This document shows positions 1 through 64,000 of a DNA stretch of 64,000 nucleotides, piece by piece. The stretch is from the IMG/VR virus record IMGVR_UViG_3300048930_000991, positions 1 to 64,000 of that record. One strand, 5' to 3'. The position numbers were made by a program, and so were the translations under genes. The first letter of the stretch is position 1. Each line of letters opens with the position of its first letter. The stretch is from a virus. The notes beneath the pieces were generated by a model. That model was not told where the DNA came from, made no database searches, and saw nothing but the letters and a program-made list of their open reading frames with translations.

Positions 1-380
1 CGCTGGGCCAGTCAACAGTTCTGCCCCAAAAACCCCAGGAAACTTGCCACTCAGCGCGGCACGCGGTCAGGCGGAGAGCACGGCCCGTATGGGAACTGGC
101 GGAGGGAGTGCACCCGGATTCGAACCGTCGCCGACCTGTTGCGTGGGAGACTGCCGGCAGGTGCCACGGTCGGGCCTCAGTGAAGCTCTGGCTCTATTGG
201 GTTAGTGAAAGGCCGGCGTACGTCCGCCTGAGCAAAAGAATACCTCCTCGACGTGGAGTTCCGCGCCATGAATGAAGGTATATCTTGCTTTTCGGATCCA
301 AAAAGCCATATGCAAAACGATAACTTCCCTAGCGGCCGAGCTTGGCCGGGCTTGGGCAAGAGATGGAACCGTAATTTAGC
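1..380. other. Gene-poor left edge with a tRNA 3'-end-like scrap
   Basis: I find no convincing coding region here; the open frames are short and have no family resemblance. On the minus strand, bases 130-97 read like the end of a tRNA: a GGTTCGAATCC T-loop followed by CTCCCTCCGCCA, which would suit the acceptor end and discriminator G of a serine tRNA. Ten bases rather than five separate the T-loop from the acceptor-like strand, and no D-arm or anticodon arm lies upstream. It is therefore not a functional tRNA as it stands. It could be a degenerate att-site remnant or chance. Confidence 0.35.
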
Positions 381-1547
381 ATGGCTTTGCGGACCGCCGA
401 CATCCTCTATAAGGACCGGCTGGCAGGCGCCCTCACAGAGACGGCCGGCCGTGGGACCCGCTTTACCTACGCCCCGGGCTGGACCGAGGACATCGCCTGC
501 TGCTTCCCGGCGGTTCGGCGGGAACATGAATGGGCACAGGGGCTCCACCCGTTCTTCGAGCATCTCGCACCAGAAGGTTGGCTGCGTGAGCAGCAGGCTA
601 GGGTCGCTCATGTCGTCGAGGAAGACGACCTCGGTCTTCTCCTGCGATATGGCGCAGACTGCATTGGTGCTGTGAGCCTGCGCCCCCCTGACGAGCTAGC
701 CCCAGCTCCTGAGATCACTGAGGCGACGGCGAGCCCCGGCAGGACGGTCTCCGGTATCCAGAAGAAGCTGCTCGTGGTGAAGGACGGGAACGGCTTCCGA
801 CCGGCAGCCTCGCAAGGGCTTGCGCCCTACATTGCCAAGTTCAACTCGGAGCGGATCAACACCCTGGTGCGCAACGAGGCTCTGAGCCTCCGCTGGACGG
901 CCGCAGTGCTCGGCGCGAACGAGGTCACGAAGTTCGAACTGGCCCATGTGTCGGTGGTCGAAGAGACAGCTCTTATCGTCAGCCGATTCGACCGGGGGGC
1001 ACGCGGCGAAAAGCTAAGGCTTGAGGACTGCGCGCAGATCCTTTGCAAACCGCGCGGGCAGGATTACGCGGGCAAGTACGATGCAGCGTATGAGGATATT
1101 GCGTCGATCATCAAACGGTACTCGGCGCGCCCGCCAATCGACCTGTTGCGCTTCTACCGCCGCCTGCTTGTCTTCGCGCTCGTCGGGAACTGCGATGCGC
1201 ACCTGAAGAACTTCTCGCTGCTCGAAACACCCGCAGGACTACGCCTGTCGCCTGCCTATGACGTGTTGAATACCGCGATCTACGATGGCTTCGATCAGAC
1301 GCTGGCGCTCACTATCGGCGGGCGCAAAGTAAATCTGGATGCAGCCGACGGTCCCCTGCTTCGCCGCTTTGGGCTGGAGATCGGCTTGCCGACGCGAGCG
1401 GTCGACCAGACCTTCTCGGATCTCAAGCGGCAGGTACGCAAGGCCGCGCCGATCATCACTCCGCCCGCGGCGGAAGGCCCGGACGGCTTCGTAACCCGTT
1501 TCGCAGAGATCGTGACAAACGCATGCCTGAGAATCCTTGGGGAATAG
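381..1547 (+). CDS. hipA: HipA-family serine/threonine kinase toxin
   Basis: This 388-residue protein has the whole HipA layout. The N-terminal lobe (about residues 8-110) carries the FFEHLAPEGW stretch, equivalent to the usual FdnLLPEG. Next comes the SGIQKKLL phosphate-binding strand near residue 123. The kinase core shows the catalytic NCDAHLKNF motif near residue 270 and LSPAYDVL near residue 291, which carries the metal-binding Asp. HipA proteins phosphorylate aminoacyl-tRNA synthetases or related targets and halt translation; the target here is unknown. The usual order is antitoxin first. Here the HTH gene is downstream and overlaps the hipA end by 25 bases, so the two are translationally linked. 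No key residue appears to be missing. Confidence 0.88.
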   Translation: MALRTADILYKDRLAGALTETAGRGTRFTYAPGWTEDIACCFPAVRREHEWAQGLHPFFEHLAPEGWLREQQARVAHVVEEDDLGLLLRYGADCIGAVSLRPPDELAPAPEITEATASPGRTVSGIQKKLLVVKDGNGFRPAASQGLAPYIAKFNSERINTLVRNEALSLRWTAAVLGANEVTKFELAHVSVVEETALIVSRFDRGARGEKLRLEDCAQILCKPRGQDYAGKYDAAYEDIASIIKRYSARPPIDLLRFYRRLLVFALVGNCDAHLKNFSLLETPAGLRLSPAYDVLNTAIYDGFDQTLALTIGGRKVNLDAADGPLLRRFGLEIGLPTRAVDQTFSDLKRQVRKAAPIITPPAAEGPDGFVTRFAEIVTNACLRILGE

Positions 1548-2536
1548 CGCCGTTGAACTGGCGAGCGCTGGTCGACGAGGCCATGCGGCGACGAAAGGCC
1601 GAGAAGCTTACTCAGCGGGAGCACGCCGCGCTGGCGAGCGTCAGCGTTCCGACAATGGCAGCCTTCGAGCGCGGAGAAACGACGCTCACCTTGTCCAAGG
1701 CGTTCGACATCTTGCGCGTCGTCGGTCTGGTAGACGAGCAGACCGAGCAGGGAGCGCAGGAAGCATTTGTGCGCGAAGCATTCGAGCGTTGGCGCAGGCT
1801 GACGGAAGGGCTGCCGAAAGACTCGCCCGGGCGGTTCCCGCATGGCTGGTATCGATTCGATTACTGCGTCGAAGGCGATTTGAAAACGCTCAGCCTCACA
1901 GCCTTCGAGGAAATCCTCGACAAGGCGGTGACGAGGCATACGGGGTGGCCAGTGTTCTGGGTTCCGCAGAGGCCCGAGATCGCGCCGCGCGAAGTGGACG
2001 GCACGATTGAGTGCTGGCTTGCCCCTGAAGGGCATGAGGGCATTGAACGTGGCTTCAGTGATGCAGCCCACAGCGATTTCTGGCGCGCGGCGCCGAGCGG
2101 CCGGCTCTTCCTTATCCGTGGATACCAAGAAGACAGCCAGGAGACGTTCTCGCCAGGCACAATCATGGATACGACGCTGCCCATATGGCGCATGGGCGAG
2201 GCACTGCTGCATGCCGAGAAATTCGGCGCGCTCATGCGGGGGAATGACCGCGCACCGCTGACGATCCGCTTCAGAGCGTTATACTCCGGGCTAGGCGGCC
2301 GCGTACTGCGCTCTTGGGCAAACCCCTTGGCCGATCTCCTGATCGAGGGGCATGCCGCTCGGAGTGATGAGGCAATGCTTGAGACTGCCATCCCTGCCCA
2401 GGGCGTCACTGCTCGTCTGGCTGAGCACCTCTTTCCACTGGTCTCCTCGCTCTACGAACGCTTCGGCGTTGTTGGTCTTTCTGAGAGCCGAGTAAAGGCC
2501 GAAGTCGATCGGCTGCTCAACAGTCGTTCTCGCTGA
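1523..2536 (+). CDS. HTH protein with large C-terminal domain, probable partner of HipA
   Basis: This 337-residue protein has an XRE-like helix-turn-helix at about residues 24-75 (the AALASVSVPTMAAFERGE segment followed by LSKAFDILRVVGL). A C-terminal domain of about 250 residues follows that I do not recognise. Its position directly after hipA, with a 25-base overlap, suggests it is the HipB-type antitoxin and autorepressor. It is about four times the length of a classical HipB. The extra domain may sense a ligand or bind the kinase, but that is inference. The first ATG, MPENPWG, is used because it lies in the hipA end and leaves the HTH intact. An unrelated regulator remains possible. Confidence 0.65.
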   Translation: MPENPWGIAPLNWRALVDEAMRRRKAEKLTQREHAALASVSVPTMAAFERGETTLTLSKAFDILRVVGLVDEQTEQGAQEAFVREAFERWRRLTEGLPKDSPGRFPHGWYRFDYCVEGDLKTLSLTAFEEILDKAVTRHTGWPVFWVPQRPEIAPREVDGTIECWLAPEGHEGIERGFSDAAHSDFWRAAPSGRLFLIRGYQEDSQETFSPGTIMDTTLPIWRMGEALLHAEKFGALMRGNDRAPLTIRFRALYSGLGGRVLRSWANPLADLLIEGHAARSDEAMLETAIPAQGVTARLAEHLFPLVSSLYERFGVVGLSESRVKAEVDRLLNSRSR

Positions 2537-2560
2537 GGCCTACTGCCGAAGGGCCGGCCA

Positions 2561-2902
2561 TCACTCGGTACTCTCTGGGCCGACATTGGAGCCCGGCTCA
2601 TCCAGCGCCGACAAGGCCTGCCGGAGATAGACCCTGACTGCGTCCAGATCCGGCGAAGGCTCAAAGCGATCACGCTGCGCGAGGCGCAGCACAGCGAGGA
2701 AGACGGCATCGGACCCGGCCATCAGGGCGATGAGGTGTTCACCGCGCGGGCCACGCTTTCCGCCGATCCATCCCTTCACAGCGCGTTCGCTGGCGCCCGT
2801 CCAGCGCATGATGGTCTTCGCTGAGGCGCCGTCCGAGGTCATTTCGCATCGCAGCGCGTCGGCGATCGCGCGCGCATAGCCGACCGGCGGCTGCGAAGCC
2901 AT
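2561..2902 (-). CDS. Small HTH regulator divergent from the recombinase
   Basis: This 113-residue protein starts at MASQPPVGYARAI. An open frame extends further upstream but would run through the palindromic control region, so I chose the ATG at 2902. The middle (about residues 28-50) reads as a helix-turn-helix, with SAKTIMRWTGASERAVKGWI, followed by an LIALM-rich helix as in phage Cro/XRE-like proteins. It is transcribed away from the serine recombinase gene at 3088. An inverted repeat group (2908-2952) lies immediately before its start, which fits an autorepressor that also controls the recombinase operon. The exact family is not identified. Confidence 0.7.
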   Translation of the reverse strand: MASQPPVGYARAIADALRCEMTSDGASAKTIMRWTGASERAVKGWIGGKRGPRGEHLIALMAGSDAVFLAVLRLAQRDRFEPSPDLDAVRVYLRQALSALDEPGSNVGPESTE

Positions 2903-2907
2903 GTCGG

Positions 2908-2952
2908 AGAAGGGCAACTTCTTGCCCTTCGAGTGCAACAAGTTGCCCTTCT
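2908..2952. promoter_or_regulatory. Operator-like repeat group upstream of the HTH gene
   Basis: The 13-mer AGAAGGGCAACTT at 2908-2920 recurs as its exact reverse complement AAGTTGCCCTTCT at 2940-2952. A third half-site, TTGCCCTTC, lies at 2922-2930. The first two elements can fold as a short palindrome, and all three are within a few bases of the HTH gene start. This is the usual architecture of an autoregulatory operator shared by divergent genes. Binding by the 113-residue HTH protein is inferred, not shown. Confidence 0.65.
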
Positions 2953-3087
2953 TCGTCCGCACAGCACATTCCACTCCCGATATCATGAGAGTGAAGGTGC
3001 AATGCGCTCGACCGCCCCGCCCGGCATGTCGCGACGTGACGATGCTGCTGCGTTCCTTCCCGAAGGACTGTGCGAAGGGGACGTACC

Positions 3088-4662
3088 GTGGTCGATGCAG
3101 CAGCAACCGGCGCAGGGGGAGGACTCGATCAGACACCCCCACGCACCAGGGCTGCCGAGTACGTGCGGATGTCCACCGACCATCAGCGCTACTCGACCGA
3201 GAACCAGGCGGATGAGATCCGCGAGTACGCGGCGCGGAACGGCATCGAGATCGTTCGCACATATGCCGATCACGGCAAGAGCGGGCTGAGCATCGCGGGG
3301 CGTGACGCGATGAAGCAAATGCTCGCCGATGTTGAGGCCGGGCAGGCCGACTTCACCCTGATCCTCGTGTACGACGTCAGCCGCTGGGGGCGTTTCCAGG
3401 ACACGGACGAAAGTGCCTACTACGAGTACAAGTGCAAGAAGGCCGGGGTCCGCGTGATCTACTGCGCGGAGCCATTCGAGAATGATGGCAGCATCGCTTC
3501 CGAGCTCCTGAAGAGCATCAAGCGTACCATGTCAGGGGAGTACAGTCGGCAACTCGGGAACAAGGTGTTCAAGGGTCAGTGCCGCCTCATCGAGTTGGGC
3601 TTTCGGCAGGGCGGCTCGGCGGGCTTCGGGCTGCGCCGATTCCTGATCGATGGCGCCGGAGCGCCGAAGGGCGAACTCACTCGCGGCCAACACAAGAGCA
3701 TCCAGACCGACCGCGTCGTACTGACGCTCGGGCCTATCGATGAGGTCGAGACCGTCCGCTGGATCTACTGCAGCTTCGTGGAGGACGGCCAGAACGAGGA
3801 GGCGATCGCGCGCCTGCTGAACGAGCGCGGGATCCTGAACGATGTCGGCAACCCCTGGTCTCGAGGGAATGTCCACCAAGTCCTGATCAACGAGAAATAC
3901 GTCGGCGACAATGTGTGGAATCGCGTCTCAGCGAAACTCACTGAGCGACGGCGCAAGAACACGCCCGATGAGTGGATCCGGCGCGATGGCGCCTTTCCTG
4001 CCGCGGTGGACCGGCTGCTCTTCGATGCGGCGCAGGTCATCATCCAGGAACGCTCGCGCAAGCTCACGGACGACGACATGCTGGAAGCCCTTCGTCGGGT
4101 GCTCGCGACGCATGGGCGTCTAACCGGAATCCTGATCGACGAGGCCGATGACACGCCGTCGAGCAGCGCTTACGCGCAGCGCTTCAAGAGCCTGCTGAGG
4201 GCGTACCAGCTGATTGGCTACACGCCAGAGCGCGATTTCGCCTTTCTGGATGCCAATCGCGCGGTGCGTGAGATGCATCCATCCGTGATGGCGGGGGTCA
4301 TGGCCGGCCTGGAGCGTGCGGGGGGCACGGTTGTGCGCGATCCCGAAACCGACCTACTCACGATCAATGACGAGTTCACGGCGGCCGTTGTGATCTCGCG
4401 ATGTCGGGTGGCTGCAAGCGGAATGCGGCGCTGGCTCATCCGGTTGGATGAGGGCCTCACCCCAGACATCACGGTGGCCGTTCGGCTGGAGCCGGGCGAG
4501 ACGACGACGCTCGATTACTACCTGCTGCCCTGGATCGACCTGCAGCTTGCGTCGCTGCGCCTGCGGCAGGCCAACGGCTTCGGCCTGGACGCCTTCCGGT
4601 TCGACACGCTGGAGCCGTTCTTCGACCTGGCAGCACGGGCTCCGATCAGGGGAGTGGGATGA
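3088..4662 (+). CDS. Large serine recombinase
   Basis: This protein of about 524 residues is a large serine recombinase. The N-terminal catalytic resolvase domain shows the nucleophile region VRMSTDHQRYSTENQ at about residues 27-41, then LILVYDVSRWGRF, where the arginines help form the active site. A recombinase DNA-binding domain follows, containing NERGILNDVGNPWSRGNVHQ. The C-terminal 200 residues are atypical and lack an obvious zinc ribbon. I prefer the GTG at 3088 because AAGGGG lies seven bases upstream; an in-frame GTG at 3070 is possible. The stop overlaps the next start by four bases, linking it to two ParB-like genes. It probably mobilises the module, with unknown target sites. Confidence 0.88.
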   Translation: MVDAAATGAGGGLDQTPPRTRAAEYVRMSTDHQRYSTENQADEIREYAARNGIEIVRTYADHGKSGLSIAGRDAMKQMLADVEAGQADFTLILVYDVSRWGRFQDTDESAYYEYKCKKAGVRVIYCAEPFENDGSIASELLKSIKRTMSGEYSRQLGNKVFKGQCRLIELGFRQGGSAGFGLRRFLIDGAGAPKGELTRGQHKSIQTDRVVLTLGPIDEVETVRWIYCSFVEDGQNEEAIARLLNERGILNDVGNPWSRGNVHQVLINEKYVGDNVWNRVSAKLTERRRKNTPDEWIRRDGAFPAAVDRLLFDAAQVIIQERSRKLTDDDMLEALRRVLATHGRLTGILIDEADDTPSSSAYAQRFKSLLRAYQLIGYTPERDFAFLDANRAVREMHPSVMAGVMAGLERAGGTVVRDPETDLLTINDEFTAAVVISRCRVAASGMRRWLIRLDEGLTPDITVAVRLEPGETTTLDYYLLPWIDLQLASLRLRQANGFGLDAFRFDTLEPFFDLAARAPIRGVG

Positions 4663-5555
4663 TGACCGAGCGAGACACCAGGAGCGAGGCGCAGGCCATC
4701 CCTGTCGACCTCATTCACATCTCCAACCCGCGGGCACGTAGCCCTCGCGCCTTCGACGAACTCGTCGCCAGCATCGCCTCAGTCGGTCTGAAGCGGCCGA
4801 TCACAGTCGCGGCGCGGTCCTCCACCGAGGGGAGTCGGTATGACCTCGTCTGCGGCCAAGGGCGTCTCGAAGCCTTCAGAGAGTTGGGCCAGACGACAAT
4901 TCCGGCGGTGATTGTCGAGGCCGACCCGGAGCAGCTGCAAATCATGAGCCTGGTGGAGAACCTGGCACGGCGCCAACACCATGCCCTTGACCTTCTCCAT
5001 GACATCCAGGGCATGCGCGAGCGCGGGCATTCCGAAGCCGACATCGCCCGGAAGACAGGATTAACCGGGGAGTATGTTCGCGGCGTCCTCCGCCTGATCA
5101 CGAAAAGCGAGACGCGCCTGCTCACCGCGGTGGAGAAGGGAACCATCCCTGTCAGCATCGCCGTCGATATTGCCCTGGCCGCCGATACCGATACCCAACG
5201 CGTGCTGCAGGAAGCCTACGAGAAGAACTTGCTGCGCGGCCACAAGCTCATGGCCGCCAAGCGCCTCGTTGAGCAGCGTCGCAGGAAGCGAGGTTACGAA
5301 GGAGAGCGCGATCGCGGGGCACGCGCACGCCCACTGTCGCTCAACGCGCTGGTACGAACCTACCAGCAGGACACCGAAAAGAAGCGCCTTCTCGTTCGCC
5401 GAGCCCAGGCGACGCGCGATCGGCTTGTCTTCGTCCTTGAGGCGCTCCGCGCCCTCATGGCTGACGCAAGCTTCGCCGGGCTGCTTGCGGCTGAGCGCAT
5501 CGACACCTTGCCACGCAGCCTGAGCGAGCGCCTCCGTGCGCGGGAGGGCGCATGA
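4659..5555 (+). CDS. ParB/RepB-like protein 1
   Basis: This 298-residue protein has an N-terminal ParB-type domain (about residues 14-110): the opening IPVDLIHISNPRAR, the CGQGRLEAFRELGQ box that corresponds to the CTP-binding GERR-like motif, and SLVENLARRQHHALD. An HTH follows near residues 125-150 (SEADIARKTGLTGEYVRGVLRL). The C-terminus is basic and helical. It overlaps the recombinase by four bases and the next ParB-like gene by four bases. No ParA ATPase is present, so ordinary plasmid partition is unlikely. A role in DNA binding or in regulating the recombinase is more plausible, by inference. Confidence 0.82.
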   Translation: MMTERDTRSEAQAIPVDLIHISNPRARSPRAFDELVASIASVGLKRPITVAARSSTEGSRYDLVCGQGRLEAFRELGQTTIPAVIVEADPEQLQIMSLVENLARRQHHALDLLHDIQGMRERGHSEADIARKTGLTGEYVRGVLRLITKSETRLLTAVEKGTIPVSIAVDIALAADTDTQRVLQEAYEKNLLRGHKLMAAKRLVEQRRRKRGYEGERDRGARARPLSLNALVRTYQQDTEKKRLLVRRAQATRDRLVFVLEALRALMADASFAGLLAAERIDTLPRSLSERLRAREGA

Positions 5556-6454
5556 TGGCGAAGTCCCCGCAAGGCCAAGCGGTTCATGCGTGCTTCGAGC
5601 AGAAGCTCGTCTCGCTCCCGATCAGCCAGATCGACTTCCTGCGACCCGTTGCGCCAAAGGTGCGCCGATCCGCGAAGTATGCGCGCATCGCGGCGTCGAT
5701 TGCCGAAGTCGGAATCATCGAGCCGCCGGTCGTTGCACGATGCTCGCCGGACAACGATCGGTACCTTCTGTTGGATGGGCACCTCCGCGTTGATGTCCTC
5801 GCATCTCGCGGAGCGGAGAACGTCGCTTGCCTGTTGGCCACTGACGATGAAGCCTTCACCTACAACAAGCGGATCAGCCGCCTCGCGGCCGTGCAGGAAC
5901 ACCGCATGATCCTGAAGGCGATCGAGGACGGCGCATCGGAGCAGCGCATCGCACGCGCACTGAACATCGACGTGCAGACGCTTCGGGCAAAGAAGCGCAT
6001 GCTGGCCGGTGTGTGTCCAGAAGCAGTAGACCTGTTGAAGGACCGCTCTATCGCGGAGGGCCTGTTTCGCGTCCTGAAACGAATGCAGCCGTTGCGCCAG
6101 ATCGAGGCAGTGGAGCTCATGATCGCGATGGACCGCTTCACGATCACCTATGCCGAAGCATTGCTGGCGGCCACACCGCAGAACCAACTCGTGGCCGACG
6201 ACCAACCAAAGCAGGTTCGCGGCCTGACGCCCGAGCAGATGGCGCTGATGGAGCGCGAAAGCAGCCAGCTCGAGCGGGAACTGCGGGTTGCTGAGCGGAG
6301 CTATGGCCCGGACCATATGCATCTCGTCGTCGCACGCGGCTATCTCGGCAGGCTGCTCGGGAACGCCCGCGTGGTTCGATACCTTGCCCAGCAGCACCCA
6401 GAGTTCCTCGCAGAGTTTCAGCGGATCATCGAGGGCGACACAGCAGCAGCATGA
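5552..6454 (+). CDS. ParB/RepB-like protein 2 with RepB C-terminal-type region
   Basis: This 300-residue protein is a second, diverged ParB-like protein. It has the SLPISQIDFLRPV opening, LLDGHLRVDVLASRG in place of the usual G-E-R-R box, and an HTH-like stretch (SEQRIARALNIDVQTLRAKK) near residues 130-150. The C-terminal half resembles the RepB C-terminal domain found beside recombinases in alphaproteobacteria. It starts inside the end of the first ParB-like gene (ATGA overlap). The module of recombinase plus two ParB-like proteins looks like one transcription unit. What the two proteins do without a ParA is unknown. Confidence 0.78.
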   Translation: MMAKSPQGQAVHACFEQKLVSLPISQIDFLRPVAPKVRRSAKYARIAASIAEVGIIEPPVVARCSPDNDRYLLLDGHLRVDVLASRGAENVACLLATDDEAFTYNKRISRLAAVQEHRMILKAIEDGASEQRIARALNIDVQTLRAKKRMLAGVCPEAVDLLKDRSIAEGLFRVLKRMQPLRQIEAVELMIAMDRFTITYAEALLAATPQNQLVADDQPKQVRGLTPEQMALMERESSQLERELRVAERSYGPDHMHLVVARGYLGRLLGNARVVRYLAQQHPEFLAEFQRIIEGDTAAA

Positions 6455-6748
6455 CACCCGGTGGGCCGGGCGGGGCTGGCCATTGAGATGGGGACCCGGA
6501 CCCGAAAGCGCGGGGACCGCCGGAGACGCCGCACGGTGAGGCGGATCGAGGGCGGTGGTGGAGATGGCGGCGAACCCGCTGGTGCCCACCAGGCCGGCCG
6601 CCATGGGACCGGCCGAACAGTGGAAGCGTGCCCGGCACAGCGACAGCGCCGGGCACGCCTTCCGCCGAGCGCGCATTGGGCCATCACCGCGCTGATGCCC
6701 CGTTCCATTGGATCATCTCCATTGGCGTTGACGCAGGAGACGACAGCG

Positions 6749-6982
6749 ATGCCTGGCATAGAAGACGATCCTCGGTTTCCTCGCGGCCCGATTGGCCCTG
6801 AAGAGCGGGAGGAATTCATTCGCCTGATGGAGGCACTTGGTGACGATGGGCGCGCAACGGTGATGGCTCTCGCCAGGCACTATGCTCGACAGAGGGGCAT
6901 GGCTTGGGTGGACGCCGTGCCCGCCATGAAGCCGCAACGCAAGCGGCTCGGTCGTGGGGGCTGCTCGCGACGCCGCACATGA
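6749..6982 (+). CDS. Small protein of unknown function
   Basis: The frame from MPGIEDDPRF gives 77 residues. An AGGAGA ribosome-binding site ends nine bases before this ATG, which is why I prefer it to the longer open frame starting at 6461. The central part is helical, with EEREEFIRLMEALGDDGRATVMALARHYARQ; the tail is basic. I do not recognise a family. It lies between the ParB-like operon and the convergent tailspike gene. The preceding 294 bases (6455-6748) contain nothing I can identify. Confidence 0.5.
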   Translation: MPGIEDDPRFPRGPIGPEEREEFIRLMEALGDDGRATVMALARHYARQRGMAWVDAVPAMKPQRKRLGRGGCSRRRT

Positions 6983-6998
6983 TCGTCGACGATGTGCG
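6974..6998. terminator. Hairpin between convergent genes
   Basis: CGCACAT (6974-6980) pairs exactly with ATGTGCG (6992-6998) around an 11-base loop that itself contains TCGTCGA. The hairpin sits between the stop of the plus-strand ORF at 6982 and the stop of the minus-strand tailspike gene at 7007. That position suits a bidirectional terminator. There is no U-run, so termination is inferred from position only. Confidence 0.35.
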
Positions 6999-7006
6999 CT
7001 GATCGG

Positions 7007-8833
7007 TCACGGTACTCTGCGCTTGCGCGCGGCCACGGAGAGTGTCACCGCCCCGAGATCGAAGGTGGCGGCGGAGATGTTCCTGGCCATGACGCGCACC
7101 GTGTTGTTGGACCACGCCGCGGCATCGAGTTCGATGAATCGCGTCGACGACGCCAGCGCCGCATGGGCAAGGTCCCCCTGCCGCGCACCGGGAACGGTGA
7201 CATCCAGCAAGCTGGTCGCCCCCGGCGCCAGTGACGGCAGGTCCCACGCAACATCTGCAGCGAACTCCCGCTGCCCGATGGGCAGGGCGGGCGTGCCGCA
7301 GAGCAGCGCCGGTGCGGCCTCTGGCAGGCCATACAGGCGCAGCGCCTCGACCTCGATCTGCCCGTCGAAGCCGACGATGCCGATCTGCGCGAAGGCAACG
7401 CCGGGTCCGAGCCGTACCGTCATGCGCTTGTTTAGTGAGGCGTCGGCCATGGCCGCACCGCCGGTCCAGGCTTGGGACGGGATGTTCCACAGCAGTGTGG
7501 TGATCGAGGCCAGCGCATCGCCGGCGACATTCTCCCGCACATTCATCGCCGCATCGAAGCAGCGCACGAAGATCCGCCCGCCGTCCGCCCCGTCGACCAG
7601 GGAGTGCACCAGGGCGAACTCCTTCGCCTGGCTGCACTCCACCACGAAAGCCAACCCCCGCTGCGCCTCAAGCAGCAGCCCGCGGGCGGTCGGCGTGATG
7701 TCGTCCAGCCCGTTGAAGGACAACCCAGCGAGCGTGGTGGCGCTGGTGGTCGAGGTGGCGACCACCGCCAGCCCCTCCACGCCGATCTCGGTCGCGCTGT
7801 GGCGGAAGGCCTGGGCCCGGACATTCGGCACGGCCCCCAGCAGCCGCAGATGTCGCGACGCCGGGGCGCGATGGCGGTTGAGCACGGTGTTGCCGCAGCG
7901 GGTGGCGGTCGCGGTGTAGTCGATGCCAACCTGATAGGTGTTGGACCAGGCCACCTCGTACTCGCAGTCCTGCGCCGCGGCGGCGTGCCGGGCGACGATC
8001 GGCGAGCAGGCTTCCATGCGCAGCGCCCGGCCGATGACCGCCGAGCCACTGGTCTCGTTGAGGAAAGGGATCGCCACATTCGGATCGAGCTGGCGCAGCT
8101 CGAAGTTCGGCGCGTCGAAGACGTGCCGGTTGTGGTTGTTGTAGGCACCCTCCGCCTTGGACAGCCGGATCCCGAAGCGATCAAGGCTGGGATTAATCCC
8201 CGTCGCGATGGCGAAGTGCCCGCCATAATAGCGGATGGAGGTGTTCCAGGCGGTGGCGGTGGCGCAGCGGATATCGAGGCCGATGCGGTTGTTGAGGATG
8301 CGGCCGAGATGGAAGGTGCTGTCCTCGACGCCGCGGCCGTCACCCAGGGTGCGCATGCCGATGGTGAAGCCGGAGACGAGGCGGATCTCGACCACCGAGG
8401 CGTCGATGTTGCGCACCAGGATGCCGATGTCGGCCTCATCGAGCCAGTCGGACTGGGTCTGCCGGATCACCTGCAGCCCGGCATAGTGCTTCTCGCCATT
8501 GCGGACGGTGCCGCCATCGCCAAGGGTCAGCACGGTGGCCGGGCCAGTGCCGGTGTAGCGGATGATGCCGTGCATGAGCAGCCCACGGGCGCCACCGCCG
8601 AGGACCACACCGGCAGAGACGTTCCAGGTGCCGGGCGGGATGACCGCGAACTTCTGGTCCGCCGCGGCGCGATCGAAGGCCGCCTGGATGGCAGCGCGAT
8701 CGTCGGCGACGCCGTCGCCCAGGCCGCCGAAGTCGGCGGGCAGCACGGTCTCGCGGTCGCGCAGGTACTTGGCGAGATCGGTCTTGCTGACCGCGGTGTC
8801 GAGCACCAGCAGGTCGTCGATGCGGGCGGGCAT
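7007..8833 (-). CDS. Tailspike / receptor-binding protein with pectate-lyase-like beta-helix
   Basis: This 608-residue protein begins at MPARIDDLLVLD. The N-terminus reads as a short attachment region, followed at about residues 32-50 by DFGGLGDGVADDRAAIQAA. That is the signature opening of pectate-lyase-superfamily beta-helix tailspikes. The middle is repetitive and Gly/Asn/Val-rich, as expected of stacked coils, and the C-terminal 120 residues resemble a separate beta-rich trimer cap. It is the last gene of the late operon, twelve bases after the hub gene. It should bind or degrade a surface polysaccharide of the host. No catalytic site can be assigned by eye. Confidence 0.8.
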   Translation of the reverse strand: MPARIDDLLVLDTAVSKTDLAKYLRDRETVLPADFGGLGDGVADDRAAIQAAFDRAAADQKFAVIPPGTWNVSAGVVLGGGARGLLMHGIIRYTGTGPATVLTLGDGGTVRNGEKHYAGLQVIRQTQSDWLDEADIGILVRNIDASVVEIRLVSGFTIGMRTLGDGRGVEDSTFHLGRILNNRIGLDIRCATATAWNTSIRYYGGHFAIATGINPSLDRFGIRLSKAEGAYNNHNRHVFDAPNFELRQLDPNVAIPFLNETSGSAVIGRALRMEACSPIVARHAAAAQDCEYEVAWSNTYQVGIDYTATATRCGNTVLNRHRAPASRHLRLLGAVPNVRAQAFRHSATEIGVEGLAVVATSTTSATTLAGLSFNGLDDITPTARGLLLEAQRGLAFVVECSQAKEFALVHSLVDGADGGRIFVRCFDAAMNVRENVAGDALASITTLLWNIPSQAWTGGAAMADASLNKRMTVRLGPGVAFAQIGIVGFDGQIEVEALRLYGLPEAAPALLCGTPALPIGQREFAADVAWDLPSLAPGATSLLDVTVPGARQGDLAHAALASSTRFIELDAAAWSNNTVRVMARNISAATFDLGAVTLSVAARKRRVP

Positions 8834-8844
8834 GATGGATTTCC

Positions 8845-10851
8845 CTACAGCGCGGTCGCTGTCACCGGCCCGACGAAGGCAGAGACGTTGCCCTCGGCCG
8901 AGACGGCGCGCAGCCAATACCAACGGGTGTCGCCGACGGTCAGGCCGGTGCGGTCCCAGAAGAGACTGGTCGGCTCCTCGGGCAGCTTGACCGCCGCGGC
9001 GAGGCTGCTGGAACTGGCCTCGAACACCTGCAGCCGGACGGCGTCGGGCGGGAAGCCGCCGGAGAGGCGGATGCCGCCGGCGATGCCGGTGGCGGTGGGC
9101 GCCGCCACCGCGGCCGGGACCAGCGCCTGCCGCCAGCCCGACACCGCCCCACTGCGCGCCACCGCGCGCACCCGGAAGCCGGTCGGCTCGGCGGTGGGGA
9201 TGGCGGCCGCGGTGGCGCCCAGGGACCCGCCGTAGCCCTGCCAGGCCGCCACCGAGGCGGGCAGGAACTCGACCTGGTAGCCAGCGAGGTGCGAGGAGCC
9301 GACCGCGGCCCAGGACAGGGAGAGCACGGCAAAGGCCGTCGTCTGCGGCGTCTCCACCGCGATGCCGGCGGGCGTGGCGATGACGCCGGGGTTGGGCAGC
9401 ACCACGGCGGGATTCGATCCGGTGGCGCGCTCATCGACCGCCGGGTTCCAGTCCCACACCGCGGCATCCTCCTCCTCCAGGGTAAGGTCGACACCGCCCT
9501 CGGCCGCCAGCGACCAGGCGGTGACCCGCGCCGGGAAGGGCGTGAGCCGGTCGAGGGCGACCGTTGCAGCCTCCCAGGGCCGCAGCCGCAGCGCCGAGAG
9601 GTTGGCGGGGAAGGCGACGGTGCGTTGGCGGCGGTTGCGCTCCAACTCGACCTTCATCAGCCGCTGCACGGTGGCGACCGAGGTGGTGAGCGGGAATTCG
9701 AGGTCGCGATAGATCATCTCGCCGCCATCCTGGGCGACGTAGTTGCTCGCCAGCAGCGGCGGGGCGTCGGTCGGCTGCCAGTTGGCGGCCGGCTCGACAT
9801 AGACGGCGCGCACCCCGTTGAAGAGGTCCCGCCGCGGCCGGGCGCCCTGGATGGTGACGTCGCCACGAAGGTCGTCCGAGGTCAGGGTGGCGGCCGGCAG
9901 CGCCGGCGCCCCGGCATGGATGAAGAACCGCCCGCCCGAGACCACCAGCGCGCCGGCCATGGCAGCGGCGAGCTTGCGGGTGATGGCGATCTTGCCCTCG
10001 GCGAGCGACAGCACCCCGTTGGCGGTGTAGCGGCGCTCGTAGACCCCGGCCCTGGTACCGACCAGCTCGTCGCAGACATTCGCAGCCGCCATCAGCGCCG
10101 GGATGTCGATGTCGGCCCAGGACGCGCGCCAGCCGAAGGGCGCGGTCAGGTACCAGGCGAGCAGCAGGGCGGGGTTGTCGGTCCATCCCACCATGCCGGT
10201 GCGCGGGTCGAGGATGGTATCGGCGCCCTCGACGAGGGCGGCGATGTTGGGCGGGCCGGCGGGGAAGGCCTCGGCGGTGAGTTTCAGCCGCACGGCGATA
10301 TAGGCGCGGCCGCGGCCGCGATGCTCAGCGGTCCATTGGCCACCGGTCTCGGCGATCAGGTTGGCGTCGGCCGCCTGGTCTGGCTCGCCCAGGTGCCGGT
10401 CGATGCGCACCAGCCCGGCGAGCGAGCCGTCGCTCTCGCCCTTGTCGCCGAGGAACACCTCGCCGATGGCGCGGACGCGATGCGCGGCCAGCACGACCAC
10501 GGAATAGAAGTAGCCGTCCGCGCGCCCCTCATCATCGGTCGCCGAGTGCAGGAAGACGATGGGGCCGGACACCTTGCAGCGGCCGAGGACGATCTGGTGC
10601 TCGGTGACTGGCTGGCGGAAGGCCTGGGTGCGGCCGGCACCGGGCTGGCCGGCATCGAAGCCGGCGATCGCCGCGGCCTGCGGGCTGAGGCTGGCCTGCT
10701 TTTTCTGCTTCTGGGGAAAGACCGACTGGCCGATGGCGGAGACGATGAAGGCGGCGCCGGCGCCGACCACGGCACCGATGATGCCACCACCGACCGCCGC
10801 CGAGGCGATGCCGGCGGCGGCGACGGCGATGAGGGGGACAGCGGCAGGCAT
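8845..10851 (-). CDS. Tail hub / host-specificity protein (lambda gpJ-like, TipJ type)
   Basis: This protein has 668 residues. The first 45 residues form a glycine/alanine-rich hydrophobic segment, common in this family. The central region carries the hub folds (EVFLGDKGESDGSL, PALLLAWYLTAPFGW). The C-terminal 200 residues contain two fibronectin type III-like repeats, with FAVLSLSWAAVGSSHLAGYQVEF as the clearest. The protein is shorter than lambda gpJ but is in the same place, after the tail-tip peptidase and before the receptor-binding spike. It forms the tip of the non-contractile tail and should contact the spike. Assignment rests on fold cues and position. Confidence 0.8.
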   Translation of the reverse strand: MPAAVPLIAVAAAGIASAAVGGGIIGAVVGAGAAFIVSAIGQSVFPQKQKKQASLSPQAAAIAGFDAGQPGAGRTQAFRQPVTEHQIVLGRCKVSGPIVFLHSATDDEGRADGYFYSVVVLAAHRVRAIGEVFLGDKGESDGSLAGLVRIDRHLGEPDQAADANLIAETGGQWTAEHRGRGRAYIAVRLKLTAEAFPAGPPNIAALVEGADTILDPRTGMVGWTDNPALLLAWYLTAPFGWRASWADIDIPALMAAANVCDELVGTRAGVYERRYTANGVLSLAEGKIAITRKLAAAMAGALVVSGGRFFIHAGAPALPAATLTSDDLRGDVTIQGARPRRDLFNGVRAVYVEPAANWQPTDAPPLLASNYVAQDGGEMIYRDLEFPLTTSVATVQRLMKVELERNRRQRTVAFPANLSALRLRPWEAATVALDRLTPFPARVTAWSLAAEGGVDLTLEEEDAAVWDWNPAVDERATGSNPAVVLPNPGVIATPAGIAVETPQTTAFAVLSLSWAAVGSSHLAGYQVEFLPASVAAWQGYGGSLGATAAAIPTAEPTGFRVRAVARSGAVSGWRQALVPAAVAAPTATGIAGGIRLSGGFPPDAVRLQVFEASSSSLAAAVKLPEEPTSLFWDRTGLTVGDTRWYWLRAVSAEGNVSAFVGPVTATAL

Positions 10852-10872
10852 CGGGCGCGGTCCTCCGAGGCG

Positions 10873-11226
10873 TCAGTCGATGCGCCAGGCAGCGGTGCAA
10901 TCGGTCAGGGAGATGCGGACGAGGCCGCGCGGTCCGACGAAGGCAGCACGTCCGCCACCCACGACCATCCCGAGGCGGGGCGGATCGCCGGCGAGGACAA
11001 CATCGCCGGCCCGCGCGAAGACCGGCGGGATCCGCGGGAAGCCCGCGCTGTCGGCGGTCGCCTCCAGCGTCGGCAGGCTGCGCCAAGCCGGCCGGCGCCC
11101 GATGGCGGCGTGGATTGCCGCGATGGCAAACCGCCCGCAGTTCCAGCGGTGGGCATGAAACGGGCGCGTCTCCGCCGCGGCCAGCAGCGCTGCCAACCGC
11201 GCGTGCCAATCCGGACACCGGGCCAT
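10873..11226 (-). CDS. NlpC/P60-like tail-tip protein (DUF6950 type)
   Basis: This 117-residue protein starts at MARCPDWHARL. The stop of the upstream gene overlaps its ATG (TGATG). The HRWNCGRFAIAAI stretch carries the Cys expected of an NlpC/P60-type fold, and the C-terminal half has GDVVLAGDPPRLGMVVGG, the strand around the partner His position, although the His itself is not evident. In related phages such a protein lies at the tail tip and helps breach peptidoglycan or organises the hub, equivalent to lambda gpK. Without a clear catalytic His it may be structural only. Confidence 0.65.
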   Translation of the reverse strand: MARCPDWHARLAALLAAAETRPFHAHRWNCGRFAIAAIHAAIGRRPAWRSLPTLEATADSAGFPRIPPVFARAGDVVLAGDPPRLGMVVGGGRAAFVGPRGLVRISLTDCTAAWRID

Positions 11227-11804
11227 CAGCTGGCGGGCAGCCGGATCTCCGCCTCCTGCAGGGCGGGAACGTATTCGAAGAAGCGATCCCCCGGATACTC
11301 GGCCTGCTGGTCGGCATCGGTGTAGCGCCGCACCTCGGCACGCTCGAGGTCGACCAGCCGGCTCTCGCAGGTGAGCGAGATGCGGGGCTCCGCCCCGTCC
11401 ACCACCTGCATGGTGTCCATCAGCCCGGCCCAGAGCGGGAATGGGTCGGCGACGAAGGCGCCCTCGGCATCGAGCAGCGCCCCCCACAGCCGCGCCGGGC
11501 GCAGGCGGAAGGACTGCTCGGCGAGCGCGATGTCGACCACCTCCTGCGGCACCGGCGAGAGGGTCAGGGTGATGCGCACGGCGCGCAGCTCGGCGGTCTC
11601 CTCGATGTCGGAGACGGCGCCGATGGTGCCCATGCCCTCGTAGGTCACCCCTGCCCAATGCAGCGGCCCCAGCCCGGTCCAGGCACGGATCGGGCCGGCG
11701 GCGAAGTCGAGCTCGACCAGGACGACGGGTGTCGCCACCGGCGCGGTCGCCGCCGCGGCAGCCTGGGGCGAGAGCCGCGGCGTGGCGGCGATGCCATCGC
11801 TCAT
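11226..11804 (-). CDS. Conserved tail-tip protein (lambda gpL-like position)
   Basis: This 192-residue protein of beta-rich character contains VVLVELDFAAGPIRAWTGLG near residue 27, a segment seen in tail-tip proteins that open a beta-barrel. WAGLMDTMQVVDG and LTCESRLVDLERA follow in the second half. It lies between two tail-tip genes, overlapping each by four or five bases (ATGA and TGATG), so translation is coupled. The function is inferred from gene order, which matches siphovirus and GTA tail modules where a DUF2163-like protein precedes the cell-wall peptidase. I cannot confirm the DUF2163 assignment by eye. Confidence 0.65.
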   Translation of the reverse strand: MSDGIAATPRLSPQAAAAATAPVATPVVLVELDFAAGPIRAWTGLGPLHWAGVTYEGMGTIGAVSDIEETAELRAVRITLTLSPVPQEVVDIALAEQSFRLRPARLWGALLDAEGAFVADPFPLWAGLMDTMQVVDGAEPRISLTCESRLVDLERAEVRRYTDADQQAEYPGDRFFEYVPALQEAEIRLPAS

Positions 11805-12490
11805 GACAAAGCCTCCTCGAGGCGGATGGTGATGGCGGTGAAGCGCCCTGGCCGGGTGGGGTTGGCGCCCTCGTCGTCAGAGGCGAGGCGCATAGCGACA
11901 GTCGGTGTGGTCAGCACCAGCGGCTCGGCGAGCGGGGCCGCGGCGCGCAGCGGCGGGGCGATCGGGATGGTCGCGGTGCCGGTGCCGGAGGCAGTGACCG
12001 TCTCGGTCGCCATATAGAGCCTCCCGGCGAGGCCGATATGATCCCCGGCGCCGACCGCCACCGCGTTGGGCCACCAGCCCTGGGTCGATAGCGACAGCGC
12101 GCCCCGCGCGGCACCGGCCGACAGCGATGGCGTGCCGCTCCCCACCACCATCCCCGTCCCATCGGTGAAGATCGTGGTGTCCGAGAAGGAGTAGGGTCCC
12201 GCGGGCACCTCGCCCTGGCTGCGCGGATCGCCGGTGCGGTACTCGCGCCGCCAGTCCCAGATGCGGACGGTGTTGGCCGAGCCGGCGAGCGCCGCCAGCA
12301 GCCCCTCCAGCACGCCGGCCTGGAGGCGGTTGAGCGGATCGAAGCTGGCCTCGGCGATCCAGCGGGCGCCGTCGCGGCGCAACACCTGGGTGGCGCGGCT
12401 GACCGGCGAGACGAAGCGCAGCGTGTTGTGCTGCAGGTAGAAGCTCAGCCGCGACGGCCGCAGCGCGACGGGCCAGGCGTATTCGGTCAT
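11801..12490 (-). CDS. Distal tail protein candidate
   Basis: This 229-residue protein directly follows the tape measure gene. The N-terminal part (WPVALRPSRLSFYLQHNTLRF, then QVLRRDGARWIAEASFDPL) resembles the region in siphophages that joins the tail tube to the tip. The middle is Gly/Thr/Ser-rich. The stop overlaps the next start (ATGA). By position it corresponds to lambda gpM or the DUF2460 protein of GTA-like clusters. I see no diagnostic motif, so the label is positional. Confidence 0.6.
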   Translation of the reverse strand: MTEYAWPVALRPSRLSFYLQHNTLRFVSPVSRATQVLRRDGARWIAEASFDPLNRLQAGVLEGLLAALAGSANTVRIWDWRREYRTGDPRSQGEVPAGPYSFSDTTIFTDGTGMVVGSGTPSLSAGAARGALSLSTQGWWPNAVAVGAGDHIGLAGRLYMATETVTASGTGTATIPIAPPLRAAAPLAEPLVLTTPTVAMRLASDDEGANPTRPGRFTAITIRLEEALS

Positions 12491-12505
12491 GCCGACCTCT
12501 CCCCG

Positions 12506-14680
12506 CTACCCCCGCACCGTGTCGTAGGCCGCCCCGCCGCGGCGGATGGCATCCAGCGTCATCGCCGAGGCCTGCCGCGCAATCTGCCCGGCGAGCAGCC
12601 GCAGCCGCGCCTCGACGCCGGCATCGGCGCCGCGGGCGTCAATGCTGATGCTGGTGTGGATGGTCGGGCCGCCGCCGCCCGGGGCGACACCATTCGGCAG
12701 CACCGTCCCCGCCTGGCGCGGCACAAACCATTCGGGGCCCCGTTCGCCCACGACATAGGGCTGGCCGGCGGCGACCGGCCCGCCCTCGGCACGGAACAGC
12801 CCGCCGAGCCAGGAGCCGACATCGGTGAACAGGCTGTCGAAGGAGATCCCGGAGAGCCCGGCCGAGACGGCATTGCCCAGCGGCTCGGTGATGACCTTGC
12901 GGGCAAGGATGCGGGTGATGTCCTGGAGCAGGCCCTCCAGCACGGAGGAGAACTTCTCGCCCTTGACGATCGCGTCCTCGAAGGCGCTGGAGAAGGTCAG
13001 GCCAAGCTCCCGCACGACGTCGGAGGTGCGTTCCGCGCCGCGCTGCACACGCTCCTCCGCCCGCTCCAGCTCCTCCATCGCCGCGACCGCCTCGCGCTGG
13101 ATGGTCTCGTCAGGCACCGCCCGGCCGGCCCGTTCAGCCCGCTCCACCAGGGTGGAGAGATTGGCGAGGCGGCGCTGGTAGCGCTCATGGGCGGTCTCGT
13201 TCTGCTGGATCAGCCGCTCGCGCTCGCGCAGCAACTCGTTCAGCTCCCGCTCGGCCTCGCGCGCCTCCCGCGCGCCCTCGTTGCTGGCACGGCGGACGGC
13301 GGCGACACGCGGCTCCAGGCGGCGCAGCGCCTCGTCGCGCTCCTGCAGGGCGAGCGTCTCGAGGCGGGTGCGCTCGACCGCGGTGACGCCACCCGCAGCC
13401 TCCGCCTCGCGCAGGCGGCGGACCCGCTCCTCGTATTCCCGGTTGATCCGGAAGCGGTCGTCGAGGTCGCGGCTGAGCTCCTGGACGTCCTGCGTCGCCC
13501 GGCGCCGACGGGCGTCGGCGGCCTGGGCGGCGGCACTCTCCTGCTCCGTCCGCTGACGCTCCCCGGCGGCCTGCTCGCCGCGAGTGATCTCGGCCTGGAG
13601 GTCCGTGTATTGCCGGCGCAACTCCTCCAGCCGGGCGGCGCGATCCACCCCGGCCTGCTGCTCGGCGGTACCGACCAGGCCAGGACGGATGCTGCCGCGC
13701 CGCACTGGGGCGGTGAGGCTGGCGCGGCCGTCCTGCTGGCTTTCCAGCCGGGCGATCTGCGCCGCCAGCGCCTCGGCCTGGCGGCGCATGCCGGCGAAGC
13801 GTTCCTCCTCGCTGAGCAGGCCCGCACCCTGGCGGACGCCGTCCACCGCGCGGGCGGCAGCCGAGAGCGCTCGGGCCAGCGCATTGGAGAGGCCGATGGC
13901 GCGATCGAGCTGGCCCAGAAAATTCTCGGTCGCCGCGGTCAGCTGCCCGAAGGCGCGGCCGAGGGAGAGCGGCGCACGGTCGAGCTCGGCGCCGAGCCGC
14001 TCGGCCGCGCGCAGCAGGGCCGGAAAGACCCGCTCGGCGGTGAGCTTGCCCTCGCTGCCAAGCTTGCGGAGCTCGCCGATGGAGACGCCGAGTTCCTTGG
14101 CCAGCCCCTCGGCCAGCAGCGGCATGGCCTCGAGGATGGAGCGCAGCTCGTCGCCCTGCAGCACGCCCGACGCGAGTGCCTGGGCGAGCTGCAGCGTAGC
14201 CGAGGAGATCTCCTGCGTGGATGCGCCGGAGACGATGGCGACGCGCTGCAGGCCGCCGACGAGGCGGACCACCTGGTCGGAGGTGGCGCCGATCTCGCGG
14301 GCGGCGATCGAGAAGCGCTGGAAGGCGTCGACACTCTCGGAGACCGCGACGCCGGTGGACAGTGCATTGTGGTACAGCGCCTCGTAGACTTGGCCGGCGC
14401 GCTCGACCGAGCCGGTGGCGTTCTGCAGGCGCGAGAGGCTCTGGGTGAGCGCGTCGCCGGCCTGGACCAGGGCACGGGCCGCCACCGCCACGCCGGCGAG
14501 CTGGATCCCCCGCACGGCGACGTCGAGCAGGTCGAGCGAGCGCGAAGCGCGTTCGGCGCCGCCCGTGATCTGGTCGAGCGAGCGCTGGCCGGTCTCGCCG
14601 ACCTCGCGCAGGCCAGCCTTGACCCGGGCGGCATCGTCCAGCGACAGGCGGACCGAGACGCGGCGGGTGGCGTCGGCCAT
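12506..14680 (-). CDS. Tail tape measure protein
   Basis: This 724-residue protein begins one base after the frameshifted chaperone ORF ends. It is rich in long alanine/arginine/glutamate helices (for example residues 380-600 with EREL, RERERL and ERAERAGRAV), predicted coiled coil. An N-terminal segment (about residues 60-260) resembles the conserved TMP core domain. A short Gly-rich hydrophobic region (NAVSAGLSGISFDSL) precedes a PYVVGERGPEWFVP motif common near tape measure C-termini. It sets tail length and enters the host envelope. Tape measure proteins of this class are usually 600-1,000 residues, so this one appears complete. Confidence 0.88.
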   Translation of the reverse strand: MADATRRVSVRLSLDDAARVKAGLREVGETGQRSLDQITGGAERASRSLDLLDVAVRGIQLAGVAVAARALVQAGDALTQSLSRLQNATGSVERAGQVYEALYHNALSTGVAVSESVDAFQRFSIAAREIGATSDQVVRLVGGLQRVAIVSGASTQEISSATLQLAQALASGVLQGDELRSILEAMPLLAEGLAKELGVSIGELRKLGSEGKLTAERVFPALLRAAERLGAELDRAPLSLGRAFGQLTAATENFLGQLDRAIGLSNALARALSAAARAVDGVRQGAGLLSEEERFAGMRRQAEALAAQIARLESQQDGRASLTAPVRRGSIRPGLVGTAEQQAGVDRAARLEELRRQYTDLQAEITRGEQAAGERQRTEQESAAAQAADARRRRATQDVQELSRDLDDRFRINREYEERVRRLREAEAAGGVTAVERTRLETLALQERDEALRRLEPRVAAVRRASNEGAREAREAERELNELLRERERLIQQNETAHERYQRRLANLSTLVERAERAGRAVPDETIQREAVAAMEELERAEERVQRGAERTSDVVRELGLTFSSAFEDAIVKGEKFSSVLEGLLQDITRILARKVITEPLGNAVSAGLSGISFDSLFTDVGSWLGGLFRAEGGPVAAGQPYVVGERGPEWFVPRQAGTVLPNGVAPGGGGPTIHTSISIDARGADAGVEARLRLLAGQIARQASAMTLDAIRRGGAAYDTVRG

Positions 14681-14681
14681 G

Positions 14682-15008
14682 TCAGGTCGTCTCCCCCTCG
14701 CGGCGGGCGGCAGCGCCCTCGGCCATGCCGCTGCGGATGGCGAGCAGCAGTTCGGCGGCGGCCCAGCCGGTGGCGCCCAGTTCCCGTGCCGCGGCGAGCG
14801 CGCCGGCGGTATCGAGCGTCAGGCCGGCCATGGTCGCCTCAGCGCAGGCCGTGCAGGCGGACCAGCAGGCATGGCCCTCGACGCTGCTGGGGGCATGGGC
14901 GGTGTAGGGGCAAGCGTCCGTGCAGTCGCGCTCGAAGGCGGCGCAGCCGCGGCAGTATTCGGGCCCGCGGCCAAAATGCCAGGCGGCGCGGACCCTTAGC
15001 CGTTTCCC
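14682..15008 (-). CDS. Cys-rich extension of the tail chaperone, expressed by -1 frameshift (GT product)
   Basis: Downstream of the chaperone stop there is a continuous open frame with no start codon of its own before 14853. It is entered from the GGGAAAC heptamer at 15008-15002 by a -1 shift. It encodes 106 residues ending GETT, one base before the tape measure ATG. The first half has seven cysteines (EYCRGC, RDCTDACPY, HACWSACTAC), suggesting bound metal; the second half is helical (ELGATGWAAAELLLAIRSG). The fusion would be about 230 residues. By analogy with lambda gpG-GT it would chaperone the tape measure. An internal ATG could give only the last 49 residues. Confidence 0.75.
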   Translation of the reverse strand, partial: GKRLRVRAAWHFGRGPEYCRGCAAFERDCTDACPYTAHAPSSVEGHACWSACTACAEATMAGLTLDTAGALAAARELGATGWAAAELLLAIRSGMAEGAAARREGETT

Positions 15009-15373
15009 TCGGCGGCCACCGCGGCGACCGGGGCGGTGGCGCGGTCCCAGAAGGCGGCCGCGATGTCGTCGAGGTCCATCAGGCGTTCGACCGCCTCGGG
15101 CGAGAGCGGCAGCGGCTTGCCCGCGGCATCACCGACGCCCTCCCAGCCAGTGACGGCGTGCCGCGCCAGCGCCTTGACGAGGAAGGCGAAGGAGAGGCCG
15201 CGCGACATGTCAGGGTCGAGGTCCGGATCGGCGAGGCGGATCGCGGCGAGACGGCGCGCGGCGGCGGCCTGCGCCGCGGCCATGACGGCGGTCGTCACCG
15301 GCCGGATCTCGACGCGCACGCCGCGCGGCAGGTCGAGCCAGTACGGCTCGGCCGGGAGGTCGAGTGTGAGCAT
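14996..15373 (-). CDS. Tail assembly chaperone (gpG-like)
   Basis: This 125-residue protein starts at MLTLDLPAEPYWLDLP. An in-frame ATG further up adds 18 poorly matching residues and is probably not used. The protein is Ala-rich and helical with an SPEAVERLMDLDDIAAAFWDRA C-terminal segment, typical of the small G-type chaperones that precede tape measure genes. The GGGAAAC slippery site lies in its last codons, so part of the product should be extended into the Cys-rich frame. The adjacent upstream DNA is the Lamassu insertion, which separates it from the tail tube gene. The operon promoter must therefore be reached across the cargo or supplied locally. Confidence 0.8.
   Translation of the reverse strand: MLTLDLPAEPYWLDLPRGVRVEIRPVTTAVMAAAQAAAARRLAAIRLADPDLDPDMSRGLSFAFLVKALARHAVTGWEGVGDAAGKPLPLSPEAVERLMDLDDIAAAFWDRATAPVAAVAAEGNG
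15002..15008 (-). other. Slippery heptamer for -1 programmed frameshift
   Basis: On the coding strand the sequence is G-GGA-AAC in the zero frame, exactly the X-XXY-YYZ pattern used for -1 slippage. It ends four bases before the zero-frame TAA stop. A 106-codon open frame continues in the -1 frame to the tape measure gene. Lambda uses GGGAAAG at the same place between G and T. The downstream G+C-rich stretch could form a stimulatory structure, but I did not fold it. Confidence 0.78.
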
Positions 15374-15669
15374 TTGCAACTCCGTCGTTGAGGCAGGATC
15401 CGCAGGCGCCTTGCGGCACTGCGGCATGACGCTTGGGCGATGATCGGCCTCGGCCAGGGGAGCCGACGCGTGGAGCGAACCGCCAGGTCTGCCCCTCAGC
15501 GGTCCGTTACCTACGGCCCATCAAGGTCTCGTTTCAGGCGCTGGTGGACATGCCTGCTGGGACTAGAGGATCAACGGCCATACGCCCATCTCAGCCACTC
15601 CAGATCCAGGTGGCTCTGACCAAAAGCGGCCGTGCTGCTGCTAAGGCGACAGGAGGTCGCAGCGCTTCG
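15374..15669. other. Intergenic junction between the tail chaperone and lmuB
   Basis: These 296 bases separate the phage tail gene from the end of the defence operon. No convincing coding frame is present on either strand. The decamer CGGCATGACG at 15422-15431 also occurs at 20473-20482 on the other side of the defence operon and might be a target-site trace, or chance. GGTCGC (15655-15660) and GCGACC (15684-15689) bracket the last codons of lmuB and could form a weak hairpin. Confidence 0.4.
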
Positions 15670-18096
15670 CTATGCAGCGACAAGCGACCTTTCCTCATGG
15701 TAGCTGTAGCGCCGCGAGAGACACCGTGTATCCTGCTGCGGCCCGCGCGTGAGCTCGAGCGTTAGTAGGCTGTCCGTCGGGAAAGCGGGGCTGAGTTCGA
15801 GGCGGAGATACTCGAACAGTTGACGATCGTGCACCGCGATAACCACCTGACGCTTGTGTTCCTTCGAAAGGGTGCGCAACAGCGCGGCGAGATGCGCGAT
15901 GTGGACGTCGTCCATCGACTGCACCGGATCATCGAGGATTAGCCAAGGCAGCGTCCGGGGCACCGAGAGGTGTAGTGCGAGGAAGAGCGTCAGGGCGGCA
16001 GTGTTGAGATTGCCGGCGCTGAGCATGGCGCCGGGCGTGCCTCCGACAGCGCCGCCGTCGCGGTGATCGGTGACGAGCCGAGGCTGGATCCGCTGGGTGC
16101 CCGCAGCAGGTATACGGAACGCGGGGATAAACGGCTCTCCGGGCGCCAGCCGGACGAAGAGGTCGCGCCATAGACGATTGAGGCGCTCGTTGAACTCCCT
16201 TCGGATTATGCCGGAGCGGATGGTGTCCACGGCGTCCCGGATCTTCGTGCCCTGCGCCCTGACCTTCTGAGCACGCTTCTGCGCGTCGTTCACCTTCTTG
16301 AGCGCCTGTTCGTTCTCGCCGAGGCCCTCGGAAATGCTGTCGCTCCGAGCCTGCAGGGTTCTGATCGTCGCCACGGCTTCCCGTCCCCTGCGACGTGCGG
16401 CGAGCCTGTCCTCCAGCCGCCTTAATTCAGTGTCGAGGAGAAGCTGAATTCTTGCACCGGCTCCCACCGGATCCTCTCCGTCCGCCACCGGGTCTCCCGC
16501 GACGGTCCGAGCGAAATCCGACAACGTCTGCCTTGCTGCGGTCAGGGCGACACTACGGGACTGCGCCTCGGTCACCGCTCGCCTAGCCACCACTTCGGCG
16601 GTGCGCAAGCGAGCCCCTTCCCTCAGCGTGTCAATCATGTTTGCGAGTTCCGTCCGGGCCGCATGCAGGTCGGCTACGGCGCGATCGAGACCAGCAAGCG
16701 TTCGGTCATCTAGCACCGCCTGTTCCAGCGCCGCGATCTCTCGATCAAGCCGGTCTACCTGCGTCTGGGCTTCTGTCCTGGTACGTCCGAGCGCGAGAAG
16801 CCGCTGAGCCGATGACGATAGGCTCCGGACCTTGGCATGGACGTGCTCGACGAGGTTGCCGTCATGAACCTCCGCATAGTCGCGGTCGCACACCGGGCAG
16901 GTGTCTCCATCTATGAACGACGTAAGTTCCGAGAGGATGGAACCCAGACCGCCCGATGAGGCCGGAATATCAGCCATTTCGGCATCGATCGTCTTCACTC
17001 GGGACCGCGCGACTTCGACCTCTCCCTGCGCAGTCCCAAGTCGCTCGGCGTCAGTCTTGGCCTTGGTGCTCCGGGCCGACGCGTGCTCGCTTCGCACGGC
17101 CAGCTGTCGCAACGCCGCGTCCGAGAACGCCGCCATGTCGCCCGGCAGGGATATATCCGAGAGCAGCGCCTCGATGCGTGCCCTGAGCGCCAAGTAGCGT
17201 TCCCCGTTCGCCGCCTCCCAGTGGCCGTAGGCGCCGGGCGCCGCAGCGGTGGGATCGGCTATTGATCCAGCGGCCGGCTGGGCCTTCGCCGCCTCCGCGA
17301 TCTCGCGGCGGATCGATGCCAGCTGGCGTCGGTGATCGGTGATCGACGCGAGCGCTTGTTCGTCCTCGTCCGGCCTGAGTTCCGCCTCGATCGCGCCGAG
17401 CGTGCGGTCGTCGAGTTCCAACGACAGATCGAGCGCAGCGGCTGCACTTCGGATCGTCACCATCTGGTGGCCGATATCCTTGGTGACCTGGAGCAGGCTG
17501 GTCCTCTGATCCTCGATCAGGGCATCGATCCGCGTCTTCTCTAACTCGTTGTCGGACCACCCATCGACGATCTTGCGAACGTTGCGGACGTCTCCAAGCG
17601 GCTTGAGGCCGGACTCGATGGCATCGAGGCGGTCGAGACGAAGGAGCTCGCCCACGAACCGCGCGAGCGGCGAGTCCGCGCCGCTGCCGGAATCCTGGTA
17701 GATCTGCAGCAGCTGACCGAGCAGCGCCTGCGGAAGGTAGCTCCGCTCGCTGAAGAAGGTGGTGAGAGGCCCGTCCAGCGGGATGGCCGACGTTACCCCC
17801 TCTGCCGACAGCGTCGCGCGGTACAGCGCCGAGGTGTTGCCTATCGTCGTCTTCACCGCCACGCTGCCCTGTGCGGCCGAGCGGTGCATGAGCTGCGTGG
17901 CAAAGTCGGGATCCGCACGCCGCAGCGACTGCACGCTTCCGGTCAGCGCCAGTTCGATAGCAAAGAGAAGGCTCGTCTTGCCGGCACCGTTCTCGCCGTG
18001 GATGAGTACGACCTGGGCATCGAGCGGGGCGTGCACGTGTCCACGGATGCTGCGGAAGTCGACGACGTCGAGTTCTTTGAGAAGAAGGTCGGTCAC
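15670..18096 (-). CDS. lmuB: Lamassu SMC-like ATPase LmuB (zinc-hook)
   Basis: This 808-residue protein is a RecF/Rad50-type ABC ATPase. Walker A GENGAGKTS is at residues 34-42. Two long helical arms flank a zinc hook, CPVC, near residues 399-402. The ABC signature region MLSAGNLNTAAL is near 690, Walker B LPWLILDDPVQSMDD near 722, and a switch histidine in VVIAVHDRQLF near 750. GTG start; its start overlaps the stop of the middle gene (GTGA). In Lamassu systems this subunit senses foreign DNA ends or structures and releases the effector. The length and architecture are normal for LmuB. Nearest alternatives are general Rad50-like repair ATPases, but the three-gene context argues against them. 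Confidence 0.85.
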   Translation of the reverse strand: MTDLLLKELDVVDFRSIRGHVHAPLDAQVVLIHGENGAGKTSLLFAIELALTGSVQSLRRADPDFATQLMHRSAAQGSVAVKTTIGNTSALYRATLSAEGVTSAIPLDGPLTTFFSERSYLPQALLGQLLQIYQDSGSGADSPLARFVGELLRLDRLDAIESGLKPLGDVRNVRKIVDGWSDNELEKTRIDALIEDQRTSLLQVTKDIGHQMVTIRSAAAALDLSLELDDRTLGAIEAELRPDEDEQALASITDHRRQLASIRREIAEAAKAQPAAGSIADPTAAAPGAYGHWEAANGERYLALRARIEALLSDISLPGDMAAFSDAALRQLAVRSEHASARSTKAKTDAERLGTAQGEVEVARSRVKTIDAEMADIPASSGGLGSILSELTSFIDGDTCPVCDRDYAEVHDGNLVEHVHAKVRSLSSSAQRLLALGRTRTEAQTQVDRLDREIAALEQAVLDDRTLAGLDRAVADLHAARTELANMIDTLREGARLRTAEVVARRAVTEAQSRSVALTAARQTLSDFARTVAGDPVADGEDPVGAGARIQLLLDTELRRLEDRLAARRRGREAVATIRTLQARSDSISEGLGENEQALKKVNDAQKRAQKVRAQGTKIRDAVDTIRSGIIRREFNERLNRLWRDLFVRLAPGEPFIPAFRIPAAGTQRIQPRLVTDHRDGGAVGGTPGAMLSAGNLNTAALTLFLALHLSVPRTLPWLILDDPVQSMDDVHIAHLAALLRTLSKEHKRQVVIAVHDRQLFEYLRLELSPAFPTDSLLTLELTRGPQQDTRCLSRRYSYHEERSLVAA

Positions 18097-18704
18097 GCTT
18101 TCTCCTCCTTATCCCGTAAAGCGGCATCGATCAGTCGGGCGATCGCGGTGGTCACGGCCTCCTCGCCGTGCTCCGCCGCCGCCATGATCGCCTCGATGGT
18201 ACCGCTGTCCACAGTATTCGCCAGCGCAGCCCGCAGCTGTTCCTGCGCCGATCCGGCTTGGTCCTCCGGACCCGACTGCGGGATCGAGAGTGGCAACAGC
18301 ACCCGGATGCTATCTTCCAGCCGGCGGAGGTCCGGCGTGCCGTCGTCACAGAGGGGAAGCGTGTCGACGTGCAGGACGCGGGCCGTTTCTGCGAGCGATT
18401 CCATGTCGCTCGAGAGCGCAGCGCCGGCCAGCACCACGGTCAGGACATATCTGGATGCGGTTACATCGAGAGCACGGCTCATCGCTTGAACGCGGTGACG
18501 GACGCGAGCGCCGTCGCTGTCTCCGAAGTCTCCTGCCGTTGTGTCGATCAAAAGTACAAGATCCAGCGCGCGCCCGCGCCTGCCACGCAGCGCTCCCGTG
18601 AACTGGAACTCGACGCCGGCGATCCTGAATGGAGTCGGAAGATCGTCATACTCAGCCTCGTGGAGGCGCTGCCTTATTGCGGCTATCAGCGGGGAGTCGA
18701 TCAT
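18093..18704 (-). CDS. lmuC: Lamassu middle component LmuC-like
   Basis: This 203-residue protein has no motif I can name. The N-terminal half is a mixed alpha/beta fold (LDLVLLIDTTAGDF, SRYVLTVVLAGAAL) and the C-terminal half is helical and acidic (EQLRAALANTVDSGTIEAIMAAAEHGEEAV). It is locked between the SIR2 gene (ATGA overlap) and the ATPase gene (GTGA overlap). Small, poorly conserved middle proteins with exactly this position are typical of Lamassu (DdmB in Vibrio) and of ABC-three-component systems. There they bridge the effector and the SMC dimer. The name is inferred from position and size. Confidence 0.7.
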   Translation of the reverse strand: MIDSPLIAAIRQRLHEAEYDDLPTPFRIAGVEFQFTGALRGRRGRALDLVLLIDTTAGDFGDSDGARVRHRVQAMSRALDVTASRYVLTVVLAGAALSSDMESLAETARVLHVDTLPLCDDGTPDLRRLEDSIRVLLPLSIPQSGPEDQAGSAQEQLRAALANTVDSGTIEAIMAAAEHGEEAVTTAIARLIDAALRDKEEKA

Positions 18705-20455
18705 AGCAGCACCTCCGCCACGAACGTCGCGCGCAGCCCATCGATGTCGCCGGATACGCGCAGCATCTCGCCGACGCTGACATGGGATGGCTCCAGCGTT
18801 CCCGTCCTACCAGGTGCGCTGCCGGGCGACCTGCCTGATCGAACCGCCATCGTTCGATGCCACGTGTCGTCCGAATGAATCACGAGGGCGTTGTCGTTTG
18901 CGTACGCTCCATCCGACTGGAGACGGATTGCCTCCGACACCGACTTCACGAGGAAGACGGGACGGATCGGCGCGCCGGGACGATCGGCCTGAAGCGATGC
19001 CACGCCAGCGGTCAGCTCATCACCGGTCGGCGGCTTGACGGACCATTTGCCTGAAGATCGACCATGCTCCAGTAGGGCCAACGTGACGGCGAGATGGCCG
19101 AGGTTCGAGCTTCGGGCGTTCTGATCGGCGGCTAGAATCGCGGCAGTCGACTGGCTGACTTGCTCGTATGCGGTGGGATCACGCTGAAGGGTACCGCCGC
19201 GGAAGACCGACAGAAGTCGCGACCAGTATGCGATTCCCTGGTTCACCGCGGGCGTACGGTCTTCGGCGACGGCGTCGACGGTCGCGCCAGCAGCGAAGAG
19301 GTCACGCAGATCGTTCAGCGATTCAGTCAGCTCGGCGCAGAGCGCGGCCTTGCCGATGGCCGCTAGCGCGAGTTCCATGAGGCAGGCTAGCTTGTCGGTT
19401 ATTGTCTTGAGCACCAACGCGATCAAGACCTGTTCGCCCCAGGCCCGCATGTGACAGGCACGGTGTATGTCGACAATGTTGCCGTTGTAGGCGCCACCGT
19501 AGACCAGGCGCAGGACATCGACCTGCCCCTGCTTGATCTCGTCCTCGCAGAAGACGTGTCCCGGGGCGTCCGGTTCGCAAGGCCATGGCCAGGGATTTAT
19601 GGCCGTTGCCTCGGTGAAGACGGCCTGAAGGTTCATGTCCTGGATCGACAGGCCTAGCACCAGCGACTTCTTGTTCGTTGCCACGTCGCGGACCGCGTTC
19701 CGCATCGCCGCGAAGTCCTGATTGTAGGGCCACCTGCCTATTTGCGTGTGACTACCGGTAAGGAATCGTCGATATTTTGCCTCGTCCTGCTGCGCATGCT
19801 CGACGCACCCGTGGAATTTGAGCAGCGTGGCCTTGCCAGGCGGATCGCGAAGCTGACCAGGATCGACGACGATCTGCAGCAGTCCGGGCACGCTGCCGCC
19901 GAGACGCCGGACGGCGGCCTCGATGAAGCCGTCCCAGTTCGCGGAGGCGATCGTCTGAACCGCGCCCTCAAGCACCAGGATCGCGATGCACAGGTGCGCG
20001 GCTGCCGGCGGGGCCGGGTGCGCGAACTGCCGTCGGATGTCAATCGCGTTCCAAAGGATGAAGTCTGAAGGCTCGTCCGGAATGCGGATATCAAGGATAC
20101 GGGAGTAGCTGTTCCAGAGCGTGTCGACGATCTGCTTGCGGAGCGCCCATTCGTCGAACGGCCGGTGCAGGTCGGATCCGATCGTGGCGCGATCCAGACC
20201 AGCAAACCTGAGTGCCTCGTCCAGCGCCGGCAGGTAATCCGCGGCAATCGCCGGATTTGAGGTGCATGCCCGAATATACTCCATCGCTGCAGCGATCAGC
20301 CCGCCAAGGCTTGGCGCCCGTCTCGAGATGCCGGAGCCGATCCACAGCGCGAACTCGCCGTTCTCGACCGCCTTCGCGGTCGATGCGAATTCCCCGTCGA
20401 GCTTCGCCAGTACCTGGCGCACAGTTATGTCAGTCGCGCTGGGCACAAGACCCAC
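18701..20455 (-). CDS. lmuA: SIR2-domain effector, Lamassu LmuA (Sir2 type)
   Basis: This 584-residue protein has an N-terminal SIR2-like fold: GSGIS at residues 40-44 for the dinucleotide loop, SANWDGFIE at 171-179 with the Asn and Asp that hold NAD, KFHG at 213-216 with the catalytic His215, and VLGLSIQDMNL near 266-276. The remaining 300 residues are helical and not recognised. Defence SIR2 proteins deplete NAD+ once activated, causing abortive infection. GTG start, with GGGGAGG placed well upstream. It is the first gene of a three-gene coupled operon with the middle protein and SMC ATPase, which matches the Lamassu-Sir2 subtype. Confidence 0.82.
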   Translation of the reverse strand: MGLVPSATDITVRQVLAKLDGEFASTAKAVENGEFALWIGSGISRRAPSLGGLIAAAMEYIRACTSNPAIAADYLPALDEALRFAGLDRATIGSDLHRPFDEWALRKQIVDTLWNSYSRILDIRIPDEPSDFILWNAIDIRRQFAHPAPPAAAHLCIAILVLEGAVQTIASANWDGFIEAAVRRLGGSVPGLLQIVVDPGQLRDPPGKATLLKFHGCVEHAQQDEAKYRRFLTGSHTQIGRWPYNQDFAAMRNAVRDVATNKKSLVLGLSIQDMNLQAVFTEATAINPWPWPCEPDAPGHVFCEDEIKQGQVDVLRLVYGGAYNGNIVDIHRACHMRAWGEQVLIALVLKTITDKLACLMELALAAIGKAALCAELTESLNDLRDLFAAGATVDAVAEDRTPAVNQGIAYWSRLLSVFRGGTLQRDPTAYEQVSQSTAAILAADQNARSSNLGHLAVTLALLEHGRSSGKWSVKPPTGDELTAGVASLQADRPGAPIRPVFLVKSVSEAIRLQSDGAYANDNALVIHSDDTWHRTMAVRSGRSPGSAPGRTGTLEPSHVSVGEMLRVSGDIDGLRATFVAEVLL

Positions 20456-20688
20456 GGTATGCCTCCCCGATCGGCATGACGTGCGTCACCCGTAACCGCT
20501 GAAAGGCTATGTACATTCCAGTAGCAAGGCAACGGGATGTCGCAAACCGCGAACTGCTGACGGCCTCGCTGGCCGGAGCCCGGCGGTTTTGCTCAGCCGC
20601 TGCGGATAGAGGTTGGAGTGGAAATCTACATGCCCGGCCCTATACAGCCACTTTCGCCCAAGGCAGCCCTCAGACATCGCGATAGCCG
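20456..20688. other. Upstream region of the defence operon / tail tube junction
   Basis: These 233 bases lie between the start of the SIR2 gene and the end of the tail tube gene on the same strand. They must hold any dedicated promoter of the defence operon. The ribosome-binding site for the SIR2 GTG is at its left edge. The base composition is less G+C-rich than in the phage genes. CGGCATGACG at 20473-20482 matches a decamer at 15422-15431. I see no gene. Confidence 0.4.
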
Positions 20689-21645
20689 TCACGCATACTC
20701 GGTCCCGGCTTGCTGGTTCTTGAGCACCGCCGTCATCATTCGGGTGGCGGTCGCGTTGTAGGCGGCCCGGAACTCGAACGCCGCCTCGACGCCGCCCGGC
20801 CCTTCGACCGGCGTCTTCGCCAGCGCCAAATAGACCTCGTGCAGCGTGAAGGTCAGGCTGCGGTTGGCGTCGATCGTGTAGCTGAAGGCGAACTCTGCAG
20901 CGGCGTTGTTCTGCGCCTGCGTCAGCAGCGTGGTGTCCGCGAAACGCGCGGTGATCTGCCCGGTGGCGCGCGCGATGCCGGGATCCACGCCCTCGACCTT
21001 CCGGTCGGCGCGGATGGTGCGCACCATCTCCATGCCGTTGGCGTAGGTGAGCCGTGCCCCGGTCACCTGCGCGAGCGCCGAGCCGTTCCGACTGATCGTC
21101 CCCTGCGCCTTGTGGAAGGCCGTGTAGGCGGCGCTGGTCGGCGTGCCGCCTGAACTCGAGGCGCCGCGCGTCGAGCCCTGCCCCATCAGCCCGAAGGTCG
21201 CGGTGGCGGGCCCGGTCGGCGAGAAGTCGATCTCCAGCGTGTCGGCGCGCACCCCGGTGCAGAGATCGTAGTTCGGCACGTCCGGATAGCCGATCTCGAC
21301 GCTGTTCGAGGGCAGCGCCGCGGCGCCCGAGCCGAAGCTGTGGATGAAGTTTGGGCTGGTGCCGGTGGTGGCAGGCGGGCCGAGCAACAGGCGCAGCCAG
21401 TGCCCTATGTTGATCAGGTCCACCGGCACCACCGCCTGGCCCTGCACGGTGACGGTATCGAGGAAGGGTGCCGCCGGATCGCGGCTGCTGCCGACGCCGA
21501 TGACGTCGGCATCGAGCAACGGCTGCTCGGCACCGAGGTCGCAGGAGAGGAAGGGCATACGCAGCCAGTCGCCCGCGGGCGCGGTGCCGTAGGTCGCCTC
21601 GGGGATCATGAGCAGACGGCAATTGGCGCCGATGGCACGGGGCAT
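20689..21645 (-). CDS. Major tail tube protein
   Basis: This 318-residue protein starts MPRAIGANCRLLMIPEATYG, a common opening of siphovirus tail tube proteins of this type. It is beta-rich, with alternating hydrophobic strands (TLEIDFSPTGPATATFGLMG, NRSLTFTLHEVYLALAKTP) and a C-terminal EFRAAYNATATRMMTAVLKN segment. It is preceded by tail completion genes and followed, after the inserted defence operon, by the tail chaperone. Phage tube genes are normally adjacent to the chaperone. The gene itself looks intact. Confidence 0.8.
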   Translation of the reverse strand: MPRAIGANCRLLMIPEATYGTAPAGDWLRMPFLSCDLGAEQPLLDADVIGVGSSRDPAAPFLDTVTVQGQAVVPVDLINIGHWLRLLLGPPATTGTSPNFIHSFGSGAAALPSNSVEIGYPDVPNYDLCTGVRADTLEIDFSPTGPATATFGLMGQGSTRGASSSGGTPTSAAYTAFHKAQGTISRNGSALAQVTGARLTYANGMEMVRTIRADRKVEGVDPGIARATGQITARFADTTLLTQAQNNAAAEFAFSYTIDANRSLTFTLHEVYLALAKTPVEGPGGVEAAFEFRAAYNATATRMMTAVLKNQQAGTEYA

Positions 21646-21679
21646 CGGAGGTCTCCGGGATCAGCGGGAGGAAGAGGCG

Positions 21680-22126
21680 TCAGGCCAGCGGCGAGCCGGC
21701 GACGGTGAAGAACAGCGTGACGGGGACCGACGCAGCGCGCGCGGCGGCAGCGCCCTCGAACTCGACATCCTCGAAGTCAGGCGCACCGGGCTGTGCCCAC
21801 TCCACCGCGCCGCCGAGCGTGCGGTCAGCGGTGATGGCGGCAGCGAGGTCCACCAGCAGCGCGTCGAGCAGCACGGCACGGGCCGCCGGCGTCGCCCCGG
21901 CCACGGTGACTTCGACCTCGGCGCGATGCTCGATGGCCCAGGCGAGCGGCGACAGGATCGCCGTCTCCTCCACGGTCTCGCCGTCGCGGATGACGACCAG
22001 CCCGCCCGGCGGCAGACGCTGCGGCACGGTCTCGCCGCGCAGCACCAGCGGGGCGGGATTGCGGGTGGCAAGCGCGGTCTGCAGCCGGCCATGCAGCGCC
22101 GCGATGGCGGCCTCGCGCATGCTCAC
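21680..22126 (-). CDS. Tail terminator / minor tail protein candidate
   Basis: This 148-residue protein starts at the GTG whose last bases form the stop of the upstream gene (GTGA overlap); an ATG two codons later is also possible. The start MREAAIAALHGRLQTAL and a later LLDALLVDLAAAITAD match the general pattern of tail terminator proteins (lambda gpU-like), which cap the tube and join it to the head. It lies just before the tail tube gene as expected. The family was assigned from pattern and order rather than a sharp motif. Confidence 0.62.
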   Translation of the reverse strand: MSMREAAIAALHGRLQTALATRNPAPLVLRGETVPQRLPPGGLVVIRDGETVEETAILSPLAWAIEHRAEVEVTVAGATPAARAVLLDALLVDLAAAITADRTLGGAVEWAQPGAPDFEDVEFEGAAAARAASVPVTLFFTVAGSPLA

Positions 22127-22851
22127 GGCGCCGCCCTCCCGCTCTCGCGCTCCCAGGCCGCCACGAAGCGCCCCGGCAGCCGACGCAGGCCGCGCTCGGC
22201 GGCGCCCTTCACGTCCAGCCGTTTGGCCAGTTTCACCTGCGGCAGCAGCAGGAACATCGGCACCATGCCGCGGGCGAGCATGCCGCGCGCCCAGGCCTCG
22301 CGACCCTTGCGGTTGCCGGTGCCGATCTCGGCGAGGCCGCCGGCGACGAGGCGGGTGCGACGACGCCGGCCGGCCTGCTCGCCCTGGCGCAGCGGCAGGC
22401 ACCACACGAAGCCCCGGTTGGACTTGAAGGGGCGCAGGAATGCCTGCCCGGAGGCGACCATCTGCGCCGGGGTAACGCGCATCCCCTTCTCGCCGCGTCC
22501 CCGGCGCCCGCGCGCCGCGTTGAAGCCGGTCGGGATGGCGAGGAACTTCCGCCCGCCTTTCGCCCGGATCAGTGCACCGCGCTCGAAGGCGTCGATCACG
22601 TTCGGCACCTTGGTCCAGACAAGGCCGGCGGGGCGGAGCGACTGCCCCGCGCGGGGAAACACCTGAGACCGCCAGGCATTGGCGATCCCCCGCGCATTGC
22701 CGCCGAAGCTGCTGGTCACCTGCCGCCGCAGCTCCGCCTTGACCTGCTCCGTCTCGGCGCGGATCGCCGTCATCGCCGCACGCTCGCCGGCCCGCACCTC
22801 GGCCGCGAGCACCTGCCGCAGGTCGCCGACGATGCGGGTGCCGACCCTCAC
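22123..22851 (-). CDS. Phage DUF6441-type protein, neck/tail completion
   Basis: This 242-residue, very basic protein (GTG start overlapping the holin-like gene stop) has an N-terminal helix (DLRQVLAAEVRAGERAAMTAIRAE) and a segment SSFGGNARGIANAWRSQVFP, typical of DUF6441 or HK97 gp10-like tail completion proteins. The middle is Arg/Gly-rich. These proteins occur between head joiner and tail terminator genes and complete the neck. The exact role is not established here. Confidence 0.68.
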   Translation of the reverse strand: MRVGTRIVGDLRQVLAAEVRAGERAAMTAIRAETEQVKAELRRQVTSSFGGNARGIANAWRSQVFPRAGQSLRPAGLVWTKVPNVIDAFERGALIRAKGGRKFLAIPTGFNAARGRRGRGEKGMRVTPAQMVASGQAFLRPFKSNRGFVWCLPLRQGEQAGRRRRTRLVAGGLAEIGTGNRKGREAWARGMLARGMVPMFLLLPQVKLAKRLDVKGAAERGLRRLPGRFVAAWERESGRAAP

Positions 22852-23168
22852 GATCCGCCGCCGCCGGGCGGCAGGCCGGTGCGATGGCGGATGATGGCGA
22901 CGGCGAGGTCATGCAGCGCCGCCTGGCCGAGGTAGCCGAACACGAAGGCGAACAGGAACCGGCCATACTCGTTGAACTCGAGGAAGCCGCCGAGCGCGTA
23001 GCCGGCGCTGCCGACCAGGGCGGCGGAGGGAACCTCCCAGGCCAGGCACCAGCCGAAGCGCCGGCGCTCCGGGTTGTTCCAGCGCACGAACCCGCCGGCG
23101 AGGCCGGCCACGGCGCCGAGCAGCAGGTCGCGCAGGATCTCCAACAGGGTGAGAGCATTCTGCGGCAT
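22848..23168 (-). CDS. Small membrane protein, holin candidate
   Basis: This 106-residue protein starts at MPQNALTLLEIL. Three hydrophobic segments can be seen: about residues 8-27 (LLEILRDLLLGAVAGLAGGF), 44-62 (AWEVPSAALVGSAGYALGG) and 70-85. The tail is charged and glycine-rich. A short multi-spanning protein in a lysis neighbourhood is consistent with a holin. It is separated from the endolysin-spanin genes by the head-tail joining gene. Another membrane function remains possible. Confidence 0.6.
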   Translation of the reverse strand: MPQNALTLLEILRDLLLGAVAGLAGGFVRWNNPERRRFGWCLAWEVPSAALVGSAGYALGGFLEFNEYGRFLFAFVFGYLGQAALHDLAVAIIRHRTGLPPGGGGS

Positions 23169-23181
23169 GGGGTGGGGGCTC

Positions 23182-23490
23182 CTATCGCTGGCAGAGCACG
23201 CGCCAGGCGGTGCCCGAGGCGTCGCGCTCGGCATGGGTGACGGTGAGCAGGTCGGCGCCGAGGGCGAAGGTGTCGCCGGCGGCGAGGCCGGGGAGGACGG
23301 CGATGGCGACCGAGAGGATGTCGGTGGCCGAGAGGATCTCGGTGCCGAAGGCATCGGCCACGCGGTCTGGCGAGGAGCGCAGCACCCTGACCGCAATGGG
23401 CGCGCCGGTGCCGCCCTGTCGGTAGACAGCGTCGGCCCCGAGGTTCGGATCGGCGACCAGGGCCGCCATAGCATCGACGAAGGCGTTCAT
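23182..23490 (-). CDS. Head-tail joining protein
   Basis: This 102-residue protein has the typical opening FVDAMAALVADPNLGADAVYR, followed by PIAVRVLRSSPDRVADAFG and a C-terminal LLTVTHAERDASGTAWRVLC. This is the small beta-barrel joiner of the lambda gpFII kind. The ATG overlaps the stop of the Rz1-like gene. It lies inside the lysis genes rather than directly after the capsid genes, a mixed arrangement also found in some alphaproteobacterial prophages. Confidence 0.75.
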   Translation of the reverse strand: MNAFVDAMAALVADPNLGADAVYRQGGTGAPIAVRVLRSSPDRVADAFGTEILSATDILSVAIAVLPGLAAGDTFALGADLLTVTHAERDASGTAWRVLCQR

Positions 23491-23750
23491 CGCTCGCCCC
23501 CGTCGGCCGGGTTCAGCCGCCGCACGGCGGTGAGCCGCCCGGCGCAGTCGGCATGGGCGGCGTCGTAGGCCAGCAGCAGCTCCGCCACCTGCCCTTGGGT
23601 CAGACTGTCCGAGGCCGGCAGCGCCGGCGCCGCTGCGCAGATAAGCAGCGCATCAGGGAGGCGGAGCGGCAGCAGCCGGATCTCCGGCGGAGCGGCTGGC
23701 GCGCAGGCGCTCGACAGCATCGCGCAGCACAGGGGCAGCGCCGGCAGCAT
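23487..23750 (-). CDS. Rz1-like outer-membrane spanin lipoprotein
   Basis: This 87-residue protein starts MLPALPLCCAMLSSACAP. It has a short hydrophobic signal ending in SSAC, a relaxed lipobox, then a Pro-rich stretch (APAAPPEIRLLPLRLP). The first 98 bases overlap the end of the Rz-like gene in another frame, the hallmark arrangement of spanin pairs. A lipid-anchored spanin would link with the inner-membrane partner and disrupt the outer membrane at lysis. The lipobox is not ideal, so confidence is moderate. Confidence 0.58.
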   Translation of the reverse strand: MLPALPLCCAMLSSACAPAAPPEIRLLPLRLPDALLICAAAPALPASDSLTQGQVAELLLAYDAAHADCAGRLTAVRRLNPADGGER

Positions 23751-24042
23751 GGCTCGGGTCACGGCGGAGGGCCTCCAGGTTGGCGCCAAGGCGCGTGGCC
23801 TGGGCGCGGGCGCGCTCGGCCTCGCCAGTCAGCGCGGCGATGTGGCGGGCGTGCTCGGCGGTGGCGCGGGCGAGCGCCGCGGCATTCGCCTCGGCGGTGC
23901 GGCTGGCCATTGCGGCATCCAGGCGGGCGGCGTCGCGCTGCGACCGGAAGTGCCAGGCGACGGTCACCGAGAGCAGCAGCGCGCCGCCCAGCGCGATCGG
24001 CACGGCGTGCCGGCCGAGCAGCGTGAGGATCGCGGCGCCCAT
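23653..24042 (-). CDS. Rz-like inner-membrane spanin
   Basis: This 129-residue protein has one N-terminal membrane segment (about residues 11-30, AVPIALGGALLLSVTVAW), then a long helical periplasmic domain (residues 34-110) rich in Ala, Glu and Arg, with a Pro-rich tail. It starts directly after the endolysin gene and its end overlaps the Rz1-like gene. The arrangement endolysin-Rz-Rz1 is conserved in phages of Gram-negative hosts. It should span the periplasm together with the lipoprotein. Confidence 0.72.
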   Translation of the reverse strand: MGAAILTLLGRHAVPIALGGALLLSVTVAWHFRSQRDAARLDAAMASRTAEANAAALARATAEHARHIAALTGEAERARAQATRLGANLEALRRDPSHAAGAAPVLRDAVERLRASRSAGDPAAAAPPP

Positions 24043-24440
24043 CAGGGATAAGCCGTGCGGTCGAGCTCGAAATGCGGCCCATCACGGAAGGAGGCCCAGT
24101 CTCCGCCCCAGACGATCGGCACGCCGAGATCCTTCGCCGCGGCCTTCATCGCCGCGCCGATCTGCTCGTACAGCGGCCAGTCCCAGCGGATCTCGCCCTG
24201 CTCCACCGAGCCGTCGCCATCATCCAGCCAGTAGGCGAGATCGACAGCATGGCCGGTGAGGTGACGGCTGTTCATGGTGCGCGAGGCGCCGATCGCGACC
24301 AGCCGGGCCTGGCGCTCGCGTGAGCGCAGCCCCTCCGTGACGATGAAAGGCACCGCCAGGCGGGCCCGTTCGACGACGCGCACCAGGTCGCGGTGCACGC
24401 CCTCGAGGCGTGCACGGTCACGCGGCAACAGCGCGCTCAT
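24042..24440 (-). CDS. Endolysin, M15-type peptidase
   Basis: This 132-residue protein starts at MSALLPRDRARL. The zinc-binding motifs of peptidase family M15 are present: SRHLTGHAVDLA near residues 65-76 (His and Asp) and GPHFEL near the C-terminus (His). Glu and Asp residues of the active site lie in WASFRDGPHF. It should cleave the peptide cross-links of peptidoglycan. No signal peptide is seen, so it would need the holin. Its ATG overlaps the stop of the decoration protein gene. Confidence 0.85.
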   Translation of the reverse strand: MSALLPRDRARLEGVHRDLVRVVERARLAVPFIVTEGLRSRERQARLVAIGASRTMNSRHLTGHAVDLAYWLDDGDGSVEQGEIRWDWPLYEQIGAAMKAAAKDLGVPIVWGGDWASFRDGPHFELDRTAYP

Positions 24441-24790
24441 CACGCCCCCGAGGCCGGCACGCGGGCCAGCATCACGCGGACCGTGGTATCGGCGGCCAGC
24501 GCGGCGACAGTGCAGAGCCCGACCTGGAAATTGCCTGTCGCAGTGGTGGTGATGCGCCGGTTGGTGTTGTCCCAGAACACCCGCGCGCCCTGGCTGATGG
24601 CCAGAGCGGGCTCCTTGGTGAGCTCGAACTCGCCGCGGGTCTCGCAGTCGACGCTGGCATTCTGCGCGGCGTCGGACGCCGCCACGCCGAAGAAGGCGCC
24701 GACCAGCATGCCCTGGCCGGAGAGGATGCCGCCCGCGTAGGGCACCACCATCGGAATGGAGCGCGCATCGGGACGGATGCAGTTGCGCAT
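24440..24790 (-). CDS. Capsid decoration protein (DUF2190-like)
   Basis: This 116-residue protein begins MRNCIRPDARSIPMVVPYAGG and contains GMLVGAFFGVAASDAAQ and TGNFQVGLCTVAALAAD. This is the pattern of DUF2190 proteins, small beta-rich proteins encoded next to major capsid genes. They stabilise the capsid surface or form head fibres. The gene follows the capsid gene after 90 bases. The C-terminal ARVPASGA tail is short. Confidence 0.75.
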   Translation of the reverse strand: MRNCIRPDARSIPMVVPYAGGILSGQGMLVGAFFGVAASDAAQNASVDCETRGEFELTKEPALAISQGARVFWDNTNRRITTTATGNFQVGLCTVAALAADTTVRVMLARVPASGA

Positions 24791-24880
24791 GGAAGGGTCT
24801 CCTGAAAGCGCGCAGGGCGCCGACCGGCGTTCCGGCGGCGTCCTGGCGTGATGCGGATGGGAAGGTGGAAAGCGGCGGGA

Positions 24881-27013
24881 TCAGGTCCCCGGGTTGAACC
24901 AGGCGCCGCGCCAGTCGATGGCACCGACGCCGAAGTCGAAGATCACGCTGACCTCGACGCCGTCCGCCCCCTGCACCGGCCCGGTGGTGACCTGCGGCCC
25001 CTCCGCCCCGTTCAGGTAGCCGTAGACATAGACGGGTGCAGCGACCGGGTCGGAGAACAGGTACCAGCGGTTCGCCTGGATCAGCGGCTCGATCACCGGC
25101 TGCACGAAGCCGGCAAACACATTCGCCTTGCCGATCTCGCTCGCCTGCACGACCACCGTCGCCTGGCGGGCGGCGAGCTCGAGGTTCGGCCCGACCAGGA
25201 GGCGCATGGTCTGGCCCATGGAGATCGGCAGGCCGTCCAGCGTGCGCTGCTTCATGATGGCGGTGCGGCCGGCGCCGATGGTCGAGGTGTCGAGCACCGT
25301 GCCGGTGCTGGCCTTGTTGGCCCGCGCGGCGCCGGTGGCGAACACCGCCGCGCTGCCGGTGGTCAGCGTCGGGCCGTCGCCATTGGCGCTGTTCAGCAGG
25401 TTGTAGGCGGTGGCGTTCTCGAACTCGGCGACGCGGCGGCCGATCGCGGCGGCGAAGTCGGTGAAGGCGCCGAGGTCGTCGTTGACCAGCATCGGCCGCG
25501 TGACGCGGATGCGCCGCGCGAAGGTCTGCAGCAGGACGATCTCCTGGCTCTCGGACATGGTGCCGACCTGGATCTCGCCGTTCTCGGCGAGCGGCAGCAG
25601 GGTCGGGAAGTCGCCGATGCGCAGATGCCGGTGCGGCTTGAAGTCGCGAAAGTCGCGGCGGAGGAAGATCTGCCGGTAGGTCGGCTGCGCCGGCTGGTAG
25701 GCGGCGAGCAGCATCTTGTTGGCGGCGGCGGCCAGCAGCAGCGGGAAGTCGGAGCTGGTGTGGAAGGCGCGCTCGGCGAGCAGGGACGGGTTGCGGGGCA
25801 CGCTCCGCTCGCCGCGGGCGCGCAGCAGTTCGCCGATCATGTCGGAGGGACGCCAGCCCATGAACTCGGCATGGCGGCCGGAGCCTTGGGCCTGGTAGCC
25901 GGGCATGGCACGAGCGGCGAGCGCCTCGGCCATGGCGTCGAGGATCTGCGCCGGGTCGTCGTGGCTGGGGGCGGTCTCGGGGCGGGCGGGGATGGACGGC
26001 CGCGGGCCCTGCGCGACGAGAGCGTCGAACAGGGCGCGGCGGGCCTGGTCGCCGGTCCAACCCTGGGCGATGGCGTCGGCACGGACCGGGGTGATGCGGT
26101 CCGCCGGCAGCAGGGCGCGGGCCGCCTCGACGGCGGCATCGATGCCAGCGATGCGCTCGCGCTCGGCGCGCTGGGCCTCGGCACGGACCGCATCGAGGTC
26201 GGGCGCCGGCACGGCCGGTGCGGGCGCGGCGCGGGTGGGTTCCGGCGCCGGGGCGTTGGGCGCGGGGCTGGGCGTGGTGGTCACCGTGGTCTCCTGGGGC
26301 GGGGTGGTGGACGGCGCGGCAAGCGGCGGCGCCGACGGGGCAGCAACCGGCTCGGCCGGCGTCGTCTCGGGCATGGGCGGGTCCTCGTCAGGCAGGGCAG
26401 GTTCGATGGCGATGGCGGGCGCGCTCTGCGGCGCCTCACCGCGCACCGCCGCATCGCGGTCCACCGGGACCGGCACGACCGAGATCTCGAAGGGCTCCCA
26501 ATCCACCGCGCGGTGGACGGTCTCGCCGGAGGCAGCGTCGGGTCGCGGCTCGTAGCGGTGCACGCGATAGCCGACGCTCACTGCCCGCAGCGTGCCGTCG
26601 GCGATGCGCTGCCAGACGGGCTCCACGTCGGCGGCACTGCTGAACTGCAGCGTCGCGTAGCCGCGGCCTCGATCGAGCCGGGCGGCGGTGACGCGGCCGA
26701 GCACGTCGCGCGCCCCGCCGCGGCGATGGGTGTCGAGCACCGGGGCGCGGCCGGAGCGCAGCGCGTCCATGCGCACCGCGTTGGGCAGCATCTCCAGCTC
26801 CTCGGTGATCAGGCCGAGGGCTGGGACGAAGTTGCGGGCGCGGGCGCCGGTGCTCCACACCACCTCGACGGTGCGGGCGGCCCGGTCGACGGTAGCCGGC
26901 GCGGTGATGGCGCGCTGCGCCACGATCGACTGCCCGGCGGCGGGAAGTCGATCCGGCGCAGCAGCAGGCTCCGGCGCGGGGTCGCCCCCGCCCGGCTCGA
27001 TGATGTCCGTCAT
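24881..27013 (-). CDS. Prohead protease-major capsid fusion protein
   Basis: This protein has 710 residues. The N-terminal domain (about 30-200) is a prohead protease: a His in APVLDTHRRGG and a Ser in RAVSVGYRVHRY fit the S78/HK97-type catalytic pair. A Pro/Ala/Thr-rich linker (about 205-290) follows. The C-terminal 400 residues form the capsid protein, with RNPSLLAERAFHTSSDF and the conserved VNDDLGAFTDFAAAIGRRVAEFE region. Fusions of this type are known in alphaproteobacterial prophages. The protease should remove itself and the linker (delta region) during capsid maturation. The portal gene ends two bases upstream. Confidence 0.85.
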   Translation of the reverse strand: MTDIIEPGGGDPAPEPAAAPDRLPAAGQSIVAQRAITAPATVDRAARTVEVVWSTGARARNFVPALGLITEELEMLPNAVRMDALRSGRAPVLDTHRRGGARDVLGRVTAARLDRGRGYATLQFSSAADVEPVWQRIADGTLRAVSVGYRVHRYEPRPDAASGETVHRAVDWEPFEISVVPVPVDRDAAVRGEAPQSAPAIAIEPALPDEDPPMPETTPAEPVAAPSAPPLAAPSTTPPQETTVTTTPSPAPNAPAPEPTRAAPAPAVPAPDLDAVRAEAQRAERERIAGIDAAVEAARALLPADRITPVRADAIAQGWTGDQARRALFDALVAQGPRPSIPARPETAPSHDDPAQILDAMAEALAARAMPGYQAQGSGRHAEFMGWRPSDMIGELLRARGERSVPRNPSLLAERAFHTSSDFPLLLAAAANKMLLAAYQPAQPTYRQIFLRRDFRDFKPHRHLRIGDFPTLLPLAENGEIQVGTMSESQEIVLLQTFARRIRVTRPMLVNDDLGAFTDFAAAIGRRVAEFENATAYNLLNSANGDGPTLTTGSAAVFATGAARANKASTGTVLDTSTIGAGRTAIMKQRTLDGLPISMGQTMRLLVGPNLELAARQATVVVQASEIGKANVFAGFVQPVIEPLIQANRWYLFSDPVAAPVYVYGYLNGAEGPQVTTGPVQGADGVEVSVIFDFGVGAIDWRGAWFNPGT

Positions 27014-27015
27014 GG

Positions 27016-28491
27016 TTAGCCCTCTGCTGGGGTCTCGCGCGGTGGTGCCGCAGCGCCGGTGGCGGCGATCTCGACAGCGGCCATTTGCGCCGCGTCCTGC
27101 GCCGCGCCGGACTTCGCGACGCGGCGCGGATCGGTGTCGAGCGCGAGCCCGGCCTCGTCGAGCAGGGCGTTGGCCTCGCGGATCATCTCCACGGCGGCGC
27201 GGAAGTCGTAGCCGAACGCCCCCGCCGCCTCGGGCTGCGGCACGAAGCCAGCGCGTACCTGCGCGATGAGGGCCGTGGTGTCCTTGAGCGGGTCGATCAT
27301 CTCATGTGCAGGCGGGACGTGGCTGACGCCGTCCGGCATCTCCGCCCGCCATTGTCCCAACAGCGCGCCCTGCGCATGGAAGCGCTCGGCGATCGGCCGC
27401 ACCAGCATCGGGATGAGCATGCCGTACTGGACCTGCTCGCAGAGCCGGCGGAACTCGATCTTGCCGGCGCGAAGCGAGGAGTAGTTCGCCTGGGTCAAGT
27501 CGCCCGAGACCTGGTCGTAGGTCAGGCCGGCGCCGACCGCGGCGGCCTCGAGCGCACGGCGAGCGAAGGCAGCGTGGCTGCCGCCGCCGGAAGGGTTCAC
27601 CACTTCGACCGAGCCCATGCCGCGGCGATACAGGATCATCCCCGGCTCGAAGCTCTCGACGGTGCGGCCTTGCGCATCGCGGAGCAGGCCGGCGGCGGCT
27701 CCGGTCAGCGCCTCGTCGCCCTCCTCCGTGACCACCGCGGCGAGACAGGCCTCGATCTTGGCCTTCATCAGCAGGGCGGCCTCGTAGTCGCCGAGGTCGC
27801 GCAGGCGAAGGAGGATGGGCGCGAGCCACGAGACGTCGCGCAACTGGCCAGGCCGGCGCTTGCGGTAGACATGCAGCACTTCGCTGGCGGGGATGCGCTG
27901 GCTGCTCTGCCAGGTGGCGCCCGGCAGGAGCCAGGCGGCACCCGGATGCACCCGGTGCAGCCAGTAGCCGATCGGCGCGCCCGCCTCGCCGAGGGCGATG
28001 CCCTGGATGGTCGGCGCGCCGTCGACCATCCCGTTCCGCGCGGTGTCGAGGTGGTCGCTCTCCAGCACTTGCAGCCGCAGTCCGATCGGATTGGCGGGCG
28101 ATGGCGGCACCATCAGGAACCGGACGAAGCACTCGCCGCTCTCGACCACCGCCCGCATCACCAGCGCTTGCAGGCCGTAGAGGTCGAGCCGCCCCTCGGC
28201 GTCGCAGGCGGTGCTCTCCGCCCAGCGCTGCCAGGCGCGACCATGCGCGTCCTCGGGCCAGCGGGTGGTGATGCCGGCGCCTATCGCATTCCCGGTCCAG
28301 AGGTCGACGATGCGGCTGGCATAGGGATCATTGCGGACGGCGTCGCGGGCGCGCCGCGCCACCGTGGCCGCAGCCAGGCCGACCTCGGCATTGGCGCTGC
28401 CGCCGGACGGCGCCCAGGCTGAGGCTCGCTGCTCCTGCGCAGCGGCATAGCCGCGCAGCACCTGCCAGGCTGCGCGCAGGCGCTCGATCAT
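27016..28491 (-). CDS. Portal protein (lambda gpB-like)
   Basis: This 491-residue protein starts at MIERLRAAWQVL. A GGAGAG ribosome-binding site lies upstream; an earlier in-frame start adds eleven residues and is less likely. Typical portal segments are DPYASRIVDLWTGNAIGAGI, LRLQVLESDHLDT and the conserved ANYSSLRAGKIEFRRLCEQ. The portal ring is the gate for DNA entry and the base of the tail. It lies in the usual place between gpW and the protease-capsid gene, but an AbrB-family antitoxin remnant is inserted on the opposite strand just upstream. Confidence 0.88.
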   Translation of the reverse strand: MIERLRAAWQVLRGYAAAQEQRASAWAPSGGSANAEVGLAAATVARRARDAVRNDPYASRIVDLWTGNAIGAGITTRWPEDAHGRAWQRWAESTACDAEGRLDLYGLQALVMRAVVESGECFVRFLMVPPSPANPIGLRLQVLESDHLDTARNGMVDGAPTIQGIALGEAGAPIGYWLHRVHPGAAWLLPGATWQSSQRIPASEVLHVYRKRRPGQLRDVSWLAPILLRLRDLGDYEAALLMKAKIEACLAAVVTEEGDEALTGAAAGLLRDAQGRTVESFEPGMILYRRGMGSVEVVNPSGGGSHAAFARRALEAAAVGAGLTYDQVSGDLTQANYSSLRAGKIEFRRLCEQVQYGMLIPMLVRPIAERFHAQGALLGQWRAEMPDGVSHVPPAHEMIDPLKDTTALIAQVRAGFVPQPEAAGAFGYDFRAAVEMIREANALLDEAGLALDTDPRRVAKSGAAQDAAQMAAVEIAATGAAAPPRETPAEG

Positions 28492-28571
28492 CCCATACTC
28501 TCCGCTGGAAGCCGGGCGTGCCATGTCCCCGGTAACGACTGTCGATCGATCCGGTATTGGAGGAGTGCCTC

Positions 28572-28817
28572 ATGGCCACGAGGGTCACGGCCAAGGCTCA
28601 GGTCACCATCCCCAAGGAGGTCCGCGACCTGCTCGGCATCACGCCGGGCAGCGTGGTCACCTTCGAAGTGACTGCGGACGGGCGGGTGGTTCTCAGCAGG
28701 GTGGGCAGCCTGGGGCCTGCGACGCGCCCGCCAAGCCGCTTTGCAAAGCTGCGCGGCCGCGCAAGCGCCGGAATGACCACCGAGGAGATCATGGCGCTGA
28801 TGCGAGGCGATGGGTGA
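28572..28817 (+). CDS. AbrB/VapB-type antitoxin
   Basis: This 81-residue protein begins MATRVTAKAQVTIPKEVRDLLGI. The SpoVT-AbrB swapped-hairpin DNA-binding domain spans residues 3-45, and the C-terminal MTTEEIMALMRGDG is the helix that normally plugs the toxin. A GGAGG site precedes the ATG. The start of a PIN-domain toxin overlaps the last codons, but the toxin is cut short. The gene is on the plus strand, opposite to all late genes, between portal and gpW. It may now act as a stand-alone antitoxin or regulator. Confidence 0.82.
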   Translation: MATRVTAKAQVTIPKEVRDLLGITPGSVVTFEVTADGRVVLSRVGSLGPATRPPSRFAKLRGRASAGMTTEEIMALMRGDG

Positions 28818-28893
28818 GGCCGTCGTCGTCGACCCCAATGTCCTGCTAAACCCGCTCACCGCAGAACGTCGCGCCCAAAGCGTGCGAGCGTGA
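28810..28893 (+). pseudogene. Truncated PIN-domain (VapC-like) toxin
   Basis: The frame starts eight bases before the antitoxin gene ends and gives MGEAVVVDPNVLLNPL, the first strand of a PIN domain with its catalytic Asp. Only about fifteen residues match: at 28856 the sequence becomes the end of the phage gpW gene, and the frame stops after 27 residues. A whole PIN toxin is about 130 residues, so the toxin cannot be active. The break coincides with the gpW stop codon, which marks the edge of the insertion. Confidence 0.75.
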
Positions 28894-29092
28894 CAGAGGG
28901 TCGGCGCGCCGCACTGTTCTCCGCACCATGCAACGCCGCGAGCGCCCGGCCGAGTTCGTCAAGGCCGCGGTACTCCACGGTGCGCCCATCGAAGGACACG
29001 CGCGTGGTGCCGCCGGTGTAGGCCGCCGCGAGAGTGGCGGCGCGACTGCCCGCTGGCTGCGCCAACGCCCAGGCGAGGACAGTCGGATCCAT
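28856..29092 (-). CDS. gpW-like head-tail connector
   Basis: This 78-residue protein is mostly helical with a central beta hairpin (TTRVSFDGRTVEYRGLDELGRAL), as in lambda gpW. It begins MDPTVLAWALAQP and ends GRDVLR. Its ATG overlaps the upstream stop (TGATG). gpW binds the portal complex after packaging. In lambda it lies directly before the portal gene; here the inserted antitoxin fragment (28572-28855) separates the two without damaging either. Confidence 0.75.
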   Translation of the reverse strand: MDPTVLAWALAQPAGSRAATLAAAYTGGTTRVSFDGRTVEYRGLDELGRALAALHGAENSAARRPSVTLARFGRDVLR

Positions 29093-29700
29093 CAGGCCGC
29101 CCGCAGCGTCGGCAGCGGCGCCGCCGCGTTGACCAGATAGGACAGCCCGCTTGGCGGGTTCGGCATGATCGGCACGCCGGCCTGATAGGTCAGCGCCGCG
29201 AAGAAGCCATTCTCGCTGCCGGTGGTGCCGCCACCGGCGCCGCCATCCGCCGCGGCCGAGCCGAGCAGCAGCGTGTTCCCGCCGCTGAAGGCCTGGGTGC
29301 TGGTGCCACGCACCGATGGCGCGCCGGAAAAGCAGAACAGCAGCCACCAGGTGCCGGCCGGGATCCAGCGCGGCTGCACGAAGGGGCAGAGCGCGTTGCC
29401 GGCGGAAGTGGTGTCGGCGTCTGCGACCGGCTCTTCGATGAGGCGCCCCGGATGCCCAGTGCCATCGTCGGCAGTCAAGGCCATGCGCAGCAGGCCGGCG
29501 GCGCCAGTCGTCACGCTCACAGCCATGGCCGAGAACAGCCCGGGACGCGCCAGCACGTAGGGCACGCAATACAGTCGGTTCGCCGGCATCGCGACGGCGC
29601 CACCCACCGCACGCGCATGCTGCGAGGCGTAGAACCGCCCCGAGACGTAGGGCAGCATCGCCGGCGCTGGCGGCAGGTAGTGCTGGAACAGCGCGGTCAT
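29092..29700 (-). CDS. Phage structural protein of unknown role
   Basis: This 202-residue protein is rich in Gly, Ala and Ser, with beta-strand-like stretches (GTWWLLFCFSGAPSV, NRLYCVPYVLARPGLFSAMAVSV). The composition and small size suggest a capsid fibre or other virion surface protein. It overlaps both neighbours by four or five bases (ATGA and TGATG), so it is in the late operon between terminase and portal genes. I do not recognise a family. Confidence 0.6.
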   Translation of the reverse strand: MTALFQHYLPPAPAMLPYVSGRFYASQHARAVGGAVAMPANRLYCVPYVLARPGLFSAMAVSVTTGAAGLLRMALTADDGTGHPGRLIEEPVADADTTSAGNALCPFVQPRWIPAGTWWLLFCFSGAPSVRGTSTQAFSGGNTLLLGSAAADGGAGGGTTGSENGFFAALTYQAGVPIMPNPPSGLSYLVNAAAPLPTLRAA

Positions 29701-30050
29701 GCGAGCGGCCGGATACCGAGGACGAGCAGCCGCTCCGCGGTCTGGTTCACCGGCGCGGCGGCGAGGCCGGAGCGCAGCCTGAGCCAGCGCCAGCCGAGCA
29801 GAAGCGTGGGCGGCAGGGTGAGTGCCCGGCCGGCGGCGACGGTCAGCACCACCTCGTTGCCGAGATGGTCGTAGAGGTCAGCCCAGGCAGCAGGCTCGCC
29901 CTCGTCGAGCGAGCCCTGCAGGGTGAGTGGCGCGTCGGTCCAGGCGGCCGGCAGCAGCAGCAGGCAGACGCCGTAGCCGACGCTGGCGACGGGTCCGCTC
30001 AGCGCCTGGCCGGCGGCGATGCTGGTGCGCACGGGCACGATTGCGGTCAT
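29697..30050 (-). CDS. Small phage protein of unknown function
   Basis: This 117-residue protein begins MTAIVPVRTSIAAGQALS, with a good GGAGAT site upstream. The sequence reads as one beta domain (GYGVCLLLLPAAW, TLQGSLDEGEPAAWADLYDHLGNEVVLTV). It resembles small head-completion or decoration proteins found beside terminase genes, but there is no firm match. It follows the large terminase gene in the late operon. Confidence 0.58.
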   Translation of the reverse strand: MTAIVPVRTSIAAGQALSGPVASVGYGVCLLLLPAAWTDAPLTLQGSLDEGEPAAWADLYDHLGNEVVLTVAAGRALTLPPTLLLGWRWLRLRSGLAAAPVNQTAERLLVLGIRPLA

Positions 30051-30064
30051 GGAGATCTCCAGGT

Positions 30065-31975
30065 TCAGCGCAGCCAGCCGTGGCGCGGCGCGAGCCAGCC
30101 ACGCGGACGATGGGCGTCGGACGCGGCCGGCGGCGGAGCGACATGCCCGCCGATGGGAAGCTCGCTCGGTTGGAGCGGGGCGTTGGCGACCTGCTCGCGC
30201 AGCTGCGCCCAAAACCGCTCGCCATAGCGGTCGGCGCCGAGCAGCCAGAGCGCCGCGCGGGCCAGCACGGCGCAGTCCAGCGCTTCGTTCCGTTCCCTGA
30301 GCTTCGCCCATTCCTGCCGGGCGAAGCCGCGACGATCGTTGGTGGTGCGCAGCTGCTCGGCGACCAGCTGCTTGACCCACTCCGCCTCGATGCCCCGCGG
30401 CAGATGCACCCAGCCGGGCGGGAATTCCTCGGCGTCGCCGCGGCCGAGCCAGAGCCGGCGGTACAGGTCGGCCTTCCAGGTCGAGACCGAGACCGTCCAG
30501 AGCTTCAGGCCCCGCCGGAGCTTGCGACCATCGACCAGCGCATCCACCGGCGTCGGCCCCTGGACAGGTTGCGCTCGGTTCCAGCCATCCACGCCCTTGG
30601 TCGGGGCGATGCGTGGATCCCGCAGGCGACGGAGATGGCCATAGACGGCGGCGGTGTCGCGCCCGCCGGTATCCACGCAGAGCCGGGCGATGCGCATCGC
30701 GCCGCCGCCATGGCGTGGCCAGTCGCGCGCCAGCAGTTTGGCGAGTTCGTCCCAGGGCTCGCGGTCCCGCGGGCTGCCCGGGATCACCACGTGATCGACG
30801 AGCCACGACGAGAAGCCCTCCGCCCAGCCCCAGACGTCGCATTCCAGGCGATCGTCCTGAACGTCCACGCCGGCGGTCAGCACCAGCGCGCCCGCAGGCA
30901 CGACGCCCATGGCGAAATCCTCGCGGCGCTCGACGAGCCGCTCCCAATCCGGCGCCTCGCCCTGCTCCTGCCAGGTCTCGCCCAGCACGGTGTTCTTGAA
31001 GGTCTTGATGTCCTCGGGCTTGCCCTGCGCTGCCTCCCAATCCCGAGCGATCTGCGCCCAGGACAGCCAGCCCACCGGCGAGTAGAGCGCCGAGATGTGG
31101 AAGCCGATCGTGTGCGGATCCTGGCCCTCGGCCGTCGCGCGCCATTCCCCACCGCCGAGCATGGCGGTCTTATCGTGCTCCTGCATCGGGTGGTCGCAGG
31201 CCGAGCAGTGATACCGTGCCGTCTCCGGCGCGCCCTTCTCCCAGAGCAAACGCTCGAAGCGCAGCCACTGCATCTCGCCGCATTCCGGGCACGGCACGAA
31301 GAAGCGCCGCTGGTCGCTGGCCAGATACTCCCGCTCGATGCGGCTGCGGCCGGCGATGGTCGGCGTGCTGACCAAGAAAGCCTTGCGGCGCCAGCCGAAG
31401 GTGCGGGCGCGCGCCTCGGCCAGGGCAATCGGATCGCCCTCGCCGGCGACATCGCCGGGATAGGCGTCCACCTCGTCGAGGAACAGGAACCGCGCCGTCA
31501 TCGAGCGCAGCCCGACCGCGCTGTTCGCACCCGTCAGCACCAGGATGCCGCCGGGGAATTCCTTCGACAGCATCGTGTTGCCGCTGTCGCGCGCCCGTGC
31601 CGGCGTAACCCTCTCCCGCAGCGCGGGCGTTTCCTCCAGCAGGGGATCGATGCGCTGCCGCGAGAAGCGCTTGGCCAGCTCCACGGTCGGCTGCACCGCC
31701 AGCGCGGGCGCCGGCACGTGGTGCATGATGTAGCCGAGCCAGTTGTTGCCGCTTTCGGTGGCGCCGACCTGCGCGCCCTTCATGAACACGACGCGCCGGG
31801 CCGGATGCACCGCCGACAGCGCGTCCATCACGTCCTTCAAATAGGGCGTGCGGCTGGTGCGCCACGGCCCTGGCTCGGCCGAGGCGCGGCTGCCGAGCAT
31901 GCGGTGCAGCTCGGCCCATTCCGACACCGTGAGCTGCGGCGGGGGCCGGAGCATGGCGCCGACACGCCGGCGCAC
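30065..31975 (-). CDS. Terminase large subunit (GpA family)
   Basis: This 636-residue protein is a lambda gpA-type packaging motor. The ATPase has FMKGAQVGATESGNN near residue 65 as Walker A and FLFLDEVDAYPGD near 165 as Walker B. Two CxxC pairs (CPECG and CSACD, about residues 230-260) form a zinc site seen in GpA proteins. The nuclease domain has LVLTAGVDVQDDRLE near 355 and LCVDTGGRDT near 445 with the acidic metal ligands. An alternative start at MLRPPPQL is seven codons in. It cuts and packages phage DNA at the portal. Confidence 0.92.
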   Translation of the reverse strand: MRRRVGAMLRPPPQLTVSEWAELHRMLGSRASAEPGPWRTSRTPYLKDVMDALSAVHPARRVVFMKGAQVGATESGNNWLGYIMHHVPAPALAVQPTVELAKRFSRQRIDPLLEETPALRERVTPARARDSGNTMLSKEFPGGILVLTGANSAVGLRSMTARFLFLDEVDAYPGDVAGEGDPIALAEARARTFGWRRKAFLVSTPTIAGRSRIEREYLASDQRRFFVPCPECGEMQWLRFERLLWEKGAPETARYHCSACDHPMQEHDKTAMLGGGEWRATAEGQDPHTIGFHISALYSPVGWLSWAQIARDWEAAQGKPEDIKTFKNTVLGETWQEQGEAPDWERLVERREDFAMGVVPAGALVLTAGVDVQDDRLECDVWGWAEGFSSWLVDHVVIPGSPRDREPWDELAKLLARDWPRHGGGAMRIARLCVDTGGRDTAAVYGHLRRLRDPRIAPTKGVDGWNRAQPVQGPTPVDALVDGRKLRRGLKLWTVSVSTWKADLYRRLWLGRGDAEEFPPGWVHLPRGIEAEWVKQLVAEQLRTTNDRRGFARQEWAKLRERNEALDCAVLARAALWLLGADRYGERFWAQLREQVANAPLQPSELPIGGHVAPPPAASDAHRPRGWLAPRHGWLR

Positions 31976-31979
31976 ATGC

Positions 31980-32495
31980 TCACGGCTGCGGAGCCCGATC
32001 CCCTCCGAGGCCTGCTGGATCGAAGCGATCGGCCGCCTCCGTCAGCAGGTCGGTGATGTGGCTCTGCAGGATGGTCTGCAGCAGATGCGGATCGACGCTG
32101 ATCTCGGCAGCGATCAGGCCCGACACGCGGGCCGGCCAGTTCAGCAGCGCGTCACGCATCGTGCTGCCGATCTCGTCGAGCGCGGCATTCGCCTCGGTGA
32201 CATCGACCAGGCGGCGCTTGGTCTCATCCAGCGAGAGGCGCTGCGCCTCCACCTTCAGCGCGAGCTGCGCGACCTTCAGCCGGGCGAAGGGCGTGCCATC
32301 CGCACCGGCACCGCTGGCCAGGGGCGAGCGGGCGGGGTCGGCGGTCTCGGTCAGGCGGCGTCGGGTCTTGTCGATATCCCACTGGCCGTCCGGCTCGCGG
32401 GCGATGCGGTTGGTCTGCTCGGCCTTGCGCAGCGCGGTCTCGGTGATGCCGATGCGGCGGGCGGCCTCGCGGGTCGAAGGCGTGAGTTCTGGCAC
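31980..32495 (-). CDS. Terminase small subunit (Nu1-like)
   Basis: This 171-residue protein starts with a GTG. The N-terminus (STREAARRIGITETALRKAEQTNRI) is a winged-helix/HTH like that of lambda gpNu1. A long helical segment, FARLKVAQLALKVEAQRLSLDETKRRLVDV, suits oligomerisation, and the C-terminus should contact the large subunit. The large terminase gene begins four bases after its stop. The DNA just upstream carries a broken mazF gene. Confidence 0.78.
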   Translation of the reverse strand: MPELTPSTREAARRIGITETALRKAEQTNRIAREPDGQWDIDKTRRRLTETADPARSPLASGAGADGTPFARLKVAQLALKVEAQRLSLDETKRRLVDVTEANAALDEIGSTMRDALLNWPARVSGLIAAEISVDPHLLQTILQSHITDLLTEAADRFDPAGLGGDRAPQP

Positions 32496-32519
32496 GGCGG
32501 CATGTCTCCCGCCGCGGCG

Positions 32520-32624
32520 ATGGTGACGAGCGTGGGAAAGGGCCCGGACTGCTCATGCCCGGCCTGGGGGTCGAACCGCAGCCAGATGATGCGGCCCGAG
32601 TCCGGGACGTAAGGCGCGTATCAC
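32520..32624 (-). pseudogene. Truncated and frameshifted MazF toxin
   Basis: A GTG overlaps the mazE stop (GTGA), the usual mazEF linkage. After about four codons a one-base shift leads into a frame reading YVPDSGRIIWLRFDP and QAGHEQSGPFPTLV. This matches the first 35 or so residues of MazF (compare the conserved YVPD, FDP and EQ-G features). At about 32520 the similarity ends and the sequence runs into the small terminase start. With both a frameshift and loss of most of the protein, no active endoribonuclease can be made. Confidence 0.72.
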
Positions 32625-32863
32625 CACACCTCACGGCCCTTCGGCGGGCCAAAGTGGACCGCATCGTGGCAGTTCTCATCGGTGATGCCGTCGAGCAGCG
32701 CGGCCAGGTCGTAGGCCGCTTCGTGGACGGGCTCGATGATGATCCGCCCCGCCTCCTCGCGGATCTCGACCGCCTGGTCCACCGAGAGGCGCGCGGCCGC
32801 CATGACCGGCGCGGGGATGCGCACGGAGGCACTGTTGCCCCACTTCTTCACGATCACGCGCAT
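32621..32863 (-). CDS. mazE: MazE/ChpAI-type antitoxin
   Basis: This 80-residue protein begins MRVIVKKWGNSASVRIPAPV, the MazE/AbrB DNA-binding hairpin, and continues with the toxin-binding tail (PVHEAAYDLAALLDGITDENCHDAVHFGPP). It is the normal length and appears intact. The start at 32863 has an AGAGGG site; a longer frame would add seventeen residues. The cognate mazF immediately downstream is broken, so this is the second toxin-less antitoxin in the prophage. It lies directly upstream of the terminase genes. Confidence 0.85.
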   Translation of the reverse strand: MRVIVKKWGNSASVRIPAPVMAAARLSVDQAVEIREEAGRIIIEPVHEAAYDLAALLDGITDENCHDAVHFGPPKGREVW

Positions 32864-33000
32864 GACACCCTCTGCCTGCTCCTCGCGCAGAGGAGGAAGG
32901 GAGGACGGCGGCATGTGTCAACGATACTGATACAAACCCGCCGGGGATCCCGATGATCCCCGGCGGCGGCGATAAGCGCTGGAGTTGCGGTTGGCCGTCG

Positions 33001-33792
33001 TCACTCGGCGATGCGGTAGATGCTGTAGGACCCGCGGGCGCCCTCCTTGTTCGGGCCGACCTGCCGGACGCGCTCCAGCACCTGCACCTCGATCCCCTGG
33101 CGCTTCTTCAGGCCCGCAAAGAAGCCGCGGACCGTGTGCTGCTGCCAGCCGGTGGACTCGCAGATCTGCGCGATGGTCGCGCCCTCCTCGCGGCGGAGCA
33201 GGGCCAGCACCGCCTCCTGCTTCGTGCCCTCGCGCGGCTTCCGCGAGGCGCCGGGCTCGCGCTGCGCGCGGGGCGGCTTGCCTGCCAGGGCGGCGCGGAG
33301 GGCGGCCATCGGGCCGTCGAGGGCGGCGATGATATCCGTCTCGCGGTTGGCCTCGTCGTACCAGGCGGCCAGCACCGCGACGGCGGCGTCGCGCAGGCTC
33401 GCACGCCGGGTGGGCGTGGGCGCGCCCTGGGCGGGTTCGGCTTCCTCCGCGCGGGCGTCTCCCTCAGCGGCGTCCTCCCCGCCCGTGGGCGCCGTGTCGG
33501 CGAACGGGGCGGCGCCCTTCGCGTCGTCCTCGTTCGGGTCAATGCCGATGGCGCGCAGCCCCTCGTCGGTGATGCGCGCCACGATCCAGGTCCCGTCCTC
33601 ATCCTGCCGCCAGCCGAGGCCGACATGCTCGCGCGGGGCGTTGATCTCGGTGAGCAGGTTGGTCTTGATCAGGCTGCGGAACACCGCGTTGCGGGCAGCG
33701 GCCGGCAGGGTCTTCGGCGCGCGGGCGAGGCCCATCTCGTGCTGCGCGGCGGCGCTCAGGATCACGCGCTGGGAGTCGGAAAGCTTCGTCAT
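33001..33792 (-). CDS. DUF3489-domain protein
   Basis: This protein has 263 residues. The C-terminal domain (about residues 190-260) is a winged-helix-like DUF3489: TKQEAVLALLRREEGATIAQICESTGWQQHTVRGFF. The N-terminal part (KLSDSQRVILSAAAQ) resembles a second small helical domain. The centre is acidic and disordered. Such proteins are common in alphaproteobacterial prophages and islands and are thought to bind DNA; the function is not known. It lies upstream of the mazE remnant. Confidence 0.8.
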   Translation of the reverse strand: MTKLSDSQRVILSAAAQHEMGLARAPKTLPAAARNAVFRSLIKTNLLTEINAPREHVGLGWRQDEDGTWIVARITDEGLRAIGIDPNEDDAKGAAPFADTAPTGGEDAAEGDARAEEAEPAQGAPTPTRRASLRDAAVAVLAAWYDEANRETDIIAALDGPMAALRAALAGKPPRAQREPGASRKPREGTKQEAVLALLRREEGATIAQICESTGWQQHTVRGFFAGLKKRQGIEVQVLERVRQVGPNKEGARGSYSIYRIAE

Positions 33793-33889
33793 CGTGGTGG
33801 TCTCCGGTGTCGGGTGCCGACCATCGGCCCCTACTGCCGGGAGCCCCGCCGGCGCTGCCGGTCGGGGCCGCGGCGGGGTGTGCCGCGCG

Positions 33890-34117
33890 CTACTCGGCGA
33901 ATTCGCCGCGCTTGAAGTAGCAATCCGTCACGCTCGCGAGCCGGCTGTTCCAGTGTTCGAGAGTCGCGGCCTTGCCCCAGAGGACCTCGTCGGGATCCGC
34001 CCCGAAGTGATCCGCGCTCATCTGCTGCAGTTCCGAGACCATCGCGTCGAAGCGGGCCTTCTGCTGGAGGAAGGCCTCGAGGCTCTTCTGCTGATTGCGG
34101 GCGGCGCGGTCGGTCAT
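33890..34117 (-). CDS. Small conserved-looking protein of unknown function
   Basis: This 75-residue protein starts MTDRAARNQQKSLEAFLQQK. An appropriate GGAG site lies upstream of this ATG; the longer frame to 34201 lacks one. The sequence is helical, with EVLWGKAATLEHWNSRLASV in the centre. It is upstream of the DUF3489 gene, and the divergent parDE operon begins about 190 bases away. No family is recognised. Confidence 0.6.
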   Translation of the reverse strand: MTDRAARNQQKSLEAFLQQKARFDAMVSELQQMSADHFGADPDEVLWGKAATLEHWNSRLASVTDCYFKRGEFAE

Positions 34118-34302
34118 GCTGGTCTCCGTCGTGGTGCAGGGCATCCCCTGCGCGTGACGGAGCATTCGCGCTGTGCCGCGCGTGAGCCAAGCATCTACCA
34201 CGCTGCAATCATTGCTTTCTTTCGGCGTTCCGGATCACATCCGCCTCCGTTTGTCCCGAGGCTGATCTTGCCAATTTTTGTCAAACGGACCATGCTCCGG
34301 GC

Positions 34303-34542
34303 ATGGGCACGATGAACGTCTCCCTTCCCGACGCGCTGAAGGCCTTCGTCGACCAGCAGGTCGAAAGCGGCGGCTACAGCACGAGCAGCGAATACGTCCG
34401 CGAGCTGATCCGGAAGGATCAGGACCGCCAGCGCCTGCGCGGCCTGCTGCTGGCCGGAGCGGCGTCCCGCCCGGGCACCGTGGCTGACGACGCTTATTTC
34501 GACGGGCTGCGCCAACGTCTGCGCGGCGCCGATCGGGCGTGA
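34303..34542 (+). CDS. parD: ParD antitoxin
   Basis: This 79-residue protein is a ribbon-helix-helix antitoxin of the ParD/CC2985 type: MNVSLPDALKAFVDQQV forms the DNA-contacting strand and SGGYSTSSEYVRELIRKDQ is the classical segment. The C-terminal helix should neutralise the toxin. Its end overlaps the parE start. The gene probably starts at the first or fourth codon. The preceding intergenic region (34118-34302) separates it from the divergent small gene and should contain its self-regulated promoter. Confidence 0.88.
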   Translation: MGTMNVSLPDALKAFVDQQVESGGYSTSSEYVRELIRKDQDRQRLRGLLLAGAASRPGTVADDAYFDGLRQRLRGADRA

Positions 34543-34880
34543 CCGCGCGGCAGGTCATCCCGCGGGAGCTTGCGCTACAGGACGTCGACGAGGCGATCGC
34601 CCATTACCAGGCGGAGGGCGGCGATCCCCTCGCTCTGCGCTTCATCGACGCCCTACAGCAGGCGTTCCGCCGCCTGGGCGCGCATCCGGGCGTCGGCTCC
34701 CTCCGCTACGCCTACGAGTTGGGCCTAGACGGGCTGCGCGCCTGGCCACTGCGGCGCTTTCCGTTCGTCGTATTCTACCGCGAGCAGCCCGACCACATCG
34801 ACGTCTGGCGCGTGCTGCACGCCCAGCGCGACATCCCGGCCTGGATGGAGGACCCCGAGGCGCCGCCGGACGCGCCGTGA
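34539..34880 (+). CDS. parE: ParE toxin
   Basis: This 113-residue protein of the RelE/ParE superfamily begins with a GTG overlapping the parD stop. The expected features are a two-helix N-terminus (LALQDVDEAIAHYQAEGG and ALRFIDALQQAFRRLGAHPGVGS), then strands around LRAWPLRRFPFVVFYREQPD and VWRVLHAQRDIPAW. ParE toxins poison DNA gyrase. All parts of the fold are present, so unlike the other two toxin genes this one looks intact. It ends one base before the end of the convergent methyltransferase gene. Confidence 0.88.
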   Translation: MTARQVIPRELALQDVDEAIAHYQAEGGDPLALRFIDALQQAFRRLGAHPGVGSLRYAYELGLDGLRAWPLRRFPFVVFYREQPDHIDVWRVLHAQRDIPAWMEDPEAPPDAP

Positions 34881-36125
34881 TCACCCGGGTTGCCGGCCAC
34901 GCGCCTCGGCGATGTCGTCGAAGGTGCGATCTTCGGCATCGAGCACAGCCGTCCCGCCCGTCGACTCCTGCCAGCGACGCACGATCACATCGGCGTAGGC
35001 GGGGTCGATCTCCAGCAGCACGGCGCGCCGCCCAGTCCGCTCCGCCGCGATCATCGTCGTGCCGGAGCCGCCGAACGGATCCAGCACCGTGTCGCGCTGC
35101 TTGCTGCTGTTGCGGATCGCCCGCTCCACCAGCGCGACGGGCTTCATCGTCGGGTGAAGGTCGTTCCTGGCCGGCTTGTCGAAATGCCAGACGTTCCCCT
35201 GGTCGCGGGCGCCACACCAGTAATGCTGCGCGCCGGCCTTCCAGCCATAGAGCATCGCCTCGAATTGCTGGTGGTAGTCGGCGCGGCCGAGCGCGAAGGT
35301 GTTCTTCGCCCAGATGATCGTGCTCGACCACTTCCCGCCGGCCTCCTGCCAGGCGCGGTGCAGCGTCGGCCATTCCGACGACGACATGCAGACGTAGCAG
35401 GCGCCCTTCGTCACCGAGAGCAGGTTGGCCAGCGCCGGGCGGAGGAAGTCCAGGAAGCCCTGGCCCAGCGCGTCGTTGGCGATGGTCATCCTGGCCGCGG
35501 TGCCGCCCTGGTAGGCGACGTTGTAGGGCGGATCCGTGAGGGCCATGTCGGCCAGCCGATCAGCGCCGAGGGCGCGCTGCACGTCGTCGAGCTTCGTGGC
35601 GTCGCCGCAAAGCAGGCGGTGGTCGCCGCAGCGCCAGAGGTCGCCGGTGCGCGTGACGGGAGTGACCGGCAGTGGCGGCGCCTCGTCGGCATCATCCGCA
35701 AGGCCGGCATCGGCAGCTGCCAGCAGCCGGTCCAACTCCATGCCGGAGAAGCCCAGCAAGTCCAGGTCGACCACCGCCTCGCCGCGGATCCGCGCAATCT
35801 CGGTGGCCAGCAGCGCCTCGTCCCACCCGGAGTTCAGCGCGATCTGGTTGTCGGCCAGCCGCAGCGCCCGCGCCTGCGCCTTGGTCAGGTGCGCGAGTCG
35901 GATCGCCGGCACCGCCGCCATACCAAGGCGCTTCGCGGCCATCACACGGCCATGGCCCGCGACCAGCACGCCAGCGGCATCCACGAGGACCGGGTTCACG
36001 AAGCCGAACTCGGCGATGGAGGCGGCGATCTGCGCCAGCTGGTCCTCGGAATGCGTTCGCGCGTTCTCCGCGTATGGAACCAGCGCGGCGACGGGGATGG
36101 TGGCGACCGCGAGATCAGGCAGCAT
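34881..36125 (-). CDS. ParB-domain DNA methyltransferase (DPPY type)
   Basis: This 414-residue protein starts at MLPDLAVATIPVAALVPYAENART, a ParB-type N-terminal domain with AGHGRVMAAKRLG near residue 55. The methyltransferase domain has the catalytic DPPY in MALTDPPYNVAY near residue 195, then the SAM-binding VLDPFGGSGTTM near 345, a beta-class order. DPPY suggests N6-adenine methylation. Phage enzymes like this can protect phage DNA from restriction or modify gene control. An upstream in-frame start would overlap the neighbour more; I used the ATG at 36125, which overlaps by 11 bases. Confidence 0.85.
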   Translation of the reverse strand: MLPDLAVATIPVAALVPYAENARTHSEDQLAQIAASIAEFGFVNPVLVDAAGVLVAGHGRVMAAKRLGMAAVPAIRLAHLTKAQARALRLADNQIALNSGWDEALLATEIARIRGEAVVDLDLLGFSGMELDRLLAAADAGLADDADEAPPLPVTPVTRTGDLWRCGDHRLLCGDATKLDDVQRALGADRLADMALTDPPYNVAYQGGTAARMTIANDALGQGFLDFLRPALANLLSVTKGACYVCMSSSEWPTLHRAWQEAGGKWSSTIIWAKNTFALGRADYHQQFEAMLYGWKAGAQHYWCGARDQGNVWHFDKPARNDLHPTMKPVALVERAIRNSSKQRDTVLDPFGGSGTTMIAAERTGRRAVLLEIDPAYADVIVRRWQESTGGTAVLDAEDRTFDDIAEARGRQPG

Positions 36126-37584
36126 CGACCAACGCCTCCGCCCGCTCTGCAGCCACGGCATCGTAACCTCGGCCGTCGCCATCCAGCGTGACGTTCAGCT
36201 CGGGGAACAGCATGCGGTAGCGAGCGATGGCGAGATCGACATAGGTCGGCGCGAGCTCGATCGCCCAGACCTTCCGCCCCGTGCGCTGTCCGGCGAGAAT
36301 GGTGGTGCCGGAGCCCGCGAAGGGCTCGAAAACGGCATCGCCGAGATTGGCGTAGGCCTGCACGAGCAGCTCTGGCAGCGCGACGGGGAACACCGCCGGG
36401 TGCTCGGTCTCGATGCCGCGGCCCTTGTGGCGGGTGATGCGCAGCACGCTGTCCGGGATGCGCATCTCCTGCACGGGCAGGCCGATATGGGTGTAGGCCT
36501 TCACCTCGCCGTCCGCCGCCCGTAGCCCGCTGCCCTTGTTCGGCGTGCCGGCCCATTTGCAGGGCACGATCTTGTTCGGGGCGCGGGCCTCGCGGTTGAA
36601 GTGAAACACCAGCTCGAAGGCGGGTGCGAGGCGGCCGTTCCAGTCGCCCGGCAGGCCGGGCCCCTGGTCCCAGGCGTAGAGCCCGAAGCGCCGCCAGCCT
36701 TGGGCGCGCATCCAGTCCAGCCAGCCCTGCCAATAGGGCTGCCACTCGCCCTCGCGGTGGATCAGGCCCAGGTTCACGAGCACCTGGCCATTCCCGGTGA
36801 GGACTGTTGGTAGATGCTGGAACACGCCCTGCATCAGCGCGTCCCAATCCGAGACGCCGCCGGTGGTATAGGCGCGCTGGTTCCCGTACGGCGGGGAGGT
36901 GAAGAGCAGCGCCGCGCGGTCCGCGCCCATGACGCGGGCGACCGACGCGGCATCGGTGCTGTCGCCGCAGAGCAGGCGGTGCTCGCCGAGCAGCCAGAGG
37001 TCGCCGGGTCGGGTGACGGCCTGGCGCGGCGGGTTCGGCTCGGCGTCGGCGGGATCATCCTCCGCCGCTGCCTCATCCGTCCCCGCCGCGCCGTCCCCGC
37101 CCCCCTGGACCGCGGGCGCCGACAGGGCCTCGGGCGCATCGCCGTCGGACACGGCATTTCCAGCCGCCGCGAGGATGTCGTCGAGCTCCGCGGCCGAGAA
37201 GCCGAGCGCCGCCAAGTCGAGGTCAGGCGCCGTCTGCGCCGCGGCGAGCGCATCGCGCAGGAGCGCCTGGTCCCAGGTCGCGTTCTCCGCGATGCGGTTG
37301 TCAGCAAGCCGCAGCGCCTCCTTCTGCGCCGCGGACAGATGCCGCAGCACGATCGTCGGCACCTTCTCGATGTCGAGTGCGACGGCGGCCGCGAGCCGGC
37401 CATGGCCGGCGATCAGCGCGCCGTCCTCGTCCACCAGCAGCGGGTTGGTGAAGCCGAAGGCCAGCATGCTGACCTTGATCTGCTCGATCTGCGCGGCGCC
37501 GTGCACGCGCGCATTGCCGGGATGCGCACGCAGCTCCGCCACCGGGCGCAGCAGGATCTTCGCTGCCATCCAGGGGAGCGTCAT
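36115..37584 (-). CDS. ParB-domain DNA methyltransferase (SPPY type)
   Basis: This protein has 489 residues. The N-terminal ParB-like domain begins AKILLRPVAELRAHPGNARVHG and has AGHGRLAAAVALD. A Pro/Asp-rich linker lies near residues 165-205. The catalytic motif is SPPY in LLFTSPPYGNQRAY near residue 235, and the SAM motif VFEPFAGSGTTILAG is near 425. SPPY is usual in N4-cytosine enzymes, so the two adjacent methyltransferases probably have different specificity. I chose the ATG at 37584; a longer frame to 37848 would read through the repeat-rich leader. The end overlaps the start of the DPPY enzyme gene. Confidence 0.83.
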   Translation of the reverse strand: MTLPWMAAKILLRPVAELRAHPGNARVHGAAQIEQIKVSMLAFGFTNPLLVDEDGALIAGHGRLAAAVALDIEKVPTIVLRHLSAAQKEALRLADNRIAENATWDQALLRDALAAAQTAPDLDLAALGFSAAELDDILAAAGNAVSDGDAPEALSAPAVQGGGDGAAGTDEAAAEDDPADAEPNPPRQAVTRPGDLWLLGEHRLLCGDSTDAASVARVMGADRAALLFTSPPYGNQRAYTTGGVSDWDALMQGVFQHLPTVLTGNGQVLVNLGLIHREGEWQPYWQGWLDWMRAQGWRRFGLYAWDQGPGLPGDWNGRLAPAFELVFHFNREARAPNKIVPCKWAGTPNKGSGLRAADGEVKAYTHIGLPVQEMRIPDSVLRITRHKGRGIETEHPAVFPVALPELLVQAYANLGDAVFEPFAGSGTTILAGQRTGRKVWAIELAPTYVDLAIARYRMLFPELNVTLDGDGRGYDAVAAERAEALVDAA

Positions 37585-37608
37585 CGGGCCATCCGGAATG
37601 AGGGTGGG

Positions 37609-37701
37609 TGCGAACCGTGCGAACCGCGGCTGCGAACCGACGCGGCCATGGTTCGCAGCTAAGCGATTGAGATCAGGGCCGAAGGGTGCGAACTGCGAAC
37701 C
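37609..37701. repeat. TGCGAACC repeat cluster upstream of the methyltransferase operon
   Basis: The octamer TGCGAACC occurs at 37609-37616, 37618-37625, 37631-37638 and 37694-37701, with an inverted copy (GGTTCGCA) at 37650-37657. A copy with one mismatch is at 37687-37694. The cluster lies just upstream of the methyltransferase start within a 354-base gene-free stretch (37585-37938). It looks like a multi-site operator or an iteron array. The rest of this gap, to the end of the HU gene, shows nothing else I can name. Confidence 0.65.
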
Positions 37702-37938
37702 ATTTTTCGGGCCAGGCGCTAGCGATGTTGCGCGCTTCCGCCCCCCGCATACGCCTGGCCCAGGAAGGACCCTGCGGCTCGTGAGCCACTGTCTCGATTG
37801 AGCGACGCTGTGGTTGGCGAGCCGCGGTGCAGACGGCTGCACCCGCAATTCATCATCGTGGGGAGAGTCTACGAGATGCGGATTCCGCTTCGCCAGCGGG
37901 TGAATTGTAACAGCGCGGAGCGGCCGTCGCGCGCTGTC

Positions 37939-38313
37939 TCAGCCCTTCGCAGCCTTGCGCTTGGCCTTCTTGAGGCCGCCCAGCGCCGCCATCTTCAGGG
38001 CCGGGCTCGCCTTGAACTTCACCGTCGCACCCGCCTTCACGGGCACCTTCTCACCCGTGCGCGGATTCAGCGCCGTGCGCTTCGGCGTCTCGCGCACGAC
38101 GAAGGCGCCGAAGTCGGGGATCGTGAAACGGCCGCTCGCGACGATCTCACCCTTGATCGCCTCGATGATGTCGCCAGCCAGCTTGGTCGCCGCGACGCCG
38201 GACAAGTCGGTGGAATTTGCGATGACGTCGGTCAGGAACTTCTTCGACACAGACTGGATCTCCGTTGCAGAGCGCGTGCCATAGCGAAGCCAAGGCAGAC
38301 TGTCAGCAACCAT
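37939..38313 (-). CDS. HU-family DNA-binding protein
   Basis: This 124-residue protein is longer than the usual 90 residues at both ends. The core is clear: KKFLTDVIANSTDLSG, then GDIIEAIKGEIVASGRFTIPDFGAFVVRE, and the DNA-intercalating arm TALNPRTGEKVPVKAG. The C-terminus is basic (KKAKRKAAKG), a feature of several alphaproteobacterial phage HU proteins. It should bend DNA in recombination, replication or packaging. It lies upstream of the TGCGAACC cluster and may be cotranscribed with the gene at 38342. Confidence 0.85.
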   Translation of the reverse strand: MVADSLPWLRYGTRSATEIQSVSKKFLTDVIANSTDLSGVAATKLAGDIIEAIKGEIVASGRFTIPDFGAFVVRETPKRTALNPRTGEKVPVKAGATVKFKASPALKMAALGGLKKAKRKAAKG

Positions 38314-38341
38314 CGCGGCATGGCTGTGCAGGCCACGCTGA

Positions 38342-38677
38342 CTACAGCGCGTTGCGTGCGCGCTCCACGGCGTCCCGTGTCGCGACCAACGCCGCCAAGG
38401 TGACGCCCGCCTGCTTCACCGCAGCCGCCTCGTCGGGATCGACATAGGAGACCTGCTCCTCGGCATCGACGACGCCGGAGGCCAGTTGCTCGTGCAGTTC
38501 GTCCAGCCTGGTCTTCACGTCAGCCGGATCGGCATCGGCCTCGCCTAGCCATTCACCGACGATTAGCTCGACCTCGCGCGCCATGCGCGTCGGCTGAACC
38601 CCACGCGTCGCCATCGTCTGCAGACGCACCAGCGCTGCATCAAGCGGGCGTGTCGCCGCCCGACGACGTGCTGCCAT
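38342..38677 (-). CDS. Unknown protein downstream of a LexA box
   Basis: This 111-residue protein starts at MAARRRAATRPLDAAL with a GGAGG site ending nine bases before the ATG. The sequence is helical throughout, with acidic segments (GEWLGEADADPADVKTRLDELHEQLASG) and a C-terminal TRDAVERARNAL helix. No family is recognised. Its start is 37 bases from a perfect LexA box (38714-38728), so it may be induced by DNA damage together with HU and the downstream genes on the same strand. Confidence 0.62.
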   Translation of the reverse strand: MAARRRAATRPLDAALVRLQTMATRGVQPTRMAREVELIVGEWLGEADADPADVKTRLDELHEQLASGVVDAEEQVSYVDPDEAAAVKQAGVTLAALVATRDAVERARNAL

Positions 38678-38713
38678 GACCGTCCTCCGTTGTGAGCACG
38701 GCCTTTCTATCAT

Positions 38714-38728
38714 GTTCTTGTATTGTTC
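38714..38728. promoter_or_regulatory. LexA box (GTTC-N7-GTTC)
   Basis: GTTC at 38714-38717 and GTTC at 38725-38728 are separated by exactly seven bases (TTGTATT). This is the direct-repeat SOS box described for LexA of many Alphaproteobacteria. It sits in the short divergent gap between the minus-strand gene starting at 38677 and the plus-strand gene starting at 38752, in a patch much richer in A+T than its surroundings. It therefore probably overlaps one or both promoters. Confidence 0.7.
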
Positions 38729-38751
38729 TCATAGGGGCGATATGGGTCCGC

Positions 38752-38958
38752 ATGCCCGATGGCGAGCTGCCCCGCCTCCCTCCGCCGTGGCTGAGCGTCT
38801 CAACGCTGGCCGCCGCGCGGGCTGCGCGGCGACCTCCCGATCCCTTCACCAGGGTCGACACCAGCAGGGCGGTGCACAATGCCATCCTGGCCCATCATCC
38901 AGCCCTGCCGTTCACGCTGATCAACGAGGCCGCCGCCTTCGTGCTCGGCATGGAGTGA
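38752..38958 (+). CDS. Small unknown protein, possibly SOS-controlled
   Basis: The frame from MPDGELPRLPPPWLS gives 68 residues. The C-terminal half (SRAVHNAILAHHPALPFTLINEAAAFVLGME) has a convincing mix of helical residues. It is the only plus-strand ORF in this stretch of the early region and begins 24 bases after a perfect LexA box. An earlier in-frame ATG (38692) would place the start inside the operator, so I reject it. No family is recognised, and the ribosome-binding site is weak. Confidence 0.48.
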   Translation: MPDGELPRLPPPWLSVSTLAAARAARRPPDPFTRVDTSRAVHNAILAHHPALPFTLINEAAAFVLGME

Positions 38959-38962
38959 CCGT

Positions 38963-39517
38963 TCAGGCTGCCCGCTGCCGCGGCACGAGGCCGTAGACCA
39001 CCGCCAGCACGCCGAGTCCGGCGACCAGCATGCCCTGCGCCTGAGCGTGGCCGACGCTGCGTCCACCCCAGCCCTGCCGCAGCGCCCATTCGCGCACGGA
39101 GCACTCCAACCCGACAACGTGCCAGACGCAGGAGCCAGCTGCGCTCTCGAAGCCGCCCAGCGCCACCATGGCATGCGCGACCTGCTCGCGTGCTGCGACC
39201 TGGCGATCGGTGAGGGAATCGCCAGAACCGCCGGGAATGCGGATCAGTGGCATGGCACGCAGCTGATCCAGAGCGGCGACGCGGAACTGCCGGCGGAACA
39301 CGGCGCCGGCGTCGTGCATCTCCTGCGTGATGGTGCCATTGGCGAGCATCTGGCCGAGGGTGTCGACCGTGCGACGGTGCACGACCGGCAGGCCAGTCTC
39401 GGGATCGGCCTCGCGCATCGGCTCCCCCACCGGCCCATGCTGCAGCCGCCACTTCGACGGCATTGCCAGATCCTCGCCCTTGGGCTTCGCGGCCCTGGTC
39501 CTGCGCTTACCGGCCAT
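38963..39517 (-). CDS. Phage protein, possibly DUF6456-like
   Basis: This 184-residue protein starts at MAGKRRTRAAKPKGEDLA. The N-terminal 15 residues are basic. The core (TVDTLGQMLANGTITQEMHDAGAVFRRQFRVAAL) and the later SCVWHVVGLECSVREWAL recall the DUF6456 region of alphaproteobacterial phage proteins, which often contain an HTH. It overlaps the small gene upstream by 11 bases. A role in regulation or DNA transactions is plausible, but no direct evidence is visible. Confidence 0.6.
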   Translation of the reverse strand: MAGKRRTRAAKPKGEDLAMPSKWRLQHGPVGEPMREADPETGLPVVHRRTVDTLGQMLANGTITQEMHDAGAVFRRQFRVAALDQLRAMPLIRIPGGSGDSLTDRQVAAREQVAHAMVALGGFESAAGSCVWHVVGLECSVREWALRQGWGGRSVGHAQAQGMLVAGLGVLAVVYGLVPRQRAA

Positions 39518-39737
39518 CGTGGCTCTCCCCGTTGCGTCGGCCCCAGCGCCGGTTGGCCTCGTTGGTGATCGCCTGGCGCAGCCAGGGATCCAGGACATCG
39601 TCCACCGGAATGGCGGCGACGCCCTGCCGATGCCACGCGGCGGCGCGCATGGCATTGACCTCGGCGTCGGTGGCCGGGCTGCGCGTCCCGCGATCGAGGC
39701 ATGAGCGAGGCAGCAGCGGTGCACCTGGCATCGTCAT
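39507..39737 (-). CDS. Small phage protein of unknown function
   Basis: This 76-residue protein overlaps the RuvC-like gene (ATGA) at its start and the next gene by 11 bases at its end, so it is firmly in the operon. MTMPGAPLLPRSC leads into a helical segment (ATDAEVNAMRAAAWHRQGVAAIPV) and DPWLRQAITNEANRRWG. Genes of this kind are often found next to RuvC-like nucleases in prophages. I do not recognise a named family. Confidence 0.6.
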   Translation of the reverse strand: MTMPGAPLLPRSCLDRGTRSPATDAEVNAMRAAAWHRQGVAAIPVDDVLDPWLRQAITNEANRRWGRRNGESHDGR

Positions 39738-40279
39738 GCCCGGCCTCCCTGCGCATCCGTCGCCCAGAGCAGCAGAGCAAGCGCGTCCGCCTCATTGTCG
39801 TCCGCCGGGGCGAAGCCGCGGGCCTGCATGGCCGCAATCATTGCGCCCTTGTCGGCATTCCCGCGGCCCGTGGCGAAGCGCTTGATCGTCCCAACGGGAA
39901 CGCCCTCGTAGGGCACCTCATGCTCTTCGCACCAGGCGGTCAGCGTGCCGAGGAAGCCGCCGTAGACGTGGGCCGCGTCGGTGCCAGCGTGGCGGCGCAC
40001 TTCCTCGAAGACGAGGCGGCGAATGCCGTGGGCGCGCATGGCGATCTCGACCAGCCAGTCGGTGAAGCGGAGATAGCGCATGCCGCCTCCCTCGAAGCGG
40101 CCGGGGCGGAAGGTCTGGGTGCCCGAGAGGATCGTGCTGTCGCCCATGCGCAGTGCCCAGCCCACGGTCGTGCCGAGATCGATGGCGAGGACGGTGTTCC
40201 CGGTCTGCCGCAGCGGCGGATCGATGCCGGGCGGCAGGCTTGCATTGGCGGTGGGCGCGGCGAGAGTCGTGAAAGCCAT
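39734..40279 (-). CDS. RuvC-like Holliday junction nuclease
   Basis: This 181-residue protein starts at MAFTTLAAPTANA with a CGGAG site. The RNase H fold is seen in NTVLAIDLGTTVGWALRMG (catalytic Asp near residue 34), RRLVFEEVRRH (Glu near 92) and the C-terminal DDNEADALALLLWA (two Asp ligands near 167-171). This is the usual acidic set of RuvC-type phage resolvases. It should resolve recombination intermediates before packaging. The preceding gene-free region contains the AGGAGTTAGG repeats. Confidence 0.83.
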   Translation of the reverse strand: MAFTTLAAPTANASLPPGIDPPLRQTGNTVLAIDLGTTVGWALRMGDSTILSGTQTFRPGRFEGGGMRYLRFTDWLVEIAMRAHGIRRLVFEEVRRHAGTDAAHVYGGFLGTLTAWCEEHEVPYEGVPVGTIKRFATGRGNADKGAMIAAMQARGFAPADDNEADALALLLWATDAQGGRA

Positions 40280-40477
40280 GATGGTCTCCGAGAGGGGATG
40301 ATCGTGGTGAGGGCGGCGGCGGCGCGGTTCTTGGCGGAGCTCGCCGTCGCTGCCCGGCTGGGATGGATGGGATCGATCCAGGGGGGTGGATCGCGGCCCC
40401 GTGTCCTCCGGACGAGGTGTGGTGTGCGCGCGCCGTTGAGGCGCGCACGCACACCCCCGTAGGGGGTGGATGAAGCA

Positions 40478-40647
40478 CCTAACTCCTCCCACTGCGCCAA
40501 CCCTCTGAATTTGCTCGCAAAAACAGGAGTTAGGAGGAGTGAGGGAGGAGTTGGGGACCTAACTCCTCCGCGGCGCCAAGACATTGATTTCATGGCGAAG
40601 TTTTCCGGGAGGAGTGAGGAGTTAGGCCTAACTCCTCAGGAGTTAGG
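40478..40647. repeat. AGGAGTTAGG repeat array, candidate replication origin or operator
   Basis: The decamer AGGAGTTAGG or its complement CCTAACTCCT occurs at 40478-40487, 40525-40534, 40558-40567, 40617-40626, 40627-40636 and 40638-40647, with one imperfect copy at 40546-40555. Bases 40617-40636 form a perfect 20-base palindrome. A+T-richer patches lie between the copies (about 40505-40525 and 40580-40605). The array covers the end of the primase-helicase gene and the gap (40280-40589) before the RuvC-like gene. The remaining left part of the gap shows nothing else. Confidence 0.7.
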
Positions 40648-42917
40648 TCGTCCAAGACCCCGTCCGGGTAGACCCAGACCTCGGGGTTTTCGACGTCCAG
40701 CGCGTTGCCGGTCTGGGCGCATTTGAAGTGGCTGGGCAGCACCGACTGCGCCGTGTTGGTGATCTCGCCGGTGGTCGGATCGATGCTCTCGACGCCGCCC
40801 CCGAGGGTCATGCCCTCGACGCAGAGGTAGCCGAAGCGCGAGCGCACGGCGGGGAAGCCGAATGCGCTGCCGTCGCGGCGGAACTTCACGAATCCCTTGG
40901 TGGCGAGCACGCTCAAGCGTTCGCGGATGGTGTGCTTGCTGCCGAGGCCCGCCTTATTCTCGAATGCCTCGGCGAACTGCATCATCGGGTACAGGCGCCC
41001 CTCGCTGGCCTCGTCCAGCAGGATCCCGAGGATGACGTCGTGTTTGCGCAGACGCTCCGCATCGAGCTTGCGGCCGATCTCCTTGCGCACGAGCCGCTCG
41101 TCGCGGCGGTTGAGCTCGACCCAACGCCCGGCGGCCTTGTCGATCAGCAGTGGTGAGAGCGCAGGCCCATTGCGCAGTTCGAGATGCAGCTCGCGCGGCG
41201 TCTGTTCCTCGTCCGGCCGGAACAGGATCATCCCCGAGGTGTAGAAGCCGCGCAGCGCGCTGGCGCCGGAGAGCGACAGGAAGGGATCGTCCTTCACTTG
41301 CTGCTTGCTGAGCTTCTTGGTGTGGTGGGCGAGGATGATGCCCGCCTCGGGGGCGACCTGGTCGCGCAGGGCCTCCACCCGGCTCTGCAGGAAGAACATC
41401 ATCGCCGCGTTGTCGTTCTCTCCTTCGCCTGCGGGCCCGCCATCGAAGAGGTTGCGGATCGGGTCGATGCAGATCACGTCCGGCGGTGCGTCGGGGAAGG
41501 CCTGGCGGATGGCCGCGGCGACGAGGGGCACACCCTGTTCGTCGAGCAGCATGCGCAGCTTCGAGGTGACGACGAGGGTGTCGCGCGCGCGGGCGACGAT
41601 CGTGGGATCGAGTCGGAGCTGCTGCAGGCGTTCGCGCAGGTAGTGGTACTGGATCTCGGCCTGCAGATAGAACACGCGCAGCGGCCGCGGCGCGGTGAAG
41701 CGCAGGAAGGGCGCGCCGGCGGCGGCGTGCACCAGCAGGCTGATCAGGAAGTCGGATTTGCCGACCTTCGGCGCGCCGCCAAGGACCAGCATGCCGCCCG
41801 GCGTGAGCACGCGCGGCCCGATCAGGTCGTCGGGCATCGGCGAGGTGTCGTCGAGCAACGCGCCGAGGGTGTGGGCCGGGACTGAAGTGGGCGATGCGCC
41901 GTCGGCGCGCAGTAGCGGCGGCCCGTTGCGATCGACGTGCAGCGCCCAGAGCGCGTCGGCCTCGACCTTCAGCCGATCGAGCGGCCAGGCCGGGCGGAGG
42001 CAGGCGGCGTTGTAGCCGCAGATGGCCTCCCAGCCCTGGTCGGGGGTCAGCCGCCCTTCATGCACCTGGCGGATGAAGTGCCCGATTGCCGCACTCGCCC
42101 CCTGGAAGCGCGTCCAGCCATCCTGCGCACCCTCGCGCACGGGGGTGGTGAGCATAGCATTGAGCCCCGGCCGATCGCCCTGGGTGGCGGCCTGGGCGCG
42201 CTCCTGCCCGGGCAGATAGGGCATGACGGCGACCGTCTCGGCGAACTCGGCGAGGTCCACCTCGCACTGCGGATGATGCTGGCGGATGGCGACGACGCGC
42301 TCCACACCGCCCTTGCGATACACGGTGCCGGGCACGCGGATCGGCTGGTGCGCGGAGCGGAAGTGCGAATCGCCGCCGACCTTGTCGGCCATCTCGCCGC
42401 GAAGGGCGCAGAGCCGGACGAGATGCTGCCCCTCCGCCGGCTCGGTCAGCCGCCACCAGGCGTGCAGCTTGGCGGCACCCTCGGCCGTGCGACCTCCGCT
42501 CTCCACCAGCAAGGTGGGTGCGCCGACATGCTGGATAAGATGTGCGAGCTTCGCCTCGACGTCGCCGGTATCGAGATCCACCACGACAGCCTGCATCTGC
42601 CGGACATGCTCGGCGCGGGCCTGGCCGTGCTCGGCCACCGTGCCGGGGATGACATAGACTGCCGTGCCCTCGCGCGCCGCCCAGGCAGCGTAGGTGCCGA
42701 GGGACTCCGCCGCGTGCCGGTCAGCGGGGATCCAGATGTTGTGCGGGCGGGTGTCGAGCCCCTGGCCCTGGTCGACGAAGCCGCGGACCGGGATCAGCCC
42801 ATCGCAATAGCCGAACACGACCTCGAGGAAGGTTGCGATGGCGCCGTGATTGATCGCCGGGCCGTCTTCCTCCCAGGGCAGGATGGGCGCGTCGTTGAAA
42901 TCGCCCCACGGATTCAT
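40590..42917 (-). CDS. Phage primase-helicase (RepB-like primase plus RepA-like ATPase)
   Basis: This protein has 775 residues. The first half resembles a RepB-type primase: AVVVDLDTGDVEAKLAHLIQHVG near residue 110 holds the acidic pair, and SHFRSAHQPIRVPGTVY follows near 180. The second half is a RecA-like helicase with Walker A LGGAPKVGKSDF near 365 and Walker B DVICIDPIRNLFDGG near 460. A winged-helix-like domain (RERLSVLATKGFVKF) is near 665. Start at MNPWGDF overlaps the exonuclease gene (ATGA). The last residues (LTPEELGLTPHSS) are encoded by the repeat array, so the origin-like DNA lies within the gene, as in lambda O. Confidence 0.83.
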   Translation of the reverse strand: MNPWGDFNDAPILPWEEDGPAINHGAIATFLEVVFGYCDGLIPVRGFVDQGQGLDTRPHNIWIPADRHAAESLGTYAAWAAREGTAVYVIPGTVAEHGQARAEHVRQMQAVVVDLDTGDVEAKLAHLIQHVGAPTLLVESGGRTAEGAAKLHAWWRLTEPAEGQHLVRLCALRGEMADKVGGDSHFRSAHQPIRVPGTVYRKGGVERVVAIRQHHPQCEVDLAEFAETVAVMPYLPGQERAQAATQGDRPGLNAMLTTPVREGAQDGWTRFQGASAAIGHFIRQVHEGRLTPDQGWEAICGYNAACLRPAWPLDRLKVEADALWALHVDRNGPPLLRADGASPTSVPAHTLGALLDDTSPMPDDLIGPRVLTPGGMLVLGGAPKVGKSDFLISLLVHAAAGAPFLRFTAPRPLRVFYLQAEIQYHYLRERLQQLRLDPTIVARARDTLVVTSKLRMLLDEQGVPLVAAAIRQAFPDAPPDVICIDPIRNLFDGGPAGEGENDNAAMMFFLQSRVEALRDQVAPEAGIILAHHTKKLSKQQVKDDPFLSLSGASALRGFYTSGMILFRPDEEQTPRELHLELRNGPALSPLLIDKAAGRWVELNRRDERLVRKEIGRKLDAERLRKHDVILGILLDEASEGRLYPMMQFAEAFENKAGLGSKHTIRERLSVLATKGFVKFRRDGSAFGFPAVRSRFGYLCVEGMTLGGGVESIDPTTGEITNTAQSVLPSHFKCAQTGNALDVENPEVWVYPDGVLDDLTPEELGLTPHSSRKTSP

Positions 42918-43681
42918 GCCGGCAGGCTCCAGCAGCGCTTGGCCCAGGGGCAGAAGCGGCACTCATGGAAATCCGGGCTGGTCGCAATCCGCGGGAGGAG
43001 GTCGCCGCCATCGCAGGCCCTCAGCACGCGCACCGCGCGGTCCGACATGCGCTGGGCCAGGTCGGCGTTGAACGGCACCAACTCGTGGTGCAACTCCGCC
43101 GTGTCCTTGTTGATGGCAGTGAACAGCGCCGGATTTTCCGCCACGCCCGGGACGCTGGCATCCATGTAGGCCTGATAGATCGCGATCTGTGCCGCATAGA
43201 TCGGCTTGGCCGCGGCGACGCCCTTGCTCGACGTCTCGCGCCAGGCTTTGGCGTTCATGGTTTTGCATTCCCACAGCGCGGGGAACGCGATGCCGGGGAT
43301 CTCGGGCCCGCTGGCGAGGATGCCGTCGACATGGCCGCGAAGGCGCCCGCCAGCCACGGCGAAGCCGAACTGCTCGCCATCGGGGCGGTTGCCCTTGCGG
43401 GTGTAGAGATCGAAGCCGGCGGCGCGCAGCCAGTCGACGGCGACATCCTCCAGCGCGTGGCCGATCCCGAAGATGCGCAGGATCCGTCCGTCGAAACCCG
43501 CACCTTCATCCTTTGGGGCCTGCAAGAACTCGAACTGCAGGGCGCGCTCGCAGACGTGCCCGAGCCGTGACCCGCCGAGATAAGTGCGTGGCGGGGTGGC
43601 GCCATTCCTCGCTACCAGCGCCGCGTCGATCGCGGCATTGACGTGTAGGGCGGTCTGCCCGCGGCTGTTGAAGTCGAGCAT
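42914..43681 (-). CDS. RecB-like PD-(D/E)XK exonuclease with Fe-S motif
   Basis: This 255-residue protein shows the catalytic set in GHVDGIL (Asp near residue 118) and ALWECKTMN (Glu and Lys near 137-139). Four cysteines fit an iron-sulphur site: one in GHVCERALQFEF near residue 48, then CRFCPWAKRC near the end. This is the AddB/Cas4-like arrangement of phage exonucleases. It probably produces single strands for the recombination proteins. It overlaps both neighbours, so it is in a coupled operon with the primase-helicase. Confidence 0.82.
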   Translation of the reverse strand: MLDFNSRGQTALHVNAAIDAALVARNGATPPRTYLGGSRLGHVCERALQFEFLQAPKDEGAGFDGRILRIFGIGHALEDVAVDWLRAAGFDLYTRKGNRPDGEQFGFAVAGGRLRGHVDGILASGPEIPGIAFPALWECKTMNAKAWRETSSKGVAAAKPIYAAQIAIYQAYMDASVPGVAENPALFTAINKDTAELHHELVPFNADLAQRMSDRAVRVLRACDGGDLLPRIATSPDFHECRFCPWAKRCWSLPA

Positions 43682-44049
43682 CAGAGGGGCAGCTCCTCGA
43701 TGGTCTGGCCGCGGGCAATCGCCTGCATGGCCTCCTGGAAGGCGCCGACCGCAACCTCGATCAGCGTCAGCACCTGCGGCCCGGTGAGGTCCTGGAGCCG
43801 CGTGCCCCAGCCGATCTCAGCCATGATTTCGCCCAGGGGGCGCAGCGCGGCCCGCATGGCGGCCTGCTCCTGCTCGGTGAGGTCAACCACGGCGAGCGAC
43901 CTCCCCGCCAAGCGCGACCAGAAAGTCTGGCAGGCGATGCAGCAGAAACAGGCCGAGGGCCGCGGCTTGCTCCGCGGCGCCGGATCGAACCAGCCAAAGC
44001 CACGCGACGGCCGCGCGCAGACGGCGCAGGGGAATTCGGCGTGCATCAC
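43681..44049 (-). CDS. DUF6511-like zinc protein
   Basis: This 122-residue protein has two CxxC-type pairs in its first 40 residues (FPCAVCARPSRGFGWFDP and ACFCCIACQTFW), a treble-clef-like metal site typical of DUF6511. The C-terminal 70 residues are helical and acidic (LTEQEQAAMRAALRPLGEI). Such proteins are found in phages of Alphaproteobacteria next to replication genes; the role is unknown. The ATG could be either of the first two codons. Confidence 0.72.
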   Translation of the reverse strand: MMHAEFPCAVCARPSRGFGWFDPAPRSKPRPSACFCCIACQTFWSRLAGRSLAVVDLTEQEQAAMRAALRPLGEIMAEIGWGTRLQDLTGPQVLTLIEVAVGAFQEAMQAIARGQTIEELPL

Positions 44050-44052
44050 GCG

Positions 44053-45729
44053 TCATGCCGCCACCGGCAGGTTGTTGGGCTGCGCGCTCATCACCAGCCG
44101 GCGGATGGCCTGGCGGTTGAACTTGAAGCTCAGCAGCGCCGAGGCCTGGTACCGGGTCATGCCGAGATCGGCCCGTGCCGCCGGCGGCAGATGGATCAGC
44201 TGGCGCTCGGTCGGCGGCTCGCGCAGCCAGCGCCGGCTCTTGTGGGCGCTCTCGTCCGTTTCATAGGTGTTCAACCAGTCATCCGCCGCGGCCAGCGCCA
44301 CCAGCCTCTCGCCGATGGACAACAGGCGCGGCAGCTCCTCCTTGGCGCCGCCGACCGCGTGCCAGGCTCCGTTCAGGAAGAAGATACCGGCCCAGCCGTT
44401 GAACCCGTTGGCCAGCAGCGCGGCGTCATCGCCGAACAGGTCGCACCACTGGAAGGCGGAGCGGCGGAGGAGATCGATCTCCGTCATGATGAAGTCGGTG
44501 AGCGGCGCCGTCTCGCGCCCGCGGGGCTCGAAGGCGTGGCCGCAGATCGGGCACTCCATCACAGCGATCGGCACCTCCGCCTCGCAGGAGGGGCAGGTTT
44601 TGGTGGGCGGCTCGCCCTCGCCGGGTTGGCTGTCGAGATCGACATCCTGCTCCAGGCAGCCGTGGATCTGCGAGGAGGTGCCGAAGTCGAGCACGATGCA
44701 GTCGCGCTTGACGATGCCGGGATGCTCGGTGGGATCCACGGTTCGCAGCCCGCGGCCCACCATCTGGATCATCGTGCACTTGAACGAGCTGGGCCGCAGC
44801 AGCACGACGCAGGAGGTGGGCGGGTGGTCCCAGCCCTCGGTGAGGACGGCGACGTTGACCACGATGCGCGCCTCGCCCCGGGCATAGGCGGCCAGGACGG
44901 AACGGCGCTCCCCCTCCGGCATGTCGCCGGTCACCACGACAGTGGGAACGCCAGCCGCGTTGAAGGCGGCGGCGACGTGTTCGGCATGGGCGACCGTGGA
45001 GCAGAAAGCCACGGTCTGGCGGTCGCCGGCCTTCTCCTGCCAGTGATGCACCACCGCGTCGGTGACCGGCACCGTGTCCATGACGCGGGCGACTTCGCCC
45101 ATGTTGAAGTCGTCGCCGCTGCGCCGCACCGCGCGGAGCTCGTCCTGGACGCCGACATCGATGATGAAGGTGCGCGGCGGCACCAGGTGGCCGGAGGCGA
45201 TCAGCTCCCCGAGCCGTATCTGGTCGGCGACGTTGGAAAAGACCTGCCGCAGCCCGACCTTGTCGCCGCGGTTCGGTGTGGCGGTGACGCCGTAGATGCG
45301 GCAGCCGGGATTGCGCTGCAGCGCCCGATCGATGATGCGGCGATAGCTGTCGGCGACGGCGTGATGCGCCTCGTCGATCACCAGCAGGTCCAGCGCCGGC
45401 ATCGCCTCGAGGTTCGCCTGGCGCGTCAGCGTCGGCACCATGGCGAAGGTGACCTGGCCGGCCCAGGACTTCTGGCCGGCATCCACCACCGAGGTGGAGA
45501 CGCCCGGGTTCACGCGGCGGAACTTCGCCAGGTTCTGCGCCGTCAGCTCATCCCGATGCGCGAGGACCGCGGCCTTGGCGGCGCTGCCATCGATGTGCTC
45601 GCCCACCGCCGCCGACAGCATGATCGTCTTGCCGGCGCCGGTCGGGGCGACGCCGAGCGTGTTGCCGTGGGTGTCGAGCGCACGGAGGCTGCGCTCGACG
45701 AACTGCTTCTGGCGGGGGCGGAGCATCAT
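44053..45729 (-). CDS. DEAD/DEAH-box helicase
   Basis: This 558-residue superfamily 2 helicase has LRPRQKQFVERSLRAL (Q-like motif), Walker A APTGAGKTIM near residue 28, LVIDEAHHAV near 115, YGVTATPNRGD near 148, and motif VI MIQMVGRGLRT near 315. After the two RecA domains there is a zinc motif, CPSC and CPIC (about residues 365-390). The C-terminus is phage-specific and may bind the replisome. Such enzymes aid phage replication or recombination. The SSB-like gene begins 17 bases upstream. Confidence 0.88.
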   Translation of the reverse strand: MMLRPRQKQFVERSLRALDTHGNTLGVAPTGAGKTIMLSAAVGEHIDGSAAKAAVLAHRDELTAQNLAKFRRVNPGVSTSVVDAGQKSWAGQVTFAMVPTLTRQANLEAMPALDLLVIDEAHHAVADSYRRIIDRALQRNPGCRIYGVTATPNRGDKVGLRQVFSNVADQIRLGELIASGHLVPPRTFIIDVGVQDELRAVRRSGDDFNMGEVARVMDTVPVTDAVVHHWQEKAGDRQTVAFCSTVAHAEHVAAAFNAAGVPTVVVTGDMPEGERRSVLAAYARGEARIVVNVAVLTEGWDHPPTSCVVLLRPSSFKCTMIQMVGRGLRTVDPTEHPGIVKRDCIVLDFGTSSQIHGCLEQDVDLDSQPGEGEPPTKTCPSCEAEVPIAVMECPICGHAFEPRGRETAPLTDFIMTEIDLLRRSAFQWCDLFGDDAALLANGFNGWAGIFFLNGAWHAVGGAKEELPRLLSIGERLVALAAADDWLNTYETDESAHKSRRWLREPPTERQLIHLPPAARADLGMTRYQASALLSFKFNRQAIRRLVMSAQPNNLPVAA

Positions 45730-45746
45730 GCTGGTGCGGCCCTCCC

Positions 45747-46394
45747 TCAGCGCGCCCAGGCCGGGCGCGGATCGGCGGAGGCGGCCGGCTGCTGCGGGGG
45801 CGCAGGGAAGGCCCCCTGGTGCATGGCGGGGGGCGCGCTGGGCGGCTGGGGCGCCGCGAAGCCCTGCGGCGGTCCGGCGTAGGCCGCCGGCGCGGCGTGT
45901 TGCCCCATCGCCTGGGCATAGCCCCGGTGATCCGGCGTCACCGCCCCGCGGATTTCGTTCTTGGCCTCGCCGTTGGTGTCGGTGCCGAGATCAACGCGGG
46001 CGATGAATTCCAGCCCATCGAGATCCGCGAAGCCACCAATGCGCCGCGCCGCCTGCGCCTGGGGCGAGACATCCTTGTCGGCGATGCCGCGCGCGGAGTT
46101 CAGCATGCTGCGCACGAAGCTGCGGCCCATGTTGCCCCAGTCCGGGCCCTTCGGGCTGTAGAGGCCGATCAGCGTGAAGATCTTGCGCTTGGCGTAGGGC
46201 CCCTCCAGCACGGTGAACTCGCCATTGAGATAGACGGCGCCGGTGCTGCCGCGGGTGGCGAAGCCGCCGGTCCAGCCCTGGCTCGGATCATCGAAACCGC
46301 CAGGGCGGATGTTGAGGCGGACCTTCGCCAGCGTCCCCTTGGGGATCAGGTTCGGGTTCGACTGGGCGTCGTTGTAGTCGTTCCAGGAAGCCAT
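45747..46394 (-). CDS. Probable single-strand-binding protein
   Basis: This 215-residue protein begins MASWNDYNDAQSNPNLIPKG. The first 140 residues have beta-rich character (KVRLNIRPGGFDD, GAVYLNGEFTVLEGPYAKRKIFTLIGLYSP), as in an OB-fold. The last 60 residues are Pro/Gln/Ala-rich, similar to the flexible tail of SSB. It lies between the helicase and the Sak4-like ATPase, the place expected for a ssDNA-binding partner. Homology to a known SSB family is not certain. Confidence 0.6.
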   Translation of the reverse strand: MASWNDYNDAQSNPNLIPKGTLAKVRLNIRPGGFDDPSQGWTGGFATRGSTGAVYLNGEFTVLEGPYAKRKIFTLIGLYSPKGPDWGNMGRSFVRSMLNSARGIADKDVSPQAQAARRIGGFADLDGLEFIARVDLGTDTNGEAKNEIRGAVTPDHRGYAQAMGQHAAPAAYAGPPQGFAAPQPPSAPPAMHQGAFPAPPQQPAASADPRPAWAR

Positions 46395-46411
46395 GCAGCG
46401 ATCTCCTCGGA

Positions 46412-47284
46412 TCAGGCGGTCGGGGTGTTGGCAGGCGCGGGCAGCGCGGGCGTCGGCGCCGGCAGTGCCAGGCGCTCAGCGATCGGGCGAGCGGGGCCGC
46501 GGATCTTCGCGAAGAGCCGGCCAAGATGCGGCTCCTCGACCATGTCGAGCCGGCCGCTGCGGTCCTTTGCGGGGTATCCCCAAGGATTGAGCGTCTGGCA
46601 CACGAGTGCGCGGCGGAGCTGGCCGTCCTCGCCCTTGATGGCGGCGAGCGTCAGCACCTCGTCGACGATGCCGGGCAGTTCGAGACCGGTCTTGCTGCCG
46701 TCGATCTGCGGCACGAAGAGCTTACGATTGAAGTCGTCGACCTTCTCGTCGAGGATGCCCACGAAGATCACGTTCTTGCCGCGGGTGTGCTGGAGCTGCG
46801 TGAGCCACGCGATCATCTCGCGGCCATGCAGCCCATAGGCGCCGCGCAGATCGGGCTTGCCGGTGCGTTCGGCGAAGGCCTCGGGCTGGCCGCGGCACCA
46901 TTGCAGGCAGAGACGGCCGGCCACGGTGATGCTGTCGATGAACAGCGTCTCGTAGCGATCGAGCGATGCGGGATCGCCGAACTTCGCGCAGACGCTGGTG
47001 TAGTGCGCCTGCGAGTATGGCTGCTCGTCGCGCAGCGCCGGGTTCGGCCCGCCGAAGAAGGCCGCGAGGTCGCGGCATTCCTCCCAGGTGCGCGGGCGCA
47101 CCGTGTCGCCCGGCCATCCCTCGACGGCGAGGTCACCGGCCTCGAGGTCCCAGAAGAGCGTCGTCGTCGCCAGCAGCGTCCACAGCAGGCTGGTCTTGCC
47201 TTCGCCGCTGCGGCCGAAGATCGCCACCTTGATCATTCGCTCGATGGCGAGCCGCTCATCGGCGGTGATGATGCGCAGCGCCAT
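46412..47284 (-). CDS. Sak4-like recombination ATPase
   Basis: This 290-residue protein is a single-domain RecA-like ATPase with Walker A IFGRSGEGKTSLLW near residue 22 and Walker B ETLFIDSITVAGRL near 113. HTRGKNVIFVGILDEKVDDF follows near 168. The tail is Pro/Ala-rich. Phage Sak4-type proteins pair single strands and work with SSB, which fits its neighbours. It overlaps the upstream gene (TGATGG). Confidence 0.78.
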   Translation of the reverse strand: MALRIITADERLAIERMIKVAIFGRSGEGKTSLLWTLLATTTLFWDLEAGDLAVEGWPGDTVRPRTWEECRDLAAFFGGPNPALRDEQPYSQAHYTSVCAKFGDPASLDRYETLFIDSITVAGRLCLQWCRGQPEAFAERTGKPDLRGAYGLHGREMIAWLTQLQHTRGKNVIFVGILDEKVDDFNRKLFVPQIDGSKTGLELPGIVDEVLTLAAIKGEDGQLRRALVCQTLNPWGYPAKDRSGRLDMVEEPHLGRLFAKIRGPARPIAERLALPAPTPALPAPANTPTA

Positions 47285-47823
47285 CAGGAGATCCCTCCGG
47301 TGAAGGGGATGGCGACGCCACCGTCGCGCAGCTCACGCTCGGTGCAGATCGTCAGCCGGTAGCTCGGCTTGCCCGTGCGCACCGTGCGCGCCGGCTCGAA
47401 GGCGCTGCGGATGCGCTCGGGCCAGGCGGCATAGGCGCGCTCGGCCACCTTGAAGCTGACCTCGACATACTCGCCGGGATCCTCGCCGCCCGCGCGGATC
47501 TGCTCTGCGAGCGCGGCAAGCCGGCGCTGATCCCATTCGACCTTCTTCGGCAGATCAGCGGTGACCTCGACGGTCCCGTCCTGGAAGCGGACGGTGCCGG
47601 TGTCCTTGCCGGCCGCCGCACGGGCGCCGATGGCGCGCTGCTCGTAGCGCATGGCGATGGCGCCCTCGATCCAGTCAAGCGCGCGCTTGGCGATATCGAG
47701 GCGGGAGCGCGCCTCCTCCTGCAGCAGGGCGAGATGCTCGGCCGGCAGATCGATCACCTGCCCGATCGGCAGCAGGCGCATGTCGTCGATCGTCGGGTGG
47801 TTGCGGCGGGCGGCCTCCATCAC
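47284..47823 (-). CDS. Phage protein of unknown function, recombination operon
   Basis: This protein has 179 residues. The first 75 are helical (LPAEHLALLQEEARSRLDIAKRALDW), resembling a coiled coil; the next part is mixed (TVEVTADLPKKVEWDQRRLAAL). EYVEVSFKVAERAYAAWPERI is typical of phage proteins that accompany Sak4-like ATPases. It overlaps both neighbours. A nuclease-inhibitor or recombination accessory role is possible; I cannot identify it. Confidence 0.6.
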   Translation of the reverse strand: MMEAARRNHPTIDDMRLLPIGQVIDLPAEHLALLQEEARSRLDIAKRALDWIEGAIAMRYEQRAIGARAAAGKDTGTVRFQDGTVEVTADLPKKVEWDQRRLAALAEQIRAGGEDPGEYVEVSFKVAERAYAAWPERIRSAFEPARTVRTGKPSYRLTICTERELRDGGVAIPFTGGIS

Positions 47824-48203
47824 GCCGCCTCCCGGCCGAACAGCTCGGCCAGCACGTAGCCGGCGGCGCTGCGGGCGCTCAGGGGCCGTGGCCGGACGAC
47901 CAGCAGGTAGGCGCAGCGCCCTTCGGCGACGCGGCGCTGCACGAGATGACCGAGGCCGGCTTCCGCCATCGCCCAGACGCGCCGCGCGACGGCTTCGAGA
48001 TCATCGCGGCGCTCGGCCGACAATTCGGACGCGGCCTTGTCACGATCACGAGCGAGCAGGCCGATGTGGTAGACGATGGCATCGCCGGGCGACGCATCGG
48101 CAAAGCGATCGCACAGGCCGTTCTCCGTCATCACGACATCGAGCAGATCCTCGATGCTCGACATGAGTGCGGTCGACAGCAGTTCAGGGGATGTGAAGCG
48201 CAT
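47820..48203 (-). CDS. Unknown early phage protein
   Basis: This 127-residue protein starts at MRFTSPELLSTALMSS with GGGAG upstream. It is all-helical and mildly acidic (SSIEDLLDVVMTENGLCDRFADAS, then HIGLLARDRDKAASELSAERRDDLEAVARRVWAM). A short Arg-rich end follows. It overlaps the next gene (ATGA). No family is recognised; it belongs to the early operon by position. Confidence 0.58.
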   Translation of the reverse strand: MRFTSPELLSTALMSSIEDLLDVVMTENGLCDRFADASPGDAIVYHIGLLARDRDKAASELSAERRDDLEAVARRVWAMAEAGLGHLVQRRVAEGRCAYLLVVRPRPLSARSAAGYVLAELFGREAA

Positions 48204-48268
48204 CGTGTGGGGCTCCCTTCGACGCGTGGTGCTCACTTTGTTATTTACGGATCTGCGTGAAATCCTTC

Positions 48269-48853
48269 TCACGGCCGCGACGGCATCGGCGTCGCCGCGC
48301 GTGCGGATGCCGCAGGCTCGGGGCGCACACCGAGCGTGCGCAGCCAGCAGCGCAGGTCGTGCAGCTCGCGATAGAAGGTGGCGGGGGAGACAGCGCCGGC
48401 GTCGCGCGCGGCCACGACATCACGGTGCAGGATGATCCGCCCCAGCAGCGCTCGCGGTGCCGGCGGCAGATCCTCGCCGACGCGCCCGAATGCGATGCCG
48501 ATGTCGGGATCTGCCTGCGGCACCACGAGGGAACTGCGGATGTCAGCAGCGAACTCGCCATCGAGGGACACGCACGCCGGCGGCGATGGCTGCCGCGCGC
48601 GATCGATGACGGCACGCCGCGCGAGCACGGCGACGAAGGTGGTCCAGGACGCCCGCGTAACGTCGAAGCGCTGGCCCGCTTCAAGGATGACCAGCAGGAT
48701 GTCCTGGGTCAGGTCCTCTCGGTCCTCCCGGGCCAGGCGACGCTGCCGGGCGAAACGCGCGGCGTGGCAGCGGGCCGCCGCCAGAGCCACACGGACCTGA
48801 CGTTCATCCCATTTTTCAGGAAGATGCGCCTGCGATTTCTGTTTCTCTCTCAT
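48269..48853 (-). CDS. Sigma-70-like regulator
   Basis: This 194-residue protein starts at MREKQKSQAHLPEK. The middle resembles sigma region 2: REDLTQDILLVILEAGQRFDVTRASWTTFVAVLARRAVID, including the LTQD-IL helix and W-T positions. The C-terminal half is a second helical domain (PPAPRALLGRIIL, SPATFYRELHDLRCWL) resembling region 4. It is the first gene of the early minus-strand operon, next to the GGGTGCG repeats. It may direct polymerase to later phage promoters. An anti-sigma gene is not seen. Confidence 0.7.
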   Translation of the reverse strand: MREKQKSQAHLPEKWDERQVRVALAAARCHAARFARQRRLAREDREDLTQDILLVILEAGQRFDVTRASWTTFVAVLARRAVIDRARQPSPPACVSLDGEFAADIRSSLVVPQADPDIGIAFGRVGEDLPPAPRALLGRIILHRDVVAARDAGAVSPATFYRELHDLRCWLRTLGVRPEPAASARAATPMPSRP

Positions 48854-48910
48854 CCCACGGCCCTTCCGGCTCGGTTGATTGCGATGAGCCGAGATCAGCG
48901 GCGCGGTCGG

Positions 48911-49054
48911 GGGTGCGGCTAGGGCACGGGGGTGCGCAGGGGTGCGCTGAACGCCCCCGCTCATCATCGCACCCCATAACAACTCAATGCGTTAGCGCTC
49001 CCCATCAATCACTTACGCACCAGGGGGTGCGTGATAGCCGCGATCACCGCACCC
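48911..49054. repeat. GGGTGCG operator-like repeat cluster
   Basis: GGGTGCG occurs at 48911-48917, 48930-48936, 48940-48946 and 49025-49031, with inverted copies (CGCACCC) at 48968-48974 and 49048-49054 and a partial one near 49016. They fill the gap between the early operon start (48853) and the divergent repressor operon (49148), where a lambda-like repressor would bind. The intervening DNA contains a more A+T-rich patch (48975-49014) suited to a promoter. Confidence 0.68.
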
Positions 49055-49090
49055 CCTCCCGTCGCGACCGCTGGACTCCTCCACGGATGG

Positions 49091-49105
49091 GAACATAAAG
49101 TGAAC
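49091..49105. promoter_or_regulatory. LexA box (GAAC-N7-GAAC)
   Basis: GAAC at 49091-49094 and GAAC at 49102-49105 are separated by exactly seven bases (ATAAAGT). Read on the minus strand this is the alphaproteobacterial SOS box GTTC-N7-GTTC. It lies 42 bases before the ATG of the ImmA-like protease gene, a position where LexA would block its promoter. It is outside the GGGTGCG cluster. Together with the box at 38714 this links the prophage to the SOS response. Confidence 0.7.
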
Positions 49106-49147
49106 TTACCGTTGCCCAATCATCTCTAAGCCGGGGACTTGGTTCCT

Positions 49148-49876
49148 ATGTCCATCGCGATCGCCTATCCCGCAGCCGCAGCGCTCAGCCCGCGCCAGGA
49201 CGCAGCTGTCCCAGCCATTCGTACCGTCGCCGCCCAGGTCCGGCGCCAGATCCCGCGCGAGCCCGACAGCCTCTCGCTGACCCTCCCGGCACTGATCGAC
49301 GCCTGTCGCGCGGTCGAGGTGAACGAACAGCGCCTGTCCGTGTCCTGGGAGCTGGGCCGCGCGCTGCGCGATGAGTTCGGCCAGTCCGTGCTCGGCCTCT
49401 GCGACATCGATGCGCACGAACCGGGCTGGGCCTACATCGCGGTCAATGGACCAATGACAGCCAATCGCCCTGATCTGGCGCTGAGCACAGCGGCGCATGA
49501 GCTCGGCCATCTGCTGTTCGACGTGCCGGCCGCGCTGGCCAGGGGAGACCACCGCTATCACGCGGTGGCCAGTTCCCCGCGGGCGCTCGAACGCCAGGGT
49601 CGTGGCGCTGAAGCCCGAGCCAACGAGTTCATGGGCGCCCTGCTGGCGCCGCCGGTGCAGCTGCACACGCGGCTGCTGGCCTATGCGCGCAGCGAGGGGC
49701 TGCGGCTCTGCCGCGGGCCGCACCAGGGCCGGCCGGCCAGCCCGATCGTCGCGGCCGGCAATCCGCCGGATGTCCTGGCGGGCGTGCTGGCGGCGCTGGC
49801 CGGCGATTTCGGTGTGTCCGAGCGGTTCATCGCCGTGCGCCTATCTCGCTACGGCCTGGTGGAAGGAGGCGTGTGA
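49148..49876 (+). CDS. ImmA/IrrE-family metalloprotease
   Basis: This 242-residue protein carries the zinc motif HELGH at about residues 118-122 (STAAHELGHLLFDVP), with the third ligand in the EARANEFMGALLAP helix near 165. The N-terminal 60 residues are helical. ImmA-type proteases cleave XRE repressors such as ImmR and thereby induce mobile elements. The XRE gene directly follows with an ATGA-like overlap. I chose the ATG at 49148, with GGGGA ten bases upstream; a TTG at 49139 is possible. The LexA box just upstream would make the protease SOS-inducible. Confidence 0.85.
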   Translation: MSIAIAYPAAAALSPRQDAAVPAIRTVAAQVRRQIPREPDSLSLTLPALIDACRAVEVNEQRLSVSWELGRALRDEFGQSVLGLCDIDAHEPGWAYIAVNGPMTANRPDLALSTAAHELGHLLFDVPAALARGDHRYHAVASSPRALERQGRGAEARANEFMGALLAPPVQLHTRLLAYARSEGLRLCRGPHQGRPASPIVAAGNPPDVLAGVLAALAGDFGVSERFIAVRLSRYGLVEGGV

Positions 49877-50157
49877 TGGCGTTCGGCGATGTGGTGCGCG
49901 CCCGGCGCACGGAGCTCGCGATCGGGCTCAACGATTTGGCCGAGCGGATGGGGATCTCCCCCGGCTATTGGTCACGGATCGAGCGCAATCTCGACAAGCC
50001 ACCGAGCGATGAGGTGGTCCAGCGCGCCGCGGCGATCCTCGGCATTCCGCTCGACGCGCTGTTTGTCGAGGCGGAGCGCCTGCCGCCCGATATGCGCAAG
50101 GACATGGGTCGCGTCGTGCTGGCCTATCGGCGCCTGCGCAGCATGCGTGCTGGCTGA
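49873..50157 (+). CDS. XRE-family repressor (ImmR/Cro-like)
   Basis: This 94-residue protein has a classic XRE domain: VVRARRTELAIGLNDLAERMGISPGYWSRIER covers helices 1-4 with the recognition helix near residues 29-37. The C-terminus is short and has no S24 peptidase domain, so RecA-stimulated self-cleavage cannot occur. Induction would then need the protease encoded immediately upstream. The likely operators are the GGGTGCG repeats. The start overlaps the protease stop. Confidence 0.83.
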   Translation: MMAFGDVVRARRTELAIGLNDLAERMGISPGYWSRIERNLDKPPSDEVVQRAAAILGIPLDALFVEAERLPPDMRKDMGRVVLAYRRLRSMRAG

Positions 50158-50168
50158 GGGAGGAGGCG

Positions 50169-50840
50169 ATGGCAAACCCTCCAAAGAAGAAGGTCTTCTA
50201 CCAGATCGACGAAGTGTGCGAGCGGCTCGGGCTGTCGCTACTCGATATGTCGGTGCTGGTATCCGAGCGGAAGATCCAGCTCTGCACCGCAGTGGCTGGC
50301 TTACTGGTGGAGGACGGCCACTACGAGGTCGCGCTCGATGGCGATGATGCGCCGGTCCCTGATGACCGCTCGCGTGTGCAGGGCCTCGTCGACCTGAAGC
50401 CAGACGATGCGTGGTTCGTTCTGCGGCATGGATCGCAGACGATCTTCTGGCTGGCTGCCGAGCCGGGTTGCTACCGGCGCCTGGTCAGCACGAGCGAGGA
50501 AGACCGCGGCTACACCGTCATCCGTGACGAGGTCGGCGTGCGCCACGAGGAGTTCGCGCGCTACGCGGTCACCGAGGAAGCGCTGGATAACATCGCGCTT
50601 GGACCGAAGGCCAGAGGACGCGGCTCGCAGCCGATTTATGACTGGGATGCGGCTCGGCTCGAGGCGTGTCGGCTGATCTACTTCGAGGGTGTGCCGGGGT
50701 CCTTCGGCGCCCTGATCCGGCATGTGCAGGGCTGGTTTGCCGAGAAGGGCGGCAGGGTGCCCGACGAGAGCACGATGAAGCGTCGGCTACGCGATGTCTG
50801 GGCCATGTTTGGATCGGAGGCAAAGCCGAAGGCGGCGTGA
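50169..50840 (+). CDS. Unknown protein of the immunity operon
   Basis: This 223-residue protein begins MANPPKKKVFYQIDEVCERLGLSLLDMSVLV, where the start reads like a MerR/excisionase-type helix-turn-helix. The middle is beta-rich (DAWFVLRHGSQTIFWLAAEPGCYRRLV). The C-terminus (DESTMKRRLRDVWAMFG) is helical and resembles a segment found in many alphaproteobacterial phage proteins of unknown role. It follows the repressor gene by 11 bases and ends at a strong hairpin. A regulatory role is inferred. Confidence 0.65.
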   Translation: MANPPKKKVFYQIDEVCERLGLSLLDMSVLVSERKIQLCTAVAGLLVEDGHYEVALDGDDAPVPDDRSRVQGLVDLKPDDAWFVLRHGSQTIFWLAAEPGCYRRLVSTSEEDRGYTVIRDEVGVRHEEFARYAVTEEALDNIALGPKARGRGSQPIYDWDAARLEACRLIYFEGVPGSFGALIRHVQGWFAEKGGRVPDESTMKRRLRDVWAMFGSEAKPKAA

Positions 50841-50854
50841 TCGGGGTTCTTCGC

Positions 50855-50878
50855 GTGGTGCCGTGAGAACGGCACCAC
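50855..50878 (+). terminator. Strong hairpin after the immunity operon
   Basis: GTGGTGCCGT (50855-50864) pairs perfectly with ACGGCACCAC (50869-50878) around a GAGA tetraloop. It begins 15 bases after the stop of the preceding gene and is the strongest hairpin I noticed in an intergenic position. There is no long U-run after it, so it may need Rho or act as an RNA end stabiliser. It separates the immunity operon from the recombinase cassette. Confidence 0.6.
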
Positions 50879-50923
50879 CGCAAATCCGTACATAACAGGC
50901 AGGACCATGCGTGTTGGATCGCG

Positions 50924-51127
50924 ATGCCCCTGCCGACCCCGACCAATCACCACCACCCGCCCCACCTCCGCGAGGTGTGCGACCTTCTCGCGCGCGGCCT
51001 GCTGCGGCTCCGCAGCCGCGCTGCCGAGGAAGCGGCGCGGGGTGCGGCGGACCGGGGAGAGCGGTTGCTACACTTCCCGGCCGCCCAGCGCCTGCATGCG
51101 AACCGGACCACCCGGAGAGACGCATGA
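50924..51127 (+). CDS. Small protein upstream of DUF2924 gene
   Basis: This 67-residue protein starts MPLPTPTNHHHPPHLREVCDLL. The centre is helical (LLARGLLRLRSRAAEEAARG), and the ending HFPAAQRLHANRT is a pattern I associate with small proteins preceding DUF2924 genes. The stop overlaps the DUF2924 start (ATGA), which supports translation. Function unknown; it belongs to the recombinase cassette. Confidence 0.62.
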   Translation: MPLPTPTNHHHPPHLREVCDLLARGLLRLRSRAAEEAARGAADRGERLLHFPAAQRLHANRTTRRDA

Positions 51128-51630
51128 CGCGCACCACGAAGCCCAAGCCCGCCACCCCGCCGGCGTTCGCCGCCCCCGCCATCCCCCCTGCCGACGTGCT
51201 GGGCCGGCTCGCCGCCCTGAAGACCGCCGCCACACCCGCGCTGAAGCAGCAGTGGCGCGACCTCTTCGGCACCGAGCCGCCGCCCTACAACCGGCGCTTC
51301 CTGGAGAGCCGGCTCGCCTACCGAATCCAAGAGCTTGCCTATGGCGGCCTGAAGCCGGAGACGCTGGCGCGGCTCGAGGCGCTCGGCGAGCAGCTCGACG
51401 GCGGCAAGGTCACCGTCCGCCGCATGCGCGGCGATGATAAGCCGCTCGCCGGCACGCAGCTGATCCGCGAGTACCGGGGCGTCGAGCACGTCGTGACCGT
51501 GACGCGCGCCGGCTACGAGTACGGGGGCCGCCCCTACCAATCGCTCTCTGCCATCGCCCGCGCCATCACTGGCACGCGGTGGAACGGCCGCGTGTTCTTC
51601 GGCCTGCGCCCGAGTCGGGGCGCGGCATGA
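51124..51630 (+). CDS. DUF2924-domain protein
   Basis: This 168-residue protein has the DUF2924 core: LKQQWRDLFGTEPPPYNRRFLESRLAYRIQ, then LIREYRGVEHVVTVTRAGYEYGGRPYQSLSAIARAITGT. The final part resembles a small DNA-binding fold with the YxSLSAIA-A-TG pattern. It always appears before a serine recombinase in many alphaproteobacterial islands and may be a directionality or accessory factor. It overlaps both neighbours by four bases. Confidence 0.85.
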   Translation: MTRTTKPKPATPPAFAAPAIPPADVLGRLAALKTAATPALKQQWRDLFGTEPPPYNRRFLESRLAYRIQELAYGGLKPETLARLEALGEQLDGGKVTVRRMRGDDKPLAGTQLIREYRGVEHVVTVTRAGYEYGGRPYQSLSAIARAITGTRWNGRVFFGLRPSRGAA

Positions 51631-52979
51631 AGCGCGACGCGAAGGCGACCGGCATCATGCCGGGCACCGTGAAGAAGCTCCGCTGCGCGGTCTACACCCG
51701 GAAGTCGAGCGAGGAAGGCCTCGACATGGAGTTCAACTCCCTCGATGCGCAGCGCGAAGCGTGTGAGGCGTTTATCGCCAGCCAGCGCGCCGAGGGCTGG
51801 GTGCTGGTGCGCGAGCGCTACGACGATGGCGGCATCTCCGGCGGGACGCTGGAACGCCCCGCCCTGAAGCGCCTCGTCGCCGACATCCAGGAGGGGCTGG
51901 TCGACGTGGTGGTGGTGTACAAGATCGACCGCCTGAGCCGCTCGCTGGTCGACTTCACCAAGCTGGTCGAGGTGTTCGACGCGAACCAGGTCACCTTCGT
52001 CTCGGTGACGCAGTCATTCAACACCACCACCAGCATGGGGCGGCTGACGCTGAACATCCTCCTGTCTTTCGCGCAGTTCGAGCGGGAGGTCATCGGCGAG
52101 CGGATCCGCGACAAGGTCGCGGCGTCGCGCAAGCGGGGCATGTGGATGGGCGGCTTCGTGCCGCTGGGCTACGACGTGCGCGAGCGAAAGCTGTTGGTGA
52201 ACGACGCAGAGGCCGCATTGGTGCGGCGGATCTTCCAGGGCTTCGTCGAGATGGAATCGTGCACGAGGCTGGTGCAGGTGCTGCGCGCCGAGGGCGCCAC
52301 GACGAAGCGGGGCCGCCCACTGACCAAGAGCGACGTCTACCGCATCCTCAGCAACCGCGTGTACCTCGGCGAGGCGGTGCACAAGGGCACGGCCTATCCC
52401 GGCGAGCACGACGCCATCGTCACCCAGGCGCAGTGGGACGCGGTGCATGCCATCCTGCAGGTCAGCCCGCGGGTGCGGGTCAACCGGACACGGAACACCA
52501 CCGCGCCGCTGCTGCGCGGGCTGATCTTCGATAGCGACGGCCGCGCCATGTCGCCGAGCCATAGCCGCGGCCGAGGCGGGCAGATGTACCGCTACTATGT
52601 CAGCCAGGCGGTGCTGAAGGGCGGCGCGACGGAACGGCCGGCGATCGCGCGTCTGCCGGCCGGCGAGATCGAAGCGGCGGTGGTCGCGCAGGTCCGCGGG
52701 CTTCTGCGGCAGCCAGAGATGGTGGTCGGCACCTGGCGGGCCGCGCGCAGCACAGCGCCGGACGTCACCGAGCAGGAGGTACTGCTGGCGCTGGAGCGGA
52801 TCGAACCGCTGTGGGACGAGCTGTTCCCGGCCGAGCGGGCGCGCATCGTGCGGCTGCTGGTGGACCGCGTCGACGTCCGGGCCGAGGGCGCCGCGGTGCG
52901 GCTGCGGCTGGACGGGCTCGGCAGCCTGGTGCGCGACCTCGCTGCGCAGGCGCCCGAGGCCGGGAGGGTCGCAGCATGA
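51627..52979 (+). CDS. Serine recombinase, likely prophage integrase
   Basis: This protein has 450 residues. The resolvase domain includes CAVYTRKSSEEGLDMEFNSLDAQREA (nucleophile Ser in RKSS near residue 29) and VVYKIDRLSRSLVDF. The recombinase domain follows, with VPLGYDVRERKLLVND and an RGLIFDSDGRAMSPSHSRG stretch. That last part takes the place of the zinc ribbon but has no cysteines. The C-terminus has a coiled-coil-like segment. The start (MKRDAKATG) overlaps the DUF2924 stop. It is the probable integrase of the prophage by position, and the right att site should lie close by. Confidence 0.87.
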   Translation: MKRDAKATGIMPGTVKKLRCAVYTRKSSEEGLDMEFNSLDAQREACEAFIASQRAEGWVLVRERYDDGGISGGTLERPALKRLVADIQEGLVDVVVVYKIDRLSRSLVDFTKLVEVFDANQVTFVSVTQSFNTTTSMGRLTLNILLSFAQFEREVIGERIRDKVAASRKRGMWMGGFVPLGYDVRERKLLVNDAEAALVRRIFQGFVEMESCTRLVQVLRAEGATTKRGRPLTKSDVYRILSNRVYLGEAVHKGTAYPGEHDAIVTQAQWDAVHAILQVSPRVRVNRTRNTTAPLLRGLIFDSDGRAMSPSHSRGRGGQMYRYYVSQAVLKGGATERPAIARLPAGEIEAAVVAQVRGLLRQPEMVVGTWRAARSTAPDVTEQEVLLALERIEPLWDELFPAERARIVRLLVDRVDVRAEGAAVRLRLDGLGSLVRDLAAQAPEAGRVAA

Positions 52980-53407
52980 GCGAGGCGGCACAGACCCTCA
53001 CCGTGGTCATCCCGCTCTCGGTGAAGTCGCGCGGCGGGCGGAAGGCGATGGTGACGCCCGGCGTGCTGGCGCTGGAGGGCCGGCAGGACATCACGCTCAT
53101 CAAGGCGGTCGCACGCGCCTTCCGGTGGCGGCGGATGCTGGAAGCCGGCCGCTTCGCGACCATCAACGAACTGGCCGCGGCCGAGAAGATCAACTCTTCC
53201 TATGTCTCGCGGGTGCTGCGGCTGACGCTGCTGGCGCCGGACATCGTCGAGGCGATCCTGGATGGGCGGCAGCCCGAGGGGATGGCGCTGCCAGCGCTGA
53301 TGGAGGGGTTTCAGGTAGAGTGGGACCGGCAGCCGCCGCGATGGGCGCTGGTAGTCGGTGCACCGCCAAATGCTTCTCCAAACCTGACCGGATCGGCTAT
53401 CAGCTAG
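52976..53407 (+). CDS. HTH-containing protein of the recombinase cassette
   Basis: This 143-residue protein starts MSEAAQTLTVVIPLSVK, overlapping the recombinase stop. A likely helix-turn-helix is at about residues 60-85 (FATINELAAAEKINSSYVSRVLRLTLL), resembling the ParB/Spo0J HTH. LAPDIVEAILDGRQPEGMAL follows and is a common signature of the third protein in DUF2924-recombinase cassettes. It may regulate or assist recombination. The defence operon begins 65 bases downstream. Confidence 0.75.
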   Translation: MSEAAQTLTVVIPLSVKSRGGRKAMVTPGVLALEGRQDITLIKAVARAFRWRRMLEAGRFATINELAAAEKINSSYVSRVLRLTLLAPDIVEAILDGRQPEGMALPALMEGFQVEWDRQPPRWALVVGAPPNASPNLTGSAIS

Positions 53408-53471
53408 GTGCCGGGGGACGGGAATCGGTTTAGCCTGGCACAGTCTGAAAAATCTGGGTGAATACAGGCTC

Positions 53472-56400
53472 ATGGCTATCGCAACGATCAAGCAGCTTTG
53501 CACGCCCAATGCTGTCGTCACCGGCGACAGCCTCGTTGAGCAAGTTGCGCAGATTGATGATCTCGCCAAAGGCAAGGTCGATGGCCGTGAATTCTTCCGA
53601 CGAAATCACTTCACCTCCGGCCTAGACTTGCTCGTGAAGCGCGGGTTCGATCGGCTCGCGGGCAAGTCAGAAGATGGCGCCTTCTACCTCACCCAGGCCA
53701 TGGGAGGAGGAAAAACCCACAGCCTCATCGCATTCGGGCTTTTGGCTTCAGACCCCGCCCTCAGGCGGGAAATCGTGCCGCGCATCGTCACGGGCTCGGA
53801 ATTCGGCGCGGCCAAGGTGGTCATCTTCAACGGCCACCAGAACCCGGAGACCCTCCTCTGGGGCTACATCGCCGAACAGCTCGGCCGGCCTGATGTGATG
53901 GCGCCGTTCTGGCGTAGTGGTGCGAAGACACCCGGCGTCGATGAATGGGTGCAGGCCCTCGGCACCGAACCCGTTCTCATCCTTTTGGACGAGCTGCCCA
54001 GCTACCTCCAGATGGCCCAGGGCGAGCCGGTGGGCGCCACAACCCTCGGCGACCTGACGATCGGCGCCTTGGAGCGGCTGTTCAACGCGCTGCCGCGATG
54101 CCCGCGTGCCTGCGTCGTCGTCACCAATCTGAAGGACGACGTGTACCTGGAGGGCTCAGGCCAGCTCCGCACGCTGATTGAGAGCCTGACCAAGCACTAC
54201 GATCGCAACGCCCAGGCCATCACGCCCGTCCAGCAAAACTCGGGCGAGGTCTTCGCCATTGTCCGAAAGCGCCTCTTCGACGGCTTGCCCAGCGCGGACC
54301 GGATCGACGAGATCGCGCAGGCCTACGTTGCCGCTCTCCAGAAGGCCAAACGGGTCGACACGATCCCCACCACGCCGGAGACCTTTGTCGAGCGCATCCG
54401 GGAAACCTACCCGTTCCATCCGTCGATCCGCGACATCGTCGCCCGTTTCGCCGAGAATCGCGGCTACCAGAAGACGCGCGCCCTAATCCGTTTGCTTCGC
54501 CTCGCCGTCCGGGGCGCGATGGCGAGCAATGGCAACGCATTCCTGGTCGGCCTCCAGCACCTCGATTTCAACGACCAGGCCACGATCGAGGAAATCCGGA
54601 AGATCAACCCGGCCTATAGCAACGCAATCTCGCGCGACGTCTCCGACCGCGGCAACGCCCTCGCCGAGAAGATCGACGCGATCGACGGCAACACGACCGC
54701 ATCGGGTGTTGCGAAGCAGCTGCTGATGTCCTCGCTCTCCAACGCTGAGTCCCCCCTGCGCGGCCTCACAGACGGCGAGCTGATCGAGACCCTGGTTGAT
54801 CCCCTGCTCGAAGTCTCCGAGATCAAGACCGCGCTCAGCCGCATTCAGGGCCAGGCTTGGTATCTCTTTCAGGGCATCGATCAGCGCGTATTCTTTGGCC
54901 AGACGGCCAACGTCACCGCTGAGATCACCGAGATCGCGGCCAACATCGCCGAGGAACAGGTCGACCAGACCCTGCGTGAGAAGCTGCGCGAGGTCTTCAA
55001 GCCGCGGGCCGGGGCGCTGTACTCGGACAAGATGGCCATCCTGCCGGCGCTGGATGAGATCCAGCTCGACGACGAACGCCCCACGCTGGTGATCCTGGAA
55101 CGGCCCGCCGACAAGCTGCCGCAGGACTTCGTCGACTGGTGGAACAAGCAGGACCTGCAGAACCGCGTCCTCGTCCTCACCGCCGACCCCAATGCCGTCA
55201 CCACGCTGCGGCTCAGCGCGCGACGCATGAGAGCCATCGGCAAAGTGGAGGAGCGCATCAAGGCGCAGCACGGCCAGGGCTCGCCGCAGATGGCCGAACT
55301 CGATGGCGTGCGCGACCGTGAAGCGGCCAACTTCACCAGCGCCCTGCGCGAGACCTTTAAGACCATCGTGTTCCCGATGACGAAGGCGCTGCGTCGCGTG
55401 GACGACTTCCGCATGGAGTTCGACCGCAACGACTACTCCGGCGAGCAGCAGATCATCGACACGCTGACGAAGCGTGGCAAATTCATCCCGAGCGATCAGT
55501 TCGACGGCAAGTTCGAGAACATCCGGCTCGATGCTGAGGACATGCTGTTCGACGCCGACGCAGTGCAGGCATCGTCGTTGCGCCGCAATGCTGCTGTCCG
55601 CTCCGGCTGGTTCTGGCTGCCGAAGGGCGGGCTGGAGCAGTTGGTCCGCACCGCCGTGCAGCGAGGCTTCTGGCGCGAGAAGGAGGGCCTGGTCGCCAAG
55701 AAGTGGGAACGCCTGACGAAGGTCACCGCCCGGCAGGATGACTTCGCCCAGGACCCGATGGTCACCGGCCGCTTCCAGATCAACGTCACCCCCGAGGATG
55801 CCGACATCGTCTATGTGTCGGAGAGCGGCCCTCCCGACCCCGCAAAGGCCACCAGGCTGGATGGGCGCGTCTATGAGACGGCGGCACCGGCGGTCTGGTT
55901 CCTCGGCGTCGATTCCAAGGGCGTGGCGAAGACCGGCGCTGCCTGCGAGTGGCGCGCGACCCTGCGCGTGAAGCCCGACGTGCGGCGCCTGGCCACCGGC
56001 TATCGCGTGGCGCTCCTGGCCATCCCGCGGGCTGCAACGATTCGCGCGACCTTTGACGACACCGACCCCCGGACCGGGCCGGAGGTGCCGCACGCTGAGA
56101 TCGATGCGCCGCCCAACGCCCGCAAGCTGCGCGTGGTCGCGGAACTGCATGGACAGTTCAGCCAGGAGGAAACCGCTCCGCTGGCGACCGGCATGGATGA
56201 AGGCCCCTTCAACCCAAGCAAGCCGAAGCTGAAGCCCGACGCCCCTGTCACCATGATCTCCAAGTTCGAGCCGAAGGACACCGCGGCGGCTTTCTCCGCG
56301 CTCGACCGCTTGGCGAAGCTGCCGGAAGCAAAGGTGCTTGGCGGCACGATCGACTTGAACGGCATGCGGTCGGAGGCGGATTTCCTCACGCTCCGTCTGG

Positions 56401-56591
56401 GGCGTGACGTGCCCATTCCCGCTTCGGCACTCGATCAGAAAGTGAAGGATTTGCTGGCCTTGCTCTCCGCCGAGGCGCCCACGGTGAAGCTCCGGCTCGA
56501 CGGTATTGCCTTTCCGTCCGGACGGGACCTCATGGCCTTCTGCGACGCGGCAGGTGAGGATTTCGACCGCGTCGCCTGGAAGCAGGACTGA
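53472..56591 (+). CDS. DUF499 AAA+ ATPase, anti-phage-associated
   Basis: This 1039-residue protein has Walker A QAMGGGKTHS near residue 77 and a Walker B/sensor stretch EPVLILLDELPSYLQ near 155. VVVTNLKDDVYLEG follows. The N-terminal start IKQLCTPNAVVTGDSLVEQVAQIDDL is typical of the family. The C-terminal third is beta-rich and may bind partners. In known loci DUF499 proteins are encoded with DUF3780, DUF1156 methyltransferase and PLD-helicase genes, as here. The ATPase probably drives DNA inspection or remodelling. It starts the operon with only 64 bases of leader after the recombinase cassette. Confidence 0.85.
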   Translation: MAIATIKQLCTPNAVVTGDSLVEQVAQIDDLAKGKVDGREFFRRNHFTSGLDLLVKRGFDRLAGKSEDGAFYLTQAMGGGKTHSLIAFGLLASDPALRREIVPRIVTGSEFGAAKVVIFNGHQNPETLLWGYIAEQLGRPDVMAPFWRSGAKTPGVDEWVQALGTEPVLILLDELPSYLQMAQGEPVGATTLGDLTIGALERLFNALPRCPRACVVVTNLKDDVYLEGSGQLRTLIESLTKHYDRNAQAITPVQQNSGEVFAIVRKRLFDGLPSADRIDEIAQAYVAALQKAKRVDTIPTTPETFVERIRETYPFHPSIRDIVARFAENRGYQKTRALIRLLRLAVRGAMASNGNAFLVGLQHLDFNDQATIEEIRKINPAYSNAISRDVSDRGNALAEKIDAIDGNTTASGVAKQLLMSSLSNAESPLRGLTDGELIETLVDPLLEVSEIKTALSRIQGQAWYLFQGIDQRVFFGQTANVTAEITEIAANIAEEQVDQTLREKLREVFKPRAGALYSDKMAILPALDEIQLDDERPTLVILERPADKLPQDFVDWWNKQDLQNRVLVLTADPNAVTTLRLSARRMRAIGKVEERIKAQHGQGSPQMAELDGVRDREAANFTSALRETFKTIVFPMTKALRRVDDFRMEFDRNDYSGEQQIIDTLTKRGKFIPSDQFDGKFENIRLDAEDMLFDADAVQASSLRRNAAVRSGWFWLPKGGLEQLVRTAVQRGFWREKEGLVAKKWERLTKVTARQDDFAQDPMVTGRFQINVTPEDADIVYVSESGPPDPAKATRLDGRVYETAAPAVWFLGVDSKGVAKTGAACEWRATLRVKPDVRRLATGYRVALLAIPRAATIRATFDDTDPRTGPEVPHAEIDAPPNARKLRVVAELHGQFSQEETAPLATGMDEGPFNPSKPKLKPDAPVTMISKFEPKDTAAAFSALDRLAKLPEAKVLGGTIDLNGMRSEADFLTLRLGRDVPIPASALDQKVKDLLALLSAEAPTVKLRLDGIAFPSGRDLMAFCDAAGEDFDRVAWKQD

Positions 56592-56596
56592 CGATC

Positions 56597-57268
56597 ATGG
56601 CCCACGCCCCCGCCGCACCCGCACCCGCCAGCTTCGACTGCGCCGACATCTATCAGGAGCACGGCTTTCTCGTGCGCCTCACCAAGGGCCGCGACGCGAA
56701 GGTGCAGGTGTTCGAGGTCTTCGGCCGCCCGCCGACGGAACGCGAACCGCAATGGGCGCCCGAGACCATTCTGCGCTGCGAGGCCGCGCGCGAGGTCTGG
56801 GACGTCGTCTCGCCCGAGGCGCGCGCCGAGTTCAACCGGCGCCTGAAGACAGAGAACCGTCCGGCGGGGCGCTGGGGTGCGGATGAGACGGCCGTGCAGC
56901 GCCTGTTCGGCAAGGAATTGCTGGTGCTGCTCTGGGCCATCGAGCTGCCTGACGTGAAGCCGGAGGAGGTCGGCGTCGCGATCCGCAACTGGCTGGGGCT
57001 GAAGCCCGAGGAGCGCTGGTGGCTCTACACCATGACCGCTGCCGGCACCGGGCTGGCGCACCAGGCTGGCATGGGGTGGCGCGGCGCCCTGCGGCAGGCG
57101 CTGTGCTTCGGCACCCGCCACGACGCCTTCCACCTGGGGGCGGTGACCGGCCGCGGCACGCTGGAGCCGCGGTTGAATGCCCAGTACGTGCAGCCGAAGC
57201 GCAAGCCAAGCCGCAAGAAGAGTGATGACCCTGGCTTCTTTTTCGCTCCGGCGCTGCCGGCCGAATGA
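56597..57268 (+). CDS. DUF3780 protein, anti-phage-associated
   Basis: This 223-residue protein starts MAHAPAAPAPASFDCADIYQ. The sequence is largely helical with conserved aromatic clusters (LLWAIELPDVKPEEVGVAIRNWLGLKPEERWWLY). A basic tail (KRKPSRKKSDD) could bind nucleic acid. It is between the DUF499 and DUF1156 genes, the typical place for DUF3780. The last four bases overlap the next start. Its biochemical role is unknown. Confidence 0.8.
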   Translation: MAHAPAAPAPASFDCADIYQEHGFLVRLTKGRDAKVQVFEVFGRPPTEREPQWAPETILRCEAAREVWDVVSPEARAEFNRRLKTENRPAGRWGADETAVQRLFGKELLVLLWAIELPDVKPEEVGVAIRNWLGLKPEERWWLYTMTAAGTGLAHQAGMGWRGALRQALCFGTRHDAFHLGAVTGRGTLEPRLNAQYVQPKRKPSRKKSDDPGFFFAPALPAE

Positions 57269-60216
57269 CGGAGAGTGCTGTGAGTGCTGCTGCGCGTGCT
57301 GAGACGGCCCCGGGCCTTGCGCCCTTTTCGCTCAAGGATGCGCCGGCTTTCATCGAGCGGCAGTTTCCTGTCGGACGGCTTTCGGCGGAGGCCTACAAGG
57401 AGCGTAAGGCGAACCTTGGACAAACGTTGACGGGGCTCGGCTCGTATTGGAAGGGGCGCAAGCCCCTCATTATGGTGCGGGCTGTCGTGCTGGGCTGCCT
57501 CTTGCCCTCAACGAATGATGCCGCAGAAGACCTCGATGTCTTCCTCAAGCTCATGGCGATGGACGATATGGCCTTCGGTCGCCGGTTCAACGGAAGCGCC
57601 GCCGAATTCGCAAAGCTCTTTCCGGCCTACGCGAGCCTAGCAACGGAGGCCAAAGGCAAACGCAGCGTCTGGAGAGAAGATCTATCCACAGCGCAGCGAC
57701 AAATCCGCGTCGCTGAGGCCTTTACCAGCCTCCCCTACGCAGAGCGGCTGAAGCACGTGCGCCGGCCTGAAGAATGCGACGAGGCTGAACTCTTGGGCAC
57801 AGTATGGCCGTCCGTGAATCAGCATCTTGGTACAAGCGCCGGAAGTCTGCCTCAGTTGGTTGAGCAGCTCGGCCTGCTCCGCTTTGGACGTCGTCCGCAG
57901 GTAGCTGACACATTCTGCGGTGGAGGATCTATCCCGTTCGAAGCGGCACGGATCGGATGCGACGTCTATGCTTCAGACCTCAACCCGATCGCGTGCATGC
58001 TGACCTGGGGCGCCTTCAACATCATCGGGGCAAAACCCGATAGGCGCGTGGAGATTGAGAAGGCGCAGAAGAGCGTTGCGCAAGCGGTAGATGCAGAGAT
58101 CACGCGCCTCGGCATCGAGCATGACGCAGCCGGCAATCGTGCGAAAGCGTACCTCTATTGCCTTGAGACGCGATGCCCCAAGACTGGTTGGATGGTGCCC
58201 ATGGCGCCATCCTGGGTTGTTTCGAGGCTCCGCAATGTGGTTGCAAAGCTGGTGCCCGATCACGCTGCGAAGCGCTACAAAATCGAGATTGTCGCGAATG
58301 CGTCCCCTGAAGAAATGAAGACTGCGGAGCAGGGCACCGTTCGAGATGGCCGGTTGGTTCACCCCATGAATCCTGAACGGTCTGGCGTCGAGATCAAGAC
58401 CATCCGTGGAGACTACAGGGACGCCGACGGAGCCACGCGTAACCGTCTCCGCCAATGGGAGATCGCCGATTTCGTACCAAGATCGGACGATATCTTCCAA
58501 GAACGCCTTTACTGCGTTCAATGGATCGCAAAAGACTCGTTTGGGAAATCCAGACAGGAGACGTTCCTCGCCGCGGTGACTGATGAAGACATGGAGCGCG
58601 AGCGTCGTGTTGAGGAAATTGTTCGTGACAACCTAGCACGCTGGCAAGAATGCGGCGTGGTGCCGGACATGGCTATCGCGCCTGGTGAGAAGACTGATGA
58701 GCCAATCCGCACGCGCGGTTGGACTTACTGGCACCATCTATTCGGAGCCCGGCAGATACTGCTTTTTTCGCTGTATTTTTCTAATAGATCGGCAGAAGAA
58801 AGTATATTTAGCGCAAAAATGCTCGACTGGAACTCTAGAATTTCTGGATGGATGAATCACTGGGAGAAGACAAATCAGGTTTTTTATAATCAGGCATTGA
58901 ATCCTCATTTAGACTACGCCGCACGCGCCTTCGTAAGTCACGATGCTGGTCGTGTTTTTGGATTTAGTGATGTTGCGATCCCACCTGGTTTAGTGAAAAT
59001 AAAAACTAAAAATGCAAAGGATTACAATGAAGATTGCGAAATAATTGTCACCGATCCGCCGTATGCTGATGCTGTTAATTATCATGAGATAACAGAATTT
59101 TTTATAGCTTGGCTGCGGAAAAATCCCCCGGCTCCATTTGATAATTGGGCATGGGACTCACGGCGAGATTTAGCCATTAAAGGAAAAGATGAGCAATTTC
59201 GGCGCGATATGGTGTCCGCGTATAGCGCAATCTCACAACATATGCCTGAGATTGGCCAGCAAGTTGTTATGTTCACACATCAGGACGCTGGTGTGTGGGC
59301 TGATCTCGCCAGCATCTTATGGGCTGCCGGACTGCGCGTTACCGCGGCTTGGAACATCGTCACCGAGACTGAAAGCGCACTGAAGGCGGGCAATTACGTC
59401 CAAGGAACGGTTTGCCTCGTGCTTCGTAAGCGCCTGGGCGCAGTCAATGCTCGGCGCATGGAGATTGAGGCGGAGATTGAGGAGGCGGTGGCGGCCCAAC
59501 TCGCCCACCTCAACGCCCTCGATGACGCCTGGCACGAGCGCACCAATGCGGAGACGCTCTACACCGATGGCGACCTGACGCTCGCCGCCTATGCTGCGGC
59601 CCTGCAGGTCGTCACCGCCTATTCCAGCATTGATCGCCAGCCGCTCGACCGCGACCTCTACCGCAAGCTCGGCAAGGGCGAGACCACCATGCTGCGTGAC
59701 TTGGTGGACTACGCCGCGCAGGTGGCGAACAGCCTGCTGGTGCCGGAGGGCTTCCCCCGCGACATGTGGCGGGACCTGCTGGCCGCCGAGCGCTTCTATG
59801 TCCGCATGCTCGACATGGAGGCGAAGGGCTCCGCCAAGGTCGCCGACTTCCAGAATTTCGCGAAGAGCTTCGCCTTCGGCGGCTATGCCGACCTGATGGC
59901 CTCCACCACCGCGAACGCGGCGTCGCTCGCCGGCGCCGCCGATCTCAAGGGCCGCATGCTGGAAGGCGAGGGCTTCGGTGGCACCCAGCTCCGACAGGTG
60001 CTCTTCGCCATCTGGAAGACGATGGAAGGCAAGGAGCTCGACCCCAAGCGCGGCGTCATTCTGCTGAAATCAGAATACAACACAGACTACTGGCAGCGCC
60101 GGCAGAAGCTGATCGCCCTGGCCCGCTATGTCGCCGGCAAAACGGCGCGTACTCGCCCCGACGAAAGCGCGGCCGCGCATGAGCTGGCCGAGGCGCTGAC
60201 GCTCGACAGGGTCTAG
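57265..60216 (+). CDS. DUF1156 DNA methyltransferase, anti-phage-associated
   Basis: This 983-residue protein starts within the DUF3780 stop. The DUF1156 N-terminus is clear (AFIERQFPVGRLSAEAYKERK, GRKPLIMVRAV). The SAM site is ADTFCGGGSIPFEAARIGCDVYASDLNP near residue 213, and the catalytic motif is VTDPPYADAVNYHEITEFF near 595. It should modify host DNA, marking self for the defence system. The DNA between about 58740 and 59320, which encodes the catalytic region, is far richer in A+T than the rest of the window, while the C-terminal 300 codons return to high G+C. The reading frame is intact. Confidence 0.87.
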   Translation: MTESAVSAAARAETAPGLAPFSLKDAPAFIERQFPVGRLSAEAYKERKANLGQTLTGLGSYWKGRKPLIMVRAVVLGCLLPSTNDAAEDLDVFLKLMAMDDMAFGRRFNGSAAEFAKLFPAYASLATEAKGKRSVWREDLSTAQRQIRVAEAFTSLPYAERLKHVRRPEECDEAELLGTVWPSVNQHLGTSAGSLPQLVEQLGLLRFGRRPQVADTFCGGGSIPFEAARIGCDVYASDLNPIACMLTWGAFNIIGAKPDRRVEIEKAQKSVAQAVDAEITRLGIEHDAAGNRAKAYLYCLETRCPKTGWMVPMAPSWVVSRLRNVVAKLVPDHAAKRYKIEIVANASPEEMKTAEQGTVRDGRLVHPMNPERSGVEIKTIRGDYRDADGATRNRLRQWEIADFVPRSDDIFQERLYCVQWIAKDSFGKSRQETFLAAVTDEDMERERRVEEIVRDNLARWQECGVVPDMAIAPGEKTDEPIRTRGWTYWHHLFGARQILLFSLYFSNRSAEESIFSAKMLDWNSRISGWMNHWEKTNQVFYNQALNPHLDYAARAFVSHDAGRVFGFSDVAIPPGLVKIKTKNAKDYNEDCEIIVTDPPYADAVNYHEITEFFIAWLRKNPPAPFDNWAWDSRRDLAIKGKDEQFRRDMVSAYSAISQHMPEIGQQVVMFTHQDAGVWADLASILWAAGLRVTAAWNIVTETESALKAGNYVQGTVCLVLRKRLGAVNARRMEIEAEIEEAVAAQLAHLNALDDAWHERTNAETLYTDGDLTLAAYAAALQVVTAYSSIDRQPLDRDLYRKLGKGETTMLRDLVDYAAQVANSLLVPEGFPRDMWRDLLAAERFYVRMLDMEAKGSAKVADFQNFAKSFAFGGYADLMASTTANAASLAGAADLKGRMLEGEGFGGTQLRQVLFAIWKTMEGKELDPKRGVILLKSEYNTDYWQRRQKLIALARYVAGKTARTRPDESAAAHELAEALTLDRV
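58740..59320. other. A+T-rich patch inside the DUF1156 methyltransferase gene
   Basis: Within the gene at 57265-60216 the composition changes abruptly. For example, bases 58981-59040 have 19 G or C out of 60, whereas neighbouring genes run near two thirds G+C. Codons ending in A or T dominate (AAA, TTT, ATT, GAT), and the change is visible at both edges. The frame runs through without a break. The patch covers the DPPY catalytic segment and the residues around it. Confidence 0.75.
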
Positions 60217-60219
60217 CCC

Positions 60220-62967
60220 ATGGCGATCGAGCGCTTCTCCTCCCGCCGCGAAGCGCTGGGCCCTGTCCTGACCGCACGGCTCGCGGGCGCCAAACGGTAC
60301 CTTCGCATCGCCGGCTATTTCCGCTCTTCCCTGCTCGAGGTGGTGGGCGAGGCGCTGGAGACGGTCGGTGAGATCAGAGTGATCTGCAACGGCGACCTCG
60401 ACCCGCATGATGTGAAGGTGGCGAAGGCCGCCCGCGACGGCCAGGCAGCGCTGGCACGCACCCTGGTCTCTTCCTGGCAGGCGACGGAAGACGGGCTGGA
60501 CGTGCTGCTCGCCCGAGAACGCTATCGGCGGCTGCACGACCTTCTGGCCTCGGGCCGCATGAAGGTGCGCGTGGTGCCACGGGATGCCGACAATGTCTTC
60601 GTGCACGGCAAGGCTGGCGTGATCGAGCATGGCGACGGCCGCGTCTATTCCTTCGTCGGCAGCGTGAATGATTCCGCCTCCGGCTTCCGGCATGCCTACG
60701 AAATTCTGTGGGGCGACGAAGATCCGATTGCCGCGACCTGGGTGCGCGAGGAGTTCGAGCATTTCTGGCAGCAGGGCGTCGACCTGCCCGATGCGGTGGT
60801 GAAGCACGTCGCCGCCATGGCAGGCCGGATCGAATATCGCTCGATCGAGGCGGCGCGTGACACGGGCGGCGATGTCGCGACCGATGCCATCCTGGCCGAG
60901 CGCCCGATCTACAAGGGCGGGCAGATCCTGCGGTCCTGGCAGAAGCGCTTCGTGCAGAGCTGCGTCGAGGATCGCCGGCTGCATGGTCGCGCGCGCTATC
61001 TGATCGCAGACGATGTCGGCCTCGGCAAGACGCTCTCCATGGCGGCCGCGGCCCTGGTGCTGTCGATGCTCGACGACAAGCCGGTTCTGATCCTGGCCCC
61101 TGCAACGCTGATCTGGCAGTGGCAGGAGGAGTTGGAAGACAAGCTCGGCGTGCCCGCGGCGGTGTGGTCAACCCAGAAGAAGTGCTGGCTCGATGGCGAG
61201 CGGCGCCCGCTGACGCAAAAGGGTGATCCGACGCTGGTGGCGAAGTGCCCCTGGCGGATCGGGATCATGTCCACAGGGCTGATCGTGAACGGCGATGACG
61301 CCGGTGAACGAGGGGCACTGGCGAAGAAGTCCTTTGGCGTGGTCATCCTGGATGAGGCGCACAAAGCACGCGCCTCCCGCGGCCAGAACGGCCGCGGCGC
61401 GGCGGAACCAAATCAGTTACTGCGATTCCTGCGTGGCGCCGCTGGCAAGGCCACCAACGTGATCATTGGCACAGCGACGCCGATCCAGCTCGACGCGGTC
61501 GAACTCTGGGATCTGCTGAGTGCGCTTGGCCAGGGTGCGCCGCAGGTCCTTGGGCAGCCCTTCGACGGCGGCGAGTGGGTGCGTGAGGAGTCGATCCGCT
61601 ACCTGACCGGGGCCAAGGCCTGGCCGATGAACGACACGAACCGCTGGGGCCTGTTCCGCAACCCGCTGCCACCTGCCGCTGAACACTCGGTGTTCCGCGA
61701 CATCCGCAATGATGCGGGCCTCCTCCCGCGCGACGTGCTGGGGCCGCGGTTCGACGATCTTGGCTCAGATATCCGTACCGATTTCCTGAACGACTTCCAG
61801 GCGCTCGCCGAGCGGCACAACCCGATCGTGCGTCGGGTTGTTCGGCGCACCAGGCCGATGCTCGAAGCGCGTGGGCTGCTCAAGCGCATTGGCGTGCTGA
61901 CGCACCCGAAGCCTGACGACGGCCTGCCAGCCTCGCTGTTCAGCGGTGAGGGCCTGGAGATGAGCATCGCCTTCAGGGCCGCCTATGAGGCCGCGGAGGC
62001 CTTCAGCCGCCTGTACGCGCAACGCTTTCCCGGCGCTGGCTTTCTAAAGACCATCCTGCTGCGCCGCATCGGTTCTTCGGCGCGCGCTGGGCTTGAGACG
62101 GCACGGCATCTGCTCGGTCGGCTGGACGGTCCGCTCGTCCCCGAAGACGAGACGAGCGATGAAGGCGTCCCCGACAATGCCCTGCCGCCCGATCCCCAGG
62201 AGCTCCAGTACCTACGCGATGTGGAGCGGAACCTGGCCGCCGTCGTCTCGGGCAGTGACACGGATCCGAAGGTTCAGGTGGTGCTGCACTATCTGCGTGA
62301 GCGGCGCTGGCTTGAGACGAACGGCGCCATCATCTTCAGCCAGTACCGGACGACGGCGGAGTGGGTCCTGGAGGCCCTTTGTGCCGCGTTTCCGGACGAG
62401 CCGGTGGCTCTCTACGCCGGCGGCGCCGCGTCCTTCGTGCAACGCGGCCAGGATCGCCGCACGGCTGCCCGCGAGCAGATCAAGCGACGCATCCAAGATG
62501 GGGAGATCAGGCTGGTCTGCGCCACGGACGCTGCTTGCGAGGGGCTGAATCTGCAGCGCCTTGGTGCGCAGGTGAACATCGACTTGCCGTGGAACCCATC
62601 GCGGCTGGAGCAGCGGAAGGGGCGCGTGCAGCGCATCGGCCAGGCGCGAGACGACATTCACGTGCTGAGCCTGCGCTATGCCGGCACCGTGGAGGATCAG
62701 GTCTACGCGGCGCTGTCCCAGCGCTTTGGCGACATCTTCTCGGTCCTTGGCCAGCTTCCGGACGCCTTCGAGGACGATTGGATCTCAGCCGTGCTCAAGG
62801 ATCGCACGGCGCTGCAGAACTTCTCACAGCGCGTCGAGACGGCGAAGCCACCAATGGAGCTGCGCTACTCTCTGGACATTGCCGACGATCAGGGCCTGGA
62901 CTGGGAGTACGCAGAAAAGGTCCTCTCCTCGCGCGATATCGATGAGTGGATGCGACAGGGATGGTGA
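60220..62967 (+). CDS. PLD-SNF2 helicase/nuclease, anti-phage-associated
   Basis: This protein has 915 residues. The N-terminal phospholipase D-like domain carries a single HxK motif (VHGKAGVIEHGDGRVYSFVGSVND, near residue 127), suggesting a dimeric nuclease or DNA-binding module. A full SNF2-type helicase follows: ADDVGLGKTLSM near 265, VVILDEAHKARAS near 375, GTATPIQLD near 420 and QRKGRVQRIGQARD near 808. It begins three bases after the methyltransferase stop. It is the probable DNA translocase and possible nuclease of the system. Confidence 0.87.
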   Translation: MAIERFSSRREALGPVLTARLAGAKRYLRIAGYFRSSLLEVVGEALETVGEIRVICNGDLDPHDVKVAKAARDGQAALARTLVSSWQATEDGLDVLLARERYRRLHDLLASGRMKVRVVPRDADNVFVHGKAGVIEHGDGRVYSFVGSVNDSASGFRHAYEILWGDEDPIAATWVREEFEHFWQQGVDLPDAVVKHVAAMAGRIEYRSIEAARDTGGDVATDAILAERPIYKGGQILRSWQKRFVQSCVEDRRLHGRARYLIADDVGLGKTLSMAAAALVLSMLDDKPVLILAPATLIWQWQEELEDKLGVPAAVWSTQKKCWLDGERRPLTQKGDPTLVAKCPWRIGIMSTGLIVNGDDAGERGALAKKSFGVVILDEAHKARASRGQNGRGAAEPNQLLRFLRGAAGKATNVIIGTATPIQLDAVELWDLLSALGQGAPQVLGQPFDGGEWVREESIRYLTGAKAWPMNDTNRWGLFRNPLPPAAEHSVFRDIRNDAGLLPRDVLGPRFDDLGSDIRTDFLNDFQALAERHNPIVRRVVRRTRPMLEARGLLKRIGVLTHPKPDDGLPASLFSGEGLEMSIAFRAAYEAAEAFSRLYAQRFPGAGFLKTILLRRIGSSARAGLETARHLLGRLDGPLVPEDETSDEGVPDNALPPDPQELQYLRDVERNLAAVVSGSDTDPKVQVVLHYLRERRWLETNGAIIFSQYRTTAEWVLEALCAAFPDEPVALYAGGAASFVQRGQDRRTAAREQIKRRIQDGEIRLVCATDAACEGLNLQRLGAQVNIDLPWNPSRLEQRKGRVQRIGQARDDIHVLSLRYAGTVEDQVYAALSQRFGDIFSVLGQLPDAFEDDWISAVLKDRTALQNFSQRVETAKPPMELRYSLDIADDQGLDWEYAEKVLSSRDIDEWMRQGW

Positions 62968-63078
62968 CGGTTAACGCTTCCCCACCCTGGTGATGAGCAT
63001 CGCGTCGATTTACTGTTTCATCTCGGGAACGTAGGCCAGAATATTGAGGGCCACCCGAATGGCGGCGGGAGAGCGAGT

Positions 63079-63996
63079 ATGGCGATGCCTGATTACCAAT
63101 CCCTCATGCTCCCCGTTCTCGAGATCGGCGCGAGGGGCGAGTCCTCGGTTCCGCTGGCTGCTGACGACATTGCCTTGCGCTTTGGGCTCACCAACGATGA
63201 GCGCGAGCAGATGCTGCCGAGCGGGAAGCAGCGTGTGCTCCACAATCGGCTGCACTGGGCCAAGTTTTATCTAACCAAGGCAGGATTGCTCGAAAGCCCA
63301 AAGCGTGGCCGCTTCGTGATCAGCGACGCTGGCAGGAAGGTGCTTGCCAGCCCGCCGACAGAGCTCAACACGAAATACCTCCTGGCAATCCCGGCCTTCC
63401 GCGACTTCTACCGCGGCGAGGAGGAAGCCGGTGCCGCCGGTCCGGTCATCGAGGTGGAGCCACCGGTCGCGACGCCCGAAGAGGTCGTTGACGCTGCCTA
63501 TAAGGCTCTTCAGGCGGCACTACGCGATGAACTCCTGGGGCGGATCCTGCAGAATAGCCCGGCCTTCTTTGAGCAGTTGATAGTCGAACTCCTGGTGGCG
63601 ATGGGCTACGGGGGATCACGTCTGAATGCCGCGGAGCAGCTCGGCAAGTCCGGTGACGGCGGCGTCGATGGCGTGATCAATGAGGACGTCCTCGGCCTCG
63701 ATCGGGTCTATGTGCAGGCCAAGCGGCACGCGCCTGGCAGCACCATCGGGCGGCCGGAGATCCAGGCGTTTACCGGCAGCCTCGTCGGACTCGGCGCCTC
63801 GAAAGGCGTCTTCGTGACGACCTCCGCGTTCTCGGCCCAGGCCATCGACTTCGCATCGCGGATCCCGCAGCGCGTGGTGCTGATCAACGGGAAGCGCTTG
63901 ACCGAACTGATGGTCGAGCACGGTGTCGGGGTGCGAATCAGCCGAACCGTTGAGTTCAAACGTCTCGACGAGGATTTTTTCTCGGAGGAGGAGTGA
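63079..63996 (+). CDS. Mrr-type restriction endonuclease
   Basis: This 305-residue protein has a winged-helix Mrr N-terminal domain (residues 3-95: DYQSLMLPVLEIGARG, HNRLHWAKFYLTKAGLLESPKRGRF) and a C-terminal Mrr catalytic domain. The latter shows FFEQLIVELLVAMGYGG, then GDGGVDGVI with the catalytic Asp near residue 197 and VYVQAKRH near 215, the PD-(D/E)XK lysine element. Mrr enzymes cut modified or foreign DNA. It follows the helicase after 111 bases, so it may have its own promoter but belongs to the same locus. The gene ends four bases before the window edge. Confidence 0.87.
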   Translation: MAMPDYQSLMLPVLEIGARGESSVPLAADDIALRFGLTNDEREQMLPSGKQRVLHNRLHWAKFYLTKAGLLESPKRGRFVISDAGRKVLASPPTELNTKYLLAIPAFRDFYRGEEEAGAAGPVIEVEPPVATPEEVVDAAYKALQAALRDELLGRILQNSPAFFEQLIVELLVAMGYGGSRLNAAEQLGKSGDGGVDGVINEDVLGLDRVYVQAKRHAPGSTIGRPEIQAFTGSLVGLGASKGVFVTTSAFSAQAIDFASRIPQRVVLINGKRLTELMVEHGVGVRISRTVEFKRLDEDFFSEEE

Positions 63997-64000
63997 TCTG

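Follow-up and report, generated by a model that had tools for sequence, protein, structure and literature searches.

In GIL01 of Bacillus thuringiensis, lysogeny is described as being kept by host LexA acting at the P1 and P3 promoters, with a LexA-like phage protein serving as an activator. The antirepressors of Gifsy prophages are likewise described as being under direct LexA control. In Caulobacter, GafY and GafZ, a DNA-binding protein and its sigma-like partner, are reported to activate the phage-like cluster that encodes gene transfer agents. For some mobile elements it is not yet settled how DNA damage acts on ImmA-type proteases, and one study of ImmR/ImmA leaves its link to the SOS response for later investigation. 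In the locus described here, two known themes join, namely LexA-controlled phage genes and the pairing of an XRE regulator with an M78 protease. It lies in a stretch of 64,000 bases (hereafter the window) out of the 65,413 bases of an IMG/VR virus record. Comparison of this locus with its relatives suggests a direct transcriptional link from LexA to an immA-xre operon, in a family with related copies in environmental bacteria that have been named. One of them, Neoroseomonas eburnea LMG 31228, has the operon with an ImmA identity of 97%. Among the matches listed, with titles and the beginnings of abstracts covered and subscription journals mostly outside the scope, we found no description of a LexA-controlled ImmA operon in a phage.

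In the explanation that we favor, immA-xre would be a LexA-gated lytic-induction operon, with XRE more likely an activator than a pre-made repressor and ImmA its protease; we give this explanation about an even chance of being correct. The element would be a temperate phage whose hosts are Acetobacteraceae and related Alphaproteobacteria, and host LexA would gate the operon directly. During lysogeny, LexA would occupy the probable -10 element of the immA-xre(-orf3) promoter, as well as a second operator before a gene for a 111-aa protein. Upon DNA damage, LexA would cleave itself, and the ImmA protease and the small XRE protein would be made together. XRE would then act at GGGGTGCG sites in the vicinity of the divergent early promoter, activation being its more probable effect, and ImmA, as the dedicated protease of XRE, would limit or tune the XRE step. 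Support for this explanation comes from the LexA boxes and their conservation, from overlapping genes that lie behind one box, and from the motif and fold of the protease. Against it, M78-type proteases are described as cleaving repressor partners, a pattern that an XRE activator would break.

The protease gene, immA (49148-49876, + strand), is predicted to encode a 242-aa M78 (ImmA/IrrE-like) metalloprotease. Its identity as an ImmA-like protease, proposed in a first-pass annotation of this DNA, was borne out by an HELGH motif, by the invariance of H117, E118, H121, E155 and E160 in 20 aligned ImmA relatives, and by a fold like that of CapP and IrrE, with a Pfam score just under the cut-off (PF06114, E=3.2e-4, 20.9 bits against a gathering score of 22 bits). 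An AlphaFold2 model (pLDDT 88.9, pTM 0.89) had CapP (E=1.7e-5) and IrrE and PprI (E=1.1e-3) as its top structural matches, with a probability of 1.00. TM-scores against these three proteins were only 0.40-0.45, so the model provides no close superposition. Sequence searches gave no relatives of ImmA in the PDB up to E=1, and none in plasmids or phages.

The start codon of xre (49876-50157, + strand) overlaps the immA stop codon by a single base (TGATG). Its 93-aa product, a helix-turn-helix regulator, scored above cut-off for HTH_3 and HTH_31 and gave no match to S24, in agreement with the earlier description of a small XRE protein without an S24 domain beside an M78-type protease. The nearest folds of XRE include SinR, ClgR, DdrO, C.BclI and CapH. 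ClgR and C-proteins can activate transcription. The two genes adjoin in 72 of 74 loci; the remaining two are L050, which is cut off after immA, and L070, where xre was not detected. Downstream in the window are orf3 (50169-50840, + strand), a conserved third gene assigned to phrog_13283 by homology searches, and a large serine recombinase that is probably the integrase (51627-52979, + strand; PF00239 and PF07508). On the opposite strand, the first divergent early gene (48269-48853) encodes a sigma-70 region 2 protein, matched by PF04542 on a longer version of the ORF and by phrog_1740 (E=4.5e-4). It is accompanied in the early operon by genes for an AAA_24/Sak4-like ssDNA annealing protein (46412-47284, - strand; homology searches) and a DEAD/ResIII helicase (44053-45729, - strand; Pfam profile).

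Box 1, GAACATAAAGTGAAC, occupies 49091-49105 on the + strand and is separated by a 42-base gap (49106-49147) from the ATG of immA at 49148. The first-pass annotation treated positions 49091-49876, an interval that spans the box and the protease and leaves xre (49876-50157) outside. From the window alone, box 1 could be a chance occurrence: the bare GAAC-N7-GAAC pattern is found three times against 1.06 expected, and at least three copies were present in 7 of 100 shuffles. Since the bare pattern is not significant in the window, the significance of box 1 comes from its conservation across related loci. A protein scan of viral contigs with ImmA yielded 55 loci, and the exact box was found in 52, upstream of immA in 51 and upstream of xre in L053. 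The exceptions were L016, with the first half only, L040, with one mismatch, and L051, where the gene start is truncated. In named alphaproteobacterial genomes (L059-L071), 12 of 13 loci carried the box; the one without it, L061 of Siccirubricoccus deserti, has the same coordinates as L016. Over 67 loci, a count that includes duplicates and leaves out the truncated L051 and L072-L077 (another branch), 64 had the exact box no more than 150 bp ahead of whichever gene of the pair comes first, against 0.19 expected from base composition, and its position was -55 to -59 in 51 of these 64.

Removal of exact duplicates, with two more-distant relatives also used as queries, left 63 loci with sufficient upstream sequence (two rows with too little were left out), and the box was present in 60 (43/46 window-like, 11/11 L056-like and 6/6 L054-like loci). 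When the loci were clustered at 90% ImmA identity, it was found in 37 of 40 clusters. The misses in both counts were L016, L040 and L051, and these three loci weigh against the explanation that we favor. In an alignment of 10 close intergenic regions, 56 of 63 columns in the box, the -35 hexamer and the GGGTGCG sites were invariant, compared with 59 of 231 columns elsewhere. The claim that GAAC-N7-GAAC lies 42 bases upstream of the protease ATG is thus confirmed, and the case for it is stronger than originally stated.

We take GAAC-N7-GAAC to be the alphaproteobacterial LexA motif. No match to LexA itself was found in the 65,413-bp virus record of the window, and host sequences were represented by seven genomes that carry relatives of the immA-xre operon. 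The same box lies upstream of lexA in all seven and upstream of recA in four (either strand). The more specific pattern GAACATAN4GAAC had 61 matches in these genomes, some of which are the phages' own boxes, and a reversed control pattern had none. Fifteen ORFs were located near other host boxes and seven were tested; four matched ImuA, all below the curated cut-off, and the other three were a glycosyltransferase, elongation factor G and an ORF with no match. Because the same box precedes host lexA, recA and imuA-like genes, it fits the host SOS operator, and we predict that box 1 is very probably a LexA operator. LexA control of the immA promoter, as originally suggested, is therefore supported at the sequence level by these host genes together with conservation in 60 of 63 loci. 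The genome of Neoroseomonas lacus carried 23 GAACATAN4GAAC sites, compared with 4 to 8 in the six other genomes, and several of its sites are accompanied by GAACATATCA.

A probable promoter, TGGACT-N16-CATAAA (49072-49099, + strand), matches the consensus at 8 of 12 positions and has its -10 hexamer inside the box, where bound LexA would cover it. Among 60 loci, 40 carry a GAC that lies 13-14 nt upstream of the box, compared with a rate of about 4% at each position beyond that; by group, it is present in 29/43 window-like, 11/11 L056-like and 0/6 L054-like loci. The -35 spacing thus fails in 20 of 60 loci, including all six L054-like ones, and a stricter scan found no promoter at immA; both results count against the favored explanation.

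A second predicted operator, box 2 (GAACAATACAAGAAC, 38714-38728, - strand), precedes a gene for a 111-aa protein with no Pfam match (38342-38677, - strand), which is followed by a gene for an HU/IHF-like DNA-binding protein (37939-38313, - strand; PF00216, E=7.1e-19). In 6 of 19 phage records, among them that of the window, a box with a related spacer is located at a distance of roughly 10 to 12 kb from box 1. Among 18 record stretches, the 111-aa protein is encoded in five others, all five with the box. A search with this protein gave 14 loci (two of them in already sampled records), and the box was present in all 14, at -49 to -65. LexA boxes are thus predicted at more than one phage promoter, at 49091 and at 38714. 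These observations bear on an alternative that we consider very improbable, in which the box serves a phage protein as its operator instead of LexA, or the immA and xre genes form a toxin-antitoxin pair. Work on Brucella has treated a metalloprotease/XRE pair as a putative toxin-antitoxin system, which speaks for the latter. The presence of this box type at host lexA and recA and its recurrence before the unrelated 111-aa gene in 14/14 loci argue against both, as does an E. coli-type site, CTGTATATTTATACAG, at -53 of the same operon in L215.

The arrangement of the genes behind the box informs the role of XRE. The divergent layout of the early genes that the window shows is found in 54 of 74 loci. 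L054, L055 and L057 are arranged as box-immA-xre-early genes, and L052, L053, L056, L069 and L071 as box-xre-immA-early genes, in each case with all of these on the same strand. In every box-bearing locus where xre was detected beside immA, xre lies behind the box. Neither a promoter scan nor conservation of the immA 3′ end gave any sign of a separate xre promoter in the window. Four-fold sites at the immA 3′ end had a conservation of 0.74 (12 sites) against a mean of 0.62; this difference was too small, and the scan being negative, an internal xre promoter was dropped as a candidate. Based on the one-base overlap, the shared box and the occurrence of both gene orders, LexA would hold immA and xre down together, presumably through one transcript. 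If LexA keeps the promoter down, XRE would therefore be scarce in the lysogen and would rise together with the protease.

With this in mind, we reconsidered the order of events proposed in the first-pass annotation, in which inactivation of LexA leads to production of the protease and the protease then cuts an XRE repressor that is already in place, freeing the early operon. This proposal is supported in part. LexA gating of the protease agrees with the sequence. A pre-made XRE repressor is the weak point, with xre behind the same box in both gene orders and no separate promoter seen. An antirepressor-type layout would have the repressor made from a separate unit, and if XRE is the repressor this is not what is found, as immA and xre overlap behind one box. 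The operon structure thus makes the repressor-cleavage order less likely, and DNA damage probably switches the phage on by steps unlike those first proposed. For a model with pre-made XRE to survive, LexA repression would have to leak enough for sufficient XRE to be made, and ImmA would have to depend on a further signal that activates it.

Such a model can be put as follows. With leaky LexA repression, the lysogen would contain small amounts of XRE together with ImmA in an inactive state, and XRE would repress the early operon at GGGGTGCG; damage would then raise ImmA through cleavage of LexA and also activate it, for instance through ssDNA, so that XRE would be destroyed and the early operon would start. 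We regard this as possible, with somewhat more speaking against it than for it. LexA repression can leak, so some XRE is possible in lysogens, a point that tells against the explanation that we favor. ImmR/ImmA, DdrO/PprI and CapH/CapP are all described as repressor and protease, with ssDNA described as activating PprI and CapP, and CapP, IrrE and PprI are the first matches of the ImmA model. In addition, the invariant RLPPD in the tail of XRE could be a cut site. On the other side, XRE shares its LexA box with the protease in both gene orders, with no separate xre promoter seen, and at 93 aa it is shorter than DdrO (129-residue chain), its match covering only the first 62 DdrO residues.

A search of 16 phage records, which may be incomplete, gave no S24 repressor, and xre was the only HTH_3 match above cut-off in 12 of them. 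Further HTH_3 proteins above cut-off are encoded in the window's own record (G000) and in G014, G021 and G022; in the window's record this is a HipB-like protein (1586-1726). An extra HTH_3 protein could thus act as repressor in 4 of 16 records, the window's included, which counts against the favored explanation.

XRE may repress or activate, and for XRE partners in general the sign should not be taken for granted. The stretch that separates the sigma-like gene from the immA promoter hexamers holds six GGGTGCG copies, none of which overlaps a hexamer: 48911-48917, 48930-48936, 48940-48946 and 49025-49031 on the + strand, and 48968-48974 and 49048-49054 on the - strand. The whole window holds 35 copies against 24.1 expected, six of them within 48911-49054. 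Candidate operator repeats differ by clade (GGTGCGGA, GGTGCCGA and GGGGAATA), with no repeat of at least three copies in several clades. Since these repeats vary while the helix of XRE hardly varies across clades, the clade comparison neither shows nor excludes XRE binding; we infer that XRE may bind at GGGGTGCG. On the minus strand near the sigma-like gene, the best promoter match reached only 7 of 12 positions. Such a poor promoter may hint at one that is activated, and in the favored explanation XRE would supply this activation.

XRE could also resemble Cro, as an early regulator or autoregulator that keeps the operon and the divergent genes in check once induction has occurred, with lysogeny maintained by LexA alone and with ImmA removing XRE later or targeting another protein. 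This seems unlikely to us. In several lineages xre and immA do lead co-directional early genes, which is a Cro-like place, and L070 retains the box and immA without a detected xre. The GTTAAC motif found upstream of xre in 49 of 86 loci of the L073-like branch also speaks for this reading; against it, no GGGTGCG copy lies on the hexamers of the operon's own promoter in the window. L070 also speaks against an activator XRE behind the LexA gate, as we favor, and it provides a natural test of whether XRE is needed. In this locus (L070:5162-6630), the LexA box and immA are followed directly by an orf3-like gene.

The L073-like branch carries the same pair in the order xre-immA. Its named hosts (L072-L077) are Cupriavidus, Stenotrophomonas, Corticibacter, Sterolibacterium, Aquabacterium and an unclassified proteobacterium, and the pair also occurs in many viral contigs whose host is not known. 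In L073 itself, xre-immA stands at the head of a one-strand run of early genes. No alphaproteobacterial LexA box was found in 86 L073-like loci, each with at least 159 bp of upstream sequence. The pair is thus not bound to LexA; among the loci examined, only the other branches showed the alphaproteobacterial LexA gate. That the pair can work without LexA counts against the favored explanation, and a box-less pair fits the self-standing repressor and protease of the leaky-repression model. One member of the branch, L215, has its CTGTATATTTATACAG site, which is close to the E. coli LexA consensus, just downstream of a TTGACA and at -53 relative to xre. As about 0.2 matches to the bare E. coli-type pattern are expected by chance in 86 stretches, this single match is not strong. 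An E. coli-type box as a general substitute in this branch was rejected (1/86).

Elsewhere in the window, behind the recombinase, a defence-like cluster (53472-63996) encodes DUF499 and DUF3780 proteins, a DUF1156 methyltransferase, a PLD helicase and an Mrr-type restriction enzyme. A cassette between phage genes (15670-20455, - strand) encodes an SMC/LmuB-like ATPase, a protein without matches and a SIR2-like protein; its GC content is lower than that of its neighbours, and it is possibly a phage-borne defence cassette. A ParDE-type toxin-antitoxin pair (34303-34880) and a MazE-like antitoxin gene (28557-28817) lie within the phage region. There are also two adjoining N6/N4 DNA methyltransferase genes (34881-37848), one with a ParB-like N-terminal domain. 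The left end (381-6454), with HipA-like and HipB-like XRE genes and two ParB/RepB-type genes, is perhaps host or plasmid sequence. The start of a large ORF at 3070-4662 resembles a serine recombinase by eye.

Taken as a whole, the locus may represent a phage family in which known parts are combined in another way. We tentatively propose, as an idea we think somewhat more likely to be wrong than right, that in an alphaproteobacterial temperate phage family host LexA itself is the lysogeny repressor at two phage promoters. A repressor-protease pair, XRE-ImmA, would have been turned into a lytic activator under LexA gating, whose own protease acts as a timer, and the E. coli-type box of L215 would apparently have been gained independently. 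A close parallel is GIL01, in which host LexA likewise acts at two or more phage promoters and the genes that follow could be turned on by a small DNA-binding protein of the phage, as we predict here. In contrast, the phage proteins of GIL01 are described as the co-repressor gp7 and the LexA-like activator gp6, whereas our locus has an XRE protein with an M78 protease and LexA boxes of the alphaproteobacterial type. The reading of XRE and the sigma-like protein as a counterpart of GafY/GafZ was rejected because GafY is DnaA-like and not an XRE protein; GafY is described as resembling DnaA domain IV, and gafYZ as being repressed by RogA. The likeness is one of analogy only.

The Gifsy antirepressors and Tum of coliphage 186 share with this locus the placement of LexA over a phage gene expected to trigger induction, with the S24 repressor not found here (0/16). 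Those antirepressors inactivate a phage repressor, and protease activity is not described for them; in our locus one LexA box also precedes the regulator gene, whose partner is a protease. There is a further likeness in gene content to ImmR/ImmA of ICEBs1 and its relatives, CapH/CapP and DdrO/IrrE (PprI), in which a small XRE protein also adjoins an M78 metalloprotease in a DNA-damage setting. The sections consulted on those pairs mention no LexA box, in contrast to the one at the operon promoter here. The pair in our loci also differs in that the protease gene mostly comes first and the XRE protein is shorter than DdrO.
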